NCBI GenBank assembly: GCA_020161575.1
Contig: JAIUNR010000011.1
Location: 1 to 55,637, forward strand
Direction: 5' to 3'
Source of the DNA: Pseudomonadota bacterium
GTDB lineage: Bacteria; Pseudomonadota; Alphaproteobacteria; Rhizobiales; Beijerinckiaceae
DNA length: 55,637 nucleotides
Shown here: in pieces, positions 1 to 55,637 of the stretch
How positions within the stretch are numbered: the stretch's first letter is position 1
How the letters are laid out: every line of letters starts with the position of its first letter
Translations under genes and position numbers: made by a program
The notes under the pieces: model-generated
Told to the model about the DNA's origin: nothing
The model's input: the letters and a program-made list of their open reading frames with translations, nothing else
Databases searched by the model: none

Positions 1-1
1 G

Positions 2-88
2 TTGCTGGAGCCGATCGGCAACATCCCGCCTGCTGAGGCCGAGGAGCGCTACTACGCCACGCTGGACCAGCCAGCCATGGCCGCATAA
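2..88 (+). pseudogene. IS3-family transposase OrfB, C-terminal end (partial at window edge)
   Basis: An open frame entering from the window edge encodes 28 residues ending PAEAEERYYATLDQPAMAA and then TAA. This matches the usual C-terminal tail of IS3-family OrfB integrases (PPAEAE.YY..L..PAMAA). Only the tail is visible, so it cannot be judged from here whether the element to the left is complete. The IS end follows directly at 89-127. The assignment rests on recall of the family tail, not on a search. Confidence 0.75.
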
Positions 89-127
89 CTTAAACCAAAT
101 GGCCTCCGGCAAACCCGGAGCGGTTCA
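89..127 (+). repeat. IS3-type right terminal sequence
   Basis: Directly after the OrfB stop codon the sequence runs into a terminus ending GGAGCGGTTCA, the reverse complement of the TGAACCGC start common to IS3-family ends. Its reverse complement matches 5891-5934 at about 37 of 43 positions by hand alignment. The two related ends therefore face each other in opposite orientation across the capsule export operon. Base 127 is taken as the outer edge because IS3 elements end in CA; IS5-type sequence starts immediately afterwards. Confidence 0.65.
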
Positions 128-359
128 TAACTGACCTGAAGGCGTGGGCGAACATCCGCCCAAGTGCAATCGAAAAGACCCGATCTGCTTCTCGAAACAC
201 CTCTACAAGGCACGCAACCTCGTCGAGCGCTTCTTCAGCAAGATCAAGCAGTTCCGTCGGATCGCCACCCGCTTCGACAAAACGGCCGAGAACTTCCTCG
301 CCGCGGTGAAGCTCGCCTCCATCCGTATCTGGCTACGCGGTAATGAGCCTACGGCCTAA
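128..359 (+). pseudogene. IS5-family transposase, C-terminal fragment, frameshifted
   Basis: The fragment encodes the typical IS5-family DDE transposase C-terminus: NRKDPICFS, then ARNLVERFFSKIKQFRRIAT (catalytic-region Glu in VERFF), then a tail ending IRIWLRGNEPTA and a stop. The first codons read LKAWANI in one frame (136-156) and PPKCNRKD in the next (from about 157), so one base is missing near 156-158. The upstream part of the gene is gone, apparently cut by the IS3 element ending at 127. It is a dead remnant and not an expressed gene. Confidence 0.75.
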
Positions 360-395
360 GGTGAAATTAAAGGAAGGTCAGGTCGTAGCTTATAA

Positions 396-1634
396 TCAAT
401 ACAGATGATCTTTGATCGCTGCAGCTATCATAGACAGGACAGACCATATTGCCAAGCCAACTAGAACGATCGAGGCTAAAACAGTAAATTTCCGAGGATG
501 GGTAGCGCTTTCCGGCAAATTTGGTCGGGTAATAGGAATAACAAAAATCTGTTGTTTTATGAGTTCATCGCGGGCGGTCTCGTAGGAAGATAAGGTAATT
601 TCATAGAGCTTTTCGCGGAAGCTTTGTTCTACCTTTAGTGTCTCGTATTCTACTAGCTTTGATGAAACAGACGAGTTATAATCTCGAATTCCCGTAAGTC
701 TCTTCGATACAGATTCGATTTCGTTGTCAAGCGCTCTGCTTTCTTGTGCTTTTACAACCATAACCGGTGAGTCCGCTGACAACCTTCCTTTTAGAGTATT
801 GATCTCAACGTCCAGTGCTGCTTTTCTAGCTTGCAATTCTGCTATCAGTTTTACAAGCTGTTCCGCATCAATAACAGGATCAATGGAGCGTTCAGAATCA
901 CGGAAAGCTTGCAAGCGCTGTCTTGTTTCAGCAAGCAACTCAGCGCTACGCTGAACATCATTTCCGACACGTTTGAGCGTGGTTTGTCGAGTTCGGACAG
1001 ACACTTCATTAACAAGTGTTTCACAGAGTTGCAGGATCTTTTCACCAAGAATCTTTGCGTCCTTAGCCGAAAAACTCCTAACTTTGATGTTTATAATTCC
1101 CGATCTTGTATCAACCTCCGGAATAACGAGGCGTCTCCAATATTTTATTTGCTCTTCAACCGGCAAACCAGCCTCCAACCGTGAAAGCCAATCGATCTTT
1201 GAACCGGAGAATGCGGCTTCGATGTCAAAATGAGGTCGCAGATCTATGAGTATTGATGTCGAACTCAAATAATCCATAACCATAAACGTCTCTTGGCTCG
1301 TACCAGAAAAACCACTCATTTGAGCAGCAAAAGCAAGCAAGCCAGTGCCAGATCGCTGTTGCTGGTTTCCCTGCCGCACAGCAAAGCTAATATCCACTTC
1401 GTACTGATCGGCCGAATAGGTGAAAAGATAGATCCCACTGCCAACCGAGGGAACCAGCACACATAGGATGAACAGAACCCGCGCTACCGAAAAACGCCAT
1501 CCGGCTCGATCTGTCATATGTTGCCCAGTAGTGTAAGAACGCGTCTTTGCAGCCACGATAGCGCGCTTCCAAGCCGGTAACAGAGTCCCCACAAATAAGC
1601 CACGCAACCAGGGTGCAATGCCCTCGTAGGCCAT
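396..1634 (-). CDS. Capsule polysaccharide co-polymerase, KpsE/CtrB/BexC-like (copy 2)
   Basis: Inner-membrane, periplasm-spanning protein of ABC-dependent capsule export, expected to link the KpsMT transporter with the outer-membrane channel. It has 412 residues. An N-terminal membrane segment lies near residues 52-72 (VLFILCVLVPSVGSGIYLF), followed by the Wzz-type beta region (YEVDISFAVR), a long charged coiled-coil stretch (about 200-340), and a second membrane segment close to the C-terminus (FTVLASIVLVGLAIWSVLSM). This two-membrane-helix plan is that of the KpsE/CtrB family. The ATG at 1634 is preceded by AGGAGA, supporting this start. It is last in the five-gene minus-strand operon, 25 bases after a related gene (1660-2958). 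Whether the two paralogues form a mixed ring is unknown. Base composition is A+T-richer than in the rest of the window. Confidence 0.82.
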   Translation of the reverse strand: MAYEGIAPWLRGLFVGTLLPAWKRAIVAAKTRSYTTGQHMTDRAGWRFSVARVLFILCVLVPSVGSGIYLFTYSADQYEVDISFAVRQGNQQQRSGTGLLAFAAQMSGFSGTSQETFMVMDYLSSTSILIDLRPHFDIEAAFSGSKIDWLSRLEAGLPVEEQIKYWRRLVIPEVDTRSGIINIKVRSFSAKDAKILGEKILQLCETLVNEVSVRTRQTTLKRVGNDVQRSAELLAETRQRLQAFRDSERSIDPVIDAEQLVKLIAELQARKAALDVEINTLKGRLSADSPVMVVKAQESRALDNEIESVSKRLTGIRDYNSSVSSKLVEYETLKVEQSFREKLYEITLSSYETARDELIKQQIFVIPITRPNLPESATHPRKFTVLASIVLVGLAIWSVLSMIAAAIKDHLY

Positions 1635-1659
1635 ACGATCGTTCTCCTATGATCGGCGC

Positions 1660-2958
1660 CTAGCGAGCTCGGTAACTTCGCGCTGTCTTAGCGACCGAAA
1701 TAGATATAGCGGTAAGCACCCAGGCAGTGAAGACTATGCCGAGCCAGAGCAGCAATCGCCTTGGGTAGATGGAGCTTTCTGGTAGCTGAGGTTGCACGAA
1801 CACGCTCATATAAAGTTCGTTCCGAAGCGCGTCGATACGAGCATCTTCAAGCGCGGCCGCTGATGCAAGGTATTCCCGCCGTGCTGTATCCTGCTCAGCT
1901 TTCATCGCCTCGAATTCAGCTAAGACCTTTGAAAGAGCCCCCTGTCCTCCCGGCGGGGTCAGGCGTTTACGATGGCTGTCAATTTCCGATCGAATGCCCG
2001 CAATCTGAGCGTCCAAATTCCGTATGGTAGAGGACTCGGGGCTCAGTTGCCGCAATTGGGTCTCCCGGAGCGCAATCGTACGGGAGAGGGCCAGCTCAAG
2101 CTCATAGATGAGGCGGGTTTGCGCTTTGGTCTCAACATCACCATCTAGAACGCCGGAATGGTCGCGCAGAAGTCCAGCCTTTCTGGTTATCTCCGCTAGG
2201 CGCTCCTGTGCTCGCTCGAACCGAAGCTGGGAAGTTCGAAGAATTGATTGACGATTTTTCTCTGACAGCTCGTTGATCATTTTTTCTGATCTCGCCAAAA
2301 TGCCGTTCGCAACTGCCACTGCATCTTCTGGGCTGAAAGCGCGGATTTTGACACCAAGAATCCCAGAGGAAACCTCCTCACTTACCGTCAATTTCCACCA
2401 GAAATATTTGGCGAAGTCCTCGATAGGCTTTGTGTGATCAAAGCGAGAAAAAAAATCTCCATGAGGGGCTGCATAACGCTCTCGCAGGGTAATTTCATTC
2501 TCCAGGTCGCGCAATATCGCCTCACTGCGGATGTACGTCGCGAGCATACCGGTTGCCTGGCGTGAAAGGCCGTCGGCTGATCCTGTAAATGCTGATAAAA
2601 CGTCTGCTGTGGCATTCTTGGTCGCACGAACAGAAAATCGGGTTTCAACGACGTATTGGTCTTTAGCAACAAGAAAAAGGTAGAGCGCAGAAAAGATAGC
2701 TGGAATAACAAAAAAAGCCAACTTCAGAGCCTTTAGTGCTCCTGCGAATACTTGTTCATCCTTACGGCCTGCGAGCCCCCGCCCGCCACCAATGACAACC
2801 CGTTCGTCTCGAGCCAAAATGGATGCATCGGCAAGGGCGCGTGAAATGCGCAGAGGAAGGGGGCTCGCCTCCCGCACTAAGGCAGTCGACAAGGAGGAGC
2901 GCCCGTCATCCACATGAGACTCTGCAGCTACCACGCGTTTTTCTTGTAAGTCAGCCAC
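1660..2958 (-). CDS. Capsule polysaccharide co-polymerase, KpsE/CtrB/BexC-like (copy 1)
   Basis: Second member of the same family, 432 residues. A hydrophilic N-terminal tail of about 80 residues is followed by a membrane helix (LAFFVIPAIFSALYLFLVA), the YVVETRFSVRAT beta region, an FAKYFWWKLTVSEE motif, coiled-coil sequence, and a C-terminal membrane helix (LLLWLGIVFTAWVLTAISIS) preceded by the family's PQLPESSIYPRR stretch. The downstream paralogue carries the matching PNLPESATHPRK. The start is a GTG at 2958 with GGAGG some 11 bases upstream. It follows the kpsM-like gene by 75 bases. Tandem non-identical co-polymerases are unusual, since model capsule loci have one kpsE, so they may have divided functions or come from a duplication. 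Confidence 0.82.
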   Translation of the reverse strand: MADLQEKRVVAAESHVDDGRSSLSTALVREASPLPLRISRALADASILARDERVVIGGGRGLAGRKDEQVFAGALKALKLAFFVIPAIFSALYLFLVAKDQYVVETRFSVRATKNATADVLSAFTGSADGLSRQATGMLATYIRSEAILRDLENEITLRERYAAPHGDFFSRFDHTKPIEDFAKYFWWKLTVSEEVSSGILGVKIRAFSPEDAVAVANGILARSEKMINELSEKNRQSILRTSQLRFERAQERLAEITRKAGLLRDHSGVLDGDVETKAQTRLIYELELALSRTIALRETQLRQLSPESSTIRNLDAQIAGIRSEIDSHRKRLTPPGGQGALSKVLAEFEAMKAEQDTARREYLASAAALEDARIDALRNELYMSVFVQPQLPESSIYPRRLLLWLGIVFTAWVLTAISISVAKTARSYRAR

Positions 2959-3033
2959 TTGGCGAAGCCTCCTTCATACTCTGCTTCTATGGCAAATGAT
3001 TGAGTTCAAAATATGCGCACGCGCTTCTCATAT

Positions 3034-3882
3034 TCAGCGCAACTTCCCTCTAAAAATGCGTTCAAGCCAAAATCCAACAAGTAAATTCAACACAATTATA
3101 ACGAAAATATATCTCTTATCAAGGATTCCTTCTTTGTAAGTTTCATAATATCCTGATCTGACCCATTCAACACAATGTGCCAGCGGGTTAAAATACATAA
3201 AATTGACCATTTCTTTAGGCATGTGACTTGGTAGAAAGAGGGCTCCCGATGTTATATACAAGGCCACGCAATATAATACACAAAACTGAACCCACCCATG
3301 CACCATAGATGCTATTATAGCATTGGGAATGCAAAAGCTGATTGTGAAAGCAACAGTAATTAATATTCCAGTTATAGTCTCAAATGGCGCTTTTGGAATA
3401 GCAGAGAAACCAAGTATATAAAGACCAAAAAATAAAATGATGATAATTATAAATGAATTAATCATCTCCAGAAGGGAGCGCCCGATTACTAAGTCCATAG
3501 GGCGGACAAGCGGAAACATCAAGAGGGCGCGATTATCGATAATAGACATGACGATTGATCGAACAGGGTACAGATAAATCATGAATGGTAGTATTCCAGA
3601 TGCAAAAAAAACCATTCTATCTGTTCCGAGCAGTGCTCCTCTTCCAAGGAATGCATAAAAAGCTGAGAGGTAGATAAGGTGACCTAAGGGAACAAAAATA
3701 ACCTTGAGGTAAGAGAATTTATTTCCAAGCATCCTTCCATGAATGTCTCTGATAATAATAGCACCAATAACATCACAGTGAGTTTTGAACGCTCTCTGGA
3801 ATGCATAATATTTCTGATTCATGGTTGGAGAAGGCTCGCCATGGCGATTCAATAGGGGAGGGCGAGTACGCAAAAATTTCAT
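3034..3882 (-). CDS. kpsM: Capsule export ABC transporter permease, KpsM-like (ABC-2 family)
   Basis: Inner-membrane subunit of the capsule exporter, 282 residues with about six hydrophobic segments (for example LIYLSAFYAFLG, SFIIIIILFFGLYILGF, VFIIVLNLLVGFWL). The N-terminal FQRAFKTHCDVIGAIIIRDIHGR and the central FNPLAHCVEWVRSGYYE are ABC-2/KpsM hallmarks. The ATG overlaps the previous gene's TAA as TAATG, so translation is probably coupled. A second possible start is the internal MNQKYYAF, which would give a more usual length (about 262 residues). This gene is strikingly A+T-rich compared with the window, suggesting acquisition by transfer. It should pair with the ATPase at 4977-5684. Confidence 0.9.
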   Translation of the reverse strand: MKFLRTRPPLLNRHGEPSPTMNQKYYAFQRAFKTHCDVIGAIIIRDIHGRMLGNKFSYLKVIFVPLGHLIYLSAFYAFLGRGALLGTDRMVFFASGILPFMIYLYPVRSIVMSIIDNRALLMFPLVRPMDLVIGRSLLEMINSFIIIIILFFGLYILGFSAIPKAPFETITGILITVAFTISFCIPNAIIASMVHGWVQFCVLYCVALYITSGALFLPSHMPKEMVNFMYFNPLAHCVEWVRSGYYETYKEGILDKRYIFVIIVLNLLVGFWLERIFRGKLR

Positions 3883-4973
3883 TACCCTCTCCGTATTTCT
3901 CGCAGCACATCTCGAAGCTCGTTGTCTCCTTCGCCGGTGTTGATAGCTCTGTCGATGCTTTCTGCGACGTGTCTAAAAACACGCGCATCGTTGGTGAGAA
4001 GCCTGTTAACCTGCGGGTCTTCCCGCAGTGCGGCTGCCAATGGTAGAGCCTCAGGAATTGCAAAGAAAGCGAGGCTCTCGAAATTAAGATCAATTTGCAT
4101 AGCGACTGTGCGGCGAAAAACTTCTGGTTGACTAAAAACGCCCACGGAATTGAATTCGGCGAGTAGTGCAAGTGCCACGGGTACATGACGAGGTTCAGCT
4201 ATCTCTCCGGGAGCGCATCCCAACATGCGAGTTATGGGATCTCGGATTACGGAGAGCTCCGCTTCTGTCAAATTCTGAAACGCATGGGCGATTTGGCGCC
4301 TTGTTGCTTGCTCCAACCGCCCAGCCAATCCACCTATATTTGAGTATTGTGGGGGTAGAACAGATAACGGTGGTGCGTTAGCTGCCATCGTTACAGCACG
4401 AACGAAAAGCAGGCGATTGGCTAACTCTTCAAAAGGGTCGATAAGCAGGGCCGATAAATGGTAGTGGAAGCGACGAAAGAATTCGATGTAAGGCCCTACA
4501 GCTAACCGCCCCTCGGCAGCGACGGAATTGACAGCATTGTTGCCCAAAAGTGCAAATGCTGTTTCCAATCCTGCATTCTCAATCATAGCGTACGATAAAA
4601 GAAAGCGGTCTGCTAAGGCCGCCCTGATCGGCCGACTAAAAATTGGAAGATTATTAAAAAGGAAGAAGCGACCTTCGATAAAATTTTTAGCCTCTGACCG
4701 TCGGTATATTAGACGATTTCCTTTGCGCTCGGCAATAGTTACTTCAGAAGCTGTGCTCAGCCCAGGGACAGTCGAGTCATCAAATCGAAATCCCACTTGT
4801 CCTGTATCGTGCAGCCTTGCTTCGACCAGATCTGGCCTCCAGATAGCAGCCTCAACAGACCGAAATTCCCGCCCGTCGATCTCGACTCGAAAGGTAGGGA
4901 TGTGCGAGGGGTTGTCTGGTGTCAGCCATCCCGCAATAGTGTCTCTTGTTACGTGGTCGAAATGAAAATGCAT
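3882..4973 (-). CDS. Protein of unknown function within the capsule export operon
   Basis: A 363-residue soluble protein that I do not recognise. There is no signal peptide, membrane helix or nucleotide-binding motif. The first 75 residues (FDHVTRDTIAGWL, VEIDGREFRSVEA, RPDLVEARLHDTGQVGFRF) look like a small beta-rich module of a kind seen at the start of some rhizobial polysaccharide and sulfotransferase-like proteins. The remainder is mostly helical, with conserved-looking FFRRFHYHLSALLIDPFEELANRLLF and NRLLTNDARVF. It lies 3 bases after kpsT and overlaps kpsM (TAATG), so its product is probably made in step with both transporter subunits. A role in substrate recognition, chain termination or assembly of the exporter is inference from position only. 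Confidence 0.7.
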   Translation of the reverse strand: MHFHFDHVTRDTIAGWLTPDNPSHIPTFRVEIDGREFRSVEAAIWRPDLVEARLHDTGQVGFRFDDSTVPGLSTASEVTIAERKGNRLIYRRSEAKNFIEGRFFLFNNLPIFSRPIRAALADRFLLSYAMIENAGLETAFALLGNNAVNSVAAEGRLAVGPYIEFFRRFHYHLSALLIDPFEELANRLLFVRAVTMAANAPPLSVLPPQYSNIGGLAGRLEQATRRQIAHAFQNLTEAELSVIRDPITRMLGCAPGEIAEPRHVPVALALLAEFNSVGVFSQPEVFRRTVAMQIDLNFESLAFFAIPEALPLAAALREDPQVNRLLTNDARVFRHVAESIDRAINTGEGDNELRDVLREIRRG

Positions 4974-4976
4974 AGC

Positions 4977-5684
4977 TTAGCGGTTGATCTCACGATAGAA
5001 TTCGATTGCCTCACTAACATCTTCGAATAAATTTAGTCTCCCATTCTCCAGTACAACACATTTATCGCAGTACTCTTTAATTGTTAGCATGTCGTGAGAA
5101 ATCATGATGATATCCGTTTCGGCGCGGCGACGATCAAATTCTCGCCGGCATCGTTCTTGGAATCTCGCGTCGCCGACGGCAATAACCTCATCTATTAGAA
5201 AGCAATCAAAATTAATTGCTATAGATAAGCCAAATGCTAATCGTTGCAGCATTCCTGAGGAGTAAGTCTTAACTTGTGCGTCGATATATCCTCCAATTTC
5301 AGAAAAGCTCCTTACAAAATCTAGCACTTCTCTGCGGTCCATCCCGTAGATCCGGGCGACGAAAGATACGTTTTCTCGACCGCTCATCTCAGGGTGCAGG
5401 CTACCGGTAAATCCAAGTGGCCACGAAATTCGGCAGTGGCGCCGAATTGCCCCTGCATTTGGCATCTCTGTCCCTGCGACCATCCGCATGAGCGTCGATT
5501 TTCCTGCTCCATTAACGCCTAATATGCCATAGTTCATTCCGCGCTCGAACTGGAATGTCACATGATCCAGGATCAGTTTAGTCGCATGCGACGACTGGTA
5601 GAATTTGAGAACATCGCGAAATTCCACAATCGCGGGAACTGAAGCGCTGATGTTTGGGAATTCGGTCATATTTTCGCGCGTCAT
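4977..5684 (-). CDS. kpsT: Capsule export ABC transporter ATP-binding protein, KpsT-like
   Basis: ATPase subunit driving capsule export through KpsM, 235 residues. Walker A is GVNGAGKS (56-63), the ABC signature is YSSGMLQRL (141-149), Walker B is FLIDEVIAVGD (162-172), and the switch histidine is in MISHDM. The short length and the SWPLGFTGSLHPEMSGREN segment are typical of the KpsT/Wzt polysaccharide exporter group. It lacks the C-terminal carbohydrate-binding domain of O-antigen Wzt. It is the first gene of the operon. No clear ribosome binding site precedes the ATG at 5684; a second ATG (MTEFPN, 5669) is possible. Confidence 0.9.
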   Translation of the reverse strand: MTRENMTEFPNISASVPAIVEFRDVLKFYQSSHATKLILDHVTFQFERGMNYGILGVNGAGKSTLMRMVAGTEMPNAGAIRRHCRISWPLGFTGSLHPEMSGRENVSFVARIYGMDRREVLDFVRSFSEIGGYIDAQVKTYSSGMLQRLAFGLSIAINFDCFLIDEVIAVGDARFQERCRREFDRRRAETDIIMISHDMLTIKEYCDKCVVLENGRLNLFEDVSEAIEFYREINR

Positions 5685-5890
5685 TCAGTAGAAGCTGCTT
5701 TGCTAGGGCGCGAGCGTCAAGAGCATACATTCGCGCAACGCCGATAAGGCTAATACCTCTAACCGATTTTATGAGAAAGAAAATTTGACCCACCCCGCTG
5801 AAAATCGATCAAATCTGAGATAGTCGGACAATGCACGTAAGTAAAAAGAGGGGCGGGCTCGGGGGTAATGAGCAGAGGCCGCCAGCCAAA
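5685..5890. other. Upstream region of the capsule export operon, no gene seen
   Basis: About 200 bases between the first kps gene and the IS end at 5891. The stretch is A+T-rich (for example TGAGAAAGAAAATTTGACCC around 5770-5790) and should contain the operon promoter on the minus strand, but I could not place -35 and -10 boxes with confidence. No convincing reading frame was found. Confidence 0.4.
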
Positions 5891-5934
5891 TAGAACCGCC
5901 CCCGGTTTGGCGGAGGCCATTTAGTTTAAGTTGT
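5891..5934 (-). repeat. IS3-type terminal sequence, inverted relative to 89-127
   Basis: This 44-base stretch starts GAACCGCCCCCGGTTTGGCG and continues to GTTTAAGTTGT. It is the reverse complement, with a few changes, of the IS3 end at 89-127. Only the terminus survives; the sequence to its right changes to an IS5-type end at about 5935. Together the two ends bracket the capsule export genes like a composite element, although no intact transposase remains in the window. Confidence 0.6.
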
Positions 5935-5964
5935 GGACTGGCCCCTTATGGCTCAGGCTCCAGC

Positions 5965-6399
5965 TCATAACCAGAAGCTGAAGGCTGCCGCGATGCAGAT
6001 GGTGGCGAGGATGTTGGTGGCGTCCCGGTCGTATCGGCTGGCGACGTGTCGGAAGCTCCTCAGACGGCAGGGCATGCGCCCGATAGCGTTGCGATGCCGG
6101 TAGAGGACAGGCGAGAAGCCATTTTTCCAGATGCGGTTGGTCTTGGATGGGATGTTCGGCATCGTGCCGCACTCCTTGACCAGCCAGCTCAGGACATTGC
6201 TATCATAGCCCTTGTCCGCGAGCAGGGGGGCGTGGGCAAGAGGCGGCAATATTCGTCGGGTGGGGCAGGGCCTATCGATGCAGGTCCGGAGACAAGCCTT
6301 GCTCGTGTGGCCGAGGTGGATTGCGGTTGCTCCCGTGATCAAATCCAGTTCGAAGTTCGTTCTGGCCGCATCGAACCGACCGGAACATGAAGCCATCAC
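5965..6399 (-). pseudogene. IS5-family transposase, C-terminal part, degenerate
   Basis: The frame encodes the IS5-family core: LLADKGYDSNVLSWLVKECG (DDE second Asp region), a short NRIWKNGFSP linker, then YRHRNAIGRMPCRLRSFRHV and ASRYDRDATNILATICIAAA. In active relatives the last motif reads R.VIERMF.RLK..RRIATRYDR, so the catalytic Glu position (here AIGRM) is replaced by Gly and the protein is probably inactive. The N-terminal part loses similarity and falls into other frames around 6270-6500. It differs in sequence from the IS5 fragment at 128-359. Confidence 0.7.
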
Positions 6400-6450
6400 G
6401 TTCTCTGGAAGAGCAGCTCATCGGATGCTGATGGAGCAGGAGGCCGGCTC

Positions 6451-6936
6451 GAGGAGCTACTGGCGGAACAGATGCTCGATAGGGCGATCTTGAAGGATGA
6501 CGCCTCAAAATGGTGACGCCTGATGTGAAGCGTAAAGCCGTGACTCATGCCTGCGAAGCGCACGGAGTGAGCCAGCGATGGGCGTGCAAAGCTCTGAATG
6601 TTGATCGCGCAATCGTGCGCCACCCGAGCATACGCCCCGATGACGATCCTGTGCTGGTATCGGCAAACCTGTATCGAGTGGCATTACATCGCGCACGGAA
6701 AGCCGATGCAGAACGGATTCGTCGAAAGCTTCAATGGGTGCTTCCGGGGTGAGTGCTTGAATGATTGCGGAGCAATTGCGCGAAGCGTGCTTTCACGACA
6801 TTCGTGGAGGTCCGCACAGCAATCCGATCATAGAAGGAGGATTACAACAATCGTCGCCCACTCGCTCTCGGCAACAAAACACCGACCGAGTGCGCTTCGC
6901 AAATCACTCTGGAAACCTGGGCCGCTGAGGCCCTAA
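6451..6936 (+). pseudogene. IS3-family element remnant (orfA end plus internally deleted orfB)
   Basis: Bases 6451-6513 encode the OrfA tail EELLAEQMLDRAILKDDASKW and a stop. Overlapping it, the ATG at 6510 opens an OrfB start, MVTPDVKRKAVTHACEAHG, through RACK-like and VDRAIVRHPSIRPDDD motifs to about 6645. The sequence then jumps, in another frame, to the integrase C-terminal part IEWHYIAHGKP and QNGFVESFNGCFRGECLND (the catalytic Glu is in VESFNG). The middle of the DDE domain is missing and the tail is frameshifted again after about 6760. This is a broken copy, orientated opposite to the neighbouring IS5 remnant. Confidence 0.75.
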
Positions 6937-7206
6937 ATCAACCCAAGGACACTCCCCGTAACCGGAGGAAAACCGGGCCTAAGGTCACAGCGACCGAATT
7001 CTTTCGAAAGAACCCACCAATGCGCTCCAGAGCGCGCAAGCCAGAGGATGGCCTCCAGAGAGAGCTGGCTATCCTGCCTCGTTCAATCTGGACCTGTCAC
7101 CTTGCCTTGCGGATGAAGCGCTGCCTGTTTCCAAACAGCGTCACTGACTTCCCGACGATCTATCCATGCTGACCTTGGGATTGGATCTTCTTTCCCAAGC
7201 AAAAAT
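6937..7206. other. IS debris between IS3 remnant and protease gene
   Basis: No gene is supported here. The first part still resembles the C-terminal non-coding end of an IS3 element; beyond about 7020 I see no recognisable sequence. The protease stop codon lies at 7207. Confidence 0.4.
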
Positions 7207-10089
7207 TCAGCTAAAGATCCAGGATCCACCGGATAGGGACTGCATGGTGGAAAGCTGTAAATTCTCGAATATTATCGTATTCGCTCCATCGCTGAATAAT
7301 ACATTTTGTCCTTGCTGTGTCATGTGGGATAGAACTTGTGCCGAATTCGTGTAGCCAAAGCCTGAGAACTCTAAAAAGTCAGAGGCTGTAAAATCTCTAA
7401 TCACATCTGCACCAGTTTGGCTGGCGTCAAACACAAACCGATCTCGCCCACTACCTCCGGTCAGCGTATCGGCACCCATACCTCCAAAAATCAAATCGTC
7501 GCCGTTCCCACCATTTAAGTTGTCATTCCCGCCTTGTCCGAAAAGGAAGTCATTTCCGTCCAATCCCCAGACTGAGTCATCGCCAGCATTGGCCCAGATG
7601 TCATTATTTGCATTATCGGCGCTCAAATTATCGTTGTATGTCGACCCAATGATGCCTTCGATGCTCACGAGAGTGTCGCCTGCTGCATCACCAAGGTTGC
7701 TGGCCGGACTAAGAATGGAGACGGTGACGCCTGAGGTGGCAGTTTCGTAGGATGCATAGTCATAGCCGTTGCCGCCGTCGAGTTGGTCGGCGCCCGCGCC
7801 TCCATGCAGGCGATCATTGCCATCTTGGCCAAAAAGGTAGTCGTTCCCGCCCAAGCCTGACAATGTGTCATCGCCGGTGTTTGCCCAAACATCATTGTCA
7901 TTATTGTTGAGCGTAATCACGTCATTGAAGGCAGATCCAACGACACCCTCGATATTGACAAACGTATCGCCTGCAGCATCGCCGGTTGAGCCGGCGGTAG
8001 TGGTAAGCGAGACCGTGATCCCCGTCCCTGAGCCCTGATAGGATGCATAATCATAGCCGTTTCCGCCATCGTGATGGTCGGCACCAGCGCCGCCATCAAG
8101 GCGGTCATTACCGTCCTGTCCGAAGAGGTGGTCGTTTCCTCCCAGCCCAGAGATTATGTCATCGCCTTGGTTCGCCCAGATATCGTTCTCGAAATTATTG
8201 CCTGTGATGATGTCGTTGAAAGTGGAGCCGAGAACGCCTTCAATCCCTACGAATGTATCGCCCGCAGCATCACCAGTATTGCTTAACGGTGTAGCCAAGG
8301 AAACAGTTATCCCTGTTCCAGACGTCTCATATGAAGCGTAATCGTGACCGTTTCCGCCATCCAAGTAGTCCGATCCTGCACCGCCATGAAGGCGATCATT
8401 ATCGTCCTGCCCAAAAAGATAATCGTTTCCTCCCCAGCCGAACAGGGTATCGTCGCCGGTATTTGCCCAAATATCGTTGTCGCTATGGTTCCCGGCCAAG
8501 GTATCTCCGTAGGCCGAGCCGATCAGGCCCTCTACATTAATGAAGGTGTCGCCTGAACCGTCGCCTGCGCTACCGGAGGTGGTCAGCATCGAGACCCTTA
8601 CCGCATAGGCTGCTGTTTCGTAGGAGGCGTAATCGTAACCCGAACCGCCATCAAGATAATCAGCGCCACTACCACCGTGAAGCCGGTCGTTTCCATCCTG
8701 ACCGAAAAGATAGTCGTTCCCCCCAAGCCCGTTGAGGGTATCGTTACCGGCATTCGCCCATATGTCATTGCTGCCGGAATCGGCAGACAGGGTATCGTCA
8801 AAGACTGACCCAATCATTCCCTCTATACTGGCATAGGAATCGCCGGTTGCATCGCCTGTATTGGCAGCTGGTGCGCTCAGATGTGCATTCACCCCAGAAT
8901 TAGCGGTTTCATAGGATACGTAGTCGTATCCACTTCCACCATCAAGGTAATCGGAGCCGATACCTCCGTGGAGGCGATCATTCCCGCCTCCGCCGCTCAG
9001 CATATTATTCGCGGCATTCCCCGTAATCGTATCGTTCCCCGAGCCACCAACGGCATTCTCGATCAGCGAGCGGATATCGCCATTATATTGAAGCGCATTG
9101 TAGAGGTTGCCGGCGGCGTAATTTCCGTTGCCAAGATTGGCGATCTGAACGCTGGAGAGCACCGAATAGGCACCCGGGCGAAGATCGACATTCAGATTTG
9201 TCGCGTAATTCGAGAAATCATAGGTATCGATCCCGTTGCCATCCCACAATGTCATGAAGATGCGGTTGCCCCCCGGCGCGCCCTGTCCCACACTGTTGAT
9301 GAACATCTCGCCGGTGGTGGCGCTCCAGGAATAGGTCGTATTACCAGAATTCGTATTGAAATTCGCGCCATACATCGCTTGCAGGGCCGCGATATCGTAC
9401 ATCATGAAAGTCTGGGCGTAGCCAAACTCCTCATTCAGATATCCGCCGCTGGTCGAAGCCCCCATATAGCTCCGATAGGACATGATGGAATAGGCCATAT
9501 GGTCGTATTGGCTGTTGAGCGCGATCCCCGCTACGCCGCCTACATCATGGCTGTGTTTCAGGCCCAGCGCATGGCCGAGTTCATGGATGGTCGTCGCCCA
9601 AGTGTAATTGCCCTTGGTTGCCGTCCGTCCTGCGAAATAGCTCGTGCCGAACCAGATATCGCCGGCGAGATTGCCATTGCCGGGAGAGGGAAAATAGCCG
9701 AGCGCGGTGGGATTATCATAATCCGATTGGGCAACGCGAACATCGGCTATCGCGCTGGTGGGGTTGACCTCCCGCGTCGCGAGGTTGGTGTACTGAGACA
9801 GAAGGGACATCGCATAGCGCGTCGCATTCTGGATCGATGCGTCGACCGGCGCGAAATTCTGGGTCGTCTCCAGATATCCTCCCTCATATTGCGAGGTGAG
9901 GGTGGGGAAGGAGAAAGTGATTTCTGCGCTCGTCCATTTCGAGCCCTGCAGCAGGGCATCGACGGAGCTGACTCCCGTCGCGCCGATATAGCCCGTTGTT
10001 CCCGGCCCATTTCCTCCCCGCCCGCTTTCCAGACCGGCGGATTCGCTCGATTGGAAACTCAGGGGGTTGAAGGAGCAGGCCTTGCACAT
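7207..10089 (-). CDS. Serralysin-type metalloprotease with RTX repeats (peptidase family M10B)
   Basis: Secreted zinc protease of 960 residues. The zinc site HELGHALGLKH occupies residues 169-179 (His169, Glu170, His173, His179), and the Met-turn SIMSY is at 201-205, both diagnostic of serralysins. Glycine-rich calcium-binding nonapeptides (GGSGNDTIT, GGGGNDRLHGG) begin near 348. Residues 381-865 are five tandem units of 97 residues, each with a DYLDGG.GYDYASYET block, a GDTFV.IEG.IGS block and a NDYLFGQDGNDRLHGG RTX block. The C-terminus (ENLQLSTMQSLSGGSWIFS) fits the uncleaved export signal of type I secretion substrates. There is no N-terminal signal peptide. The likely exporter is the PrtD/PrtE pair at 28891-32066. 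Usual serralysins are about 480 residues, so this one is doubled in length by the repeats. Confidence 0.93.
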   Translation of the reverse strand: MCKACSFNPLSFQSSESAGLESGRGGNGPGTTGYIGATGVSSVDALLQGSKWTSAEITFSFPTLTSQYEGGYLETTQNFAPVDASIQNATRYAMSLLSQYTNLATREVNPTSAIADVRVAQSDYDNPTALGYFPSPGNGNLAGDIWFGTSYFAGRTATKGNYTWATTIHELGHALGLKHSHDVGGVAGIALNSQYDHMAYSIMSYRSYMGASTSGGYLNEEFGYAQTFMMYDIAALQAMYGANFNTNSGNTTYSWSATTGEMFINSVGQGAPGGNRIFMTLWDGNGIDTYDFSNYATNLNVDLRPGAYSVLSSVQIANLGNGNYAAGNLYNALQYNGDIRSLIENAVGGSGNDTITGNAANNMLSGGGGNDRLHGGIGSDYLDGGSGYDYVSYETANSGVNAHLSAPAANTGDATGDSYASIEGMIGSVFDDTLSADSGSNDIWANAGNDTLNGLGGNDYLFGQDGNDRLHGGSGADYLDGGSGYDYASYETAAYAVRVSMLTTSGSAGDGSGDTFINVEGLIGSAYGDTLAGNHSDNDIWANTGDDTLFGWGGNDYLFGQDDNDRLHGGAGSDYLDGGNGHDYASYETSGTGITVSLATPLSNTGDAAGDTFVGIEGVLGSTFNDIITGNNFENDIWANQGDDIISGLGGNDHLFGQDGNDRLDGGAGADHHDGGNGYDYASYQGSGTGITVSLTTTAGSTGDAAGDTFVNIEGVVGSAFNDVITLNNNDNDVWANTGDDTLSGLGGNDYLFGQDGNDRLHGGAGADQLDGGNGYDYASYETATSGVTVSILSPASNLGDAAGDTLVSIEGIIGSTYNDNLSADNANNDIWANAGDDSVWGLDGNDFLFGQGGNDNLNGGNGDDLIFGGMGADTLTGGSGRDRFVFDASQTGADVIRDFTASDFLEFSGFGYTNSAQVLSHMTQQGQNVLFSDGANTIIFENLQLSTMQSLSGGSWIFS
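7495..8952 (-). repeat. Five tandem repeats of about 291 bases inside the metalloprotease gene
   Basis: The coding sequence repeats with a 97-codon period, read by hand from the protein: units start at residues 381, 478, 575, 672 and 769 or within one residue of these. Recurrent markers are NDIWAN.GDDTL and LFGQDGNDRL. The units differ at many positions, so they are old duplications under protein-level selection and not fresh copies. Confidence 0.85.
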
Positions 10090-10137
10090 GATCTGAAACC
10101 TTTCTGGAACAACGATAAAAGCACTAACGTAACAGGA

Positions 10138-10377
10138 TTAACGCTGCGGAAACTGTTCTCGGAGCTGCCCCAGTGCGCGCTCTGCTTCTGCGCGATATGA
10201 CGATAGAGGATGCCGTGCGATGAAGAGTTCCAGTGCTTCTGCCGTGCCCTTCGAGAGAGCGGCGGTCAATTCCTCATGTTCGGCGATGGCAGGATCGCGG
10301 GCAAATTGCGCGCCGGCGTGGCCGGAGGACTGAACCTCGATGATCGCGGGGGGAGGTACAGGCACACCGTCTGGCAT
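10138..10377 (-). CDS. Small protein of unknown function downstream of the oxoamine synthase
   Basis: A 79-residue soluble protein in the same orientation as the PKS operon, starting 40 bases after the alpha-oxoamine synthase stop codon. The ATG at 10377 is chosen because AAGGA lies 7 bases upstream; the frame is open further upstream but only as a shadow of the synthase gene. The sequence has a proline-rich start (PDGVPVPPPA) and a helical C-terminus (TAEALELFIARHPLSSYRAE and AERALGQL) resembling half of a TPR-like pair. No catalytic motif is visible. It may be an accessory or scaffold protein for the PKS pathway, or have nothing to do with it. Confidence 0.6.
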   Translation of the reverse strand: MPDGVPVPPPAIIEVQSSGHAGAQFARDPAIAEHEELTAALSKGTAEALELFIARHPLSSYRAEAERALGQLREQFPQR

Positions 10378-10417
10378 CGAACCATCCTTGATTCGTATGA
10401 AAACCGAGAGGTATTTA

Positions 10418-11761
10418 TCAGGAGTTGGACTTCTTGAGAATGCTCTGGACCGATACATCCGAGAGTTCGGCAAGGATGGTTGCCGCTGCGTCAACGACAT
10501 CGTCGATCTGCTCGGGCGTATGCGTCGCGCTGAGGAAGAAGCGCAGCCGGGCGGATTTCTCAGGTACGCCGGGCGGCAGGATCGGAAACGCATTGAACCC
10601 GGCCGCCAGGAGACGCTCGGCAAGGACCAGGGTGCGCACGGTCTCCCCGACAATGACCGGGATGATCCCGTAGCCCCAGGCTTCGCCGGTATCGAGGCCC
10701 TTGGCCTTGGCGCGCTTGAGGAAACGCTGGGAATTGGCGGCGAGACGCGCGACGCGGTCCGGCTCGGCATTCATCAGTTCCAGCGCCTTGGCCGAGGCCG
10801 CGGCGACGCTGGCCGGCATCCCGACGCTGTAGACGAAGCCCGGCGCGTGGTGCTTGAGCAGATCCACCGCCACGGCATTGCCCGCGACATAACCACCGCA
10901 ACCGACGAGGCTTTTCGACAAGGTGCCGAACCAGAGATCGACCCCGGCCGGATCGACATTCTGGTGTTCGAAGAGCCCCTTGCCTGTCTTGCCGAGAACG
11001 CCGAGGCCATGGGCATCGTCGATCATCAGCCAGCAGCCATGCTTCTTCTTGAGTTCGACGAGGCGGGCGAGGTCCGGCCCGTCGCCATCCATCGAGAAGA
11101 GCCCTTCGGTAACGATCATGGCGCGGCCGAAACGGCCACGCTCGGCCGTGAGGAGCGCCTCGAGCGCGTCGAGATCGTTATGAGGGAAATTGCGCCGCGC
11201 CGCGCCCGAGAGCTGGGCGCCGACCATGATGCAATTATGGATCAACGCATCATGGACGATGAGGTCCTTCGGGCCGAGAAAGGTCGCGATGGTCGAGACG
11301 CCGGCGGCATGGCCGGAATTGAAGGCGATGCAATCCTCGGTGGCGTAATTGCGGGCCAGCAACGCCTCGAGGTCGCGATGCGGCTGACGTTCCCCGGCGC
11401 TGATCCGGCTGGCAGAGACCGAGCTGCCATAGGTCGCCAGCGCCGCTTCCCCCGCGGCGCGGATTTCCGGGTGCCCGTTCAGGCCGAGATAATCGTAGGA
11501 GGCGAAATTGACCACCTCGCGATTGCCGATCATCGCAGTATCGCCGGAGCGCCCGCCATGAAGGCGATAATAGGGAACATCCAGCGCGCCGAACTTGGCG
11601 AATTCGCGCTGGAACTTGATCTGCTGGTATTGCGGCAGCGTTTCGAACCCGACATCGTAAGCCGGCACGGGCGGCGCGGCGGCGGCCTGGCGCGCGGGCG
11701 CCGCCGGCACCTTGCGCATCATGCCCAGAAGCCCGTCGAGATCGCTGCCCTTGCCGCTCAT
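10418..11761 (-). CDS. Alpha-oxoamine synthase (PLP-dependent) paired with a polyketide synthase
   Basis: PLP enzyme of the family of 8-amino-7-oxononanoate synthase, serine palmitoyltransferase and glycine C-acetyltransferase, which joins an amino acid to an acyl thioester with loss of CO2. It has 447 residues from the ATG at 11761. Motifs: NFASYDYLGLNGHP (85-98), FNSGHAAGVS (147-156), VTEGLFSMDGD (217-227), IDDAHGLGVLG (247-257) and the Schiff-base lysine in FGTLSKSLVG (Lys283). A 60-residue N-terminal extension (FETLPQYQQIKFQREFAKFG) is longer than in biotin or heme enzymes. The ATG overlaps the PKS TGA (ATGA), implying translational coupling. Because the PKS has no thioesterase, this enzyme probably releases the chain from the ACP as an alpha-aminoketone. 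The amino acid used cannot be read from the sequence. Confidence 0.88.
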   Translation of the reverse strand: MSGKGSDLDGLLGMMRKVPAAPARQAAAAPPVPAYDVGFETLPQYQQIKFQREFAKFGALDVPYYRLHGGRSGDTAMIGNREVVNFASYDYLGLNGHPEIRAAGEAALATYGSSVSASRISAGERQPHRDLEALLARNYATEDCIAFNSGHAAGVSTIATFLGPKDLIVHDALIHNCIMVGAQLSGAARRNFPHNDLDALEALLTAERGRFGRAMIVTEGLFSMDGDGPDLARLVELKKKHGCWLMIDDAHGLGVLGKTGKGLFEHQNVDPAGVDLWFGTLSKSLVGCGGYVAGNAVAVDLLKHHAPGFVYSVGMPASVAAASAKALELMNAEPDRVARLAANSQRFLKRAKAKGLDTGEAWGYGIIPVIVGETVRTLVLAERLLAAGFNAFPILPPGVPEKSARLRFFLSATHTPEQIDDVVDAAATILAELSDVSVQSILKKSNS

Positions 11762-14700
11762 GTCTTGCGCCCCGCCTTTCCGATGGTCAGCCCCACCCCG
11801 CTGGCTCGCGCTTCTTCCACAACACCCTCTTCGCTGCCATGCATGACAGCCATAGATTTGGCCAGGTCGATATAGTCGTCGCCTTCGGCATCCTGCCCGC
11901 TGATCTTGGTATAGATGCCGGCGGCCAGATCGCCCAGCCGACGATCCGCCGAGCCGACCATCGGCATATCGGTGCCGCAAAGGCGTTCGATCGCAAGCTG
12001 GAGCTCAAGTGCCATCAGCGAATCGAGCCCCAGCTCGCCGAGCGGGCGGCTGATATCGATCTGCTCCTCGGGCATGCGCAGGATGTAGGAAATCTCGCGG
12101 CGCAGCGCGCGCGTGATGATTTCCGTCGCCTCCACCATGGTTTTCCCCTCGATGGCGGAAACGAGGTCTCCGCCATCCTCGCCCTTATCTTCGGCTCGGG
12201 CGAGGCCCAGGCCCGCGAAAGTGGGGCTGTTGATGAGGCGCAGTTTTTCAGCCGCGCCGCTGGGCGCAATATTGGTGTAGAACTGAGTGGCCTCCACCTT
12301 ATGGCCGAGAACCAGCATCCGGCCGAGATGGGCGAGGGATTCCGAGGAGGAAATGCCCACCACGCCCGTTGTGCGCCGCAGGCGCCGGCCGAGCTGTTTG
12401 TCGCGCGCGATGATGCCGACATCGGAAATCGCGCCCCAGCCGATCGCGAGGGCGTTGCGCCCCTGCTTGCGAAGCTGGCGGGCAAAGCCCTCTAGCCAGG
12501 CATTGGCCGCGACATAGGCGCCTTGGCCCGGGCTTCCGATGACGGTGGTCGCCGAGGAGTAGAACACCATGAAATCGAGGGTGTGCTGCTCCGTCGCAGC
12601 GGCGAGATTGAGTGCGCCGCGAAGCTTGGTTGAAAGCACCGCGCGCAGGCGATCGGGCACGAGGCCCGAGATGATCCCGTCCTCAAGCAGGACGGCTGCG
12701 TGGACGATGCCGCGAATCGGGCCGCGCGTCTCGGCGAGGCGCTTGATCAGAGCCCGCGTGGCTTTCGCATCGTTGACATCCAAAGCCTCGACCAGAACCT
12801 CGGCGCCATACGCGCGCATTGCCGCGATGGCGGCTTCGCCCCCGTCTTCGACCCGCCCCCGCCGCGAGGCGAGAACCAGGGTGGTCGCGCCGCGCCGCGC
12901 CAACCAGAGCGCTGTCTGGAGCCCGAGGCCGCTCGTGCCGCCCACGACGAGATAGACGCCCGCGCGCAGTTCCGGCTTCAGGGCGGCGATATCCGGCATC
13001 GCCGCCTTGGGCGGGTGGATGACGATCTTGCCGACATGCTCGGAGGCCTGCATGGCATGGAAAGCCGCACCGATCTGGTGCGCGGCGTAAACGCGGTGGG
13101 GCAGGGCGGTGAAGTGTCCGGCCATCAGCCGCTGCGAAACCTCCCGCATGATCTGCTCGACCGCCGGCTTGTCATGCGCCAGCAATTCGTCGAGATCGAC
13201 GCCGAAATACGAGATATTCCGCACGAAGGGCCGCAGGCCGAGATGGGTATTGTCGAGATAATCGCGCTTGCCCAGCTCGATGAAGCGCCCGAACGGTTTG
13301 ACGAGTTTGAAGCTCGCCGCCATCCCAGCCCCCGCGAGCGAATTCAACACCACATCGACCCCGCCATGCGCCTCGCGGATGGCCTCGGCGAAACGCTCGT
13401 TGCGTGAATCGTAACAATGATCCGCGCCCGCCGCGCGCGCGATCGCCCGCCTTTCCTCCGAACTCGCGGTGGCGAGAACGGTTGCGCCCATGCTCTTGGC
13501 GATCTGGATCGCCGCAAGCCCGACGCCGCCGGCGCCGCCATGGATCAGAACTGTCTCGCCGGGGCGGATCTGCCCGCGATGCACCAGCGCGAACCAGGCG
13601 GTCGCGAAGGCGACCGGCACCGTCGCCGCCGCTTCGAGTGACAATCCTTCCGGCACTTTGAAGAAATGCCAGTCCGGCGCGACGAGGTGGGAGGCGAAGG
13701 TATTGGCGGCAAAGCCCATCACCCTGTCGCCGATCGCGAAGGCATGTTGTCCCGGCCCGAGCCGTGTGACAACACCCGCGCATTCGAAGCCGAGCGCGGC
13801 GGCGGTGAGGCCCGCCCCGAGCAGGTCGTCGTCGAGAATGCCGAGCCCGACGAGAATATCGCGGAAATTGAGGCCGGTGGCGATGACCTCGATCTCGACC
13901 TCGCCTTCGCCGGGGGCGAGGCGATCGGTTTTCATCCATTGAAAACTGTCGAGACGACCGGGCTGTTCGAAGCGCAGCAGGGCGCGCTCCTCGCCGGCCA
14001 GTTCTTCCATGAAATGCAAGCCCCGGCGCATGCGCAGCGCAGCGAGGCCCGCCTCGTCCGCGACCAGTTCCAGCTCGCCGCCGGAGAGGGTCAAAGCTTC
14101 GCCGATCCGGGCGGTGCAGGTCGCGATATCCAGCGTCGTGGCGCAATCGAGCAGACGGAAATCGACGATCGGGAATTCGTTGATCGCGACGCGCAGGAAC
14201 CCCCAGAGGCCGCTCGTCGTCGGTTCAGGCGCAGGCGAGGCCTCGGTGGCGCCGCGCGTCAGAATCGTCACCCGCGGGGCGGTTTCGCTGCTTTCCAAGG
14301 CTTCGGCGATGGCTTTCACCGCCTCGATGCTGCGCGCCAACGTCTCCACCGCATCGTCCTGCGCCTTGTCGGCGAGATAGAGCAGATGAGCCGGCATCTG
14401 CCCGGCCTTGACGATCCGCTCGAGCTGGCTGGCGAGATCGGCTTCAGCATCGATGGTGATATCCGCGCGCGGCGCAAGATTCTCGAAGAGCGGGGAGCTG
14501 CGATGACCGATCACCGCGAAGCTCTGCGTCTGCATGTCCGCTTTCGTCACATGGGCCGGCGCGCGACCGGCCGCGACCAGGCCGAGGCCGTCGGGGAGGG
14601 GGCGCGCCACAATCTCCCTTGCGCCGAAACCTTCGAGCAGACGCTGCGCTGCGCCGGTCGCGGGGCGATGGTCAAGCGCGGCTTCGGGGCGCCCGGAATT

Positions 14701-17700
14701 TGCGAGCCAGCCGTTCCAGAAGCCGCAGACGAAATCGAGCGTCGCATCCGCGCCGGGCTGGGCGACCAACAACAGCCCTTCGGGCCGCAGAAGAGACGCG
14801 ATATCCGGCAATCCCTCGGCGCTCAGCGATGCGCTCGCCACCGCGACGAGGATGTCATAGGGCACGTCCGGCCGACGGCCAGCCTCGCTGGCGAGGTCAA
14901 GGAACTCAATGGCGGAATCCACGCGCTCCATCGCGCGGGTCTGGTCGATGGCCTTGCGGTTGGGCGCGGCGAGGGTCAACTCGATCAGGCCGCGATCCGC
15001 GAGGGGCTGGAGCGTGGTGAGCAGGCCATGCGCGCCGAGTTCGGCGGCAAGCACACGCAGGCGCTTGCTGCCTCCGCGCGCGGCATCGGCAATCGTCTCC
15101 CGCAGGATCTGAAGCGCCGGTGTGGCAAAACTGCCTTCGATCTCGAACTGCTCGCGCAGCCAAACCGGCGGCGGAACGAGCCGACCCTTTGCCACGCAAT
15201 CCTCGATATGGGCGAGGGCATGCCCGGCAAGGCGCAATTCCAGTGTCGCCTCGGGAAATTTTGTGAACAGCGTCTGAAGCAGGCCTTCCGGCGTGGGGAG
15301 CGCATGCGTCGCTGCGAGGCGTCCCTCTTCCACGAGACCGAATGCCTCGACAACTCCGAGGGCGGCCTCGACGATTGGGCGTGCGGTTTCAGCGAGACCA
15401 GCGGATTCAACGGCGGCGGTATCGACACTGAGAGTCGGGAAATGAGTCAGCAGAAGCCTGTGCGCCAATGAGATCGCGAAGGCGCGCATCACCAGCCAGG
15501 CCGGTTCCGGCCCTGCCTCTTCGGCTGGCCCGGATGCCGCGAGTTTGGCTAGCGCCGCATCCAGCCGGGCCTGCGCATCGCGCTGGATCGGCAGTGCAAG
15601 CCGCTCGGTGCGGAAAGTGCGATCAGCAACAGTCGCCTTCGAGAAATAGAGCGCGCGCAGCACAGCAGCCTCAACCGAGGCGACAACCTTGTCCTCGGCA
15701 TCCAGCAGGATGATGGCGATGGTCTTGAAGCGATCGGTCTCTTGCAGCAGCAGAGTCATGGCGCGGCGGATCGGCACGCCATGCCGCCAGACGCGGATCT
15801 TGCGGAAGCGGACGGGAAGATGCGCCTTTTTCTCGCCTTCCTTCTGAGGGCGCGAGATGAAAAGCCCGTGGAAGGAAGCATCGAGGGAGGCGGGGTGCAG
15901 GACGTGCAGATCCTCGAAAGCGCCCAACCCGTCGGTTGGGAGGCCCTCGCCGGGGGGGCGCAGGGTTGAGAACGCCGTGACACGATCGCGTTCGCTCGCG
16001 CTCACAAGGCGGAAATGCGGGCCATATTCCAGACCGGCGCGGGTCGCCTCGTCATAGATTTCCTGTTCGGTGTCCCGCACCTTCTCTGCCTCAATCGGAG
16101 GGGCGAACGGCAGGGTCTCTGATTGATTGGTTACGCTAATCGTGCCGCGCGCGTGAAGGGTCCATTCCTGAGCGGAGAAGCGCTTGCGGCTCCAGATCTC
16201 TACCGTGGCTGTCTGCGCGGCGAAGCGGGTCGATACCTCACGGGTTTCGCCTTCGGCGATGGCAAGCGCCTTGAGAACATCGAATTCATCAAGTTCAAGC
16301 GGCACTTGACCGAAGAGATCACGTCCGGCGGCAAGCGCCATCTCGATCAAGCCGGCGGCGGGGACGATCACACCGCCATCGACGCGATGATCGTCGAGAT
16401 ACGGAACAATCACGGGATCGATCAGGGCACGCCATTCGGGGGAGCCATCGGCAAGGCGAGCACCCAGCAGGGGATGACGCGCCTCGGACAGCACCGCCTT
16501 GCCAAAGGCGTTGAAGGCTTCCGCCGTGCCGGGCAGATTATAATCCGCACGGGCGAAGGGGTAATGAGGCAGCGAGAGGCGGAGGGTGGGACGGGGGCCG
16601 AACACGGCCTCGGGCGCGAAGGCGGCGCCCTGCACCATCAGCCGGCCGATCACGAGATCGACAGCGGCGGGCGTATCCTTCTGCGAGAGCGTTGAAATCG
16701 CCTCGCCCTCGATCCCGAGCGCGCGCAGGTTCTCGCTCACCGCGCCTGTAAGGATTCCACGCGGCGCGATCTCCACGATAATCCGGCGTCCGCCGCCGGC
16801 GGCAGTCGCGACCGCATCCGCGAAATGCACCTCGCCGCGAATGTTGCGCCACCAATAGGTCGCGTCCAGCTTCTCGCCGGAGAGTTCGCCGCCCGTTACG
16901 GTCGAAATGAAGCGGGCCGTGCCCTTTCTCGGGCGGATCCCCGCGAGGTCGGCGATCATCCCGCGCTCGATCGGGTCCAGGGCGGAGGAATGGAAGGGAT
17001 AATCGATATCGAGCGGTACCGTCGCGATCCGCGCGAGACGGCAATGCTTGGCGAAGCTTTTGAGCAGCTCTGCCGGGCCGGAAAGTGAGGTTGAAGTCGG
17101 ACTGTTGGAGGCCGCGATCTCGATGCCTGGCGTGCTAAAGCCCTGAAGCAGGGTTTCCACCCGCTCCCTGTCGGTCGCGACGACCATCATCCGCCCGAGG
17201 CCGCGCACTTTTTCCTGATGCGCGGAGCGTAGGAAGATCAGCCGCGTGGCATCGGCGCGCGAGAGAATTCCCGCCACTTCCGCCGCGGCCACTTCGCCCA
17301 CCGAGTGACCAAGCACGCTTTCCGGCGAGAACCCGTAACGACGCATTACGCCGGCAAGGGCGGATTGAACGGCATAGATCAGCGGCTGTGCAACCGAGGT
17401 CCGCTCCAGTTCGAGCGGATCAATACCGTCGGTGAGTCTTTCGGCTATCGACCAGCCCGCGAGGGGCTTGAAGATCGCGTCGATCTCCGCGATCTCAGCG
17501 CGAAATTCCGGGCTGCCGGCATAGGCCTGCTTGCCCATTTCGGGAAACTGCGCCCCGTTGCCCGAAAAGACGAAAACCAGCGGGGCAGGGTTGCCCGCTT
17601 CACCCGCGACGCCAAGGCCGCCGATTTCCTCACCCTTCGCGTAGGCGCGGAGCGCAGCGGTCGTTTCCGCCGGCGCACGGGCAGGAATTGCGAGGCGGAG

Positions 17701-19164
17701 CTTCTGGGTCTCGCGGAAATGTCCGATCTGACGGGCGACGGTGGCGGGCGCGATACCCGCGTCGATCGTTTCCGCGATGCTTCCGGCCAGTTGTGCGAGG
17801 GATTGGCCCGTCGAGGCGGAAAGCAGCAGCAGCGGCGCGTCCGCGGCAGGCTCTGCCCTGGATTCCTTGCGCTCCACGGCCCGGATCAGGGCATGGGCAT
17901 TGGTGCCGCCGAAACCGTAATTGCAGATGGCGGCGTAAGTCCCGTCGCGCGCAAGGTCGAGGGAACGCGCAGCGGCGTTCGGTTCGAGCTTCAGGCCCTC
18001 AAAATCAATGGATTCGTTGCGCGTTTCAAGAAACAACGAACGCGGCAGAAGACGGTTCTCGAGCGCAAGCGCAGCCTTGAGGAGCCCCGCAAGCCCGGAA
18101 GCGGCTTCAAGATGGCCGATATTTGACTTCACCGAGCCGATTGGGAGCGTCTTGCTGCGCTTCTGCCCGATCGCCTGTCCGATCGCGGTTGCCTCGATCG
18201 GATCGCCGACCTTGGTGCCGGTGCCATGCGCCTCGACGAAGGCGATCTCGTCCGGGGCCACGGCCACGCGGTCATAGACCCGGTCAAGCAGGCGGCGCTG
18301 GCCTTCCAGCGAGGGAAGCGAAATGCCGCTCGTCCGCCCGTCGGAATTGACGGCGACATCCACGATCAGCGCCCGCTGGCGATCGCCGGCGGCTTCCGCC
18401 ACATCCTTGCGTCGCAGGACGAGAACCACCGCGCCCTCGGAGCGCACATAACCGTCGGCGTCGCCGGAGAAGGGCCGGGAGAGCCCGGTCGGCGATAGCA
18501 TGCGCGCCTGCGAGAAGCCGATGAACGGCGCCGGCGAGAGCAGCAGGTTGACGCCGCCGACAACCGCCGTGTCGATCTCGCCGGAGCGCAGGGCTTCCAC
18601 CGCCCGGTCCAGTGCGACGAAAGACGAGGAGCAGGCGGAATCGACCGTAAAACTCGGTCCCTTGAAATTGTAGATATAGGAAATCCGGTTGGAGAGGATC
18701 GACAGTGAATTGCCGGTCATGAAATGGCTTTCCATGACCGCGGGGTCGTGCAGCGCGCCGCTCTGATAATCCACCAGCGACGCGCCGACATAGACGCCGA
18801 CATCTTCGCCCGCGAGACTGGAAGGGGCGATGCCCGCATCCTCGAAAGCCTCCCAGACCACCTCGAGCAGCACGCGCTGCTGCGGATCCATCTGCTGCGC
18901 TTCTCGCGGAGAAATACCGAAAGGCGTGGGATCGAAGCCCAAAGGCTCGTCGAGATAGCCGCCGGCAAATGTATAGGCGAAGCCCGGTGTCGGGTCGCCG
19001 GGGCGCAGGAAACGCTCGACGCTCCAGCGGCCCACAGGCGCACGAGCGACAGAATTACCCTCATTGACGAGAAGCGCCCAGAAATCGGCAAGGTTCGCGG
19101 CGCCGGGCAGGCGGCACGCCGCGCCGATCACTGCGATTTCCGGCATTTTGACGTTCGACTTCAC
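11758..19164 (-). CDS. Type I polyketide synthase, single module: KS-AT-DH-(MT-like)-ER-KR-ACP
   Basis: A 2468-residue multidomain enzyme that builds a reduced acyl chain. KS about 8-430 (Cys178 in DSACSSS; His313 in EAHGTGT; His351 in NIGHLEAASG). AT about 530-830 (Ser621 in GHSVGE; YPFHS motif suggests malonyl-CoA). DH about 897-1180 (His926 in HRVDGGVIVP; Asp1095 in LDASFH). About 1200-1560 is methyltransferase-like without a usable SAM motif. ER about 1737-2055 (NADPH loop HGGAGGVG). KR about 2069-2260 (GGTSGLGLQ; Tyr2217 in GQGAYVAAN). ACP with Ser2382 in LGLDSLMAL. All reductive domains look intact, so a saturated chain is expected, probably by iteration. No thioesterase is present. The GTG at 19164 is preferred because GAGGTAGG lies just upstream; an ATG (MPEIAVIG) follows. 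The operon continues into the oxoamine synthase. Confidence 0.93.
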   Translation of the reverse strand: MKSNVKMPEIAVIGAACRLPGAANLADFWALLVNEGNSVARAPVGRWSVERFLRPGDPTPGFAYTFAGGYLDEPLGFDPTPFGISPREAQQMDPQQRVLLEVVWEAFEDAGIAPSSLAGEDVGVYVGASLVDYQSGALHDPAVMESHFMTGNSLSILSNRISYIYNFKGPSFTVDSACSSSFVALDRAVEALRSGEIDTAVVGGVNLLLSPAPFIGFSQARMLSPTGLSRPFSGDADGYVRSEGAVVLVLRRKDVAEAAGDRQRALIVDVAVNSDGRTSGISLPSLEGQRRLLDRVYDRVAVAPDEIAFVEAHGTGTKVGDPIEATAIGQAIGQKRSKTLPIGSVKSNIGHLEAASGLAGLLKAALALENRLLPRSLFLETRNESIDFEGLKLEPNAAARSLDLARDGTYAAICNYGFGGTNAHALIRAVERKESRAEPAADAPLLLLSASTGQSLAQLAGSIAETIDAGIAPATVARQIGHFRETQKLRLAIPARAPAETTAALRAYAKGEEIGGLGVAGEAGNPAPLVFVFSGNGAQFPEMGKQAYAGSPEFRAEIAEIDAIFKPLAGWSIAERLTDGIDPLELERTSVAQPLIYAVQSALAGVMRRYGFSPESVLGHSVGEVAAAEVAGILSRADATRLIFLRSAHQEKVRGLGRMMVVATDRERVETLLQGFSTPGIEIAASNSPTSTSLSGPAELLKSFAKHCRLARIATVPLDIDYPFHSSALDPIERGMIADLAGIRPRKGTARFISTVTGGELSGEKLDATYWWRNIRGEVHFADAVATAAGGGRRIIVEIAPRGILTGAVSENLRALGIEGEAISTLSQKDTPAAVDLVIGRLMVQGAAFAPEAVFGPRPTLRLSLPHYPFARADYNLPGTAEAFNAFGKAVLSEARHPLLGARLADGSPEWRALIDPVIVPYLDDHRVDGGVIVPAAGLIEMALAAGRDLFGQVPLELDEFDVLKALAIAEGETREVSTRFAAQTATVEIWSRKRFSAQEWTLHARGTISVTNQSETLPFAPPIEAEKVRDTEQEIYDEATRAGLEYGPHFRLVSASERDRVTAFSTLRPPGEGLPTDGLGAFEDLHVLHPASLDASFHGLFISRPQKEGEKKAHLPVRFRKIRVWRHGVPIRRAMTLLLQETDRFKTIAIILLDAEDKVVASVEAAVLRALYFSKATVADRTFRTERLALPIQRDAQARLDAALAKLAASGPAEEAGPEPAWLVMRAFAISLAHRLLLTHFPTLSVDTAAVESAGLAETARPIVEAALGVVEAFGLVEEGRLAATHALPTPEGLLQTLFTKFPEATLELRLAGHALAHIEDCVAKGRLVPPPVWLREQFEIEGSFATPALQILRETIADAARGGSKRLRVLAAELGAHGLLTTLQPLADRGLIELTLAAPNRKAIDQTRAMERVDSAIEFLDLASEAGRRPDVPYDILVAVASASLSAEGLPDIASLLRPEGLLLVAQPGADATLDFVCGFWNGWLANSGRPEAALDHRPATGAAQRLLEGFGAREIVARPLPDGLGLVAAGRAPAHVTKADMQTQSFAVIGHRSSPLFENLAPRADITIDAEADLASQLERIVKAGQMPAHLLYLADKAQDDAVETLARSIEAVKAIAEALESSETAPRVTILTRGATEASPAPEPTTSGLWGFLRVAINEFPIVDFRLLDCATTLDIATCTARIGEALTLSGGELELVADEAGLAALRMRRGLHFMEELAGEERALLRFEQPGRLDSFQWMKTDRLAPGEGEVEIEVIATGLNFRDILVGLGILDDDLLGAGLTAAALGFECAGVVTRLGPGQHAFAIGDRVMGFAANTFASHLVAPDWHFFKVPEGLSLEAAATVPVAFATAWFALVHRGQIRPGETVLIHGGAGGVGLAAIQIAKSMGATVLATASSEERRAIARAAGADHCYDSRNERFAEAIREAHGGVDVVLNSLAGAGMAASFKLVKPFGRFIELGKRDYLDNTHLGLRPFVRNISYFGVDLDELLAHDKPAVEQIMREVSQRLMAGHFTALPHRVYAAHQIGAAFHAMQASEHVGKIVIHPPKAAMPDIAALKPELRAGVYLVVGGTSGLGLQTALWLARRGATTLVLASRRGRVEDGGEAAIAAMRAYGAEVLVEALDVNDAKATRALIKRLAETRGPIRGIVHAAVLLEDGIISGLVPDRLRAVLSTKLRGALNLAAATEQHTLDFMVFYSSATTVIGSPGQGAYVAANAWLEGFARQLRKQGRNALAIGWGAISDVGIIARDKQLGRRLRRTTGVVGISSSESLAHLGRMLVLGHKVEATQFYTNIAPSGAAEKLRLINSPTFAGLGLARAEDKGEDGGDLVSAIEGKTMVEATEIITRALRREISYILRMPEEQIDISRPLGELGLDSLMALELQLAIERLCGTDMPMVGSADRRLGDLAAGIYTKISGQDAEGDDYIDLAKSMAVMHGSEEGVVEEARASGVGLTIGKAGRKT

Positions 19165-19712
19165 GCGCCTACCTCGTTCCGAAATTCCACTACGCAATTC
19201 ACCTCAAAGGCGGTCGCGCAAATACCCTAGAATTGATTGATATGAATTGCACATGAAAACAGCCGGATAGGGGGCCGGAAAACCTGTGCGATCCAAAGTT
19301 TGGGCGCCTCTCGGTGCACCCGGTCTTCGCCTTTTCATCCTGCCGGACGAAGCCGGCGTGATTTCACTCTCGAATTCCTAATGGCCGCTGCTCCGACGGT
19401 CCCACTTTCTGAAATCATCAGTGGAACTTGAAGGTATGATTTTTTACCTGATCAATGATCGTGTCTAATTCAAAAGCCGGAATGATTTGTCAACCTCAGG
19501 CGGTACCATCCCCCCATTCTTCCTTGGATTGCAGGGGCGAGAAGTTTCCTTGTCTGGAGATGCCCCGGCACTGTCTCGACATAGAGGCTGGCTCTGTCGG
19601 CATCTCTTGTCATTTGTCTTGCCGTTCGTTTCGTCCTGATTTTCTTCTGCCTTCCGATGCCCTTGCAAAGCACGGTGTTCCGCGCCATCGAAGGGGGGAG
19701 AGGGGATGAAAG
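19165..19712. other. Divergent intergenic region upstream of the PKS operon
   Basis: About 550 bases without a supported gene. It must contain the PKS promoter (minus) and that of the SNase-like gene (plus). The part from about 19200 to 19470 is A+T-richer than its surroundings (for example AGAATTGATTGATATGAATT around 19230). I see no convincing operator, terminator or RNA gene. Confidence 0.45.
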
Positions 19713-20366
19713 GTGCGAGACGCGCGGCCCGAAATGCGGAGACGAAAACGGCCACTGCGCCCGATGGCGCTCGCCATGGTCGCCCTGCTGATCGCGCTCC
19801 TCGCCTTTCTGGTTTTCCGCGCGATGGAGATCGACTGGCTTCCGCGCCATGACAGGGCGGCGCCGGAAATCATCGGGCAGCAGCGGGTGGTCACGCGCGA
19901 ACATCAACTCTATCGTGCTGTGTTCCTGGGCGAAACATTGGGCTATCGGCAGGGTTTCCGTCGTCGTTTTGTCCTTGCCCCGCCTTATCTACCGCTGGAT
20001 GTGCGCGTCATCACCTCCGGCGATGTGCGGATCCAGATCGCGGATGTCGAGGCGCCAAGCCTTTCGGCCGTCTGTCCGAACGAGGATGGTTCCCTTGCCG
20101 CCTGCGGGCTGGAAGCGCGCGCCGCCGGCTATCAGGTCTACAGGCTGGAAACGCTTGTGTGCGAGAGCGCGGCCTTCGCGGAACAAAGCGCGCAGCCCCT
20201 GCTCTCAACCTGCACTTTCAGGGGGCGCGATCTTGCGGTCGAGCTGGTGCGTGCCGGCGTGGCGCGCCCGAGCGGGCTAGCCAGTAAGGCGATGCGCGAG
20301 GCCGAGGAGGACGCGCGCGCGGCAAAGCGCGGCCTCTGGGCGCAGAACTGGCGCATTCGCCAATAG
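19713..20366 (+). CDS. Membrane-anchored SNase-like (thermonuclease fold) protein, catalytic residues apparently lost
   Basis: A 217-residue protein with a basic N-terminus and one membrane helix (MALAMVALLIALLAFLVF, residues 18-35), then a periplasmic staphylococcal-nuclease-like domain: DVRIQIADVEAPSLSAVCPN, CGLEARAAGYQV and GRDLAVELVRAGVARPSG, ending EEDARAAKRGLWA. In active nucleases the first block reads R.LLLVDTPE; here the Arg is Gln108 and the Glu is Ser116, so phosphodiesterase activity is doubtful. Four cysteines (near 121, 132, 154 and 172) suggest disulfides. The GTG at 19713 is chosen because GGAGAGGGG lies upstream. It is convergent with manC, 8 bases apart. A binding or structural role is more likely than DNA cleavage. 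Confidence 0.7.
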   Translation: MRDARPEMRRRKRPLRPMALAMVALLIALLAFLVFRAMEIDWLPRHDRAAPEIIGQQRVVTREHQLYRAVFLGETLGYRQGFRRRFVLAPPYLPLDVRVITSGDVRIQIADVEAPSLSAVCPNEDGSLAACGLEARAAGYQVYRLETLVCESAAFAEQSAQPLLSTCTFRGRDLAVELVRAGVARPSGLASKAMREAEEDARAAKRGLWAQNWRIRQ

Positions 20367-20374
20367 GCAGGCGT

Positions 20375-21862
20375 TCAGCCGCGCTGGAAATCGTCCTGGA
20401 TGCGGATGATGTCGTCTTCGCCGAAATAGGTTCCGGTCTGGACCTCGACAATCTCGATATTCTCCGCGCCGGGATTTTCCAACCTATGGACGGCGCCGAG
20501 CGGGATATAAGTCGACTGGTTCGCGTTCAGGTCGGTGATCGTGTCATCGATCGTCACGCGCGCGGTACCTTTCACCACGACCCAATGCTCGGCGCGATAG
20601 GCATGCTTTTGCAACGACAGCCGCTTGCCCGGATAGACGACGATGCGCTTGGCCTGAAAATGCGGCATCAGCTCCAGCGTTTCATACCATCCCCATGGGC
20701 GATGGACGCGCAAATGATTGACCGCTTCCTGGCGGCCCGCTTTACGCAATGTCTCAACGATGCCCTTCACCTCGCCGGCGCGCGCCTTGTCCGCAACGAG
20801 GATTGCGTCGCGGTTGGCGACAACGACGAGATCCTCAACGCCAAGCATTGCGACCAATTGGCGCTCGCTCGATACGTAATTGCTGCGGCTGTCAACGAAG
20901 ATCGCTTCGCCCTCGGCGCGGTTGTTCTCGGAATCGCGCTCCGAGATCGCCCATAGGGCTTCCCAGCCGCCGATATCCGACCAGCCGAAATTCCCGGTGA
21001 CGACAGCGGCGTGGCGGGTTTTCTCCATCACGGCGAAATCGAAAGAGATCTTGCGCGCCTGTGTGAAGCGGTCCTCATCGAGAACCGGGGCGCCGAGATC
21101 AGGGGTTGCGCTGTCGATCGCGGCTTTTACGGCCTGAACCGATTCGGCGTCCGCTGCTTCATATTCGGCGATCACTGTGGCGGGGCGGAAAAGGAAATTT
21201 CCGGAATTCCAAAGATATCCGGCCGCGATATAGCTTTGGGCGCGGGCCTCGTCGGGTTTCTCGACGAAACGTTCGACGCGCCTCGCTGCTTCATCCAAGG
21301 GGGCGCCGACCGCGATATAGCCGTATCCTGTTGCCGGATGGCTCGGGACGATGCCGAAGGTGACGATTTCACCTGCCAGCGCGGCTTGCGCACCGCTTTT
21401 CGCCGCGTGACGAAAGCCCGCCGGATCGAGCACGACATGGTCCGCCGCGAGCACCAGCGCGAGCGCATCGGGATCGCTTCTGGCAATGGACAAGGCCGCA
21501 GCAAGGATGGCTGGGCCGGAATCGCGCGCGACGGGTTCGAGAAGGAATTCGCCCTCGGCGCCGATTTCGCTCAATTGCCGCTCCGCCATGAAGCGCAACG
21601 CCTTGTTGGTGACAATGAGCGGCTTTCCGAAAGCCGGATCGCCCGCAAAGCGCAGGATCGTTTCCTGGAATGTCGAGCGTGATCCGAGCAGCGGCGCGAA
21701 TTGCTTGGGATAGGCCTCACGCGAGGCCGGCCAGAGCCGAGTTCCTGATCCTCCGCACATGATGACGGGGCGAATGAGCGGCGGCTTGAAAGACATCTGG
21801 ATTGATCGCCCTGACCTGTGGGTTTCTGCAATATCCATGGGGCTCGGGAGTTGAGATTTCAT
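20375..21862 (-). CDS. manC: Mannose-1-phosphate guanylyltransferase / mannose-6-phosphate isomerase
   Basis: Bifunctional enzyme making GDP-mannose (GMP/PMI type II, as in ManC, CpsB and AlgA), 495 residues from the ATG at 21862. The N-terminal nucleotidyltransferase has the PVIMCGGSGTRLWPASRE pyrophosphorylase signature, YPKQFAPLLG and RFVEKPD. The C-terminal cupin has HRPWGWYETLE, LQKHAYRAEHWVVVKG and IPLGAVHRLENPG (isomerase metal ligands). The start at 21862 has GAGG 5 bases upstream; the next ATG (21796, MSFKPP) gives 473 residues, closer to the usual family length, but lacks a good ribosome binding site. Its product would feed Gmd and Fcl at 26762-28787 for GDP-fucose, probably for the capsule. 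Confidence 0.92.
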   Translation of the reverse strand: MKSQLPSPMDIAETHRSGRSIQMSFKPPLIRPVIMCGGSGTRLWPASREAYPKQFAPLLGSRSTFQETILRFAGDPAFGKPLIVTNKALRFMAERQLSEIGAEGEFLLEPVARDSGPAILAAALSIARSDPDALALVLAADHVVLDPAGFRHAAKSGAQAALAGEIVTFGIVPSHPATGYGYIAVGAPLDEAARRVERFVEKPDEARAQSYIAAGYLWNSGNFLFRPATVIAEYEAADAESVQAVKAAIDSATPDLGAPVLDEDRFTQARKISFDFAVMEKTRHAAVVTGNFGWSDIGGWEALWAISERDSENNRAEGEAIFVDSRSNYVSSERQLVAMLGVEDLVVVANRDAILVADKARAGEVKGIVETLRKAGRQEAVNHLRVHRPWGWYETLELMPHFQAKRIVVYPGKRLSLQKHAYRAEHWVVVKGTARVTIDDTITDLNANQSTYIPLGAVHRLENPGAENIEIVEVQTGTYFGEDDIIRIQDDFQRG

Positions 21863-22035
21863 GACTGCCTCGCCGTTTCTCCCGCATCTGTTACGGCGGC
21901 GGGGCAGAAACATGGCAAAATCCATGCTCACCCAAAGAGAAATCCCCGCCTCATCCACAGGGGTTAGTTTTTTGCCATATGGCAGGCGGAGCGCCTTTCA
22001 GTCCTGCCTACCTTGCGCAGCGGGCGGAGACAGTT

Positions 22036-22866
22036 ATGGCCACAACTCCCAATACCGGATTTTCCTACCTTGCAGCCGGGCAGGCGCAAAAGCACGTGAC
22101 GGTGAACGAGACCCTGCGCATGCTCGATGCGTTGCTTCAGCTTTCCGTCGTCACGCGGGGTGTATCCGCGCCGCCGCCTGCTCCCGCCGAGGGGGCGCGT
22201 TACATTGTCGGCGCGGCCGCGTCGGGCGCATGGGCAGGGCAGGAAGGGCGTGTCGCGGCTTTCCAGGATGGCGGATGGGTGATCTATGCGCCGCGCGAGG
22301 GGTGGCTCGCCTGGATCGCCGACGAGGACCGGCTTCTCGCTTTCGATGGCGCGGGCTGGGTTGCGGCTTTCGGGGCGATGCAAAATCTCGCAATGGTCGG
22401 AATCAATGCGAGCGCGGACAGCACCAACAAACTTGCCGTGTCCGCGGCAGCGAGCCTCTTCAATCACAATGGCGCCGGACACCAGCTCAAGCTGAACAAG
22501 GCGGCGTCGGCGCAGAGCGCGACAATCCTCTACCAGAACGGGTTCTCGGGGCGCGCCGAAATGGGGCTTGCGGGCGAGGATGTGTTCTCGTTCAAGGTCT
22601 CTGCCGATGGCGCGAGCTGGACTACCGCCTTGCGCCTTGGGGCAGATGGCAAGGTGGGCGTGGCCGGGGTCACGGCGCCGAGCACGGCCTTGCATGTCAA
22701 CGGCGCTGTCCGGGTTGCAACCTATACTGTCGCGGGCGTTCCCTCGGCATCGGCGAACGGCGCGGGCGCTCTCATCCATGTCAGCAACGAAACGGGTGGT
22801 GCGGTGCTCGCCTTCTCCGACGGGACAGCCTGGCGCCGGGTAACGGACCGGGCGATCATCGCCTGA
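22036..22866 (+). CDS. DUF2793 domain protein (phage tail / gene transfer agent type)
   Basis: A 276-residue protein. The first 110 residues carry the DUF2793 pattern: LAAGQAQKHVTVNETLRMLDAL, then YIVGAAASGAWAGQEGRVAA, DGGWVIYAPREGWLAWIADE and LLAFDGAGW. Members of this family are found near tail-fibre genes of alphaproteobacterial prophages and gene transfer agents. The C-terminal part (NKAASAQSATILYQNGFSGR and LGADGKVGVAGVTAPSTALH) resembles tail-fibre or collar beta-repeat sequence. The ATG at 22036 is chosen because GGAG lies 6 bases upstream. No other phage genes are in the window, so it is an orphan. It may be a surface-exposed binding protein. Confidence 0.75.
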   Translation: MATTPNTGFSYLAAGQAQKHVTVNETLRMLDALLQLSVVTRGVSAPPPAPAEGARYIVGAAASGAWAGQEGRVAAFQDGGWVIYAPREGWLAWIADEDRLLAFDGAGWVAAFGAMQNLAMVGINASADSTNKLAVSAAASLFNHNGAGHQLKLNKAASAQSATILYQNGFSGRAEMGLAGEDVFSFKVSADGASWTTALRLGADGKVGVAGVTAPSTALHVNGAVRVATYTVAGVPSASANGAGALIHVSNETGGAVLAFSDGTAWRRVTDRAIIA

Positions 22867-23012
22867 AAGGGGCCGGGAAAAGCGTGAAATCCGCCGGGCT
22901 TGATGCGGCGCAAGCCCGGCGTGAAAGTTCAAACGCCGCTTGACCTTTGCCGGCTGACGCGGGAAGAAGCGCGATATTACTGCGGTTTACTTCAGAACAC
23001 GGGTATTCCGGC

Positions 23013-24440
23013 ATGGCCTTACGCCTCTACACCCCCGCCCCGGTCATCGAGGAGCAAGGCGAGGATTTTTTCGTCGCGCCTCATCCCCGGCCCTTGAGCG
23101 CTCCCCCCGGTATCCTCGGTATGATCCTCGGCTCCCGCCATTCGCTGATCGGGGGCTGGATGGATGAGAGCTACGAATCCGGTCTCACGACCTTCAAGGT
23201 GCTCACGCGCGAGGTTGTGCTGGTCAACACGCCCGAGCACATCAAATACGTGATGGTGACGCGTCACCAGAATTTCGAACGAAAGAGCCCGCAGATGCGC
23301 CGCGCCCTCGAGGTGCTGCTGGGCGATGGGCTCTTCATCTCGGAAGGCGAGACCTGGAAAAGCCGCCGGCCGCTGGTCGCGGATATCGTGCACAAGAACC
23401 GGGTCCCCGCTTTCGGGCGGACCATGAAGGATGTCACGGTCGCGTTCGCGCAAGGCTGGGAAAACTACCGCGCGGACGAGGAATTCGAGCTGACCTCCGC
23501 CATGGCGGAACTGACGGCGGAAATCATCTCCCGGACGATTTTCGGCCATGATCTCGGCACCGAGGCCGCCCGGCAGGTCATCGACGGATTTGCAACCTAT
23601 CAGAAATCGGTCGACAATTTTAATCTCGGCTATTGGCTCGGCTCGGACGAAGGCTGGCCGATCCTCCACGGGCCTGTGAAGAAGCGCGCCGTCGCGATGG
23701 TCCATGGCGTGGTCGAGGGGGTCATCAACGCCCATCTGGCGGGCGCGGGCGAAGAGGGGTCGATGATCGATCTTCTCGTCAAGCGCCGCCAGAAAAGCCC
23801 CGAACTCGGGCTCGATGTCACGGCCCTGCGCAACGAGGCCGCGACGCTTTTCATGGCGGGGCACGAAACCACGGCCACCACCCTGACCTGGGCCTTCTAT
23901 CTCCTCGCGCGGGCGCCGTGGATCGAAAAGGCGATGCTCGAGGAGATCGCACAAATCTGTGGCGACCGCGACCCAACGATCGACGATGTCGAACAGCTCG
24001 AATTATGCCGCGCCGTGATCCAGGAGACGCTGCGGCTCTATCCGCCGGTGCCGCTGTTGCCCCGGCAGGCCCGCGAGGCGGACAAGGTTGGCGACTTCGA
24101 GGTGAAGAAGGGGGGCATGGTCATGATCGCGCCCTGGCTCATCCAGCGCGCCCGCGACCTTTGGGATGACCCTAATCATTTCAAGCCGCAGCGTTTCATG
24201 AACGGCGCGCGCATCAATACCTTCGCCTATATTCCGTTCGCGGTGGGCCCGCGTGTCTGTGCCGGGCTCAATTTCGGCCTTTCCGAAGCGATCCTGTGCC
24301 TTGCCATTCTGGTGCGCCGCTTCAAGGTGAAGGTTCGCCCCGGTTACCGTGCCGAACCAGTCTGCCGCCTTACCCTGCGCGCGCTGGATGGCGTGCCTGT
24401 CACGGTCTCTCGGCGTGCCGAAAGTGCCGCCACGCCATGA
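23013..24440 (+). CDS. Cytochrome P450
   Basis: Heme monooxygenase of 475 residues. The oxygen-activation helix is AGHETTATT, the K-helix ExxR is ETLR in VIQETLRLYPPVPLLPRQAR, the meander PQRF is present, and the heme loop is FAVGPRVCAGLNFG with ligand Cys416. There is no N-terminal membrane anchor, so it should be soluble and need separate redox partners, none of which are in the window. The layout resembles fatty-acid or long-chain hydroxylases, but substrate class cannot be decided by eye. The ATG at 23013 is chosen over an in-frame upstream ATG (22947) because the upstream 22 residues look non-conserved; neither start has a strong ribosome binding site. Its stop overlaps the next start (ATGA). 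Confidence 0.92.
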   Translation: MALRLYTPAPVIEEQGEDFFVAPHPRPLSAPPGILGMILGSRHSLIGGWMDESYESGLTTFKVLTREVVLVNTPEHIKYVMVTRHQNFERKSPQMRRALEVLLGDGLFISEGETWKSRRPLVADIVHKNRVPAFGRTMKDVTVAFAQGWENYRADEEFELTSAMAELTAEIISRTIFGHDLGTEAARQVIDGFATYQKSVDNFNLGYWLGSDEGWPILHGPVKKRAVAMVHGVVEGVINAHLAGAGEEGSMIDLLVKRRQKSPELGLDVTALRNEAATLFMAGHETTATTLTWAFYLLARAPWIEKAMLEEIAQICGDRDPTIDDVEQLELCRAVIQETLRLYPPVPLLPRQAREADKVGDFEVKKGGMVMIAPWLIQRARDLWDDPNHFKPQRFMNGARINTFAYIPFAVGPRVCAGLNFGLSEAILCLAILVRRFKVKVRPGYRAEPVCRLTLRALDGVPVTVSRRAESAATP

Positions 24441-25324
24441 GCGGGACGCCTGTGGATTGGCACGAGCGCGTGCAAGGCGTGTTGTTTCGGCTGGTGGGAC
24501 GCCTCCCGATCGATTGGGCGTCCCAGCTCGGGCAAATCCTGACCAGACGCAACGTGTGCAGGAATCGGCCCGAGATCATCGAAAACGCCCGCCAGAATCT
24601 CCGCTTCCACTTCCCGGAGGCGAGTGCCGAGGCGATCGAGGCCAAGGTCGAGGAGTTCCTCGATGGAGTCGGCCGGGTCATGGGGGAGTTCACCGTGATG
24701 AACCGCCTGATGCCGGAAGGACGGCTGGAGGCGACCGGGCTCGAAGCGTTCAAGGCCGTTGCTCAGACAAGGCCGATCCTTGCGCTCGGCCTTCATACCG
24801 GCAACTGGGAAACTTTCGGCCCGATGTTCCAGCATGCCGGTATCCCGTTGACGTCTTTTTACGCGCCGCCCGAGAATGCTTTCGAGCGGCGGATCGCCGA
24901 GGAGACGCGGGCGCGTTTCGGGGTGGCGTTACTCAGCCCCGATGCCGCCGGCACGCGTCAGGCGATGCGCCTGCTCAAGCGTAACCAGGTCGTCATGATC
25001 TTTCCCGATGAGGCAAGGGGCGGCGTTCAGATGGGTCCGCTTTTCGGGCGCCCGCCGCATCCCTATGGTAACCTCGCCATCGCTGTGCGACTCGCGCGCC
25101 ATACCGGCGCGGCTTTCGTGATTTGTCATAGTCGCCGTCTGAAAGGATGTCGGTTCACGCTCGATTTTGGCACGCCGTTTGACTTGCCAGAACAGGGGCA
25201 ATCCGATGTGCTGGCGGATGTCGCGTTTCTCAACAGCAAAATCGAACCGATTGTGCGGGATAATCTGCCGCGCTGGTATTTTCTGGATGACAGGCTCGAC
25301 CCAGTCTCTTCCCGTGGCGGTTGA
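24437..25324 (+). CDS. LpxL/HtrB-like acyltransferase (LPLAT superfamily)
   Basis: A 295-residue acyltransferase of the lipid A late acyltransferase type. The catalytic HX4E motif is HTGNWE (His120, Glu125). It is followed by FYAPPENAFERRI, then VVMIFPDEARGGVQMGPLFGR (family pattern D...GGV..PFFG) and LARHTGAAFVICHSRRL. The N-terminal helix expected in LpxL is weak (RVQGVLFRLVGRLPIDWASQ). The ATG at 24437 overlaps the P450 stop as ATGA, so the two are translationally coupled, which is unusual for a housekeeping lipid A enzyme. Possible roles are lipid A acylation or acylation of a lipid modified by the P450; the sequence cannot decide. Confidence 0.8.
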   Translation: MSGTPVDWHERVQGVLFRLVGRLPIDWASQLGQILTRRNVCRNRPEIIENARQNLRFHFPEASAEAIEAKVEEFLDGVGRVMGEFTVMNRLMPEGRLEATGLEAFKAVAQTRPILALGLHTGNWETFGPMFQHAGIPLTSFYAPPENAFERRIAEETRARFGVALLSPDAAGTRQAMRLLKRNQVVMIFPDEARGGVQMGPLFGRPPHPYGNLAIAVRLARHTGAAFVICHSRRLKGCRFTLDFGTPFDLPEQGQSDVLADVAFLNSKIEPIVRDNLPRWYFLDDRLDPVSSRGG

Positions 25325-25465
25325 AGTCTGATCGGTTATCGCGCGGTTAACGCTGTTGCGAAATTGCAGCAGAAACGGAGCGAAAAGAAAGGGATCATTT
25401 CTTTTATCATGCGGTACGTGTAGGAAGTCCTGCAAGCTTCCGGGCGAGTCTTTGGATTGGTTGGA
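25325..25465. promoter_or_regulatory. Intergenic region with a short inverted repeat upstream of the export lipoprotein gene
   Basis: About 140 bases between the acyltransferase stop and the KpsD-like start. Around 25383-25407 lies AAAAGAAAGGGATCATTTCTTTT, whose arms AAAGAAA and TTTCTTT can pair around a short loop. It may be a weak terminator or an operator for the next gene. The evidence is a visual repeat only. Confidence 0.35.
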
Positions 25466-26641
25466 ATGTCGTCTCGATTGTTTTTTGTCTTTCCTTGCCT
25501 TGCCGCGACAGCCTTTGCTCTGGCCGCGTGCTCGTCGATGCCTTCCGCCGGGCCTACCGCTGCGGAAGTCGCGAATCAGGCGCAAGACGGCCCGAATGTC
25601 CGCTATATCCTCAAGCCGCTCGACGAGAATGTGGTCTCGATCCTCTCGGCCAGCCGTCCGTTTTCCTTCCTGAGTGGATTCGGCGATCGCCGGCCGCCGC
25701 CCACGCAGCATATCGGCATCGGCGACACCGTGATCGTGACAATCTGGGAAGCAGCGGCGGGCGGGCTTTTCTCGTCTCCCGCTTTTGACCGTAATTCCAC
25801 CGGCGCCCGCTCCGCCGTGATTCCCGAGCAGGTTGTCGCGAAGGACGGGTCGATCACCGTTCCCTATGCTGGCCGTATCCAGGTGACGGGGCTCACAACG
25901 CCCGAGGTCGAGCGCCGGATCGTCGAGAAACTCACCGGCAAGGCGATCGAGCCGCAGGTGCTGGTGACCGTGCCGCGCGGGCTTTCGAATTCCGTGACCC
26001 TGCTGGGCGAGGTCACGAATGGCGCGCGCATTCCGCTCACCGCGAGCGGGGAGCGTGTGCTCGACATCATCGCGAGCGCGGGCGGGATTCGTGCGCCGGT
26101 CCATGAGACCTTCGTGACGCTGAACCGGGGCGGGCGCAGTGTTTCCGTACCGATGCAGCGCCTGATTTCGACGCCGAGCGAGAATGTTTATGCGCATCCG
26201 CGCGATCTCATCACGGTCGTGCGCGAACCGCAGACCTTCACGGCCTTCGGCGCCGCCGGCCGCAACGCGGTCGTGCCGTTCGACGCCGTCGGCATCACGC
26301 TGGAGCAGGCGATCGCCAAGGCCGGCGGCCTGCTTGATTACCGCTCCGATCCTCATGGCGTCTTCCTGCTGCGCTACGAGAGCGCCGAGACGGCGCGTCA
26401 GCTCGATCCGACTTTCGCGGCGGCCGCGCGCGATACCCGCGTGCCGGTGATCTACCAGATCAACATGCGTGATCCGCGTTCCTATTTCCTTGCGCAGAAC
26501 ATCCGCATCCACAACCGCGACATGATCTACGTCGCGAATTCCGAAGTGAACGAGTTCCAGAAGGTCCTGCATTTGATGATCATGGCGAGCCAGCCGATCA
26601 TCGGTGGCGCCCAGGCGGCGTCGCATATCCGGGGCCTCTGA
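25466..26641 (+). CDS. Polysaccharide export outer-membrane lipoprotein, KpsD/Wza/CtrA family
   Basis: Outer-membrane channel for capsule export, 391 residues. The signal peptide ends in the lipobox ALAACSS (lipid-modified Cys22), followed by the poly_export domain (HIGIGDTVIVTIWEA, KDGSITVPYAGRIQVTGLT) and two SLBB-like modules (VTLLGEVTNGARIPLTASGE and FGAAGRNAVVPFDAVGITLE, each followed by an AGG.. helix motif). The C-terminal VNEFQKVLHLMIMASQPII segment is amphipathic, as in Wza where it lines the pore. ATG 25466 is chosen over an in-frame TTG at 25457. It sits 20 kb from the other kps genes, next to the sugar-nucleotide genes gmd and fcl. It should dock on the KpsE-like proteins at 396-2958. 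Confidence 0.9.
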   Translation: MSSRLFFVFPCLAATAFALAACSSMPSAGPTAAEVANQAQDGPNVRYILKPLDENVVSILSASRPFSFLSGFGDRRPPPTQHIGIGDTVIVTIWEAAAGGLFSSPAFDRNSTGARSAVIPEQVVAKDGSITVPYAGRIQVTGLTTPEVERRIVEKLTGKAIEPQVLVTVPRGLSNSVTLLGEVTNGARIPLTASGERVLDIIASAGGIRAPVHETFVTLNRGGRSVSVPMQRLISTPSENVYAHPRDLITVVREPQTFTAFGAAGRNAVVPFDAVGITLEQAIAKAGGLLDYRSDPHGVFLLRYESAETARQLDPTFAAAARDTRVPVIYQINMRDPRSYFLAQNIRIHNRDMIYVANSEVNEFQKVLHLMIMASQPIIGGAQAASHIRGL

Positions 26642-26761
26642 TCCTTTCCAGCGCCAGCGGGGCGGCAATGTCGCCCCGCCTGTGCGAAGCCTGCTGGCTT
26701 TTCGCCGCATTCCTCTTTATGTCCCGGTTGCGGACCAAGAATGCCCGCCGGAAAGAACGAT

Positions 26762-27829
26762 ATGACGAAAACTGCGCTGATCACCGGCATTACCGGACAG
26801 GACGGGGCGTATCTCGCCGAATTGCTGCTGGCGAAGGGCTACGTGGTTCATGGGGTCAAGCGGCGCTCCTCCTCGTTCAATACCCAGCGCATCGACCATC
26901 TCTATCAGGATCCGCACGAGCGCGATGTGCGCCTGACGCTGCATTACGGCGACATGACCGATGCCACCAATCTCATCCGCATCGTGCAGGAGACGCGGCC
27001 GGACGAAATCTACAATCTCGCGGCGCAAAGCCATGTGCAGGTGAGTTTCGAAACCGCGGAATACACCGCCAATGCCGATGCGATCGGCACGTTGCGCCTG
27101 CTGGAAGCGATCCGCATCCTGAAGCTCGAGGGCAGGACACGTTTTTATCAAGCCTCCACCTCCGAGCTTTACGGCAAGGTGCAGGAAGTTCCGCAGAGCG
27201 AGAAAACACCCTTCTATCCACGCTCTCCTTACGCTGCCGCCAAGCTCTACGCCTACTGGATCACGGTGAATTACCGCGAGGCTTATGGACTGCACGCCTC
27301 GAACGGCATTCTCTTCAATCATGAGAGCCCGTTGCGCGGGGAGACCTTCGTCACCCGCAAGATCACGAGGGCGGTCGCGGCGATCCATCACGGCCTGCAG
27401 GACAGGTTGTGGCTCGGCAATCTCGACGCCAAGCGCGACTGGGGCCACGCGAAGGATTATGTCGAGGGCATGTGGCGTATTCTCCAGCAGCCGGAGGGTG
27501 ATGATTACGTGCTCGCGACCGGCGAGACGCATTCCGTGCGCGCATTCGTGGAGCGTGCCTTCGCGGTTGTCGGCATGTCTATCGGCTGGAAGGGTGAAGG
27601 CGCCGAGGAGCGCGGCTTCGATCTGGAAACCGGCCGCGAGGTGGTGGCCGTCGATCCGCGTTACTTCCGGCCCACGGAGGTGGATCTCCTGATCGGTGAT
27701 CCACGCAAGGCGCGTGAGAAGCTGGGCTGGGTGCATTCGACGCCGTTTGAAACGCTCGTGCGCGAAATGGTCGAGGCGGATCTCGTCGCGGTGAAATCCG
27801 AGCGGGAACGCCTCGAGCGGCATGGGTAA
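26762..27829 (+). CDS. gmd: GDP-mannose 4,6-dehydratase
   Basis: NADP-dependent short-chain dehydrogenase-type enzyme that turns GDP-mannose into GDP-4-keto-6-deoxymannose, 355 residues. The Rossmann motif is [13 protein letters not shown] (9-21), then [17 protein letters not shown] and [13 protein letters not shown]. The catalytic Thr/Ser, Tyr and Lys lie in [12 protein letters not shown] and [12 protein letters not shown]. The C-terminal [14 protein letters not shown] is the usual substrate-binding region. ATG 26762 has GGAAAG just upstream. Its last 8 bases overlap the start of fcl, so the two are made together. Substrate comes from ManC (20375-21862). Confidence 0.96.
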
Positions 27830-28787
27830 CGCCGTGGCAAGCAAGCTTTTCGATCTCGCGGGCAAGAAGATCTTTGTCGCAGGCGATCGCGGCATGGTAG
27901 GCGGCGCGATCACGCGCGCCCTGGCCGCGCGCGGCATCACGGCGATGGTGGCATCGCGGGCGGAGCTTGACCTTGAACGCCAGGAGCAGGTCGAGGCGTG
28001 GTTTTCCGCGCATCGCCCGCAGGTCGTTTTCCTTGCTGCCGCGCATGTCGGCGGGATTCACGCGAACAACATCTTTCCGCGCGACTTTCTCTACAAAAAC
28101 CTCATGATCGAGGCGAATGTCATCGATGCCGCGCATCGGGCGGGGGTCGAGAAACTGCTCTTTCTCGGCTCGTCCTGCATCTATCCGAAATTCGCTGACC
28201 AGCCGATCCGGGAGGAGGCGCTGCTTGAGGGCGCGCTCGAGCCCACCAACGAATGGTATGCGATCGCCAAGATCGCGGGCATCAAGCTCGCGCAGAGTTA
28301 TCGTCGGCAGTTCAACGCCGATTTCATCTCGCTCATGCCGACCAACCTTTATGGCCGCGGCGACAATTACCACCCCGAGCACAGCCATGTGATCGCGGCT
28401 CTGATGCGGCGTTTCCACGAGGCGAAGCTCGTGCAGGCGCAGGAAGTCGTGGTCTGGGGCACGGGAACGCCCCGGCGCGAGTTCCTCTTCGTCGAGGATC
28501 TCGCGGAGGCTGCGCTGCATGTGATCGAGCATTATTCGGATGCGCTGCATCTCAATTGCGGTACCGGCGAGGATATCAGCATCGGTGAATTGGCCGCGCT
28601 GGTCGCGCAGGTAGTCGGCTACAAGGGCAAGCTTGCTTTTGACACGACCAAGCCGGACGGGACTCCGCGCAAGCTGCTTGATGTATCGCGGCTCCACGCC
28701 CTCGGCTGGCGGGCGAAAACACCGTTGCGTGAGGGGCTTTCTGCCGCTTACGCCGATTTTCTCGCTGGAGGTGGGCGTAACCGGTGA
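27822..28787 (+). CDS. fcl: GDP-L-fucose synthase
   Basis: Epimerase/reductase converting GDP-4-keto-6-deoxymannose to GDP-L-fucose, 321 residues. Rossmann motif [11 protein letters not shown] (family form GxxGMVGxA), then [21 protein letters not shown], the Tyr/Lys pair in [13 protein letters not shown], and [20 protein letters not shown]. These blocks are diagnostic of Fcl/WcaG. The ATG lies inside the gmd 3' end. Together with manC and gmd this gives a complete GDP-mannose to GDP-fucose route, so the surface polysaccharide probably contains fucose. Confidence 0.96.
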
Positions 28788-28890
28788 AGGAGCTGCCCTG
28801 CTCACTTGACGGCGCCGCCACCGTGATGCGAATCATAAGCAGATTTATACGAATCTGTTGATCTAGCTTTTCAGCAGCAATCCGGAACGG
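28788..28890. other. Upstream region of the type I secretion genes
   Basis: About 100 bases between fcl and prtD-like. A TTGACG at about 28817 could be a -35 box and the A+T-rich ATTTATACG near 28844 an extended -10 region, but spacing is not ideal. Promoter call is tentative. Confidence 0.3.
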
Positions 28891-30750
28891 GTGCGCTTTT
28901 CGATGCAATTGGGGCAGAATTCTCCCATCAAACGGACCGTCGCGCGCATGCGCCCGGCCTTGGTCGGTATTGGCATTTTTTCCGCCGTCATCAATCTCCT
29001 GGGGCTGACCGGCTCCATCTACATGCTCCAGATCTATGATCGGGTTCTGGCAAGCCGCTCCGTCGAGACGCTGGTGGCGATCTCCCTTTTGGCTCTGGGT
29101 CTTTTCGCGCTCCAGGGTTTCATCGAGATCATGCGCGCGCAGGTGCTCTCACGTCTCGGTGCCTGGCTCGAGCGCGCGCTGCTCGAGCCGGTCCACGCGC
29201 TGCTGCTGCGCTTGCCACTGATTGGAAGAAGCCCGGTCGAGGTGATGCAGCCGCTGCGGGACATGGAGGCGCTGCGCAGCTTCATGGGCTCGCAGGCACC
29301 TGTTGCCCTGCTCGATCTGCCATGGATGCCGCTTTATCTGCTGCTGATCTTTGCGCTTCACCCCTGGCTCGGCGGTCTTGTCCTCGCCGGCATGGTCGTG
29401 TTGACTGGGCTCGCGATCCTCTCCGAATTCCGCTTGAAGGAGCCCATCCGCCTCGCCAACATGGCCAATGCCCGCCGCCAGCAGGTTGCGGAATCGACGA
29501 GGATGAACGTGGAAGTCCTGCGCGCCATGGGCTTTCAGAACAGGGCCGCCGCACGCTTTTTCGAGGTGTCGCGGCAAGCGCAGGAAGCCGGCCAGCACGC
29601 CGCCGATGCCTCGGCCACGATCGGTGGCATCTCGCGGATGATTCGCGTCATGCTGCAATCTGCGACGCTTGGGCTTGGTGCCTTTCTCGTATTGCGGAAC
29701 GAGATGAGCGCCGGCGCGATCATCGCCTGCTCCATTCTATCCGGACGCGCGCTTGCGCCGGTCGAGCAGGTTGTCGCACATTGGAAACTGCTCGTGGCGG
29801 CACGTCAGGCCAAAAGGCGGCTTGACGAATTGGTGCGCCTGCTGGGCGACGCGCCCGCGCGGATCGACCTGCCGGAGGCGACCCAGAGCTTCTCCGTGGA
29901 GGGGGTGGCGGTGGCCGCGCCGGGCGGGCGGATTCCGCTGATGCGCAATGCGACATTCCGTCTTAAGGCCGGGGACGGGCTTGCGGTCATCGGGCCGAGC
30001 GGTTCAGGCAAATCCGTACTCGTGCGTGCAATCGCCGGGGCGTGGCCGCCGCTCGCCGGCCATGTGCGCATCGATGGTGCTTCGCTTGATCAATGGCCGC
30101 TTGAGCGCGTCGGCGCTCTGATCGGCTATCTGCCGCAGGATGTGGAGCTGTTCGAAGGGACGATCGCGGAGAACATCGCCCGTCTCGACCCTAAGGCGGA
30201 TGATATTGCGATCGTGGCGGCGGCACGTGCCGCCAACGTCCACGACATGATCCTGCGCATGCCCGACGGATACGCGACCATGCTTGGCGAAGGCGGGCAT
30301 AACCTGTCCGTCGGCCAACGCCAGCGCATCGGGCTTGCGCGGGCGCTTTATGGCGATCCCTTCATCGTCATTCTCGATGAGCCCAACGCGCATCTCGATC
30401 AGGACGGCGACCGCGCCTTGTTGGCGGCCGTGGGCAGCATCCGCGCGCGTGGCGGGATCGTGATCATCGTCTCGCACCGGCGCGATATTCTCGAAGGCAT
30501 CAATTACGCGGCTTTCGTCAAGGATGGCGAACTCAAGGCGTTTGGTCCGCGCGACGAGGTGTTCAAGGCCTTGCTGGCGGCGCAGCAGCAGGGAGGCGTG
30601 CCCTCGCCCCCGCCGCGCAAGACCGGTTCGGTCGCTCCTTTCCCTGGCCCCCTGAGCAGCGGCGGCGTGGTTTCGGCCATGATGCCGCAGCGGCGCGGTG
30701 CTGCGGGGCCGAACGCGCAGCCCGCTGAATCAGAAGGAGGGGGGGCGTGA
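28891..30750 (+). CDS. Type I secretion system permease/ATPase, PrtD-like
   Basis: Inner-membrane ABC exporter for RTX proteins, 619 residues. Six membrane segments lie in the first 300 residues (for example LVGIGIFSAVINLLGLTGSI, LYLLLIFALHPWLGGLVLAG), with the YMLQIYDRVLASRS motif typical of PrtD/LapB-type exporters. The ATPase has Walker A GPSGSGKS (about 368-375), Q-loop YLPQDVELFEGTI, signature LSVGQRQRIGLARAL, Walker B FIVILDEPN and VSHRRD. It lacks the N-terminal C39-like domain of HlyB. A proline- and glycine-rich tail (about 570-619) is not part of the family core. The GTG at 28891 follows GGAACGG; an ATG at 28903 is the alternative. It overlaps the fusion protein gene (GTGA). The best substrate candidate in the window is the metalloprotease at 7207-10089. 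Confidence 0.92.
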   Translation: MRFSMQLGQNSPIKRTVARMRPALVGIGIFSAVINLLGLTGSIYMLQIYDRVLASRSVETLVAISLLALGLFALQGFIEIMRAQVLSRLGAWLERALLEPVHALLLRLPLIGRSPVEVMQPLRDMEALRSFMGSQAPVALLDLPWMPLYLLLIFALHPWLGGLVLAGMVVLTGLAILSEFRLKEPIRLANMANARRQQVAESTRMNVEVLRAMGFQNRAAARFFEVSRQAQEAGQHAADASATIGGISRMIRVMLQSATLGLGAFLVLRNEMSAGAIIACSILSGRALAPVEQVVAHWKLLVAARQAKRRLDELVRLLGDAPARIDLPEATQSFSVEGVAVAAPGGRIPLMRNATFRLKAGDGLAVIGPSGSGKSVLVRAIAGAWPPLAGHVRIDGASLDQWPLERVGALIGYLPQDVELFEGTIAENIARLDPKADDIAIVAAARAANVHDMILRMPDGYATMLGEGGHNLSVGQRQRIGLARALYGDPFIVILDEPNAHLDQDGDRALLAAVGSIRARGGIVIIVSHRRDILEGINYAAFVKDGELKAFGPRDEVFKALLAAQQQGGVPSPPPRKTGSVAPFPGPLSSGGVVSAMMPQRRGAAGPNAQPAESEGGGA

Positions 30751-32066
30751 GCGGTTCGCACGAGCTTGATAATCCCGCCCTTCCGCCGCTTCCGGCGTGG
30801 CGGGGCCGGGTGATCGCGGGGATTGGCGTCGGGGTTTCCGGCTTTCTCGGTTTTGTGGCCTGGCTTTTTTTCGCTCAACTATCCGGCGCGGTGGTCGCCG
30901 GCGGGCAGGTTGTGGTCGAGAGCGAGGTCAAGAAGGTCCAGCACCAGAATGGCGGTACGCTGGAAGCCATCCTTGTCCAGAATGGCAGCCGCGTGAAGGC
31001 GGGAGAGATCGTTGCCCGGCTTGATGGAACCCTCGCACGGGCCAGCCTCGGGCAGGTGCAGTCCCAGCTGGTTCAGCTCACTGGCCGGCAGGCCCGCCTC
31101 GAGGCGGAGCGCGACGGCCGGGCGATGCTGAAACTTCCGCCCGATTACCTTGAATCGGGGCAGGAAGCGAAGGATGTCGCGGCGGGTGAACAGCGCCTGC
31201 ACGATGAAAGCCGGCAGGTGCGCCAATCCATGATGGATCAGCTCAAGGAACGCGCCGGGCAGTTCGAGGCGGAAATCGCCGGACTTGTTGCGCAGCAGCA
31301 ATCGAACCGTCGGCAGGCAGAGCTGATCGTCGGCGAGCTGAAGGGCGTGCAGGACCTGTACGACAAGAACCTTGTTCCGGTGACGCGGCTCAACGCGCTC
31401 CAGCGCGATGCCGCGCGGCTCGACGGCGAGAATGGCGCGCTGGGTGCGGCGATCGCCAAGGCGCGCGGGCAGATTGCCGAACTCAATCTCCAGCTTCTCT
31501 CCATCGAGCCGAAAGCAAGAGCCGAGGCGGTGAAGGAATTGCGTGAGGTCGAGGCGCAGATTGCCCAGCTCTCGGAGAAGAAGGTGGCGGCGCTCGATAC
31601 GCTGGCGCGGATCGATATCCGCGCGCCGCAGGCCGGGCTGGTTCACGAGCTGAAGGTGCATACGGTGGGTGGTGTCGTCGGCTCCGGCGAGACCTTGATG
31701 CTGATCGTCCCCGAGGGTGAGAGGCTTGCGGTCGATATCCGCATCAATCCCACGGATATCGATCAGCTTTATCTCGGGCAGAAAACCATGCTCCGCTTTG
31801 TCGCGCTCAATCAGCGCACGACGCCGGAGCTGGTTGCCTCCCTGTCCCGCATCGGGGCCGATGCGGTGCGTGAGCCGCATAACGGGCTCACCTATTTCGT
31901 GGCACGGGTCAGCGTCCATGAAAACGAGTTGAAGAAACTCAACGGTGCGGCATTGGTGCCGGGCATGCCGGTCGAAGCCTTTGTCGAGACGGGTGCCCGC
32001 TCGGCTTTCAGCTATTTCGCCAAGCCCCTCACGGATGCCTATGAGCGCGCCTATCGTGAAAACTGA
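30747..32066 (+). CDS. Type I secretion membrane fusion protein, HlyD/PrtE family
   Basis: Periplasmic adaptor linking the ABC exporter with a TolC-type outer-membrane channel, 439 residues. One membrane helix lies near residues 22-45 (VIAGIGVGVSGFLGFVAWLF). It is followed by the lipoyl half-motif VKKVQHQNGGTLEAILVQNG, a long coiled coil (about 95-290), the second lipoyl half (DIRAPQAGLVHELKVHTVGG) and a beta-barrel (IVPEGERLAVDIRINPTDID). The C-terminal VPGMPVEAFVETGARS is a family hallmark. The GTG start overlaps the PrtD stop. No TolC-like gene is seen nearby, which is normal. The convergent epmB gene ends only 3 bases away. Confidence 0.93.
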   Translation: MSGSHELDNPALPPLPAWRGRVIAGIGVGVSGFLGFVAWLFFAQLSGAVVAGGQVVVESEVKKVQHQNGGTLEAILVQNGSRVKAGEIVARLDGTLARASLGQVQSQLVQLTGRQARLEAERDGRAMLKLPPDYLESGQEAKDVAAGEQRLHDESRQVRQSMMDQLKERAGQFEAEIAGLVAQQQSNRRQAELIVGELKGVQDLYDKNLVPVTRLNALQRDAARLDGENGALGAAIAKARGQIAELNLQLLSIEPKARAEAVKELREVEAQIAQLSEKKVAALDTLARIDIRAPQAGLVHELKVHTVGGVVGSGETLMLIVPEGERLAVDIRINPTDIDQLYLGQKTMLRFVALNQRTTPELVASLSRIGADAVREPHNGLTYFVARVSVHENELKKLNGAALVPGMPVEAFVETGARSAFSYFAKPLTDAYERAYREN

Positions 32067-32069
32067 GCG

Positions 32070-33110
32070 TCAGCCGGCGTAATCGTGCCGGCGGCCGGTG
32101 CGGTCGCTGATCACGAGGCGGCCGGGCGCGCTCTCCTCGATGTTCTGCGCGCCGATCTCGACCTTTCCATGCCCGCCCGGAAGATCGAGAATATAGGCGG
32201 GGATGGCGTGCCCCGGCAGCGTGCCGCGCAGGGCGGCGTGGATCGCCTGTCCGTCACGGACGGAAAGGCGGAAATGCGCGGTTCCCGGCGCGAGATCCGG
32301 GTGATGGAGATAGAGCGGTACGATGCGGTTCGCGCTCATTTCAAGGAAAAGCGCGCGCAGGGTTTGTGCATCCGCATTGACCCCCCTGAGCAGCACGCTC
32401 TGCCCCAGCAGCACGATGCCATGATCGGCGAGGCGTGCGAGCGCTTCCTTCGCCTCGCTCGAAAATTCCCGCGCGTGATTGGCATGTATCGCGATGTAAT
32501 TCGCCTTGCCGGGAAAGCGCAGCGCGCGCGCAAGCTCCGGCGTGATGCGCTCGGGCGCGACGATGGGCACGCGCGAATGCCAGCGCACGGCGCGGATATG
32601 GGGAATGGCCGCCAGTCGATCGCCCAAGGCGCGGATCCGGCGTGCCGAGAGCATCAGCGGGTCGCCGCCCGTGAAGATCACCTCGAAGATTTCGGGATGC
32701 GCGGCGATATAGGCGAAAGCGGCGTCAAGTTCGGCTTCGGTTAGGTTACCGTCGCCCGCGGGGCCGACCATCTCGCGGCGAAAGCAGAAGCGGCAATAGA
32801 CCGGGCAGGTATGCGTCAGCTTGATCAGCACCCGGTCGGGATAACGATGCACGAGCCCCTTGAGCGGCGAATGCGGATGATCGCCGATCGGATCGGGGCT
32901 TTCCTCGGGGCGTGTATCGAGTTCCGCCGGGGAGGGGAGGAACTGGCGGGCGATGGGATCATCGGGATGTTCGATCCGCGCCGCGATGGTTGGCGTGATC
33001 GCGACGGCGTAGCGCGCGGCCACCGCTTCGCGCGCGGATGCGTCTTCCGGCGTAATCAGTCCCGCCTCGACGAGGTCCGCGACGCGGGTGAGGGGGCGGG
33101 CGCGGGTCAT
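32070..33110 (-). CDS. epmB: EF-P beta-lysylation lysine 2,3-aminomutase
   Basis: Radical SAM and PLP enzyme converting alpha-lysine to (R)-beta-lysine for modification of elongation factor P, 346 residues. The iron-sulfur motif is CPVYCRFC (Cys102, Cys106, Cys109). FTGGDPLML is the SAM-binding GGD motif, and the PLP lysine is probably in the C-terminal DLPGGHGKVEIG. The size matches EpmB/YjeK and is shorter than clostridial KamA. The ATG overlaps the epmA stop by 4 bases. Its genomic partner efp starts 132 bases upstream of epmA on the other strand, completing the pathway. Confidence 0.94.
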   Translation of the reverse strand: MTRARPLTRVADLVEAGLITPEDASAREAVAARYAVAITPTIAARIEHPDDPIARQFLPSPAELDTRPEESPDPIGDHPHSPLKGLVHRYPDRVLIKLTHTCPVYCRFCFRREMVGPAGDGNLTEAELDAAFAYIAAHPEIFEVIFTGGDPLMLSARRIRALGDRLAAIPHIRAVRWHSRVPIVAPERITPELARALRFPGKANYIAIHANHAREFSSEAKEALARLADHGIVLLGQSVLLRGVNADAQTLRALFLEMSANRIVPLYLHHPDLAPGTAHFRLSVRDGQAIHAALRGTLPGHAIPAYILDLPGGHGKVEIGAQNIEESAPGRLVISDRTGRRHDYAG

Positions 33111-34207
33111 TTCAGGGGCTCCCCGAATGGCCCGGGCGTGAAGATCACATCCTCCACTCTTTCCGCGCCGGTGGCGAGCATGGCGAGGCGGTCGAAGCCC
33201 AGCGCGATGCCGGAGGCGGGCGGCATGTAGGCGAGCGCGTTCAGGAAGTCCTCGTCGAGCGGGTAGCTTTCGCCATAGAGGCGCTGCTTCTCGGCCATAT
33301 CCGCCTCGAACCGGCGGCGCTGTTCGGCGGGGTCCGTCAATTCACCGAAGGCATTGGCGAGTTCAACGCCGCAGACATAAAGCTCGAAGCGCTCTGCGAC
33401 GCGCGGATCATCCGGGCAGGGGCGGGCGAGCGCAGCCTCGGATACGGGGTAACGGTCGAGGATTGTGGGGCGCCCGATGCCGAGGTTGGGTTCGATCTTC
33501 TCGCAGAGGATGCGGGAATAGATGTCAGTCCAGCTATCGTCGGGCGCAGTGCGGACTCCGGTGCGGCTGGCCGCCTCATGGAAGGAGCGAGCGAGAAAAT
33601 CGCCATCCGGGCCGGTTTCTAACGACGCGGCATCCCACCGAATGATCTCAAGCGCGAGATCGATCCCCGCATAACGCTCGAACGCTTCGTTGAGCGAAAG
33701 CCGCTCCGGCTCGGCGAAGGGATCGCATTCGCACCCGCGAAAGGTGAAAGTGCCGCGCCCGCCGACATCCGCCGCCAGCCTCAGGATGTCGGCGCAATCC
33801 GCCATCAGTGCGGTGTAGTCTTCGCCCGCGCGGTACCATTCGAGCATGGAGAATTCGCCGGCATGAAGGGGCGAGGATTCGCGGGCGCGGAAGACGGGCG
33901 CGAATTGATAGATCCGCTTCTCGCCCGCCGCGAGCAGCTTCTTCATCGCGAATTCGGGCGAGGTGTGAAGATAGGCGTGCATCTGCTTTTCGCCGAATGC
34001 CGTCCATTCGGTGGAGAAGGCGTGCAGATGTGTCTCGTTGCCGGGGGAGACCTGCACGATGCCGGTCTCGACCTCGAGGAAATCGCGCGTGTCGAACCAT
34101 GTCCGCAGGGCCGATTTCAGCCTCGCGCGCCTGACGAGCGCATCCCGTCGCGCGGCGTGGCACGCGGGTGCCCAGAAGGGCAGGGAGGAGGGGGGCGTTT
34201 CGACCAA
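33107..34207 (-). CDS. epmA: EF-P lysine aminoacylase (LysRS-like)
   Basis: Class II lysyl-tRNA-synthetase paralogue without the anticodon-binding domain; it attaches (beta-)lysine to EF-P. It has 366 residues. Motif 2 is in YQFAPVFRARESSPLHAGEFSMLEW and motif 3 in ASGIALGFDRLAMLATG; YLHTSPEFAMKKLL precedes them. The length (usual 325-350) and lack of an OB-fold N-terminus separate it from LysS. It is divergent from efp and overlaps epmB, an arrangement consistent with a dedicated EF-P modification operon. An alternative start inside the first 20 residues is possible. Confidence 0.94.
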   Translation of the reverse strand: MVETPPSSLPFWAPACHAARRDALVRRARLKSALRTWFDTRDFLEVETGIVQVSPGNETHLHAFSTEWTAFGEKQMHAYLHTSPEFAMKKLLAAGEKRIYQFAPVFRARESSPLHAGEFSMLEWYRAGEDYTALMADCADILRLAADVGGRGTFTFRGCECDPFAEPERLSLNEAFERYAGIDLALEIIRWDAASLETGPDGDFLARSFHEAASRTGVRTAPDDSWTDIYSRILCEKIEPNLGIGRPTILDRYPVSEAALARPCPDDPRVAERFELYVCGVELANAFGELTDPAEQRRRFEADMAEKQRLYGESYPLDEDFLNALAYMPPASGIALGFDRLAMLATGAERVEDVIFTPGPFGEPLK

Positions 34208-34338
34208 TCTCTTTCCTCTTTAACGCTTTTCCCCGCCAAAGATGCTTCTAGGCTTGGCCTTTTCGCCTTTAGCGGTTATGGGAGCGCCTCGAATTTCATT
34301 TCATCGCGCCGCTGTAAAGCGGAAAACCGGGGATCAAC

Positions 34339-34908
34339 GTGGTCAAGGTCATCGCCTCTTCCATCCGCAAGGGCAACGTCATCGAGCTGGAAGACAAGCT
34401 CTACTCGGTCATTTCCGCCGAAAGCTTCTTCCCGGGCAAGGGCACGCCGACCACCCAGATCGATTGCCGCCGCCTTTCCGACGGGGTGAAAACCACCGTC
34501 CGCTACCGCACGACGGAGCAGGTGGAGAAAGCCTTCGTCGAGGACAAGGACTACACCTATCTCTATGGCGACGATGACGGTTTTACCTTCATGGACCAGG
34601 AGAATTTCGAGCAGGTGATCGTGCCGAAGGATACGATGGGCGATCAGGCCGTCTATCTCCAGGAGAACATGGTCATCCGTCTCGGCCTCTATAACGGCGT
34701 GCCGGTGACGATCGTGCTGCCGCAGCGCGTGACGCTCGAGATCGTCGAGACGGAGCCGGTGACCAAGGGACAGACCGCTTCCTCGTCCTACAAGCCGGCG
34801 ATCCTGTCCAACGGCGTGCGCACCCTCATTCCGCCGCATGTCACGGCCGGTGTGCGCGTGATCATCAACACGGAAGACGGTTCCTACGTCGAACGCGCGA
34901 AGGATTGA
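34339..34908 (+). CDS. efp: Elongation factor P
   Basis: Translation factor that relieves ribosome stalling at polyproline stretches, 189 residues in the usual three-barrel form. The modified lysine is Lys34 in [11 protein letters not shown], matching the presence of EpmA and EpmB next door. The C-terminal signature [20 protein letters not shown] is standard. The start is a GTG with GGGGA about 5 bases upstream. It is followed by a clear rho-independent terminator. Confidence 0.97.
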
Positions 34909-34931
34909 GGTTTTCGCCAGCATCTGTTCAT

Positions 34932-34958
34932 GGCCGCCTGTGGGCGGCCTTTCTTTTT
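34932..34958 (+). terminator. Rho-independent terminator of efp
   Basis: The stem GGCCGCC (34932-34938) pairs with GGCGGCC (34943-34949) around TGTG, followed by TTTCTTTTT. It lies 24 bases after the efp stop codon. Confidence 0.85.
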
Positions 34959-35058
34959 GTGCCCTTCAATCTCTCCCGATCCGACAAGCGCTTGAATCTC
35001 CGGCAAAATTGAAGCAAGAGCCAGTCAACATAACTATTAAATTCGGGCGGAGATTGCC

Positions 35059-36084
35059 TTGGACAATCCAATTCTGGTGGAAGTCACGCGCGGCGGCATC
35101 GTCGAGTCGCGTCATCGTGGGGCGCTTGCTGTCGTAGACAGCGAGGGCAGCCTCGTTTTCAGCATCGGCGAGATCGACACGCCGATTTTCCCGCGCTCGG
35201 CGGTGAAGGCGCTTCAGGCGCTTCCGCTTGTCGAAAGCGGGATCGCGGACAAGCTGAAGCTTTCCGACGCGGAGCTGGCGCTGGCCTGCTCCTCGCATTC
35301 CGGCGAGGAGGATCATGTCGCGGCGGCAACTTCAGCGCTGGCCAAGGCCGGGCGCGATGTCACATGCCTCGAATGCGGCGCGCATTGGCCGATTTTCGAC
35401 AAGGCGGCAAGGAGCCTCGCGGCTTCGGGCGGTACGCCCTCGGCTCTGCACAACAATTGCTCGGGCAAGCATGCCGGCTTCGTCTGCCTCGCGATTGGCA
35501 TGGGCGAGGATCCGAAAGGATATATCGGTCACGATCACAAGGTGATGCGCAAGGTGAGCGCCGCGCTTTCCGAGACGACGGGCTTTGATCTCTCGCGCGC
35601 GGCCAGGGGGATCGACGGGTGCTCGATCCCGACCTATGCGATCCCGCTTCGCCATCTCGCGCATGGCTTCGCCAAATTCGGCTCGGGCCGACATCTCGGT
35701 GGAGATCGTGCGCAGGCGGCTGCGAAACTGCGCGCGGCGGTCGCGGCGAATCCGCGCATGATCGGTGGCACGGAGCGCTTCGACACGGTCATGACCGAGG
35801 TCTTCAAGAGCCGCGTCTTCATGAAAGGGGGAGCCGAGGGGGTGCATTGCGCCGCCTTGCCGGAACTTGGCTTCGGCATCGCGGTCAAGATGGATGACGG
35901 CGCAGGCCGCGCTGCGGACACGGTGATGGCGGCGGCGATCAACCGCTACCTCCCTTTCATGCCGGCGGAGAAGGAGGCGGTCTGGCCGCGGCTCGACTGG
36001 CCGATGGCAAACTGGAACGGGTTCGAGGTCGGGCACCTGCGCGCGACGGAGACCCTGCTTGCGGGAACGCCCGGCAGGGCTTGA
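35059..36084 (+). CDS. L-asparaginase, Rhizobium etli type II-like
   Basis: Cytosolic asparagine hydrolase of the family named for R. etli asparaginase II, unrelated to the common AnsA/AnsB type; 341 residues. Conserved blocks are IFPRSAVKALQALP (Ser47 and Lys50, matching the catalytic Ser/Lys pair), ACSSHSGEEDHV and HNNCSGKHAGFVC, with a C-terminal KMDDGAGRAAD. The start is a TTG at 35059, supported by GGCGGAG seven bases upstream. The next gene (kpsS-like) starts 12 bases downstream, so they may be co-transcribed, although the functions are not obviously linked. Confidence 0.9.
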   Translation: MDNPILVEVTRGGIVESRHRGALAVVDSEGSLVFSIGEIDTPIFPRSAVKALQALPLVESGIADKLKLSDAELALACSSHSGEEDHVAAATSALAKAGRDVTCLECGAHWPIFDKAARSLAASGGTPSALHNNCSGKHAGFVCLAIGMGEDPKGYIGHDHKVMRKVSAALSETTGFDLSRAARGIDGCSIPTYAIPLRHLAHGFAKFGSGRHLGGDRAQAAAKLRAAVAANPRMIGGTERFDTVMTEVFKSRVFMKGGAEGVHCAALPELGFGIAVKMDDGAGRAADTVMAAAINRYLPFMPAEKEAVWPRLDWPMANWNGFEVGHLRATETLLAGTPGRA

Positions 36085-36096
36085 CCGGATAAAGCG

Positions 36097-37410
36097 ATGA
36101 GTGACGCCAAGCGCACGCTGCTCTTTCTGCATGGCCCGTCCTCGCCGTTCTGGCGGGAGCTGGGCTTTGCCTGCGAGGCGGCGGGGCACCGGGTGCTGAA
36201 GGTCAACCTGTCCTTCGGCGAGACGGTTTACTGGCGTCGACGCGGCGCGATCTATTATCGCGGCCGGCTCTCGCGCTGGCGGGATTTTCTCGAAAAGCTC
36301 GTCATCCGCGAGGGGATTACCGATATCCTCTATTACGCTGATCGCTTTGCCTATCACGTCATTGCCGCCGAGGTCGCGCGGGCGCATGGAATTCAGGCGG
36401 TAGCGCTTGAAAACGGCTATCTCCGGCCGGATTGGTTGACGCTCGAGCGCGCTGGCATGGGCGCTTTCTCGCATTTTCCGGATGAGCCGGCCAAGATCCG
36501 CGCCATTGCGGCGGCAACGCCCGAGCCGGATCTCACGGTGCGTTACCAACACGGCTTCTGGACCGAGATGGTCCATGAGGCGACCTATCATCTGTTCGCG
36601 CATTTCTGGCGGATATTCCATCCGTTTTTCCGCTCGGGCCTCGTGCATGATCCGCTTCTTGAAATCCTGATCGGCATCCCGCCGCTGTTCCGTCAGAAAA
36701 AAGAAGAAGCGCGCGCGGTGGCTCTCGTTGAAGAGCTGGTCGCGGGGACGATGCCGTACCATGTCGTCGCCCTGCAATTGCAGGGCGATTACCAGATCCG
36801 CGACAATTCCCCCTTCACGAATTTCGACGAGATGCTCCGGCAGGTCATCGGCTCCTATGCGCACCATGCTGGACCGCAGGGGAGGCTCGTCTTCAAGCAG
36901 CATCCCCACGATAACAGCCGCCACGATTGGGGGAGGCGGATCGCACGGATTGCCGCTGAATTCGGCATCGGTGATCGGATCGTCTTTCTCAAGGGCGGGG
37001 ATCTTGGCAAGCTGCTTGGCAAGGCCAGGGGCTGCGTGATGATCAATTCGACCGTCGGGCTGTTCTCGCTGCGCCTCGGCTGCCCGACGAAAATTCTGGG
37101 CATCGCGATCTACGATATGCCGGGATTGACGCATCAGGGCCCGCTGGACAGTTTCTGGATCAGCCCGGATCCGGTGGATGCTGAACTATGCGATGCCTTC
37201 GTGCGGGCGATCGCAGCGTCGATCCAGATCAAGGGATCGTTCTACGATCCCGAGGGGCGCAAGATCGCTATCGATCAGATCGTCAGCCGCGTGATCGGGC
37301 GCAGGGTGAACGAGCCGGGCGGTTTCATTGATCCGCCGCCGAGGCTTGAGAAGGCGGAGAGGCTGGGTGTTTTCTCCAAGCCGCGCGCGCCACGCCGCCC
37401 TGCTTCTTGA
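36097..37410 (+). CDS. kpsS: Capsule polysaccharide Kdo transferase, KpsS-like
   Basis: Glycosyltransferase of 437 residues resembling KpsS, which adds the first beta-Kdo to phosphatidylglycerol and so starts the lipid anchor of ABC-exported capsules. Recognisable blocks are FLHGPSSPFWRELG, VNLSFGETVYW, ALENGYLRPDW, VALQLQGDYQIRDNSPF, VFKQHPHDNS and MINSTVGLFSLRLGCPTK, the last being a nucleotide-sugar binding-type motif of Kdo transferases. It has no membrane helix. The expected partner KpsC is not in the window. It is separated by about 30 kb from the transporter genes. Confidence 0.85.
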   Translation: MSDAKRTLLFLHGPSSPFWRELGFACEAAGHRVLKVNLSFGETVYWRRRGAIYYRGRLSRWRDFLEKLVIREGITDILYYADRFAYHVIAAEVARAHGIQAVALENGYLRPDWLTLERAGMGAFSHFPDEPAKIRAIAAATPEPDLTVRYQHGFWTEMVHEATYHLFAHFWRIFHPFFRSGLVHDPLLEILIGIPPLFRQKKEEARAVALVEELVAGTMPYHVVALQLQGDYQIRDNSPFTNFDEMLRQVIGSYAHHAGPQGRLVFKQHPHDNSRHDWGRRIARIAAEFGIGDRIVFLKGGDLGKLLGKARGCVMINSTVGLFSLRLGCPTKILGIAIYDMPGLTHQGPLDSFWISPDPVDAELCDAFVRAIAASIQIKGSFYDPEGRKIAIDQIVSRVIGRRVNEPGGFIDPPPRLEKAERLGVFSKPRAPRRPAS

Positions 37411-37486
37411 TTTGGCCGGATTCGTATCGGAAAGGGTAAGGCTCGGCTTTCGGGCTGTTAACGCTTCCTTTCCGAACCCGCTCAAT

Positions 37487-37546
37487 CTTTTTGTTTTGAC
37501 GCATTTTTTCGATCGACCGGTATCCACTTGATCGAAAAATGCTCTA
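37487..37546. repeat. Palindromic intergenic repeat (rhizobial RPE-like), copy 1
   Basis: The sequence TTTTTGTTTTGACGCATTTT is followed by an imperfect palindrome (TTTTCGATCGACCGG / CTTGATCGAAAAATGC) and ends GCTCTAG. The same pattern occurs in reverse orientation at 50946-51016. This motif (TTTTGACGCATTTT ... AAAATGCTCTAG) is familiar from intergenic regions of many rhizobial genomes. It sits between kpsS and the following lipoprotein gene. Confidence 0.7.
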
Positions 37547-37578
37547 GCAAACGGGTCTTGTTTCCGACGGATATCGCC

Positions 37579-38595
37579 ATGAAAAGCCCTTTTTCCTCTT
37601 CACGATCCAACGCGGCGCATCGCTTCAGCCGCCGCGCCGCGCTGGCCTCGCTGGCGACCCTGCCTCTCGCCGGGTGCATCGGTTCTTCGCGCAGCTTCAA
37701 CGCCCATGCCGGAACCGCCGCGATCGAGAAGGAGCCGGTGCTTCACGTGATCACCACCCGCCGGCTTGCGGCGGGCGGTGCGAAAAGCCCGTTTCTTGAT
37801 ACGTCCCGCGCGCCGCAGCCGCTTTATGCGCGTGCGATGCTCTACCCGCCGGACCGCTCGATGCTCGGGCAGATTTCCTCGGTGGTGACCTCGGATTTCG
37901 GCGTGCGCGTATTGGAGCCGCAGCCGGGGCTTGCTTCTTCCGGCTTCGCCGAGGCGCTCCGCGGACGTGACACCCTGCTTTTCGTGCATGGCTACAACCA
38001 GACCTTCGAAGCAGCCAGCCGCGATGCCGCCCAGCTTTCGCATGGCATCGGTTTCAGGGGGAACGCGGCGCTGTTCTCATGGCCATCCCGCGGTGGGTTG
38101 CTCGATTACGGCTATGACCGGGAATCGGCGTTGCTCGCGCGCGATCCGCTCGCGGATGTGCTGGCGGCAACCTTACAGGATGAATTCGGCGCGCGCCTTC
38201 ATATTGTCGCGCATTCCATGGGAACGCTGGTCACGCTCGAGGCGCTTCGCCTTTATCGCGAGCGGCATGGCGACAAGGGCGCTGATCGTCTTGGCGCGCT
38301 GGTTTTCGCCGCGCCGGATATCGATCTCGACGTTTTCCGCGCCGGCATTGGCCGCCTTGGCCAGTGGAAGGAAAGGCTCACCGTGATCACGGCGACGAAT
38401 GACCGCGCGCTGGATATCTCGCGCCGGCTCGCCGGCGGCAACAGAGTTGGTGCACTCTCGCGCGACATGCTTGCGGATACCGGCGTGCGCGTGCTGGATG
38501 CGACCGATTTCACCAGCGGGCTCATCCGCCATGATGCCTTCGTCGCCAATGCCGATGTCCGCGCGGCGATCCGGCGGACGATCGAGCAGGCATGA
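37579..38595 (+). CDS. Alpha/beta hydrolase lipoprotein (DUF900 esterase-like)
   Basis: A 338-residue hydrolase. The N-terminal signal has twin arginines (FSRRAALASL) and a lipobox-like LPLAGC, suggesting an exported lipoprotein. The hydrolase core has LLFVHGYNQTFEAASRDAAQ (oxyanion hole HGYN), SWPSRGGLLDYGYDRESA and the nucleophile elbow VAHSMGT; the acid is probably the Asp in FAAPDIDLD, and the last His in SGLIRHDAF. These blocks match the DUF900 family of putative lipases. The substrate is unknown. The ATG at 37579 is used because the in-frame upstream part overlaps the intergenic repeat. Confidence 0.85.
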   Translation: MKSPFSSSRSNAAHRFSRRAALASLATLPLAGCIGSSRSFNAHAGTAAIEKEPVLHVITTRRLAAGGAKSPFLDTSRAPQPLYARAMLYPPDRSMLGQISSVVTSDFGVRVLEPQPGLASSGFAEALRGRDTLLFVHGYNQTFEAASRDAAQLSHGIGFRGNAALFSWPSRGGLLDYGYDRESALLARDPLADVLAATLQDEFGARLHIVAHSMGTLVTLEALRLYRERHGDKGADRLGALVFAAPDIDLDVFRAGIGRLGQWKERLTVITATNDRALDISRRLAGGNRVGALSRDMLADTGVRVLDATDFTSGLIRHDAFVANADVRAAIRRTIEQA

Positions 38596-38600
38596 AAAAC

Positions 38601-38880
38601 GCCCCACCGTGAAGCGGGGCGTCGTGATTGTCAGACGAACTGGCTTAGGCCGGGGATCGCGTCGACGATGGCGCCCCGAAAGCGGTTGCCGCAGGCAAGC
38701 CGTGTTCTGCCGCTAGCGGGGGCGTCGTGATTGTCAGATGAACTGGCTGAGGCCCGGAATCGCGCCGACGATGGCGCCCCGAAAGCGGTTGCCACAGGCA
38801 AACCGCGCCCCACCGTGAAGCGGGGCGCTGTGATTGTCAGACGAACTGGCTGAGGCCCGGAATTGCCCCGACGATGGCAC
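38601..38880 (-). repeat. Tandem 103-base repeat: triplicated 3' end of the downstream minus-strand gene
   Basis: The stop codon and last 14 or so codons of the gene at 38837-39226 occur three times with exact 103-base spacing: stop codons at 38631, 38734 and 38837 on the minus strand, each preceded by codons for GAI(V)xAIPGLSQF(V/I). The two extra copies also share GCGCCCCGAAAGCGGTTGCC after the coding match. The outer copies carry a GCCCC...GGGGC hairpin (38601-38620 and 38806-38827). The copies differ at a few bases, so they are not an assembly artefact of identical reads. Confidence 0.9.
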
Positions 38881-39226
38881 CCATCGTGTCCTCGCCGGCC
38901 TTCTCCTGCGCATAGGCGAAGACTTCCTTCGACAGCGACTGGATCTGGCCCATGCCGATTCCCTCGCTCATGAGCTGCTGGCCGAGCGCCATGACGCCGC
39001 CGCCCGCGCCCATCATGTTCATCAGGCCGCCCATGAGGCCGCCGCCACCTTCCTGCGTATATTGCGCGGCAAGTTCAGCAGCGCCGGGGAGCGCGCCCAT
39101 CAGATTGCCGATTTCCTCGGCCGGGCCGTTCTTCTGAAGGAAGCCGAGGATCATCCCGACCGCCTTTTCGGCTTGGGCCGGATCCAGCCCGACATTCTCC
39201 GCCACGCGGTTGACAAGTTCCTGCAT
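38837..39226 (-). CDS. DUF2780/DUF2267-like small helical protein
   Basis: A 129-residue protein of unknown role: N-terminal helix MQELVNRVAENVGLDPAQAE, then KAVGMILGFLQKNGP, a glycine- and methionine-rich middle (GGGGLMGGLMNMMGAGGGVM) and a C-terminal helical segment ending GAIPGLSQFV. This pattern resembles the VcgC/VcgE family (DUF2780). There is no signal peptide or membrane helix. Upstream of the ATG at 39226 lies AGGAGGAGTG, a strong ribosome binding site. Its 3' end is repeated downstream (38601-38836). Confidence 0.75.
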   Translation of the reverse strand: MQELVNRVAENVGLDPAQAEKAVGMILGFLQKNGPAEEIGNLMGALPGAAELAAQYTQEGGGGLMGGLMNMMGAGGGVMALGQQLMSEGIGMGQIQSLSKEVFAYAQEKAGEDTMGAIVGAIPGLSQFV

Positions 39227-39404
39227 GATCCACTCCTCCTTTGGCCTGATCAGCCAGCAAAGGCGGGGTTACGCGATGCGCGCGGTGCTTGCAAGCGCAT
39301 TTTGTTTACATATGAACATTTGCGTTTGCAGTGCGGCCGGGCGTGTTTTGCGCAAGCTGAAAAACCGGCTATAGCCAGCGGGTTGACTGGAATCGGAGGA
39401 ACCC

Positions 39405-40943
39405 ATGGCTGCAAATGACGGCACGATCCTGATCGGAAAGAGCGAGACGAAATTCGAGCAGCTCGTGCTGAAACTCGCGAATCGCCATGGGCTCGTGACC
39501 GGCGCCACCGGCACCGGCAAGACCGTGACGCTCCAGAAGCTCGCCGAAGGGTTTTCGAGCGTGGGCGTGCCGGTCTTTACCGCCGATATCAAGGGCGACC
39601 TTTCCGGTATCAGCGCGATGGGCAATGCCCTGCCGCCTTTCGTCAACCGCGCGAAGGATATCGGCGTCGAGTATCGTGCCGAGCAATATCCGACCGTGTT
39701 CTGGGATCTCTTCGGCGAGCAGGGGCACCCGGTCCGCGCGACCGTGGCCGAGATGGGGCCGCTGCTTCTCTCGCGCCTGCTTGAGCTCAACGAGGTGCAG
39801 GAGGGCGTGCTCAATATCCTCTTCCGTTACGCGGACGAGCAGGGTCTTCTGCTGCTCGACCTCAAGGACCTGCGCGCCCTGCTGGCCGAACTCGGGCAGA
39901 ACAAGGAGCTTCAGGCCGAATTGCAGGCCGCTTACGGCAATGTCTCCTCGGCTTCCGTGGGGGCGATCCAGCGGCAATTGCTGACGCTTGAAAACCAGGG
40001 CGGCGCCAATTTCTTTGGCGAGCCGGCACTGGACATCAGCGATTTCATGAAGACCGATGAGGAGGGGCGCGGTCATATCAACGTGCTTGCCGCCGACAAG
40101 CTGATGAAATCGCCGCGCCTTTACGCAACCTTCCTGCTCTGGCTCCTCTCCGAGCTTTTCGAGACCCTGCCGGAAGTGGGCGATCCAGAGAAACCGAAAC
40201 TCGTCTTCTTCTTCGACGAGGCGCATCTTCTGTTCGAGAACGCGCCGCCGGCGCTGCTGGAAAGCATCGAGCAGGTGGTGCGGCTGATTCGTTCGAAGGG
40301 CGTGGGCGTCTACTTCGTGACGCAGAACCCGCTCGACGTGCCGGACAAGGTCGGCGCGCAGCTCGGCAACCGCGTGCAGCACGCGCTTCGCGCCTTTACC
40401 CCGCGCGAGCAGAAGGCGGTGCGCGCGGCGGCGGAAACCTTCCGCGCCAATCCGAAATTCTCGACCTCCGAGGTGATCACACAACTGGGCGTGGGCGAGG
40501 CGTTGGTCTCGGTGCTCGAAGGCAAGGGCGCGCCCTCCATCGTCGAGCGCACGCTGATCGCCCCGCCGGGCGGGCGCGTCGGGCCGATCACGCGTGAGGA
40601 GCGCGCGGCGCTGATGAAGGAAAGCGCCTTCCGCTCGAAATATACCGAGACGATGGATCGCGAGAGCGCCTTCGAGATGCTGGCTTCGCGCGCGGAGGCG
40701 GCTTCGAAGGCGGCGGAAGGCTCGGGCGGTATCGGCGGCTGGCTCGGTGGCATCCTCGGCGGGGGCGATGCCGCGCCGGCGCCTTCGGGCGGGCGCAGCC
40801 GAACCACGGGCCGGGTTCAGCCTTCGCTCGCCGAGAAGATCGCGACCTCGGCTGCAAGGTCGGTGGCGAGTTCTGTCGGGCGGCAGATCGGCACCGCGAT
40901 CGTGCGCGGGGTGCTCGGGAGTTTGCTGGGGGGGAGAAGGTGA
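39405..40943 (+). CDS. HerA-like ATPase (DUF853, YjgR family)
   Basis: P-loop ATPase of 512 residues in the FtsK-HerA superfamily. Walker A is TGATGTGKT (about 32-40). Also visible: [31 protein letters not shown], Walker [13 protein letters not shown] and a sensor region [14 protein letters not shown]. The C-terminal 70 residues are rich in Gly, Ala and Ser ([20 protein letters not shown]) and end in a basic tail. It could act as a DNA translocase or helicase; the cellular role of DUF853 proteins is not established. The A+T-rich gene that follows overlaps its stop codon. Confidence 0.92.
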
Positions 40944-41524
40944 GCGATTTTCCGAGAGATACGCTTGAAAACGCGGCACGGTGGGCATCTTTGGAAAAAG
41001 ATGTGGCTGCGATCTATTCCGACGCGATCAAGACTCACTCAGGTGGGTCAATCGAATTTCTTAAAATAACTCTGCAATCTCTTATATATATAAATGCTGG
41101 TGCTTTAACGATTGTTCCGGCGTTGACGAAAATAGTTTCAGATGGAGTAACTAAGGAATACAAATATATAATTTTATCTTTAGGGGCTTTTGTTGTTGGC
41201 CTCCTGCTTGCATTGTTGTGTACATATGGAAACTATGCTCAACGCAATCATGACTACGGAGAGCAGGTAGGATTAAGAGAGAGGCAGATAGAATTTTTTA
41301 AAACAACAAAAGATGTTGCTGATCAGATTAAATTCGTCTCTTTTTCAAATGAAATGTATAATAAATTAAATGATTTTATCAGCGATAATAGTAGAAAAAG
41401 CAATTTTTATCTGCGAGTCGCGCAGATTTCTGGATCGTTGTCCGCTTTTGTATTTATCGCGGGTAGCATTTTTGCTGCCGCTCATATTCTGAAATTTGAA
41501 CCCCTGTGGTTCTTGGGCTTTTGA
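40940..41524 (+). CDS. Membrane protein of unknown function, A+T-rich
   Basis: A 194-residue protein with three hydrophobic stretches ([58 protein letters not shown]) and charged segments between. I do not recognise a characterised family. The GTG start overlaps the stop of the HerA-like gene (GTGA) and the LysE gene starts one base after its stop, so it is tightly packed. Yet its base composition is far A+T-richer than both neighbours (runs such as CTTATATATATAAATGC near 41083), suggesting insertion by transfer. Membrane proteins of this type next to HerA-like ATPases sometimes belong to defence modules; that is only a suggestion. Confidence 0.7.
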
Positions 41525-41525
41525 A

Positions 41526-42140
41526 GTGCTCTCTCCCTTCCTCTCCGGCTTTCTGATCGGTGCGGGGCTGATCATCGCGATCGGCGCGCAAAATGCCTTC
41601 GTGCTCCGGCAGGGCATAAGGCGCGAGCATGTTTTCGTGCTGGCGCTGATCTGCTCGCTCTCCGACGCGATGCTGATCGTGCTCGGGGTGACCGGGCTCG
41701 GCGCGCTGATCGAGCGTTTTCCGGCGCTTCTCAATGCCGTGACGCTGTTCGGCATCGCGTTTCTCGCCTGGTATGGCTGGCTTGCGCTCAGGCGCGCGCT
41801 CAAACCTGCCGCGATGGTGATGGCCGAGGATCGTGCCATGCCGCTTTCGAAGGCGATCATCACCTGCCTGACGCTGACCTTCCTCAACCCGCATGTCTAT
41901 CTCGACACGGTGATTCTCATCGGTTCACTGGCCGCCCCCTATTCCGGCGGAGCGCGCATCGCCTACACGCTCGGCGCTGCTCTCTCGTCCTTCACATGGT
42001 TTTTCGCGCTCGGCTATGGCGCGCGGGTGCTCACCCCGCTTTTCGCCAAGCCGATCGCATGGCGCATTCTCGATTTTCTCATCGCTGGGATCATGTTCTC
42101 GATTGCGGGAAAGCTCGGGCTTTGGCTAGTCTTGCGGTAA
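41526..42140 (+). CDS. LysE/ArgO-family amino acid exporter
   Basis: A 204-residue inner-membrane exporter with about six helices. The family signature IGAQNAFVLRQGIRREHVF is near the N-terminus and LTFLNPHVYLDTVILIGSLA lies in the middle. Basic amino acids (Lys, Arg) are the usual substrates of this branch. The GTG at 41526 fits the family's normal length; the open frame runs further upstream only through the 3' end of the preceding gene. Confidence 0.92.
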   Translation: MLSPFLSGFLIGAGLIIAIGAQNAFVLRQGIRREHVFVLALICSLSDAMLIVLGVTGLGALIERFPALLNAVTLFGIAFLAWYGWLALRRALKPAAMVMAEDRAMPLSKAIITCLTLTFLNPHVYLDTVILIGSLAAPYSGGARIAYTLGAALSSFTWFFALGYGARVLTPLFAKPIAWRILDFLIAGIMFSIAGKLGLWLVLR

Positions 42141-42164
42141 CATTCGATACCGAAAGGCTACGCC

Positions 42165-43544
42165 ATGTCGCTTCCCGCAACGCTTGCCCGCCTCGACCGT
42201 GATTTCGACCAGAGCCTCGAGCGGCTCTTCGCCTTGCTGCGCTACCCCTCCATCGGCGCGGACAGCGCCTTCGACAAGCAGACGCGCGCTTGCGCCGAGC
42301 ACCTCGTTGAAGACCTCAAGAGCATGGGGTTCGAGGCTTCCGCCCGCGAGACCGGCGGACATCCCTGCGTCGTCGGCCATCGCCGTCGGCCGGGAAAGCC
42401 GCATGTGTTGTTCTACGGGCATTACGATGTTCAGCCTGTTGATCCGCTCGAATTGTGGGAGACTCCGCCTTTCGAGCCGCGCATCGCCGAGATCGAGCCG
42501 GGGCGCAAGGCGATTGTCGCGCGCGGCGCCTGTGACGATAAGGGGCAGGTGATGACCTTCCTTGAGGCCTGCCGCGCGATGATCGCCGAGACGGGCGATC
42601 TGCCGATCTCCCTCTCGGTGATGATCGAGGGCGAGGAGGAGAGTTCCTTTGCCAATCTCCCGGTCTTCCTTCAGGCCAATGCCGAGGAGTTCAAGGCCGA
42701 TATCTGCCTTGTCTGCGATACCGGGATGTGGGATCGGCAGGTCCCGCAGATCACCTCCAGCTTGCGCGGCATCCTCTTCGAGGAGGTGATCGTCAAGGCG
42801 GCCAACCGCGACCTGCATTCGGGCTCCTATGGCGGCACGGCGCAAAATCCGATTCATATCCTCTCGCGTGTCATCGCGGCGCTGCATGATGCGAATGGCC
42901 GTATCGCGGTGCCGAATTTCTACGACGGCGTTCACGAGACCGGGGCTAACCGCAAGGCCGCCTGGGATGCGCTGGGCCTGACGGAAGAGGATTTCCTCGG
43001 GCCGATCGGCCTCAAATACGCGATCGGCGAAAAGGATCGCTCGCTGATCGAGAAGATGCAATCACGCCCGACCTGCGACTGCAACGGTATCTGGGGCGGA
43101 TATACGGGCGAAGGCAGCAAGACGGTCATCGCTTCCGAAGCGCGCGCCAAGGTTTCGTTCCGCCTCGTCCATGATCAGGACCCGGCGGAAATCCAGAAGA
43201 ATTTCCGCGCTTATGTGCGTTCGCTCATCCCCGCGGATTGCTCGGTTGATTTCGTCGGCAAGGAAGGCAACCGCGCCGTTCAGGTGCGCGAGGACAGCCC
43301 GGAACTGGCCAAGGCCAGCGCCGCGCTCAAGGATGAATGGGGGCACGAGCCGGTGATCCTCGGCACGGGCGGCTCGATTCCGATTGTCGGCGAGTTCAAG
43401 AAGGTCCTGGGGCTCGATGCGCTGATGATCGGCTTCGGCCAGGAAGACGACAGGGTGCATTCGCCGAACGAGAAGTACGATCTCGACAGCTTCCGCAAGG
43501 GGCAGCGGAGCTGGGCACGCATCATCACGGCGCTGGGCAAGTAA
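42165..43544 (+). CDS. M20-family metallopeptidase (dipeptidase type)
   Basis: Zinc peptidase of 459 residues. Metal ligands are visible in FYGHYDVQPVDP (His and Asp), RGACDDKGQ (bridging Asp) and MIEGEEESSF (catalytic Glu and ligand Glu); a further His is in DRVHSPNEKYD. The inserted lid domain has DLHSGSYGGTAQNPIH. The pattern fits the carnosinase/CNDP-like M20 group acting on dipeptides. ATG 42165 is 24 bases after lysE, so it may be co-transcribed with the exporter, linking peptide breakdown with release of excess amino acids. Confidence 0.93.
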   Translation: MSLPATLARLDRDFDQSLERLFALLRYPSIGADSAFDKQTRACAEHLVEDLKSMGFEASARETGGHPCVVGHRRRPGKPHVLFYGHYDVQPVDPLELWETPPFEPRIAEIEPGRKAIVARGACDDKGQVMTFLEACRAMIAETGDLPISLSVMIEGEEESSFANLPVFLQANAEEFKADICLVCDTGMWDRQVPQITSSLRGILFEEVIVKAANRDLHSGSYGGTAQNPIHILSRVIAALHDANGRIAVPNFYDGVHETGANRKAAWDALGLTEEDFLGPIGLKYAIGEKDRSLIEKMQSRPTCDCNGIWGGYTGEGSKTVIASEARAKVSFRLVHDQDPAEIQKNFRAYVRSLIPADCSVDFVGKEGNRAVQVREDSPELAKASAALKDEWGHEPVILGTGGSIPIVGEFKKVLGLDALMIGFGQEDDRVHSPNEKYDLDSFRKGQRSWARIITALGK

Positions 43545-43596
43545 GTTGGCGGCATTGCCGGGCATGGCGCACCGTCGCTTGGTTGCGGCACTTTCC

Positions 43597-43628
43597 TCAT
43601 GCGATCAATCCTCGTGATGATCGCATGA
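43597..43628. repeat. Perfect 11-base inverted repeat between M20 peptidase and ilvE
   Basis: TCATGCGATCA (43597-43607) is the exact reverse complement of TGATCGCATGA (43618-43628), with a 10-base loop. There is no T-tract, so it is a poor intrinsic terminator. It may be an operator or part of the ilvE control region 110 bases upstream of that start. Confidence 0.6.
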
Positions 43629-43735
43629 AATCTTCGAATATCCGCATCAAAAGCGGGGTTCAGGCCGGGGCGAGGTGTTGACCTTGCCCCGCCAACCCGT
43701 TCGAATATCTGCAAATTCAATCATGGAGATCTATC

Positions 43736-44596
43736 ATGGCCTGGTCGGAGACCTGGAATTTCATCAATGGCGAATGGGTGTCCGGCAATCCGCCGATCGC
43801 CGGGCCGCGTAGCCACGGGATCTGGCAGGCCAGCTCGGTTTTCGACGGTGCGCGCTATTTCGAAGGCGTGATGCCGGATCTGAAGTTCCATGCCGAGCGT
43901 ATCCAGCGTTCCGCGGCCACGATCGGGCTGAAATGCCCTGTCGATGCCGATACGATCATCGGCCTTGTGAAGGAGGGCGTGAAGAAATTCGCGCCGGGCA
44001 CCGCGCTTTACATCAAGCCGCTGGTCTATGGCGAAGGGCAGCTTGCCTCCGCCATCCAGCCCGACCCGGATGACGCGCGCTTCGTTCTCTGCCTTTTCGA
44101 GGCCCCGATGCCCCAGCCGGGCGGGCAGAACGCGATCACGCTCTCGCCTTATCGCCGCCCGACGGTGGAATGCATGCCGACCGATGCCAAGGCCGGTTGC
44201 CTCTACCCCAACAACGCCCGTGCCCTGCGCGAAGCGCGTTCGCGCGGCTTCGACAATTGCCTCGTGCGCGACATGCTCGGCAATATCGCCGAGACCTCGA
44301 CCTCGAATATTTTCATGGCAAAGGGCGGGGTGGTCTATACGCCGGCGCTCAACGGCACCTTCCTCAACGGCATCACCCGCCAGCGGCTGATCAGCCTGCT
44401 GCGCGCCACGGGTGCGGAAGTCGTCGAGAAGAGCCTCACCTATGCCGATTTCGAGGATGCGGACGAGATCTTCACCGCCGGCAATTACGCCAAATGCATG
44501 CCGGTAACCCGGATTGACGAGCGCGATCTCCAGCCAGGTCCGTTCTTCACCAAGGCGCGTGCGGCCTATTGGGATTTCGCGCATTCCAAGGCGTGA
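43736..44596 (+). CDS. ilvE: Branched-chain amino acid aminotransferase
   Basis: Class IV PLP aminotransferase interconverting Val, Leu and Ile with their 2-oxo acids, 286 residues. The PLP lysine is probably in PTDAKAGCLYPNNARALREA; also visible are HGIWQASSVFDGARYFEG, VRDMLGNIAETSTSNIFMAK and GTFLNGITRQRLISLLR. These blocks match the alphaproteobacterial short BCAT group. The start ATG at 43736 is preceded by ATGGAGATCTATC, with GGAG well spaced. Confidence 0.93.
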   Translation: MAWSETWNFINGEWVSGNPPIAGPRSHGIWQASSVFDGARYFEGVMPDLKFHAERIQRSAATIGLKCPVDADTIIGLVKEGVKKFAPGTALYIKPLVYGEGQLASAIQPDPDDARFVLCLFEAPMPQPGGQNAITLSPYRRPTVECMPTDAKAGCLYPNNARALREARSRGFDNCLVRDMLGNIAETSTSNIFMAKGGVVYTPALNGTFLNGITRQRLISLLRATGAEVVEKSLTYADFEDADEIFTAGNYAKCMPVTRIDERDLQPGPFFTKARAAYWDFAHSKA

Positions 44597-44928
44597 GAGG
44601 AGCGCCGAGGGAATTCCTGCGGAATCCGAGCGAAGGAACAGCCAGATGCCAGCATCCCCGGCCGTTCAAGATCGTTGTCCCAATTTGGCCTCGAAGCATC
44701 TTGCATCTCTTACGCCTCCTTAAAGGGTGGTCTGTAGGGTGAGGGCGTGGACATCGGGCTTTCGCCCCCCAAAAGAATTCTCGGTGTTACCAAAGGTTCG
44801 AGACCCCTTTGCGCGAAGGCCGCGGTGCAAACCGCGGCCTTCGTCATTCCGGTGGGCTTTTCCCGCCTCTTCGCTTGCGCCGCGAGCGCAAACCGATAGC
44901 CTAGCGCCGCCCCAAGGAGGTGATTCTG
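44597..44928. other. Intergenic region between ilvE and a small secreted protein
   Basis: About 330 bases with no supported gene. It holds a strong hairpin at 44815-44842 and a stretch (44725-44810) with GGGCTTTCGCCCCCC that could fold. A small RNA cannot be excluded, but nothing diagnostic is visible and no tRNA fits. Confidence 0.4.
44815..44842 (+). terminator. Long G+C-rich hairpin, possible transcription terminator
   Basis: GAAGGCCGCGG pairs perfectly with CCGCGGCCTTC around TGCAAA. The following GTCATTCC lacks a T-run, so termination efficiency is uncertain; the hairpin itself is exact. Confidence 0.55.
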
Positions 44929-45225
44929 ATGGCCAGATCGGCAGTTCTCGTACTTTCGCTTGCGCTTCTCGCTGGTCTTGGGAGCGAGGCTTCCGCCTGG
45001 ACGCCGCCGGGCGTCGGCCGGGCCTGCAATGCCCGCGATGCCTCAACCGCCTATGCGGGAAATTTCCTTGGGGGCAAGACCGTGCGGGACGGCATTGTCA
45101 ACCGCCTCTCGTTCCAGGGGTGCTTCACGAGCCGCGCCCAATGCGAGAATTGGCTTGCCGACAAGGCAACGCGCTTTCCGGTCGGGCCGGGCTTCGCGCG
45201 TTGCACGCCCGTCGCCCTACGCTGA
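44929..45225 (+). CDS. Small secreted protein of unknown function
   Basis: A 98-residue protein with a clear signal peptide (MARSAVLVLSLALLAGLGSE, cleavage likely after ASA) and a mature part with four cysteines (ACNARD, GCF, QCENW, RCTP), suggesting disulfides in the periplasm or outside. A near-perfect anti-16S site, AAGGAGGTGA (44914-44923), fixes the ATG at 44929 and suggests strong translation. Its last 9 bases overlap the convergent murJ gene. I do not recognise the family. Confidence 0.75.
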   Translation: MARSAVLVLSLALLAGLGSEASAWTPPGVGRACNARDASTAYAGNFLGGKTVRDGIVNRLSFQGCFTSRAQCENWLADKATRFPVGPGFARCTPVALR

Positions 45226-46731
45226 CCGGCGCAGGTTGAGCGGAAGCTTCGCGAGGCGAAAGCCGAGGAAGACCATGCCGAAATAAAGCGCTGCGCCGAT
45301 TGCCCCGTAGAGAGAGAGCATCGGCAGGGGCGCGAGCACGGGCAGCAGCAAAAAACCGTGCAGGAAGAACGCGGCAAGCCAGATGCCGCCAACGCCGATG
45401 ATCGCGATCTGAAACGCGAAGGTGGCATCCGGTGCTGATTTCCTTCCCCGCCAGGCGAGGACGAACAGGATCATGAAATTCGCGATCGCGCCAAGCGCGG
45501 TTGCAAAGGCCAGCCCCGCGGCGCCATGGCTTTTCCAGATCGCGAGCTTGATCGCGAGGTTGAGCCCAATCGCGAAAAGCGAGGCGTAAAGTGGTGTTTT
45601 CGTATCGCCGCGCGCGTGAAAGCTCGCCACGACCGAACGGATCGCGACGATTGCCAGAAGACCGATGGCATAAGCGAAGAGGACGGCTGCGGTCGCGCCC
45701 GTTGCTTCCGCGCCGAAGGCGCCGCGCTGGAAAATCGCCGCGACCATCAGTTCCGGCAACGTCATAAACCCGATGAAGAACGGGGTGGCGAAGAGCCAGC
45801 TCAGGACCAGCGCCCGGTTCTGCTGGGCATGGGCAAGATCGGGCCTGCCGGCGGCGATCAGCCTGCTCATCTCGGGCAGGAGCACGGTGCCTGCAGCGAC
45901 GCCGATCACGCCGAGCGGGAGCTGATACAAGCGGTCGGCGTAGTAGAGCGCCGAGGCGCTGCTCTGCGGCAGGAAGGTGACGATTACCGTATCCGCCAGC
46001 ATCGCGATCTGTGTGCCGGCGACGCCGATCACCGCCGGGCCGAAGGCGCGGAAGAAACCGCGCAGTTCGTCGTCGAGCCTCGGCCAGCGCGGCGGCGCGA
46101 TCAATCCGGCGCGCCAGGCACCCCAGCCGAGCAGGGCGGCTTCGAGAAAGCCGGCGATGAAAACTCCCCAGGCGGCGGCATGGGCGCGGCTCGCGAAGGC
46201 CGCGCTCATCAGCAGGGTCGCGATCATCGACAGGTTCAGCAGGATCGGCGCCGCCGCGCCCTCGTGGAAGCGCTTCTCGGCGTTGAGGACGCCCTGCCAG
46301 AGAACCGCCAGGCTCATCAGCCCAAGATAGGGAAAGGTGATCCGCGTGAGTTCCACCGCGAGATCGAAGGCGACGCGCTTTTCGGTGAAACCGGGCGCGA
46401 GCAGGGCCACGAATTGGGGCGTGAACATCAGCACGAGCGCAAGGAAGAGAAGCTGGCTTGCCAGAAGCAGCGAGAGGATTCGGCCGAGAAACAGATCGGC
46501 TGCCGCCGTTCCCGCCGCTGTCCGGATGCGGGTATAGGCGGGCACAAACGCGGTATTGAACGCACCTTCGGCGAAAATCGCACGAAAATGGTTGGGAAGC
46601 CGCTGCGCGATCGCGAAAATATCCATCATGCCGCCGGCGCCCAGCAATCCGGCCAGCAGCATATCGCGCAAGAAGCCGGTGATGCGCGAGAGCAGCGTCC
46701 AGAGCCCGACGGTCAGGAAGGAGCGGATCAT
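45217..46731 (-). CDS. murJ: Lipid II flippase
   Basis: Polytopic inner-membrane protein (MurJ/MviN, MOP superfamily), 504 residues with about 13-14 hydrophobic helices. N-terminal signature TLLSRITGFLRDMLLAGLLG, followed by FRAIFAEGAFNTAFVPAYT (essential arginine region) and ADTVIVTFLPQSSASALYYADRLYQLP are diagnostic. It translocates the peptidoglycan precursor lipid II. It follows a glycosyltransferase gene with a 4-base overlap (ATGA) and ends overlapping the convergent small secreted protein gene. Confidence 0.95.
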   Translation of the reverse strand: MIRSFLTVGLWTLLSRITGFLRDMLLAGLLGAGGMMDIFAIAQRLPNHFRAIFAEGAFNTAFVPAYTRIRTAAGTAAADLFLGRILSLLLASQLLFLALVLMFTPQFVALLAPGFTEKRVAFDLAVELTRITFPYLGLMSLAVLWQGVLNAEKRFHEGAAAPILLNLSMIATLLMSAAFASRAHAAAWGVFIAGFLEAALLGWGAWRAGLIAPPRWPRLDDELRGFFRAFGPAVIGVAGTQIAMLADTVIVTFLPQSSASALYYADRLYQLPLGVIGVAAGTVLLPEMSRLIAAGRPDLAHAQQNRALVLSWLFATPFFIGFMTLPELMVAAIFQRGAFGAEATGATAAVLFAYAIGLLAIVAIRSVVASFHARGDTKTPLYASLFAIGLNLAIKLAIWKSHGAAGLAFATALGAIANFMILFVLAWRGRKSAPDATFAFQIAIIGVGGIWLAAFFLHGFLLLPVLAPLPMLSLYGAIGAALYFGMVFLGFRLAKLPLNLRRSA

Positions 46732-47738
46732 GCCGGCGGCTGTTCGTGCAGATCGCCGGGCGCGGGCATCCGCCGGGCTTCCGGCCCGTGGCGGCCGTTG
46801 ACTTCCTCCGCCACGATGTAGAGCGGCCGGCGCTTCACCTCCGCGAAGATGCGCCCGATATATTCGCCGATGACGCCGAGGAACACGAGCTGGATGCCCG
46901 AGAAGAACATCACCGAGACGATGAGCGAGGGAAAACCCGGCACATCCGCGCCGAAGAGCAGGGTGCGCACGGCCATCACGATGGCATAGGTGAAGGCGAG
47001 GGCGGAAATGAGCAGGCCGATATAGGTCGCGAGCTTCAGCGGCAGCGTTGAGAAAGAGGAGAGCCCGTCAAAGGCGAAGCGCGTCAATTGGCGATAGCCC
47101 CATTTCGAGGTGCCATGCAGGCGTTCCTGCACTTCGAAAGGCACGCCGATCGAGCGGAAGCCCACCCAGGCATAAAGCCCTTTCGAGAAGCGGGCGCGTT
47201 CGCCAAGCCGGCGCATCGCGTCGACAACCTTGCGGTCCATCAGGCGGTAATCGCCCGCGCCGGGGGGCAACGGCGTTTCGCCGAAACGGGCGAAAAGCGC
47301 GTAGAATTTCATCGTGAACCAGCGCCGGATCGGCCCGTCGGTCGAGCGATCGACGCGCTGACCATAGACCATCTCGTATCCTTCGCGCCATTTCTCGACA
47401 AAGGTACGGATTGTTTCCGGCGGGTGCTGGAGATCGGCGTCGATCATCACCACCGCCTTGCCATGGGCATGATCGAGCCCCGCTGCCAGCGCGATTTCCT
47501 TGCCGAAATTACGGCTGAACGCACAGGCGCGGATCCGTGTGTCCTGCGCTGCGGCGCGACGGATGCGCTCGAACGTGTCGTCACGCGAGCCATCATCGAT
47601 GAAGATGATCTCGAAGCTTGCCACGGTTTCTTCCAGAACCGGCACAAGTCTGGCGATCAGCGCCTCGATATTCTCGCCCTCATTGAAGACGGGGACGATG
47701 ACCGAAAGCTCTGGATGGGTGTGATGATGCGCGTTCAT
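46728..47738 (-). CDS. Family 2 glycosyltransferase (GtrB/DPM1-like, membrane-anchored)
   Basis: A 336-residue enzyme with an N-terminal GT-A domain (SVIVPVFNEGENIEALIARL, FIDDGSRDDTF, and the metal-binding DADLQHPPE) and two C-terminal membrane helices (YIGLLISALAFTYAIVMAV and SLIVSVMFFSGIQLVFLGVI). EYIGRIFAEVKRRPLYIVAE is typical of bactoprenol- or dolichol-phosphate sugar transferases. It probably charges a polyprenyl phosphate with a sugar for a periplasmic transferase. Its overlap with murJ suggests co-expression. Donor sugar unknown. Confidence 0.92.
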   Translation of the reverse strand: MNAHHHTHPELSVIVPVFNEGENIEALIARLVPVLEETVASFEIIFIDDGSRDDTFERIRRAAAQDTRIRACAFSRNFGKEIALAAGLDHAHGKAVVMIDADLQHPPETIRTFVEKWREGYEMVYGQRVDRSTDGPIRRWFTMKFYALFARFGETPLPPGAGDYRLMDRKVVDAMRRLGERARFSKGLYAWVGFRSIGVPFEVQERLHGTSKWGYRQLTRFAFDGLSSFSTLPLKLATYIGLLISALAFTYAIVMAVRTLLFGADVPGFPSLIVSVMFFSGIQLVFLGVIGEYIGRIFAEVKRRPLYIVAEEVNGRHGPEARRMPAPGDLHEQPPA

Positions 47739-47847
47739 GGGTTTCAGCGGTACAGATTACAGCGCGACTTTGCCTCAAACCGGGCGATGGAGTAAGTCCC
47801 GAGGGTAAGAGCATAAGCCTGATCCACCCCAATCTCGCAAGGTTCTC

Positions 47848-48708
47848 ATGAACGCGCGCCCAACGCAGGCCCGGACCTTCACGCTGATCGCGGATGATTA
47901 CGCGATGACGCCCGCCGTGAGCCGCGGAATTCTGAGCTTGCTCGAAACCGGAAGGATAAGCGGTACCGGCGCGATGACCAACCGCCCTTCCTGGGCCGAG
48001 GCAGCGCGTGCGCTGCGCGATGGTGCCAACGGGGCGGAACTTGGCCTGCACCTCAACCTTACCTGCGGCGAAGCGCTGACCGGGGATAGCGCTTTCGCGC
48101 CCTCGGCCGCATTGCCAAAGCTGTCGAAAATCCTCGCGCAAGGGATAACCGGCTCGCTCGCGCTTCCGACCATCGAGGCGGAAATCGCGGCTCAGCTCGC
48201 GGAATTCGAGCAGTATATGGGCCGCGCGCCGGATTTCGTGGATGGACATCAGCATGCCCATGCGATGCCGGGGGTGCGGCGCGCGCTGGCGCGCGTGCTG
48301 GCGGCGCGCTATCCGCAGGCAAGACCATGGGTCCGGGACGCGGCGGATTCATTTTCCGCCATTCGCGCGCGCGGCCGATACGCGCGCAAGGCCCTGCTGC
48401 TTTCGTTGCTGACGCGGCCTTTCGCGGCCGGAATGCGCAAGCTCGGCTTCCGGCTCAACAAGGGGTTCTCGGGCTATTCCGGTTTCGATCCGGCAGGCGA
48501 TTACGCTGCGGATTTCGCCTCCTATCTCGTGAGCCCCGGCGCGGCGCATCTCATCATGTGCCATCCGGGTGAGGTCGATGATGCGTTGCGCGCGCTCGAT
48601 CCCGTGACGGAGAGCCGCCGGCTCGAGCTTGCTTTCTTCGCCTCTTCCCGTTTCACCGAGATCTGCGCGGCTTCCGGCGCGATGCCGGGGCGTCTCGCTC
48701 CCCTCTGA
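47848..48708 (+). CDS. ChbG/YdjC-family carbohydrate deacetylase
   Basis: A 286-residue metal-dependent deacetylase of the YdjC/HpnK family. Metal-binding motifs are IADDYAMTPAVSRGIL (Asp pair) and FVDGHQHAHAMPGVRRAL (His pair); LGLHLNLTCGEAL and a C-terminal LIMCHPGEVDD are further family blocks. It is divergent from the GT2/murJ operon with a 109-base gap, so it might act on a glycan or glycolipid made by the GT2; this is only positional. Confidence 0.9.
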   Translation: MNARPTQARTFTLIADDYAMTPAVSRGILSLLETGRISGTGAMTNRPSWAEAARALRDGANGAELGLHLNLTCGEALTGDSAFAPSAALPKLSKILAQGITGSLALPTIEAEIAAQLAEFEQYMGRAPDFVDGHQHAHAMPGVRRALARVLAARYPQARPWVRDAADSFSAIRARGRYARKALLLSLLTRPFAAGMRKLGFRLNKGFSGYSGFDPAGDYAADFASYLVSPGAAHLIMCHPGEVDDALRALDPVTESRRLELAFFASSRFTEICAASGAMPGRLAPL

Positions 48709-48722
48709 TCGACGGAGCGCCC

Positions 48723-49073
48723 ATGGCCCTCACCCCCGCCCATCTTCTGCCCATCGTGCTGCTGCTGGCCTCGAACCTCTTCATGACGCTCGCCTGGTAC
48801 GGGCATCTCAAGTTCAAGGGGACGGCCCTGCCGATCGTGATCCTCGCGAGCTGGGGGATCGCCTTCATCGAGTATTGTCTCGCGGTGCCGGCGAACCGCA
48901 TCGGCCACGCGGTCTATTCGGCGGCGGAGCTGAAGACCATTCAGGAGGTGATCACGCTCGTGGTCTTCGCCGGCTTCTCGGTGTTTTATCTCGGCGAGAA
49001 GCTCACGCTCAATCACGGCATCGGCTTCGCGTTGATCTGCGCCGGCGCGTGGTTCGTGTTTCAGGGCAAGTAA
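48723..49073 (+). CDS. DUF486 (DMT-like) small membrane protein
   Basis: A 116-residue protein with four membrane segments and the DUF486 pattern: LLLASNLFMTLAWYGHLKFK, SWGIAFIEYCLAVPANRIGH and LKTIQEVITLVVFAGFSVFY. Four-helix members of the drug/metabolite transporter superfamily usually work as dimers. Substrate is unknown. It lies 14 bases after the deacetylase gene and is probably co-transcribed. Confidence 0.9.
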   Translation: MALTPAHLLPIVLLLASNLFMTLAWYGHLKFKGTALPIVILASWGIAFIEYCLAVPANRIGHAVYSAAELKTIQEVITLVVFAGFSVFYLGEKLTLNHGIGFALICAGAWFVFQGK

Positions 49074-49172
49074 GCGCGCCTCATTTCCCAATAACCGAGG
49101 GTTGCTCTTGATCAAGGCACGCTGCTAGGCTTTCCGGCAGGGGAGAGCATCACGCCAGATCAGGAGCCTCTC

Positions 49173-49394
49173 ATGAGCCAGATTCTCAACCGCCCGAAGG
49201 AAATCATCGACTTCTGCCTGAAGCCCTCCGGGCTTTCGAAGGAGAGCGAGGCTTACGAAGAAGTCTATCGCCGACTTGAGCATGTCATCCGCACCTATCA
49301 GGTCGAGCTTGCCAAGGCCAAGGCGCCGGTCGCGGTGGATTTCAGCCAGATGAGAACCATTACCCTCAACGAGGATGCCCACGGGCAGGATTGA
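49173..49394 (+). CDS. Small conserved-looking protein of unknown function
   Basis: A 73-residue soluble, mostly helical protein (SQILNRPKEIIDFCLKPSGL and EEVYRRLEHVIRTYQVELAK). AGGAGCC lies 7 bases upstream of the ATG at 49173. Codon use is that of the surrounding genes, so it looks real. No family is recognised with certainty. Confidence 0.65.
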   Translation: MSQILNRPKEIIDFCLKPSGLSKESEAYEEVYRRLEHVIRTYQVELAKAKAPVAVDFSQMRTITLNEDAHGQD

Positions 49395-49426
49395 GCGCAA
49401 TCGCGGGGCGGGAGAGAGATCTCCCG

Positions 49427-49891
49427 TCAGTTCATGCTGTGCAGCATATCCGGGCGATCATAAAATCGAACACCGGCGCGCGAGAGACGGAATCCCGTGA
49501 GGCGGGCATTCTTGCGGCGAAAGCAGTGCACGCCGTCTGTCTCGATATCGCAATAAAACGGCGCCTGCTCCCAGGTGGTGCCATAGGGGTGCTTCCGGAG
49601 GGCATGCGTGCAGCAACCCATCCCGTTTTTCCATTGGACGATACGGGCGGGCGCTGCATCATCATCCAGAATGACGCGCAGGAATGACGGCTGAGCCCGT
49701 GAGCAGATGAGCCGAGCCGGCAGGGGTGGGCTGTCGTCATCCGGCACCACCTCTTTTTCGTAGATGCACTCGATATTGCCCGAGGGCATGAGAAAGCCAT
49801 CCTCAGCCCGAGCCGGCGCGAAGGCCATGCCCAGAAGCGCGAGGCACACCACCGCTATGCGGACAGGGTGCACCGGAAAAAACGCGCGCAT
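49427..49891 (-). CDS. Secreted DUF6636-like protein
   Basis: A 154-residue protein with a signal peptide (IAVVCLALLGMAFAPARAE, cleaved near ARA) and a small cysteine-containing domain: FLMPSGNIECIYE, LICSRAQP, CCTHALRKHPYGTTW, APFYCDIETDGVHCFRRKN and GFRLSRAGVRFYD. The F.MPSGNI.C start and GF.LSR end resemble DUF6636. Probably periplasmic and disulfide-bonded; function unknown. Confidence 0.7.
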   Translation of the reverse strand: MRAFFPVHPVRIAVVCLALLGMAFAPARAEDGFLMPSGNIECIYEKEVVPDDDSPPLPARLICSRAQPSFLRVILDDDAAPARIVQWKNGMGCCTHALRKHPYGTTWEQAPFYCDIETDGVHCFRRKNARLTGFRLSRAGVRFYDRPDMLHSMN

Positions 49892-50021
49892 GCTGAACGC
49901 TCCTCATTGAAATGGATGTTGCTGCCGGGGGAGTGGGGTGACCCGGCAGCGTGCAGGGAATAGGGCTTTGGCGAAAGAAAAGATGTAGTGCAGATGCTCT
50001 ATCCATCGTGTCCGACAGACG

Positions 50022-50046
50022 AAAAAGGGGAGGCCTGAGCCTCCCC
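50022..50046 (-). terminator. Rho-independent terminator of sodB
   Basis: On the minus strand GGGGAGGC pairs with GCCTCCCC around a 4-base loop and is followed by TTTTT (50022-50026). A second hairpin, GATCGCC-TGA-GGCGATC (50069-50085), lies directly after the sodB stop codon. Confidence 0.85.
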
Positions 50047-50085
50047 TCTGATATGCGGATGACGCGATGATCGCCTGAGGCGATC

Positions 50086-50685
50086 TCACTTCACCGCCTT
50101 CTCATACATCTCGGCGACATATTCCCAGTTCACGAGGTGCTCAATGAAGGCCTTGAGGTAATCCGGGCGGCGGTTGCGGTAATCGATATAGTAGGAATGC
50201 TCCCACACGTCGCAGCCGAGGATCGGCGCGGCGCCGGAAACCAGCGGGCTCTCGCCGTTCGGGGATTTCATCACGACGATCTTGCCGTCCTTCACCGCGA
50301 GCCAGTTCCAGCCCGAGCCGAACTGCGTGACGCCAGCCTGGATGAAATCCTCCTTCATCTTCTCGACCGAGCCGAGATCCTCGATGATTTTCTTCTCGAG
50401 ATTGCCGGGGATCTTGCCGCCGCCATTGGGCTTCATCCAGTTCCAGAAATGGATATGGTTGTAATGCTGGCCGGCATTGTTGAAGAGGCCCGCATTCTTG
50501 CCGAAGCTGCCCTTCACGATTTCCTCGAGGCTCTTGCCCTCGAATTCCGAGCCCTTGAGCAGGTTGTTGCCGTTGTTCACGTAAGCGAGATGATGCTTGT
50601 CGTGATGATATTCCAGCGTCTCCTTGGACATATAGGGCTGGAGCGCGTCATAGGCATAGGGAAGATCGGGAAGGGTGAAGGACAT
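50086..50685 (-). CDS. sodB: Superoxide dismutase (Fe/Mn family)
   Basis: A 199-residue cytosolic enzyme dismutating superoxide. Metal ligands: His27 in EYHHDKHH, the His in QHYNHIHFW (about 77), and Asp and His in CDVWEHSYYIDYRN. The combination FNNAGQHYNHIHFW with GSGWNWLAV is closer to the iron (SodB) type. It is monocistronic, with a terminator just downstream and AGGTTCG before the ATG. Confidence 0.95.
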   Translation of the reverse strand: MSFTLPDLPYAYDALQPYMSKETLEYHHDKHHLAYVNNGNNLLKGSEFEGKSLEEIVKGSFGKNAGLFNNAGQHYNHIHFWNWMKPNGGGKIPGNLEKKIIEDLGSVEKMKEDFIQAGVTQFGSGWNWLAVKDGKIVVMKSPNGESPLVSGAAPILGCDVWEHSYYIDYRNRRPDYLKAFIEHLVNWEYVAEMYEKAVK

Positions 50686-51071
50686 CGAACGAACCTCGTC
50701 GTTGGGAAAGTCGCGAAAGCGAAGGGCCGCGCGGCGCGCGGTACGCGTCTCCTAATTAGGTCGCGACGGTGCCTGTGGCAATCGCCGAGGCGGGGTTTCG
50801 GTTCCATCCCGCACATGCCGTTCCCGCCGGGAACCCCGCGATGCGCCGTCAGCAAAAGCCGCGTTAGGCATATTTGGTGAAAACGCATGAAATCGCGCGG
50901 CGGCAAGGTTATATTTACCATAACGCGTCGCTTACATTGGCGACGGCCTAGAGCATTTTCCGATCAGGCGGGACCGGCTGACCGAAAGAAAATGCGTCAA
51001 AACAAAATGATGGAGCAGATATCGACCTGATTCACTCGGATCGATACCCGCTCCCGGCGAAAGGCATCCGA
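50686..51071. other. Intergenic region between sodB and the next gene
   Basis: About 385 bases without a supported gene. It contains the sodB promoter on the minus strand, a hairpin-forming CCGTTCCCGCCGGGAACCCCG near 50819-50838, and the palindromic repeat at 50946-51016. No RNA gene is recognised. Confidence 0.45.
50946..51016. repeat. Palindromic intergenic repeat (rhizobial RPE-like), copy 2
   Basis: Reverse-orientated copy of the element at 37487-37546: CCTAGAGCATTTTCCGATCA, a palindromic middle (GATCAGGCGGGACCGGCTGACC) and AAAATGCGTCAAAACAAAAT. The shared outer parts match almost base for base on the opposite strand. Confidence 0.7.
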
Positions 51072-51974
51072 ATGGTCGCGGCAATTGTTGTTCTGGGCCT
51101 TTTTCTTCTCCTGAGCGGGAGCACCGGGCTTGTCCTTTCCGCCACGCTGATGCCCACGGAGCTTGGATTCGCCTATTTCCAGGCTGGCGCCATAGCGGCA
51201 TCCGCGGGCGTCATCACGCTGGCGATTGCCTGCGCCACCCGCCATATCGACAAACTCGCGGCGCGTTTCACGCCCGTCGCGCCGAGCCGCGCGGAAGCGC
51301 CGGTTTCAATCGCCGCCGAGCGGAGCGACCTTCCGGTGTCGCCGCCCGTATCCTCGGTGCGTCAACCCGACCTGCATGAGCAGATAACCCACGTTGATTC
51401 GGTGACACCGCACGGGAACCTCGCCGCAACCAGTGTCGCAGCGGTCGCAGTCGCGGGGGCAGGCGCGATTGCGGCAATGTCGACGCTTGCCGAAAAGAGC
51501 GATTCCGCTTTGCCTGAAAGCGAGGAACCGAGCCCCGCTGCGCTTCAGCCCGATCTCTTCCCCGAACCGGAGATCGACCACGCGCCCGACCCCGAAATGG
51601 ATTCCAAACTCGTCGAGCTGATCCTGCATCCCGAGCCGGTGACGCCGGAGAATGCGGCTGCGCTTGAGATTGTCGAGGAGGAAGAGGAAGTACAAGCCCC
51701 CGCCGTCTCGGAAGCGGAAACCGTACCCGCGCCCGAGGTCACGCTTCCTTCCGCCCCGGGCCTCATTCCCGATGCCGATCTGCTTTCGCTCGAACAGACG
51801 GAAGCGCCGCTCGCGCCGATCGAGACGCTCGAAGTTGTCGGCTCCTACGATTCAGGCGGCACCCGCTTCACGATGTATTCGGATGGGTCCGTCACCGCGA
51901 TCGGGCCGGAGGGCGAGCGCCGCTTCGCGAGCCTCGACCTGCTTCGCCGCCATCTCGATACGTCGTCGGGCTGA
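51072..51974 (+). CDS. Membrane protein with long acidic, disordered region; unknown function
   Basis: A 300-residue protein with two membrane helices at the N-terminus (VAAIVVLGLFLLLSGSTGLV and FQAGAIAASAGVITLAIA), an Ala-rich third hydrophobic stretch (LAATSVAAVAVAGAGAIAAM, about 116-137), a proline- and glutamate-rich low-complexity region (about 145-245) and a short C-terminal domain (VVGSYDSGGTRFTMYSDGSV, then FASLDLLRRHLD). The last block resembles a small beta domain seen at the end of some alphaproteobacterial envelope proteins. Function not recognised. Confidence 0.7.
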   Translation: MVAAIVVLGLFLLLSGSTGLVLSATLMPTELGFAYFQAGAIAASAGVITLAIACATRHIDKLAARFTPVAPSRAEAPVSIAAERSDLPVSPPVSSVRQPDLHEQITHVDSVTPHGNLAATSVAAVAVAGAGAIAAMSTLAEKSDSALPESEEPSPAALQPDLFPEPEIDHAPDPEMDSKLVELILHPEPVTPENAAALEIVEEEEEVQAPAVSEAETVPAPEVTLPSAPGLIPDADLLSLEQTEAPLAPIETLEVVGSYDSGGTRFTMYSDGSVTAIGPEGERRFASLDLLRRHLDTSSG

Positions 51975-52003
51975 AGCGCGAAGACGCCGCCGCCCGACGC
52001 GTT

Positions 52004-52039
52004 TTAGATGCTTGCTTCTTGTTAGATGCTTGCTTCTTG
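52004..52039 (-). repeat. Perfect 18-base tandem duplication over the ptrB stop codon
   Basis: TTAGATGCTTGCTTCTTG occurs twice in direct succession (52004-52021 and 52022-52039). On the minus strand each copy encodes Gln-Glu-Ala-Ser-Ile-stop, so the gene's last five codons and stop codon are repeated immediately after the real end. Confidence 0.9.
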
Positions 52040-54175
52040 ACCCTGCGTGACGGCCAGCGCGAAAGCGTAGACGCGCGCGATATCATCGAGTTGTTCGAAG
52101 CGACCCGAGGCGCCGCCATGGCCCGCCTTCATTGCGGTGTGGAAAAGGATGGGTCCGCCGCCGGTCATCCGCGCGCGCAGCCGGGCCACGAATTTCGCCG
52201 GTTCCCAATAGGTGACGCGCGGGTCCGTCAGCCCACCGATGACCAGCATCGGCGGGTAATGCCTGGCGGCGATATTGTCGTAGGGCGAATAGGCGCGCAT
52301 CGCTTCGAAAGCGGCCTTGTCGGTGATCGGGTTGCCCCATTCCACCCATTCCGGCGGGGTGAGCGGCAGGGTCGGATCGAGGATCGTGTTGAGGCTGTCC
52401 ACGAACGGCACCTCGGCGACGATGCCGGCGAATTTGCCGCCATCCATGTTCGCGATGCCGCCCATCAGCATGCCGCCCGCCGAGACGCCATGCGCGACAA
52501 TGCGCCTGGGCGCCGCGTAGCCTTGCGCGACAAGAAAATCCGCCACGGCAAGAAAATCGTGGAAGGTATTGATCTTGTGCTCGCGCTTGCCGCCGCGATA
52601 CCAGGCGAAGCCCTTTTCCAGCCCGCCCCTTACATGCGCGATGGCATAGACAAAGCCGCGCTCGACGAGACTGAGACGATCGGTCTCGAAATCGGCGTCC
52701 ATCGCGTGGCCATAGGCGCCGTAGCCGTAGAGCAGGCAGGGCGCGGTGCCGTCTTTCGGGGTTGTCGCCAGCCGCAGCAGCGTCACCGGCACGCTTTCCC
52801 CGTCATGCGCGGGAGCGAAGACACGCTCGACAACATAGCGCGACGGATCGTGCCCGCTGGGAACTTCCTGGATCTTGAGGATTTTCTCCTCGCCGGTGCG
52901 CAGGTCACGGTCCAGCGTGACTTCCGGGTCGACGGGGGAGGAGAAGGACAGCCGCAGGATGTCGCTCTCGAATTCAAGGCCGATGGTCGCGGCGATATCG
53001 CCGATGGCGGCGCGGGGCGCGAAGACCTGCTCATTCCCCGTAGCCCATTCGCGCACATGGATGCGCGGGCCCTCTTCGCCGAGGCTCGACCAGATGAGCC
53101 AGTCTTTCAGCACGTTGACCGAGAGCAGCATACGCCCCGGCGTCTCGGCAACAAGCGTCCGGGCTTTGGCGAGATCGGTCTCGCCAAGCGGCAGCGCGAC
53201 GATGCGGAAATCCTCCGCCTTGCGTTCACCGCCGTGATTGGTGCGGATGATCAGCCGGCCTTCATGGTGATCGATCTCGTATTCGATGCCAGGTACGCGA
53301 GGAAAGACCGGAGCCGGCACCTCGCGCGCATCGTCGAGGTCGAGGAGGAGGATCTCGCTCGTCTCGTGATCATGCACCGAGATGAACCCGAAACGGTCAT
53401 CCTGCGTGATATCGAGCCCGACGAACCAGCCGGAATTCTCCTCGCGGTAGATCTCGGTGTCCCTTTTCTGCGCTTCACCCAGTCGGTGACGCATGACGCG
53501 GTAGGGGCGCTGCGAGGAATCCAGCTCGACATAATAGAAGAAGCGGCCATCGCGTCCCCAGATCACCTCGCCGGAGGTGCGGCGGATACGGTCATGATCC
53601 TTTCCGGTCGCAAGGTCGCGGACATGGATCGTGTAGCTTTCGGAACCATTGGTATCCGAGGCCCAGGCAAGCCTTGTGTGATCGGGTGAAGGCTGCGTGG
53701 CGCCGAATTCGAAGAAATCGTGGTCGCGCGCTTCGGCCGGGCCATCGAGCAGGACCTGCTCCTTCGCCTTGCCGCCCTTGAGCGGTCTGGCGGGCTTCCG
53801 GCAGAAGAGCGGGTATTGCTGGCGCTTGCGGAAGCGCTCGTAATAGAGCCAGTCGCCATCCTTCATCGGCGGCTCGGCCTCGTCCTCGCGGATGCGTCCG
53901 CGCATCTCGGCGATCAGCGCCTTGCGCAGGGCGTCAAGTGGCGCGAGGGCCGCCGCGGCGTAGCGGTTCTCGGCGCGGAGATAGCGCGCGATCTCCGCTG
54001 GCACGCTTGCCGGCTCCTCGATTACCTGTTGCCAGTTGCGGGCACGCAGCCAGCCATATTCATCCACCAGCGCCACGCCGTGAACCATGCGCCTTCTGGC
54101 GCGCTGCATGGCGACGGGGGGAGGCGAGGAGGGGAGGGCGAGGGCAGGAGGAATCTCGGACATTCGCAAAGCCAT
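52022..54175 (-). CDS. ptrB: Oligopeptidase B (S9A prolyl oligopeptidase family)
   Basis: Serine peptidase cleaving short peptides after Arg or Lys, 717 residues. An N-terminal seven-bladed propeller (from HGVALVDEYGWLRARNWQQV to about 410) precedes the hydrolase domain: LLYGYGAYGHAMDADFETDR, AHVRGGLEKGFAWYRGGK, nucleophile in VAHGVSAGGMLMGG, acid Asp in GGLTDPRVTYWEPAKF, and His in AGHGGASGRF. The start is uncertain: ATG 54175 is the first after the preceding msrB stop, ATG 54163 (MSEIPP) is equally good, and neither has a clear ribosome binding site. It lies 19 bases after msrB and is probably in the same transcript. Confidence 0.93.
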   Translation of the reverse strand: MALRMSEIPPALALPSSPPPVAMQRARRRMVHGVALVDEYGWLRARNWQQVIEEPASVPAEIARYLRAENRYAAAALAPLDALRKALIAEMRGRIREDEAEPPMKDGDWLYYERFRKRQQYPLFCRKPARPLKGGKAKEQVLLDGPAEARDHDFFEFGATQPSPDHTRLAWASDTNGSESYTIHVRDLATGKDHDRIRRTSGEVIWGRDGRFFYYVELDSSQRPYRVMRHRLGEAQKRDTEIYREENSGWFVGLDITQDDRFGFISVHDHETSEILLLDLDDAREVPAPVFPRVPGIEYEIDHHEGRLIIRTNHGGERKAEDFRIVALPLGETDLAKARTLVAETPGRMLLSVNVLKDWLIWSSLGEEGPRIHVREWATGNEQVFAPRAAIGDIAATIGLEFESDILRLSFSSPVDPEVTLDRDLRTGEEKILKIQEVPSGHDPSRYVVERVFAPAHDGESVPVTLLRLATTPKDGTAPCLLYGYGAYGHAMDADFETDRLSLVERGFVYAIAHVRGGLEKGFAWYRGGKREHKINTFHDFLAVADFLVAQGYAAPRRIVAHGVSAGGMLMGGIANMDGGKFAGIVAEVPFVDSLNTILDPTLPLTPPEWVEWGNPITDKAAFEAMRAYSPYDNIAARHYPPMLVIGGLTDPRVTYWEPAKFVARLRARMTGGGPILFHTAMKAGHGGASGRFEQLDDIARVYAFALAVTQGQEASI

Positions 54176-54194
54176 GAAAAGAGCGGGAGGAAGT

Positions 54195-54605
54195 TCATGC
54201 TTCCGCATCGGGGTGGAAGACAAGGGCGTGGCCGTTGATGCAGTATCGCAGACCTGTCGGAGGCGGGCCATCCTCAAAGACATGGCCGAGATGTCCATCG
54301 CAACCGGCACAGCGGATTTCCGTCCGGCGCATGAAGTGCGAGTTATCCTCGTGTTCTTCTACCGCTTCTTCGGCCGCCGGAGCGTAAAAGCTCGGCCAGC
54401 CGCAATGCGCCTCGAATTTGGTTTCCGAACGGTATAAGGGCTCGCCACACCCCGCACAACAATAGGTTCCTTCTCTGTTTTCATGCAAATGAGGTCCTGT
54501 TCCCGGGCGTTCTGTACCGCTTTCACGCAATATCCTGAATTGTTCTGGTGCAAGAATCTTGCGCCAATCCGAATCACTGCGGAAAACCCTTGTATTCTTC
54601 GCCAT
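54195..54605 (-). CDS. msrB: Peptide methionine-R-sulfoxide reductase
   Basis: Repairs oxidised methionine (R form), 136 residues. Two zinc-binding CxxC pairs are in YCCAGCGEPLY and IRCAGCDGHLGHVF. The catalytic cysteine is in LRYCINGHALVF, with HCGWPSFY upstream. ATG 54605 is chosen because GGAG lies 7 bases before it and the longer frame adds an unconserved 31-residue extension. It is upstream of ptrB in the same orientation. Confidence 0.94.
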   Translation of the reverse strand: MAKNTRVFRSDSDWRKILAPEQFRILRESGTERPGTGPHLHENREGTYCCAGCGEPLYRSETKFEAHCGWPSFYAPAAEEAVEEHEDNSHFMRRTEIRCAGCDGHLGHVFEDGPPPTGLRYCINGHALVFHPDAEA

Positions 54606-54951
54606 ACGTAATCTCCGTATTTCTTGTTTTAAAGTGAGTTCAGATGAAAGGTAGAGCAGGGAAGCCGTTGAGCAATGCGATTTCGAGCCGCAATTCAAGA
54701 TTATAACCTAAGTTCTGGATGATAAGCCTTGACTTTTTGTCGATGTTGGAAAATTCAATCTTGAATGCGCGCGCATTTGCGTCGCTATGAAGTGTAACCG
54801 ATCAGGTTCGCGCTGCAGGGCGCGAAGAGTGTCTTGACCGATCAAGCAATCGATGGCTGGAGCGGTTTTGCCTTGCTTCATACATTTGTAGCGCTTGGGT
54901 GCTGGCGTAGTTATTCGCCCGGCCTCAAGCTGAGAGCAGAGGAAAAAAAGA
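54606..54951. promoter_or_regulatory. Divergent control region of msrB and mucR
   Basis: About 345 bases, A+T-rich. A TTGACT at 54729-54734 followed 17 bases later by an A+T-rich hexamer could be a promoter. Two short inverted repeats are visible: ATTCAA-TC-TTGAAT (54753-54766) and CTTGA-CCGA-TCAAG (54833-54846). MucR-type proteins often bind A+T-rich sites upstream of their own genes, so these are possible autoregulatory sites; not proven. Confidence 0.4.
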
Positions 54952-55368
54952 ATGGTTGATACCATTGAGCACGGAGACCTGATCGAGCTGGCAGCTGAGA
55001 TCGTTTCCGCCTATGTAAGCAATAATTCCGTGCCGGCTTCCGATCTGCCGGCGTTGATCAACGAAGTCTTCACGGCTTTGACCCGCGTTGGTTCCGTCCA
55101 GCCGGAGGTTGCCAGTGAGCCTTTGAAGCCGGCCGTTTCGGTGAAGAAGTCCGTTCATACCGATTACATCATCTGCCTCGAGGATGGGAAGAAGTTCAAA
55201 TCCCTCAAGCGGCACCTTCGTACGCAATACAACATGTCGCCGGAGCAGTACCGCGAGAAGTGGGGTCTACCGGCCGATTATCCCATGGTTGCCCCCAATT
55301 ATGCCGCGGCGCGTTCGCGTCTCGCCAAGGAGATGGGGTTGGGCCAGCAGCGCCGCCGGGCGCGCTGA
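54952..55368 (+). CDS. MucR/Ros-family transcriptional regulator
   Basis: A 138-residue DNA-binding protein. The N-terminal helical half (residues 5-60) is the oligomerisation region; the C-terminal half carries the prokaryotic zinc-finger-like domain, [22 protein letters not shown], followed by [20 protein letters not shown]. In Ros the metal ligands are Cys-x2-Cys-x9-His-x3-His; here the second Cys is Asp and the last His is Gln, as in several family members, so zinc may be absent or bound otherwise. In rhizobia such proteins control exopolysaccharide, motility and cell-cycle genes, so the capsule genes here are possible targets. AGAGGA lies 10 bases before the ATG. Confidence 0.93.
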
Positions 55369-55387
55369 TCCAGCAAAAGAAGGAAAG

Positions 55388-55408
55388 AGGCGCCTCGGGC
55401 GCCTTTTT
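55388..55408 (+). terminator. Rho-independent terminator of the mucR-like gene
   Basis: AGGCGCC and GGCGCCT pair around TCG and are followed by TTTTTT. It lies 20 bases after the stop codon. Confidence 0.88.
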
Positions 55409-55493
55409 TATGTCTGCCGCCTCGAAAGCCGGGCAGGTTTGATCGGGTTTTCGGAAAGGTTCCATTTTTTTTCGAGAATCTTTTTTTGCCCTG

Positions 55494-55523
55494 TTGACAT
55501 ACCGGGATGTGAGGGCCTATACC
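55494..55523 (+). promoter_or_regulatory. Strong promoter, probably of an rRNA operon
   Basis: TTGACA (55494-55499) is a consensus -35 box, and CTATACC (55517-55523) gives a -10 box (TATACC with 18-base spacing). The downstream sequence to the window end has no reading frame and finishes GCTGTTTGGCAATTGA, which resembles the leader found just before 16S rRNA in rhizobia. The rRNA gene itself is outside the window. Confidence 0.6.
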
Positions 55524-55637
55524 GACGTCACTGGCGACGCACTTCGCGGCGCACCGAAGACTGTTCTCTGAATTCGCGAGTTGAGTTCGGAACCGGCCTG
55601 GCCGGATGGATGAGTTTTCCCGCTGTTTGGCAATTGA
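55524..55637 (+). other. Putative rRNA operon leader (continues beyond window)
   Basis: Non-coding sequence downstream of the TTGACA promoter, reaching the window edge. The TGTTTGGCAATTGA ending is like the conserved leader box preceding 16S rRNA processing sites in Hyphomicrobiales. Identification is by resemblance only. Confidence 0.5.

What the first reader, a model, noticed from the sequence alone, without database searches (positions are those of the whole stretch)
10138..19164. Thioesterase-less reducing PKS coupled to an alpha-oxoamine synthase
A single-module PKS with intact KS, AT, DH, ER, KR and ACP motifs has no release domain, and its stop codon overlaps the start of an alpha-oxoamine synthase (ATGA). 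Fungal fumonisin-type pathways release a reduced polyketide with such an enzyme to give a sphingoid-like aminoketone. A compact bacterial version with a third small gene would be a candidate pathway for long-chain aminoketone or 1-deoxysphingoid-like lipids. The product is inference; the domain layout is seen.
Basis: partly seen in the sequence, partly recalled or inferred. Interest (0 to 1): 0.8.

Follow-up and report, generated by a model that had tools for sequence, protein, structure and literature searches.

The report
Bacterial sphingolipid-base genes beside capsule genes
Two neighbouring genes probably build a long-chain sphingolipid base, a known kind of bacterial gene pair, and their surroundings and relatives suggest that the lipid anchors a sugar capsule and is modified by an enzyme pair not linked to it before.

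Summary
In detail: a 2468-aa KS-AT-DH-ER-KR-ACP polyketide synthase without release domain overlaps (ATGA) a 447-aa alpha-oxoamine synthase (AOS). The pair is a known kind: RkpA/RkpG of Sinorhizobium, WcbR/WcbT of capsule loci, and SgaAB of Pseudomonas fluorescens, shown in 2025 to make C24-C28 sphinganines from L-serine. So "sphingoid-like" is supported, "1-deoxy" less likely, and the small third gene is confined to the genus and near kin. Two leads go further. (1) The window also holds ABC-type capsule genes, including the genome's only KpsS-like protein. In 249 genomes of the order, Capsule_synth occurs in 51 of 57 with this AOS and 33 of 192 without. The S. meliloti gene order reads as polyketide, serine condensation, ketone reduction, a sulfatase-fold transferase, Kdo priming: a sphinganine-based capsule anchor (inference). 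(2) A coupled P450/LpxL-like pair in the window belongs to subfamilies found only in genomes with this AOS (25 of 25; 17 of 17), suggesting a tailoring branch. Against: a sister species has the PKS-AOS pair without Capsule_synth; the window's genome lacks an LTA-synthase-like enzyme; WcbQ is reported to act on the polysaccharide chain.

The parts
11758..19164 (-). single-module iterative-type reducing PKS (KS-AT-DH-ER-KR-ACP), no release domain; RkpA/WcbR/SgaA type
10418..11761 (-). PLP-dependent alpha-oxoamine synthase (RkpG/WcbT/SgaB type), ATGA overlap with the PKS; H175, D248, H251, K283, R405, R407 invariant in a 19-row alignment that includes it
10138..10377 (-). 79-aa ORF, seen only in the genus and one near MAG; probably not part of the pathway
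23013..24440 (+). cytochrome P450 of a subfamily found only in genomes with this AOS in the samples searched
24437..25324 (+). LpxL-like acyltransferase (HX4E motif, name recalled), 4-nt overlap with the P450; subfamily found only in genomes with this AOS in the sample searched
36097..37410 (+). KpsS-like Capsule_synth protein (PF05159), the only one in the genome; predicted Kdo transferase
   Evidence: NCBIfam KpsS 208.8 bits, below its cut-off of 600
25457..26641 (+). outer-membrane polysaccharide export protein (Poly_export/SLBB; KpsD-type role inferred)
4977..5684 (-). export ABC ATPase of the KpsT/Wzt/TagH kind
3034..3882 (-). KpsM-like export ABC permease
   Evidence: (91.6 bits, cut-off 300)
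1660..2958 (-). KpsE-like protein
   Evidence: phmmer with a Caballeronia seed; no Pfam hit
396..1634 (-). second KpsE-like protein
   Evidence: no Pfam hit
20375..21958 (-). ManC-type mannose-1-phosphate guanylyltransferase / isomerase (sugar supply)
26741..28787 (+). GDP-mannose 4,6-dehydratase and an Epimerase-family protein, probably GDP-fucose synthase (sugar supply)
   Evidence: the name GDP-fucose synthase is inferred from position

Best explanation
The PKS builds a long reduced acyl chain iteratively on its own ACP. Lacking a thioesterase, it hands the thioester to the AOS, which condenses it with L-serine to a long-chain 3-keto-sphinganine; a ketoreductase (candidate at G000:C4, 40% identical to the S. 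meliloti RkpH-position SDR) makes sphinganine. The base is then turned into a polar lipid that serves as membrane anchor or carrier for a polysaccharide primed by a KpsS-type Kdo transferase and exported by the KpsM/T/E and Poly_export proteins of the same window. In relatives that carry an LTA-synthase-like enzyme (RkpI, WcbQ) the head group would be phosphoglycerol, giving a look-alike of lyso-phosphatidylglycerol, the kind of acceptor KpsS uses in E. coli. In the window's lineage the P450 and the LpxL-like acyltransferase would act in sequence (hydroxylate, then acylate the new hydroxyl or the amine). Shown: domains, gene order, co-occurrence, and (in print) the chemistry of the P. fluorescens homologue. 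Inferred: product, amino acid and chain length here, the anchor role, the role of the LTA-like enzyme, the substrate of the P450/LpxL pair.
For: Layout and motifs. AOS family shared with S. meliloti, Pseudomonas, Burkholderiales and Halomonadaceae; SgaAB chemistry (PMC12134224, sections 8 and 7). Capsule link: PF05159 in 51 of 57 genomes with this AOS against 33 of 192 without; by genus 20 of 23 against 22 of 88 (hand count, test); nearest PF05159 within 30 kb in 28 of 57 (a lower bound, since the match list was cut and only part of it was entered). rkp-1 gene order on S. meliloti L062, the ORF in the RkpI position being PF00884 (the record gives no rkp names, they are assigned by order). SDR and LTA-like genes next to PKS-AOS in Halomonadaceae. 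rkp-1 assigned to a KPS 'specific lipid carrier' (PMC4881576 passages) or 'lipid carrier or anchor' (PMC3557214 passages); wcbPQRT called lipid-carrier genes (PMC11766843 passages); KpsS transfers Kdo to (lyso-)PG (PMC7694667 passages). P450/LpxL: 25 of 25 and 17 of 17 carrier genomes have the AOS (base rate 57 of 249); P450 and LpxL-like are neighbours in 17 of 17 genomes with both; in the phylum sample 4 of 4 P450 genomes have the AOS (base rate 23 of 398; two of the four also in the order sample), and a third genome of the genus, G515, lacks both.
Against: The sister genome G082 has two PKS-AOS copies and no PF05159, so there the lipid cannot be only a KpsS acceptor. 28 of 58 regions have no KpsS/C-like gene in the fetched stretch, and 44 of 80 named loci show none of KpsS/C, KpsM, KpsE or export genes (flanks of 10 kb, many contigs shorter). 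The window's genome has no LTA-like enzyme by PF00884: its one match looks like a Cys-type sulfatase. It has no second PF05159, hence no KpsC. LTA-like was scored in only 3 of 58 order regions. PMC11766843 cites WcbQ, the LTA-synthase-like protein of the wcb operon, as able to move glycerol phosphate onto the polysaccharide chain, a different role from the one proposed. SgaAB lipids are reported as free lipids with a host effect, and the main text of that paper has no word beginning with capsul. 8 of 25 P450 genomes have no LpxL-like match at E <= 1e-25. Genomes of an order are not independent samples. The P450 cut (1e-100) was set after seeing a gap in the scores; the weaker P450s show no such restriction (8 of 28 genomes with the AOS).
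Confidence: 0.5

Rival explanations
1. The pair makes free sphinganine-type membrane or secreted lipids (as reported for SgaAB); capsule genes are near only because surface-glycolipid genes cluster together.
For: SgaAB yields free sphinganines and PG-sphingolipids; sister genome G082 has the pair and no PF05159; about half of the regions show no KpsS/C-like gene nearby (28 of 58).
Against: Genome-level association with PF05159 (51 of 57 against 33 of 192); rkp-1 mutants are described as KPS-deficient (PMC4881576 passages); on the Pseudomonas TMW plasmid the pair lies directly beside genes annotated as capsular polysaccharide biosynthesis, KpsF, KdsB and KdsA.
Confidence: 0.32
2. The AOS takes alanine or glycine and makes 1-deoxysphingoid-like lipids.
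For: AOS paralogues differ in amino acid, and phmmer ranks KBL (glycine; 204 bits) slightly above SPT structures (196 bits).
Against: The characterised homologue prefers L-serine almost exclusively; the window AOS is 48% identical to the Pseudomonas plasmid homologue and groups with PKS-linked AOS. The SgaB sequence itself was not available here.
Confidence: 0.1
3. The pair makes a dedicated antibiotic- or toxin-like secondary metabolite of the fumonisin kind.
For: Same release chemistry as fungal Fum1/Fum8 (recalled); a P450 lies close by.
Against: Wide conservation across Proteobacteria, often with surface-polysaccharide genes; the P450 is partnered with an LpxL-type acyltransferase.
Confidence: 0.05

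Closest known systems
PfSgaAB of Pseudomonas fluorescens MYb115 (Nat Commun 2025, PMC12134224)
   Same: Monomodular iterative PKS plus AOS; product a long-chain 3-ketosphinganine, then sphinganine.
   Different: There the SDR SgaC is in the cluster and PG-sphingolipids are seen; no capsule role is mentioned in the main text. In the window no SDR or LTA-like gene was scored.
rkp-1 region of Sinorhizobium (RkpU, A, G, H, I, J)
   Same: Export protein, PKS, AOS and KpsS-like protein in one area; rkp-1 is assigned to a KPS lipid carrier (PMC4881576, PMC3557214 passages).
   Different: SDR and PF00884 genes follow the AOS directly in S. meliloti; in the window's genome the nearest SDR homologue is on another contig and no RkpI-like gene was found.
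wcbPQRT lipid-carrier operon of Cobetia (described first in Burkholderia)
   Same: PKS and AOS within a KpsS/C-type capsule system (PMC11766843 passages; Halomonadaceae). That WcbR is the PKS and WcbT the AOS is my assignment from gene order and PMC3908369 passages.
   Different: An SDR and an LTA synthase (WcbQ) belong to the operon; neither is next to the window pair.
Fungal fumonisin FUM1/FUM8
   Same: AOS releases a reduced polyketide.
   Different: Different lineage and product class; recalled, not compared by sequence here.
Canonical bacterial serine palmitoyltransferase (Spt with AcpR and AasR)
   Same: Same fold family and probably the same reaction.
   Different: P0002 scores far below the curated SPT cut-offs (269 of 500, 267 of 640, 197 of 670 bits); the acyl donor is a PKS rather than AcpR (AcpR: PMC9386255, abstract and passages).

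Membership tests
PKS-AOS sphinganine synthase (SgaAB/RkpAG/WcbRT kind) | single-module KS-AT-DH-ER-KR-ACP PKS without TE | tested here: met
PKS-AOS sphinganine synthase (SgaAB/RkpAG/WcbRT kind) | adjacent AOS with PLP lysine and active-site residues | tested here: met
PKS-AOS sphinganine synthase (SgaAB/RkpAG/WcbRT kind) | AOS groups with the PKS-linked AOS of named relatives | tested here: met
   quick tree of 83 rows; only HemA served as outgroup, so separation from other AOS families rests on identity and NCBIfam scores
PKS-AOS sphinganine synthase (SgaAB/RkpAG/WcbRT kind) | L-serine as substrate, sphinganine product | not testable with these tools
   inferred from PfSgaB
rkp-1 / wcbPQRT capsule lipid-carrier operon | KpsS-like gene in the locus | tested here: met
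   36097-37410, about 25 kb from the AOS, the only PF05159 of the genome
rkp-1 / wcbPQRT capsule lipid-carrier operon | SDR (RkpH/WcbP) in the locus | tested here: not met
   none scored in the window at 100 bits; best homologue at G000:C4
rkp-1 / wcbPQRT capsule lipid-carrier operon | LTA-synthase-like (RkpI/WcbQ) gene in the locus | tested here: not met
   the genome's only PF00884 match is a sulfatase-like protein on another contig
canonical SPT | score above a curated SPT model cut-off | tested here: not met
fungal fumonisin-type cluster | FUM gene complement | not tested
   recalled only
Swf sponge-symbiont PKS | release by SwfB (reductase + sulphotransferase) | tested here: not met
   an AOS follows the PKS instead; SwfB features from PMC3908369 passages

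The most novel reading that the evidence does not exclude
ABC-exported capsules of many Proteobacteria are built not on phosphatidylglycerol but on a dedicated polyketide-derived sphingolipid, and in one branch a coupled P450/LpxL-like pair hydroxylates and acylates that base, giving a capsule anchored on a new ceramide- or acyloxy-type sphingolipid. This would identify the lipid carrier of rhizobial K-antigens, left without a structure in the papers seen here.
Probability: 0.33. Interest if true: 0.85.

Novelty: new variant of a known kind. Interest (0 to 1): 0.57.

Why it matters
It joins two literatures that did not meet in the searches run here: PKS-derived bacterial sphinganines (2025) and the lipid carrier of rhizobial K-antigens. 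If right, the rkp/wcb gene order becomes a readable pathway, KpsS has a second type of lipid acceptor, and sphingolipid production extends to thousands of capsule-bearing strains that need no canonical SPT. The P450/LpxL-like pair adds an untested tailoring branch that can be assayed.

Tried and rejected
Viral contigs with the AOS: 2 stretches matched a pattern, none encodes a relative. Rfam, RNA models and structure prediction were not used. A direct look at the MYb115 cluster was not possible: its genome was not found in the collections used; three primers printed in the paper were compared, on the given strand only, with L062-L066 and L159-L238 and gave nothing within 5 mismatches except one hit with 5 mismatches in L178. 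So the view that MYb115 has the gene order of the Pseudomonas TMW plasmid rests only on locus-tag spacing (RS19805, RS19800, RS19775) and is inference. The PKS search across the order failed and was not repeated; PKS adjacency was counted in fetched stretches instead. The 79-aa gene as a pathway member was rejected for its narrow spread. A second AOS group (about 45% identity, E about 1e-82 to 1e-103) and weaker hits near 1e-60 to 1e-70 were left out of the 57-genome class. The second AOS copy of G090 was not fetched. In the tree the 5 of 80 loci of 9,000 bases or fewer were dropped; it is a quick tree in which two long branches meet (L208, L222), so only its broad grouping is used. The order sample and the 80 named loci overlap in part (for example L159 = G082, L167 = G103), so their counts are not independent. 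Statements that something was not seen in print rest on the held open-access library only: 18 of 18 papers listed; 11 of 11; 19 of 19; 1 of 1; 0 found; 15 of 71 listed; 25 of 13,634 listed; 20 of 213 listed. Kiss 1997 is not held; Mueller 2009 and Willis 2013 were seen only as reference lines.
Full report
What is there. On the minus strand the window carries a 2468-aa polyketide synthase (11758-19164) followed, with a four-base ATGA overlap, by a 447-aa alpha-oxoamine synthase (10418-11761) and a 79-aa ORF (10138-10377). Pfam shows KS, AT, DH, ER, KR and ACP and no release domain, and the active-site motifs are intact. The closest solved PKS by sequence is mycocerosic acid synthase, as I recall also iterative and without thioesterase. 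The AOS matches KBL, SPT and BioF structures with similar scores (204, 196 and 180 bits) and falls below the curated cut-off of each of the 13 NCBIfam models it matches, the three SPT models included. Its PLP lysine and five further residues are invariant in an alignment of 19 rows (residue roles recalled).

It is a known kind. An AOS search of 249 genomes of the order gives 75 genomes at E <= 1e-60 and a tight class of 57 at E <= 1e-110. Of 30 fetched loci 29 have the PKS end next door, and in wider stretches 55 of 58 do (two of the other three end at contig edges). A plasmid search gave 21 records, of which 6 were opened: Sinorhizobium meliloti (rkp-1), a Pseudomonas plasmid, Caballeronia, Shinella, Paraburkholderia and Methylobacterium. 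A quick tree of 83 rows puts the window AOS among these. The chemistry is published for P. fluorescens MYb115 SgaAB: C24-C28 sphinganines, L-serine almost exclusively over alanine and glycine, and lipids 154 Da heavier read as phosphoglycerol sphingolipids (PMC12134224, sections 7 and 8). That paper reports 6,101 homologous clusters.

Capsule context. The same window holds two KpsE-like proteins, a KpsM-like permease, a KpsT/Wzt-type ATPase, a Poly_export protein, sugar-nucleotide genes and a KpsS-like protein that is the only Capsule_synth (PF05159) protein of the genome. Across the 249 genomes PF05159 is present in 51 of 57 genomes with this AOS and in 33 of 192 without (odds ratio 41); by genus 20 of 23 against 22 of 88 (test, counts by hand; one genus rests on a weak match). 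The nearest PF05159 lies within 30 kb in 28 of 57 genomes and within 10 kb in 24 (lower bounds). In stretches around the AOS, KpsS/C-like genes were scored in 30 of 58 regions, export proteins in 23 and RkpH-type reductases in 23, LTA-like in 3; in the 80 named loci with flanks of at most 10 kb the numbers are 19, 20, 35 and 21.

Reading the pathway. In S. meliloti the order is export protein, PKS, AOS, SDR, a 512-aa ORF, KpsS-like protein, which I read as RkpU, A, G, H, I, J. The ORF in the RkpI position is a PF00884 protein, as are the annotated LTA synthases or phosphatase-family proteins of the Pseudomonas, Caballeronia, Shinella and Paraburkholderia loci; these five served as search seeds, and the Methylobacterium plasmid locus was a sixth, found with them. 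LTA synthases, from general knowledge, move glycerol phosphate from phosphatidylglycerol. KpsS starts capsules on (lyso-)PG (PMC7694667 passages). The literature assigns rkp-1 to a lipid carrier (PMC4881576 and PMC3557214 passages) and wcbPQRT to a carrier 'probably fatty acids' (PMC11766843 passages); the last also cites WcbQ as moving glycerol phosphate onto the polysaccharide chain, which would be another job for the same enzyme. Put together, the gene order predicts a sphinganine-phosphoglycerol anchor. This combination is my inference. In the held library no paper holds both rkpA and sphingolipid, the main text of the SgaAB paper has no word beginning with capsul, a 2025 review of capsule attachment has none beginning with sphing or polyketide (PMC12220298), and the papers listed (in the last, 15 of 71) showed by title and abstract none that joins the two.

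A second lead. A cytochrome P450 (23013-24440) overlaps by ATGA an LpxL-like acyltransferase (24437-25324). In the 249 genomes the P450 subfamily (E <= 1e-100, 25 genomes) and the acyltransferase subfamily (E <= 1e-25, 17 genomes) occur only in genomes with this AOS. All 17 acyltransferase genomes also have the P450, as its neighbour; 8 of the 25 P450 genomes have no acyltransferase match at that cut. In 11 of the 17 the pair is on another contig than the AOS or at least 340 kb away from it, in 5 within 20 kb, in one at 65 kb. Weaker P450s show no such bond (8 of 28 genomes). In the phylum sample 4 of 4 P450 genomes at E <= 1e-75 have the AOS (base rate 23 of 398; two of the four are also in the order sample), and genome G515 of the window's genus lacks both. 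Rhizobium tropici CIAT 899 has the pair on a plasmid, while its rkp-1 is reported on the chromosome (PMC3557214 passages). Among the 12 pairs examined for overlap 8 show ATGA; one genome is there twice, so 7 of 11 distinct pairs, including a Halomonas; the Shinella pair also overlaps by four bases. Such unlinked co-occurrence argues for a shared pathway: hydroxylation followed by acylation of the sphingoid base is the simplest reading, not shown.

Limits. The sister genome G082 keeps two PKS-AOS copies without any PF05159, and the window's genome lacks an LTA-like enzyme and a KpsC, so the anchor model fits the window less well than it fits Sinorhizobium or Halomonas. Co-occurrence was tested on related genomes and, for the P450, with a cut set after seeing the scores. 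Product, amino acid and anchor role in this organism are inferred.

Noticed in passing
G000:C8:80001-99000 (L060): A second large assembly line in the genome: three neighbouring ORFs of about 3001, 1366 and 800 aa (the last is cut by the end of the fetched stretch), the first with a ketosynthase.
   Followed up: no
7207-10089 and 28891-32066: RTX/serralysin-like protein and a type I secretion ABC/HlyD pair lie on either side of the PKS-AOS area, and homologues are there in sister genome G082.
   Followed up: no
1-6000: The capsule export genes lie in a stretch of 46-50% G+C against 61-67% over most of the PKS area, suggesting later acquisition.
   Followed up: no
G082:C8 and G082:C9 (L040-L043): The sister genome has two PKS-AOS copies, 76% and 66% identical to the window AOS, and no PF05159.
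   Followed up: partly
order sample: A second AOS group at about 45% identity (E about 1e-82 to 1e-103), in several cases in the same genomes as the first; context not examined.
   Followed up: no
L064:13898-14824, L066:13887-14801, L226: In Burkholderiales loci an LpxC-like or annotated deacetylase gene sits between PKS and AOS.
   Followed up: no
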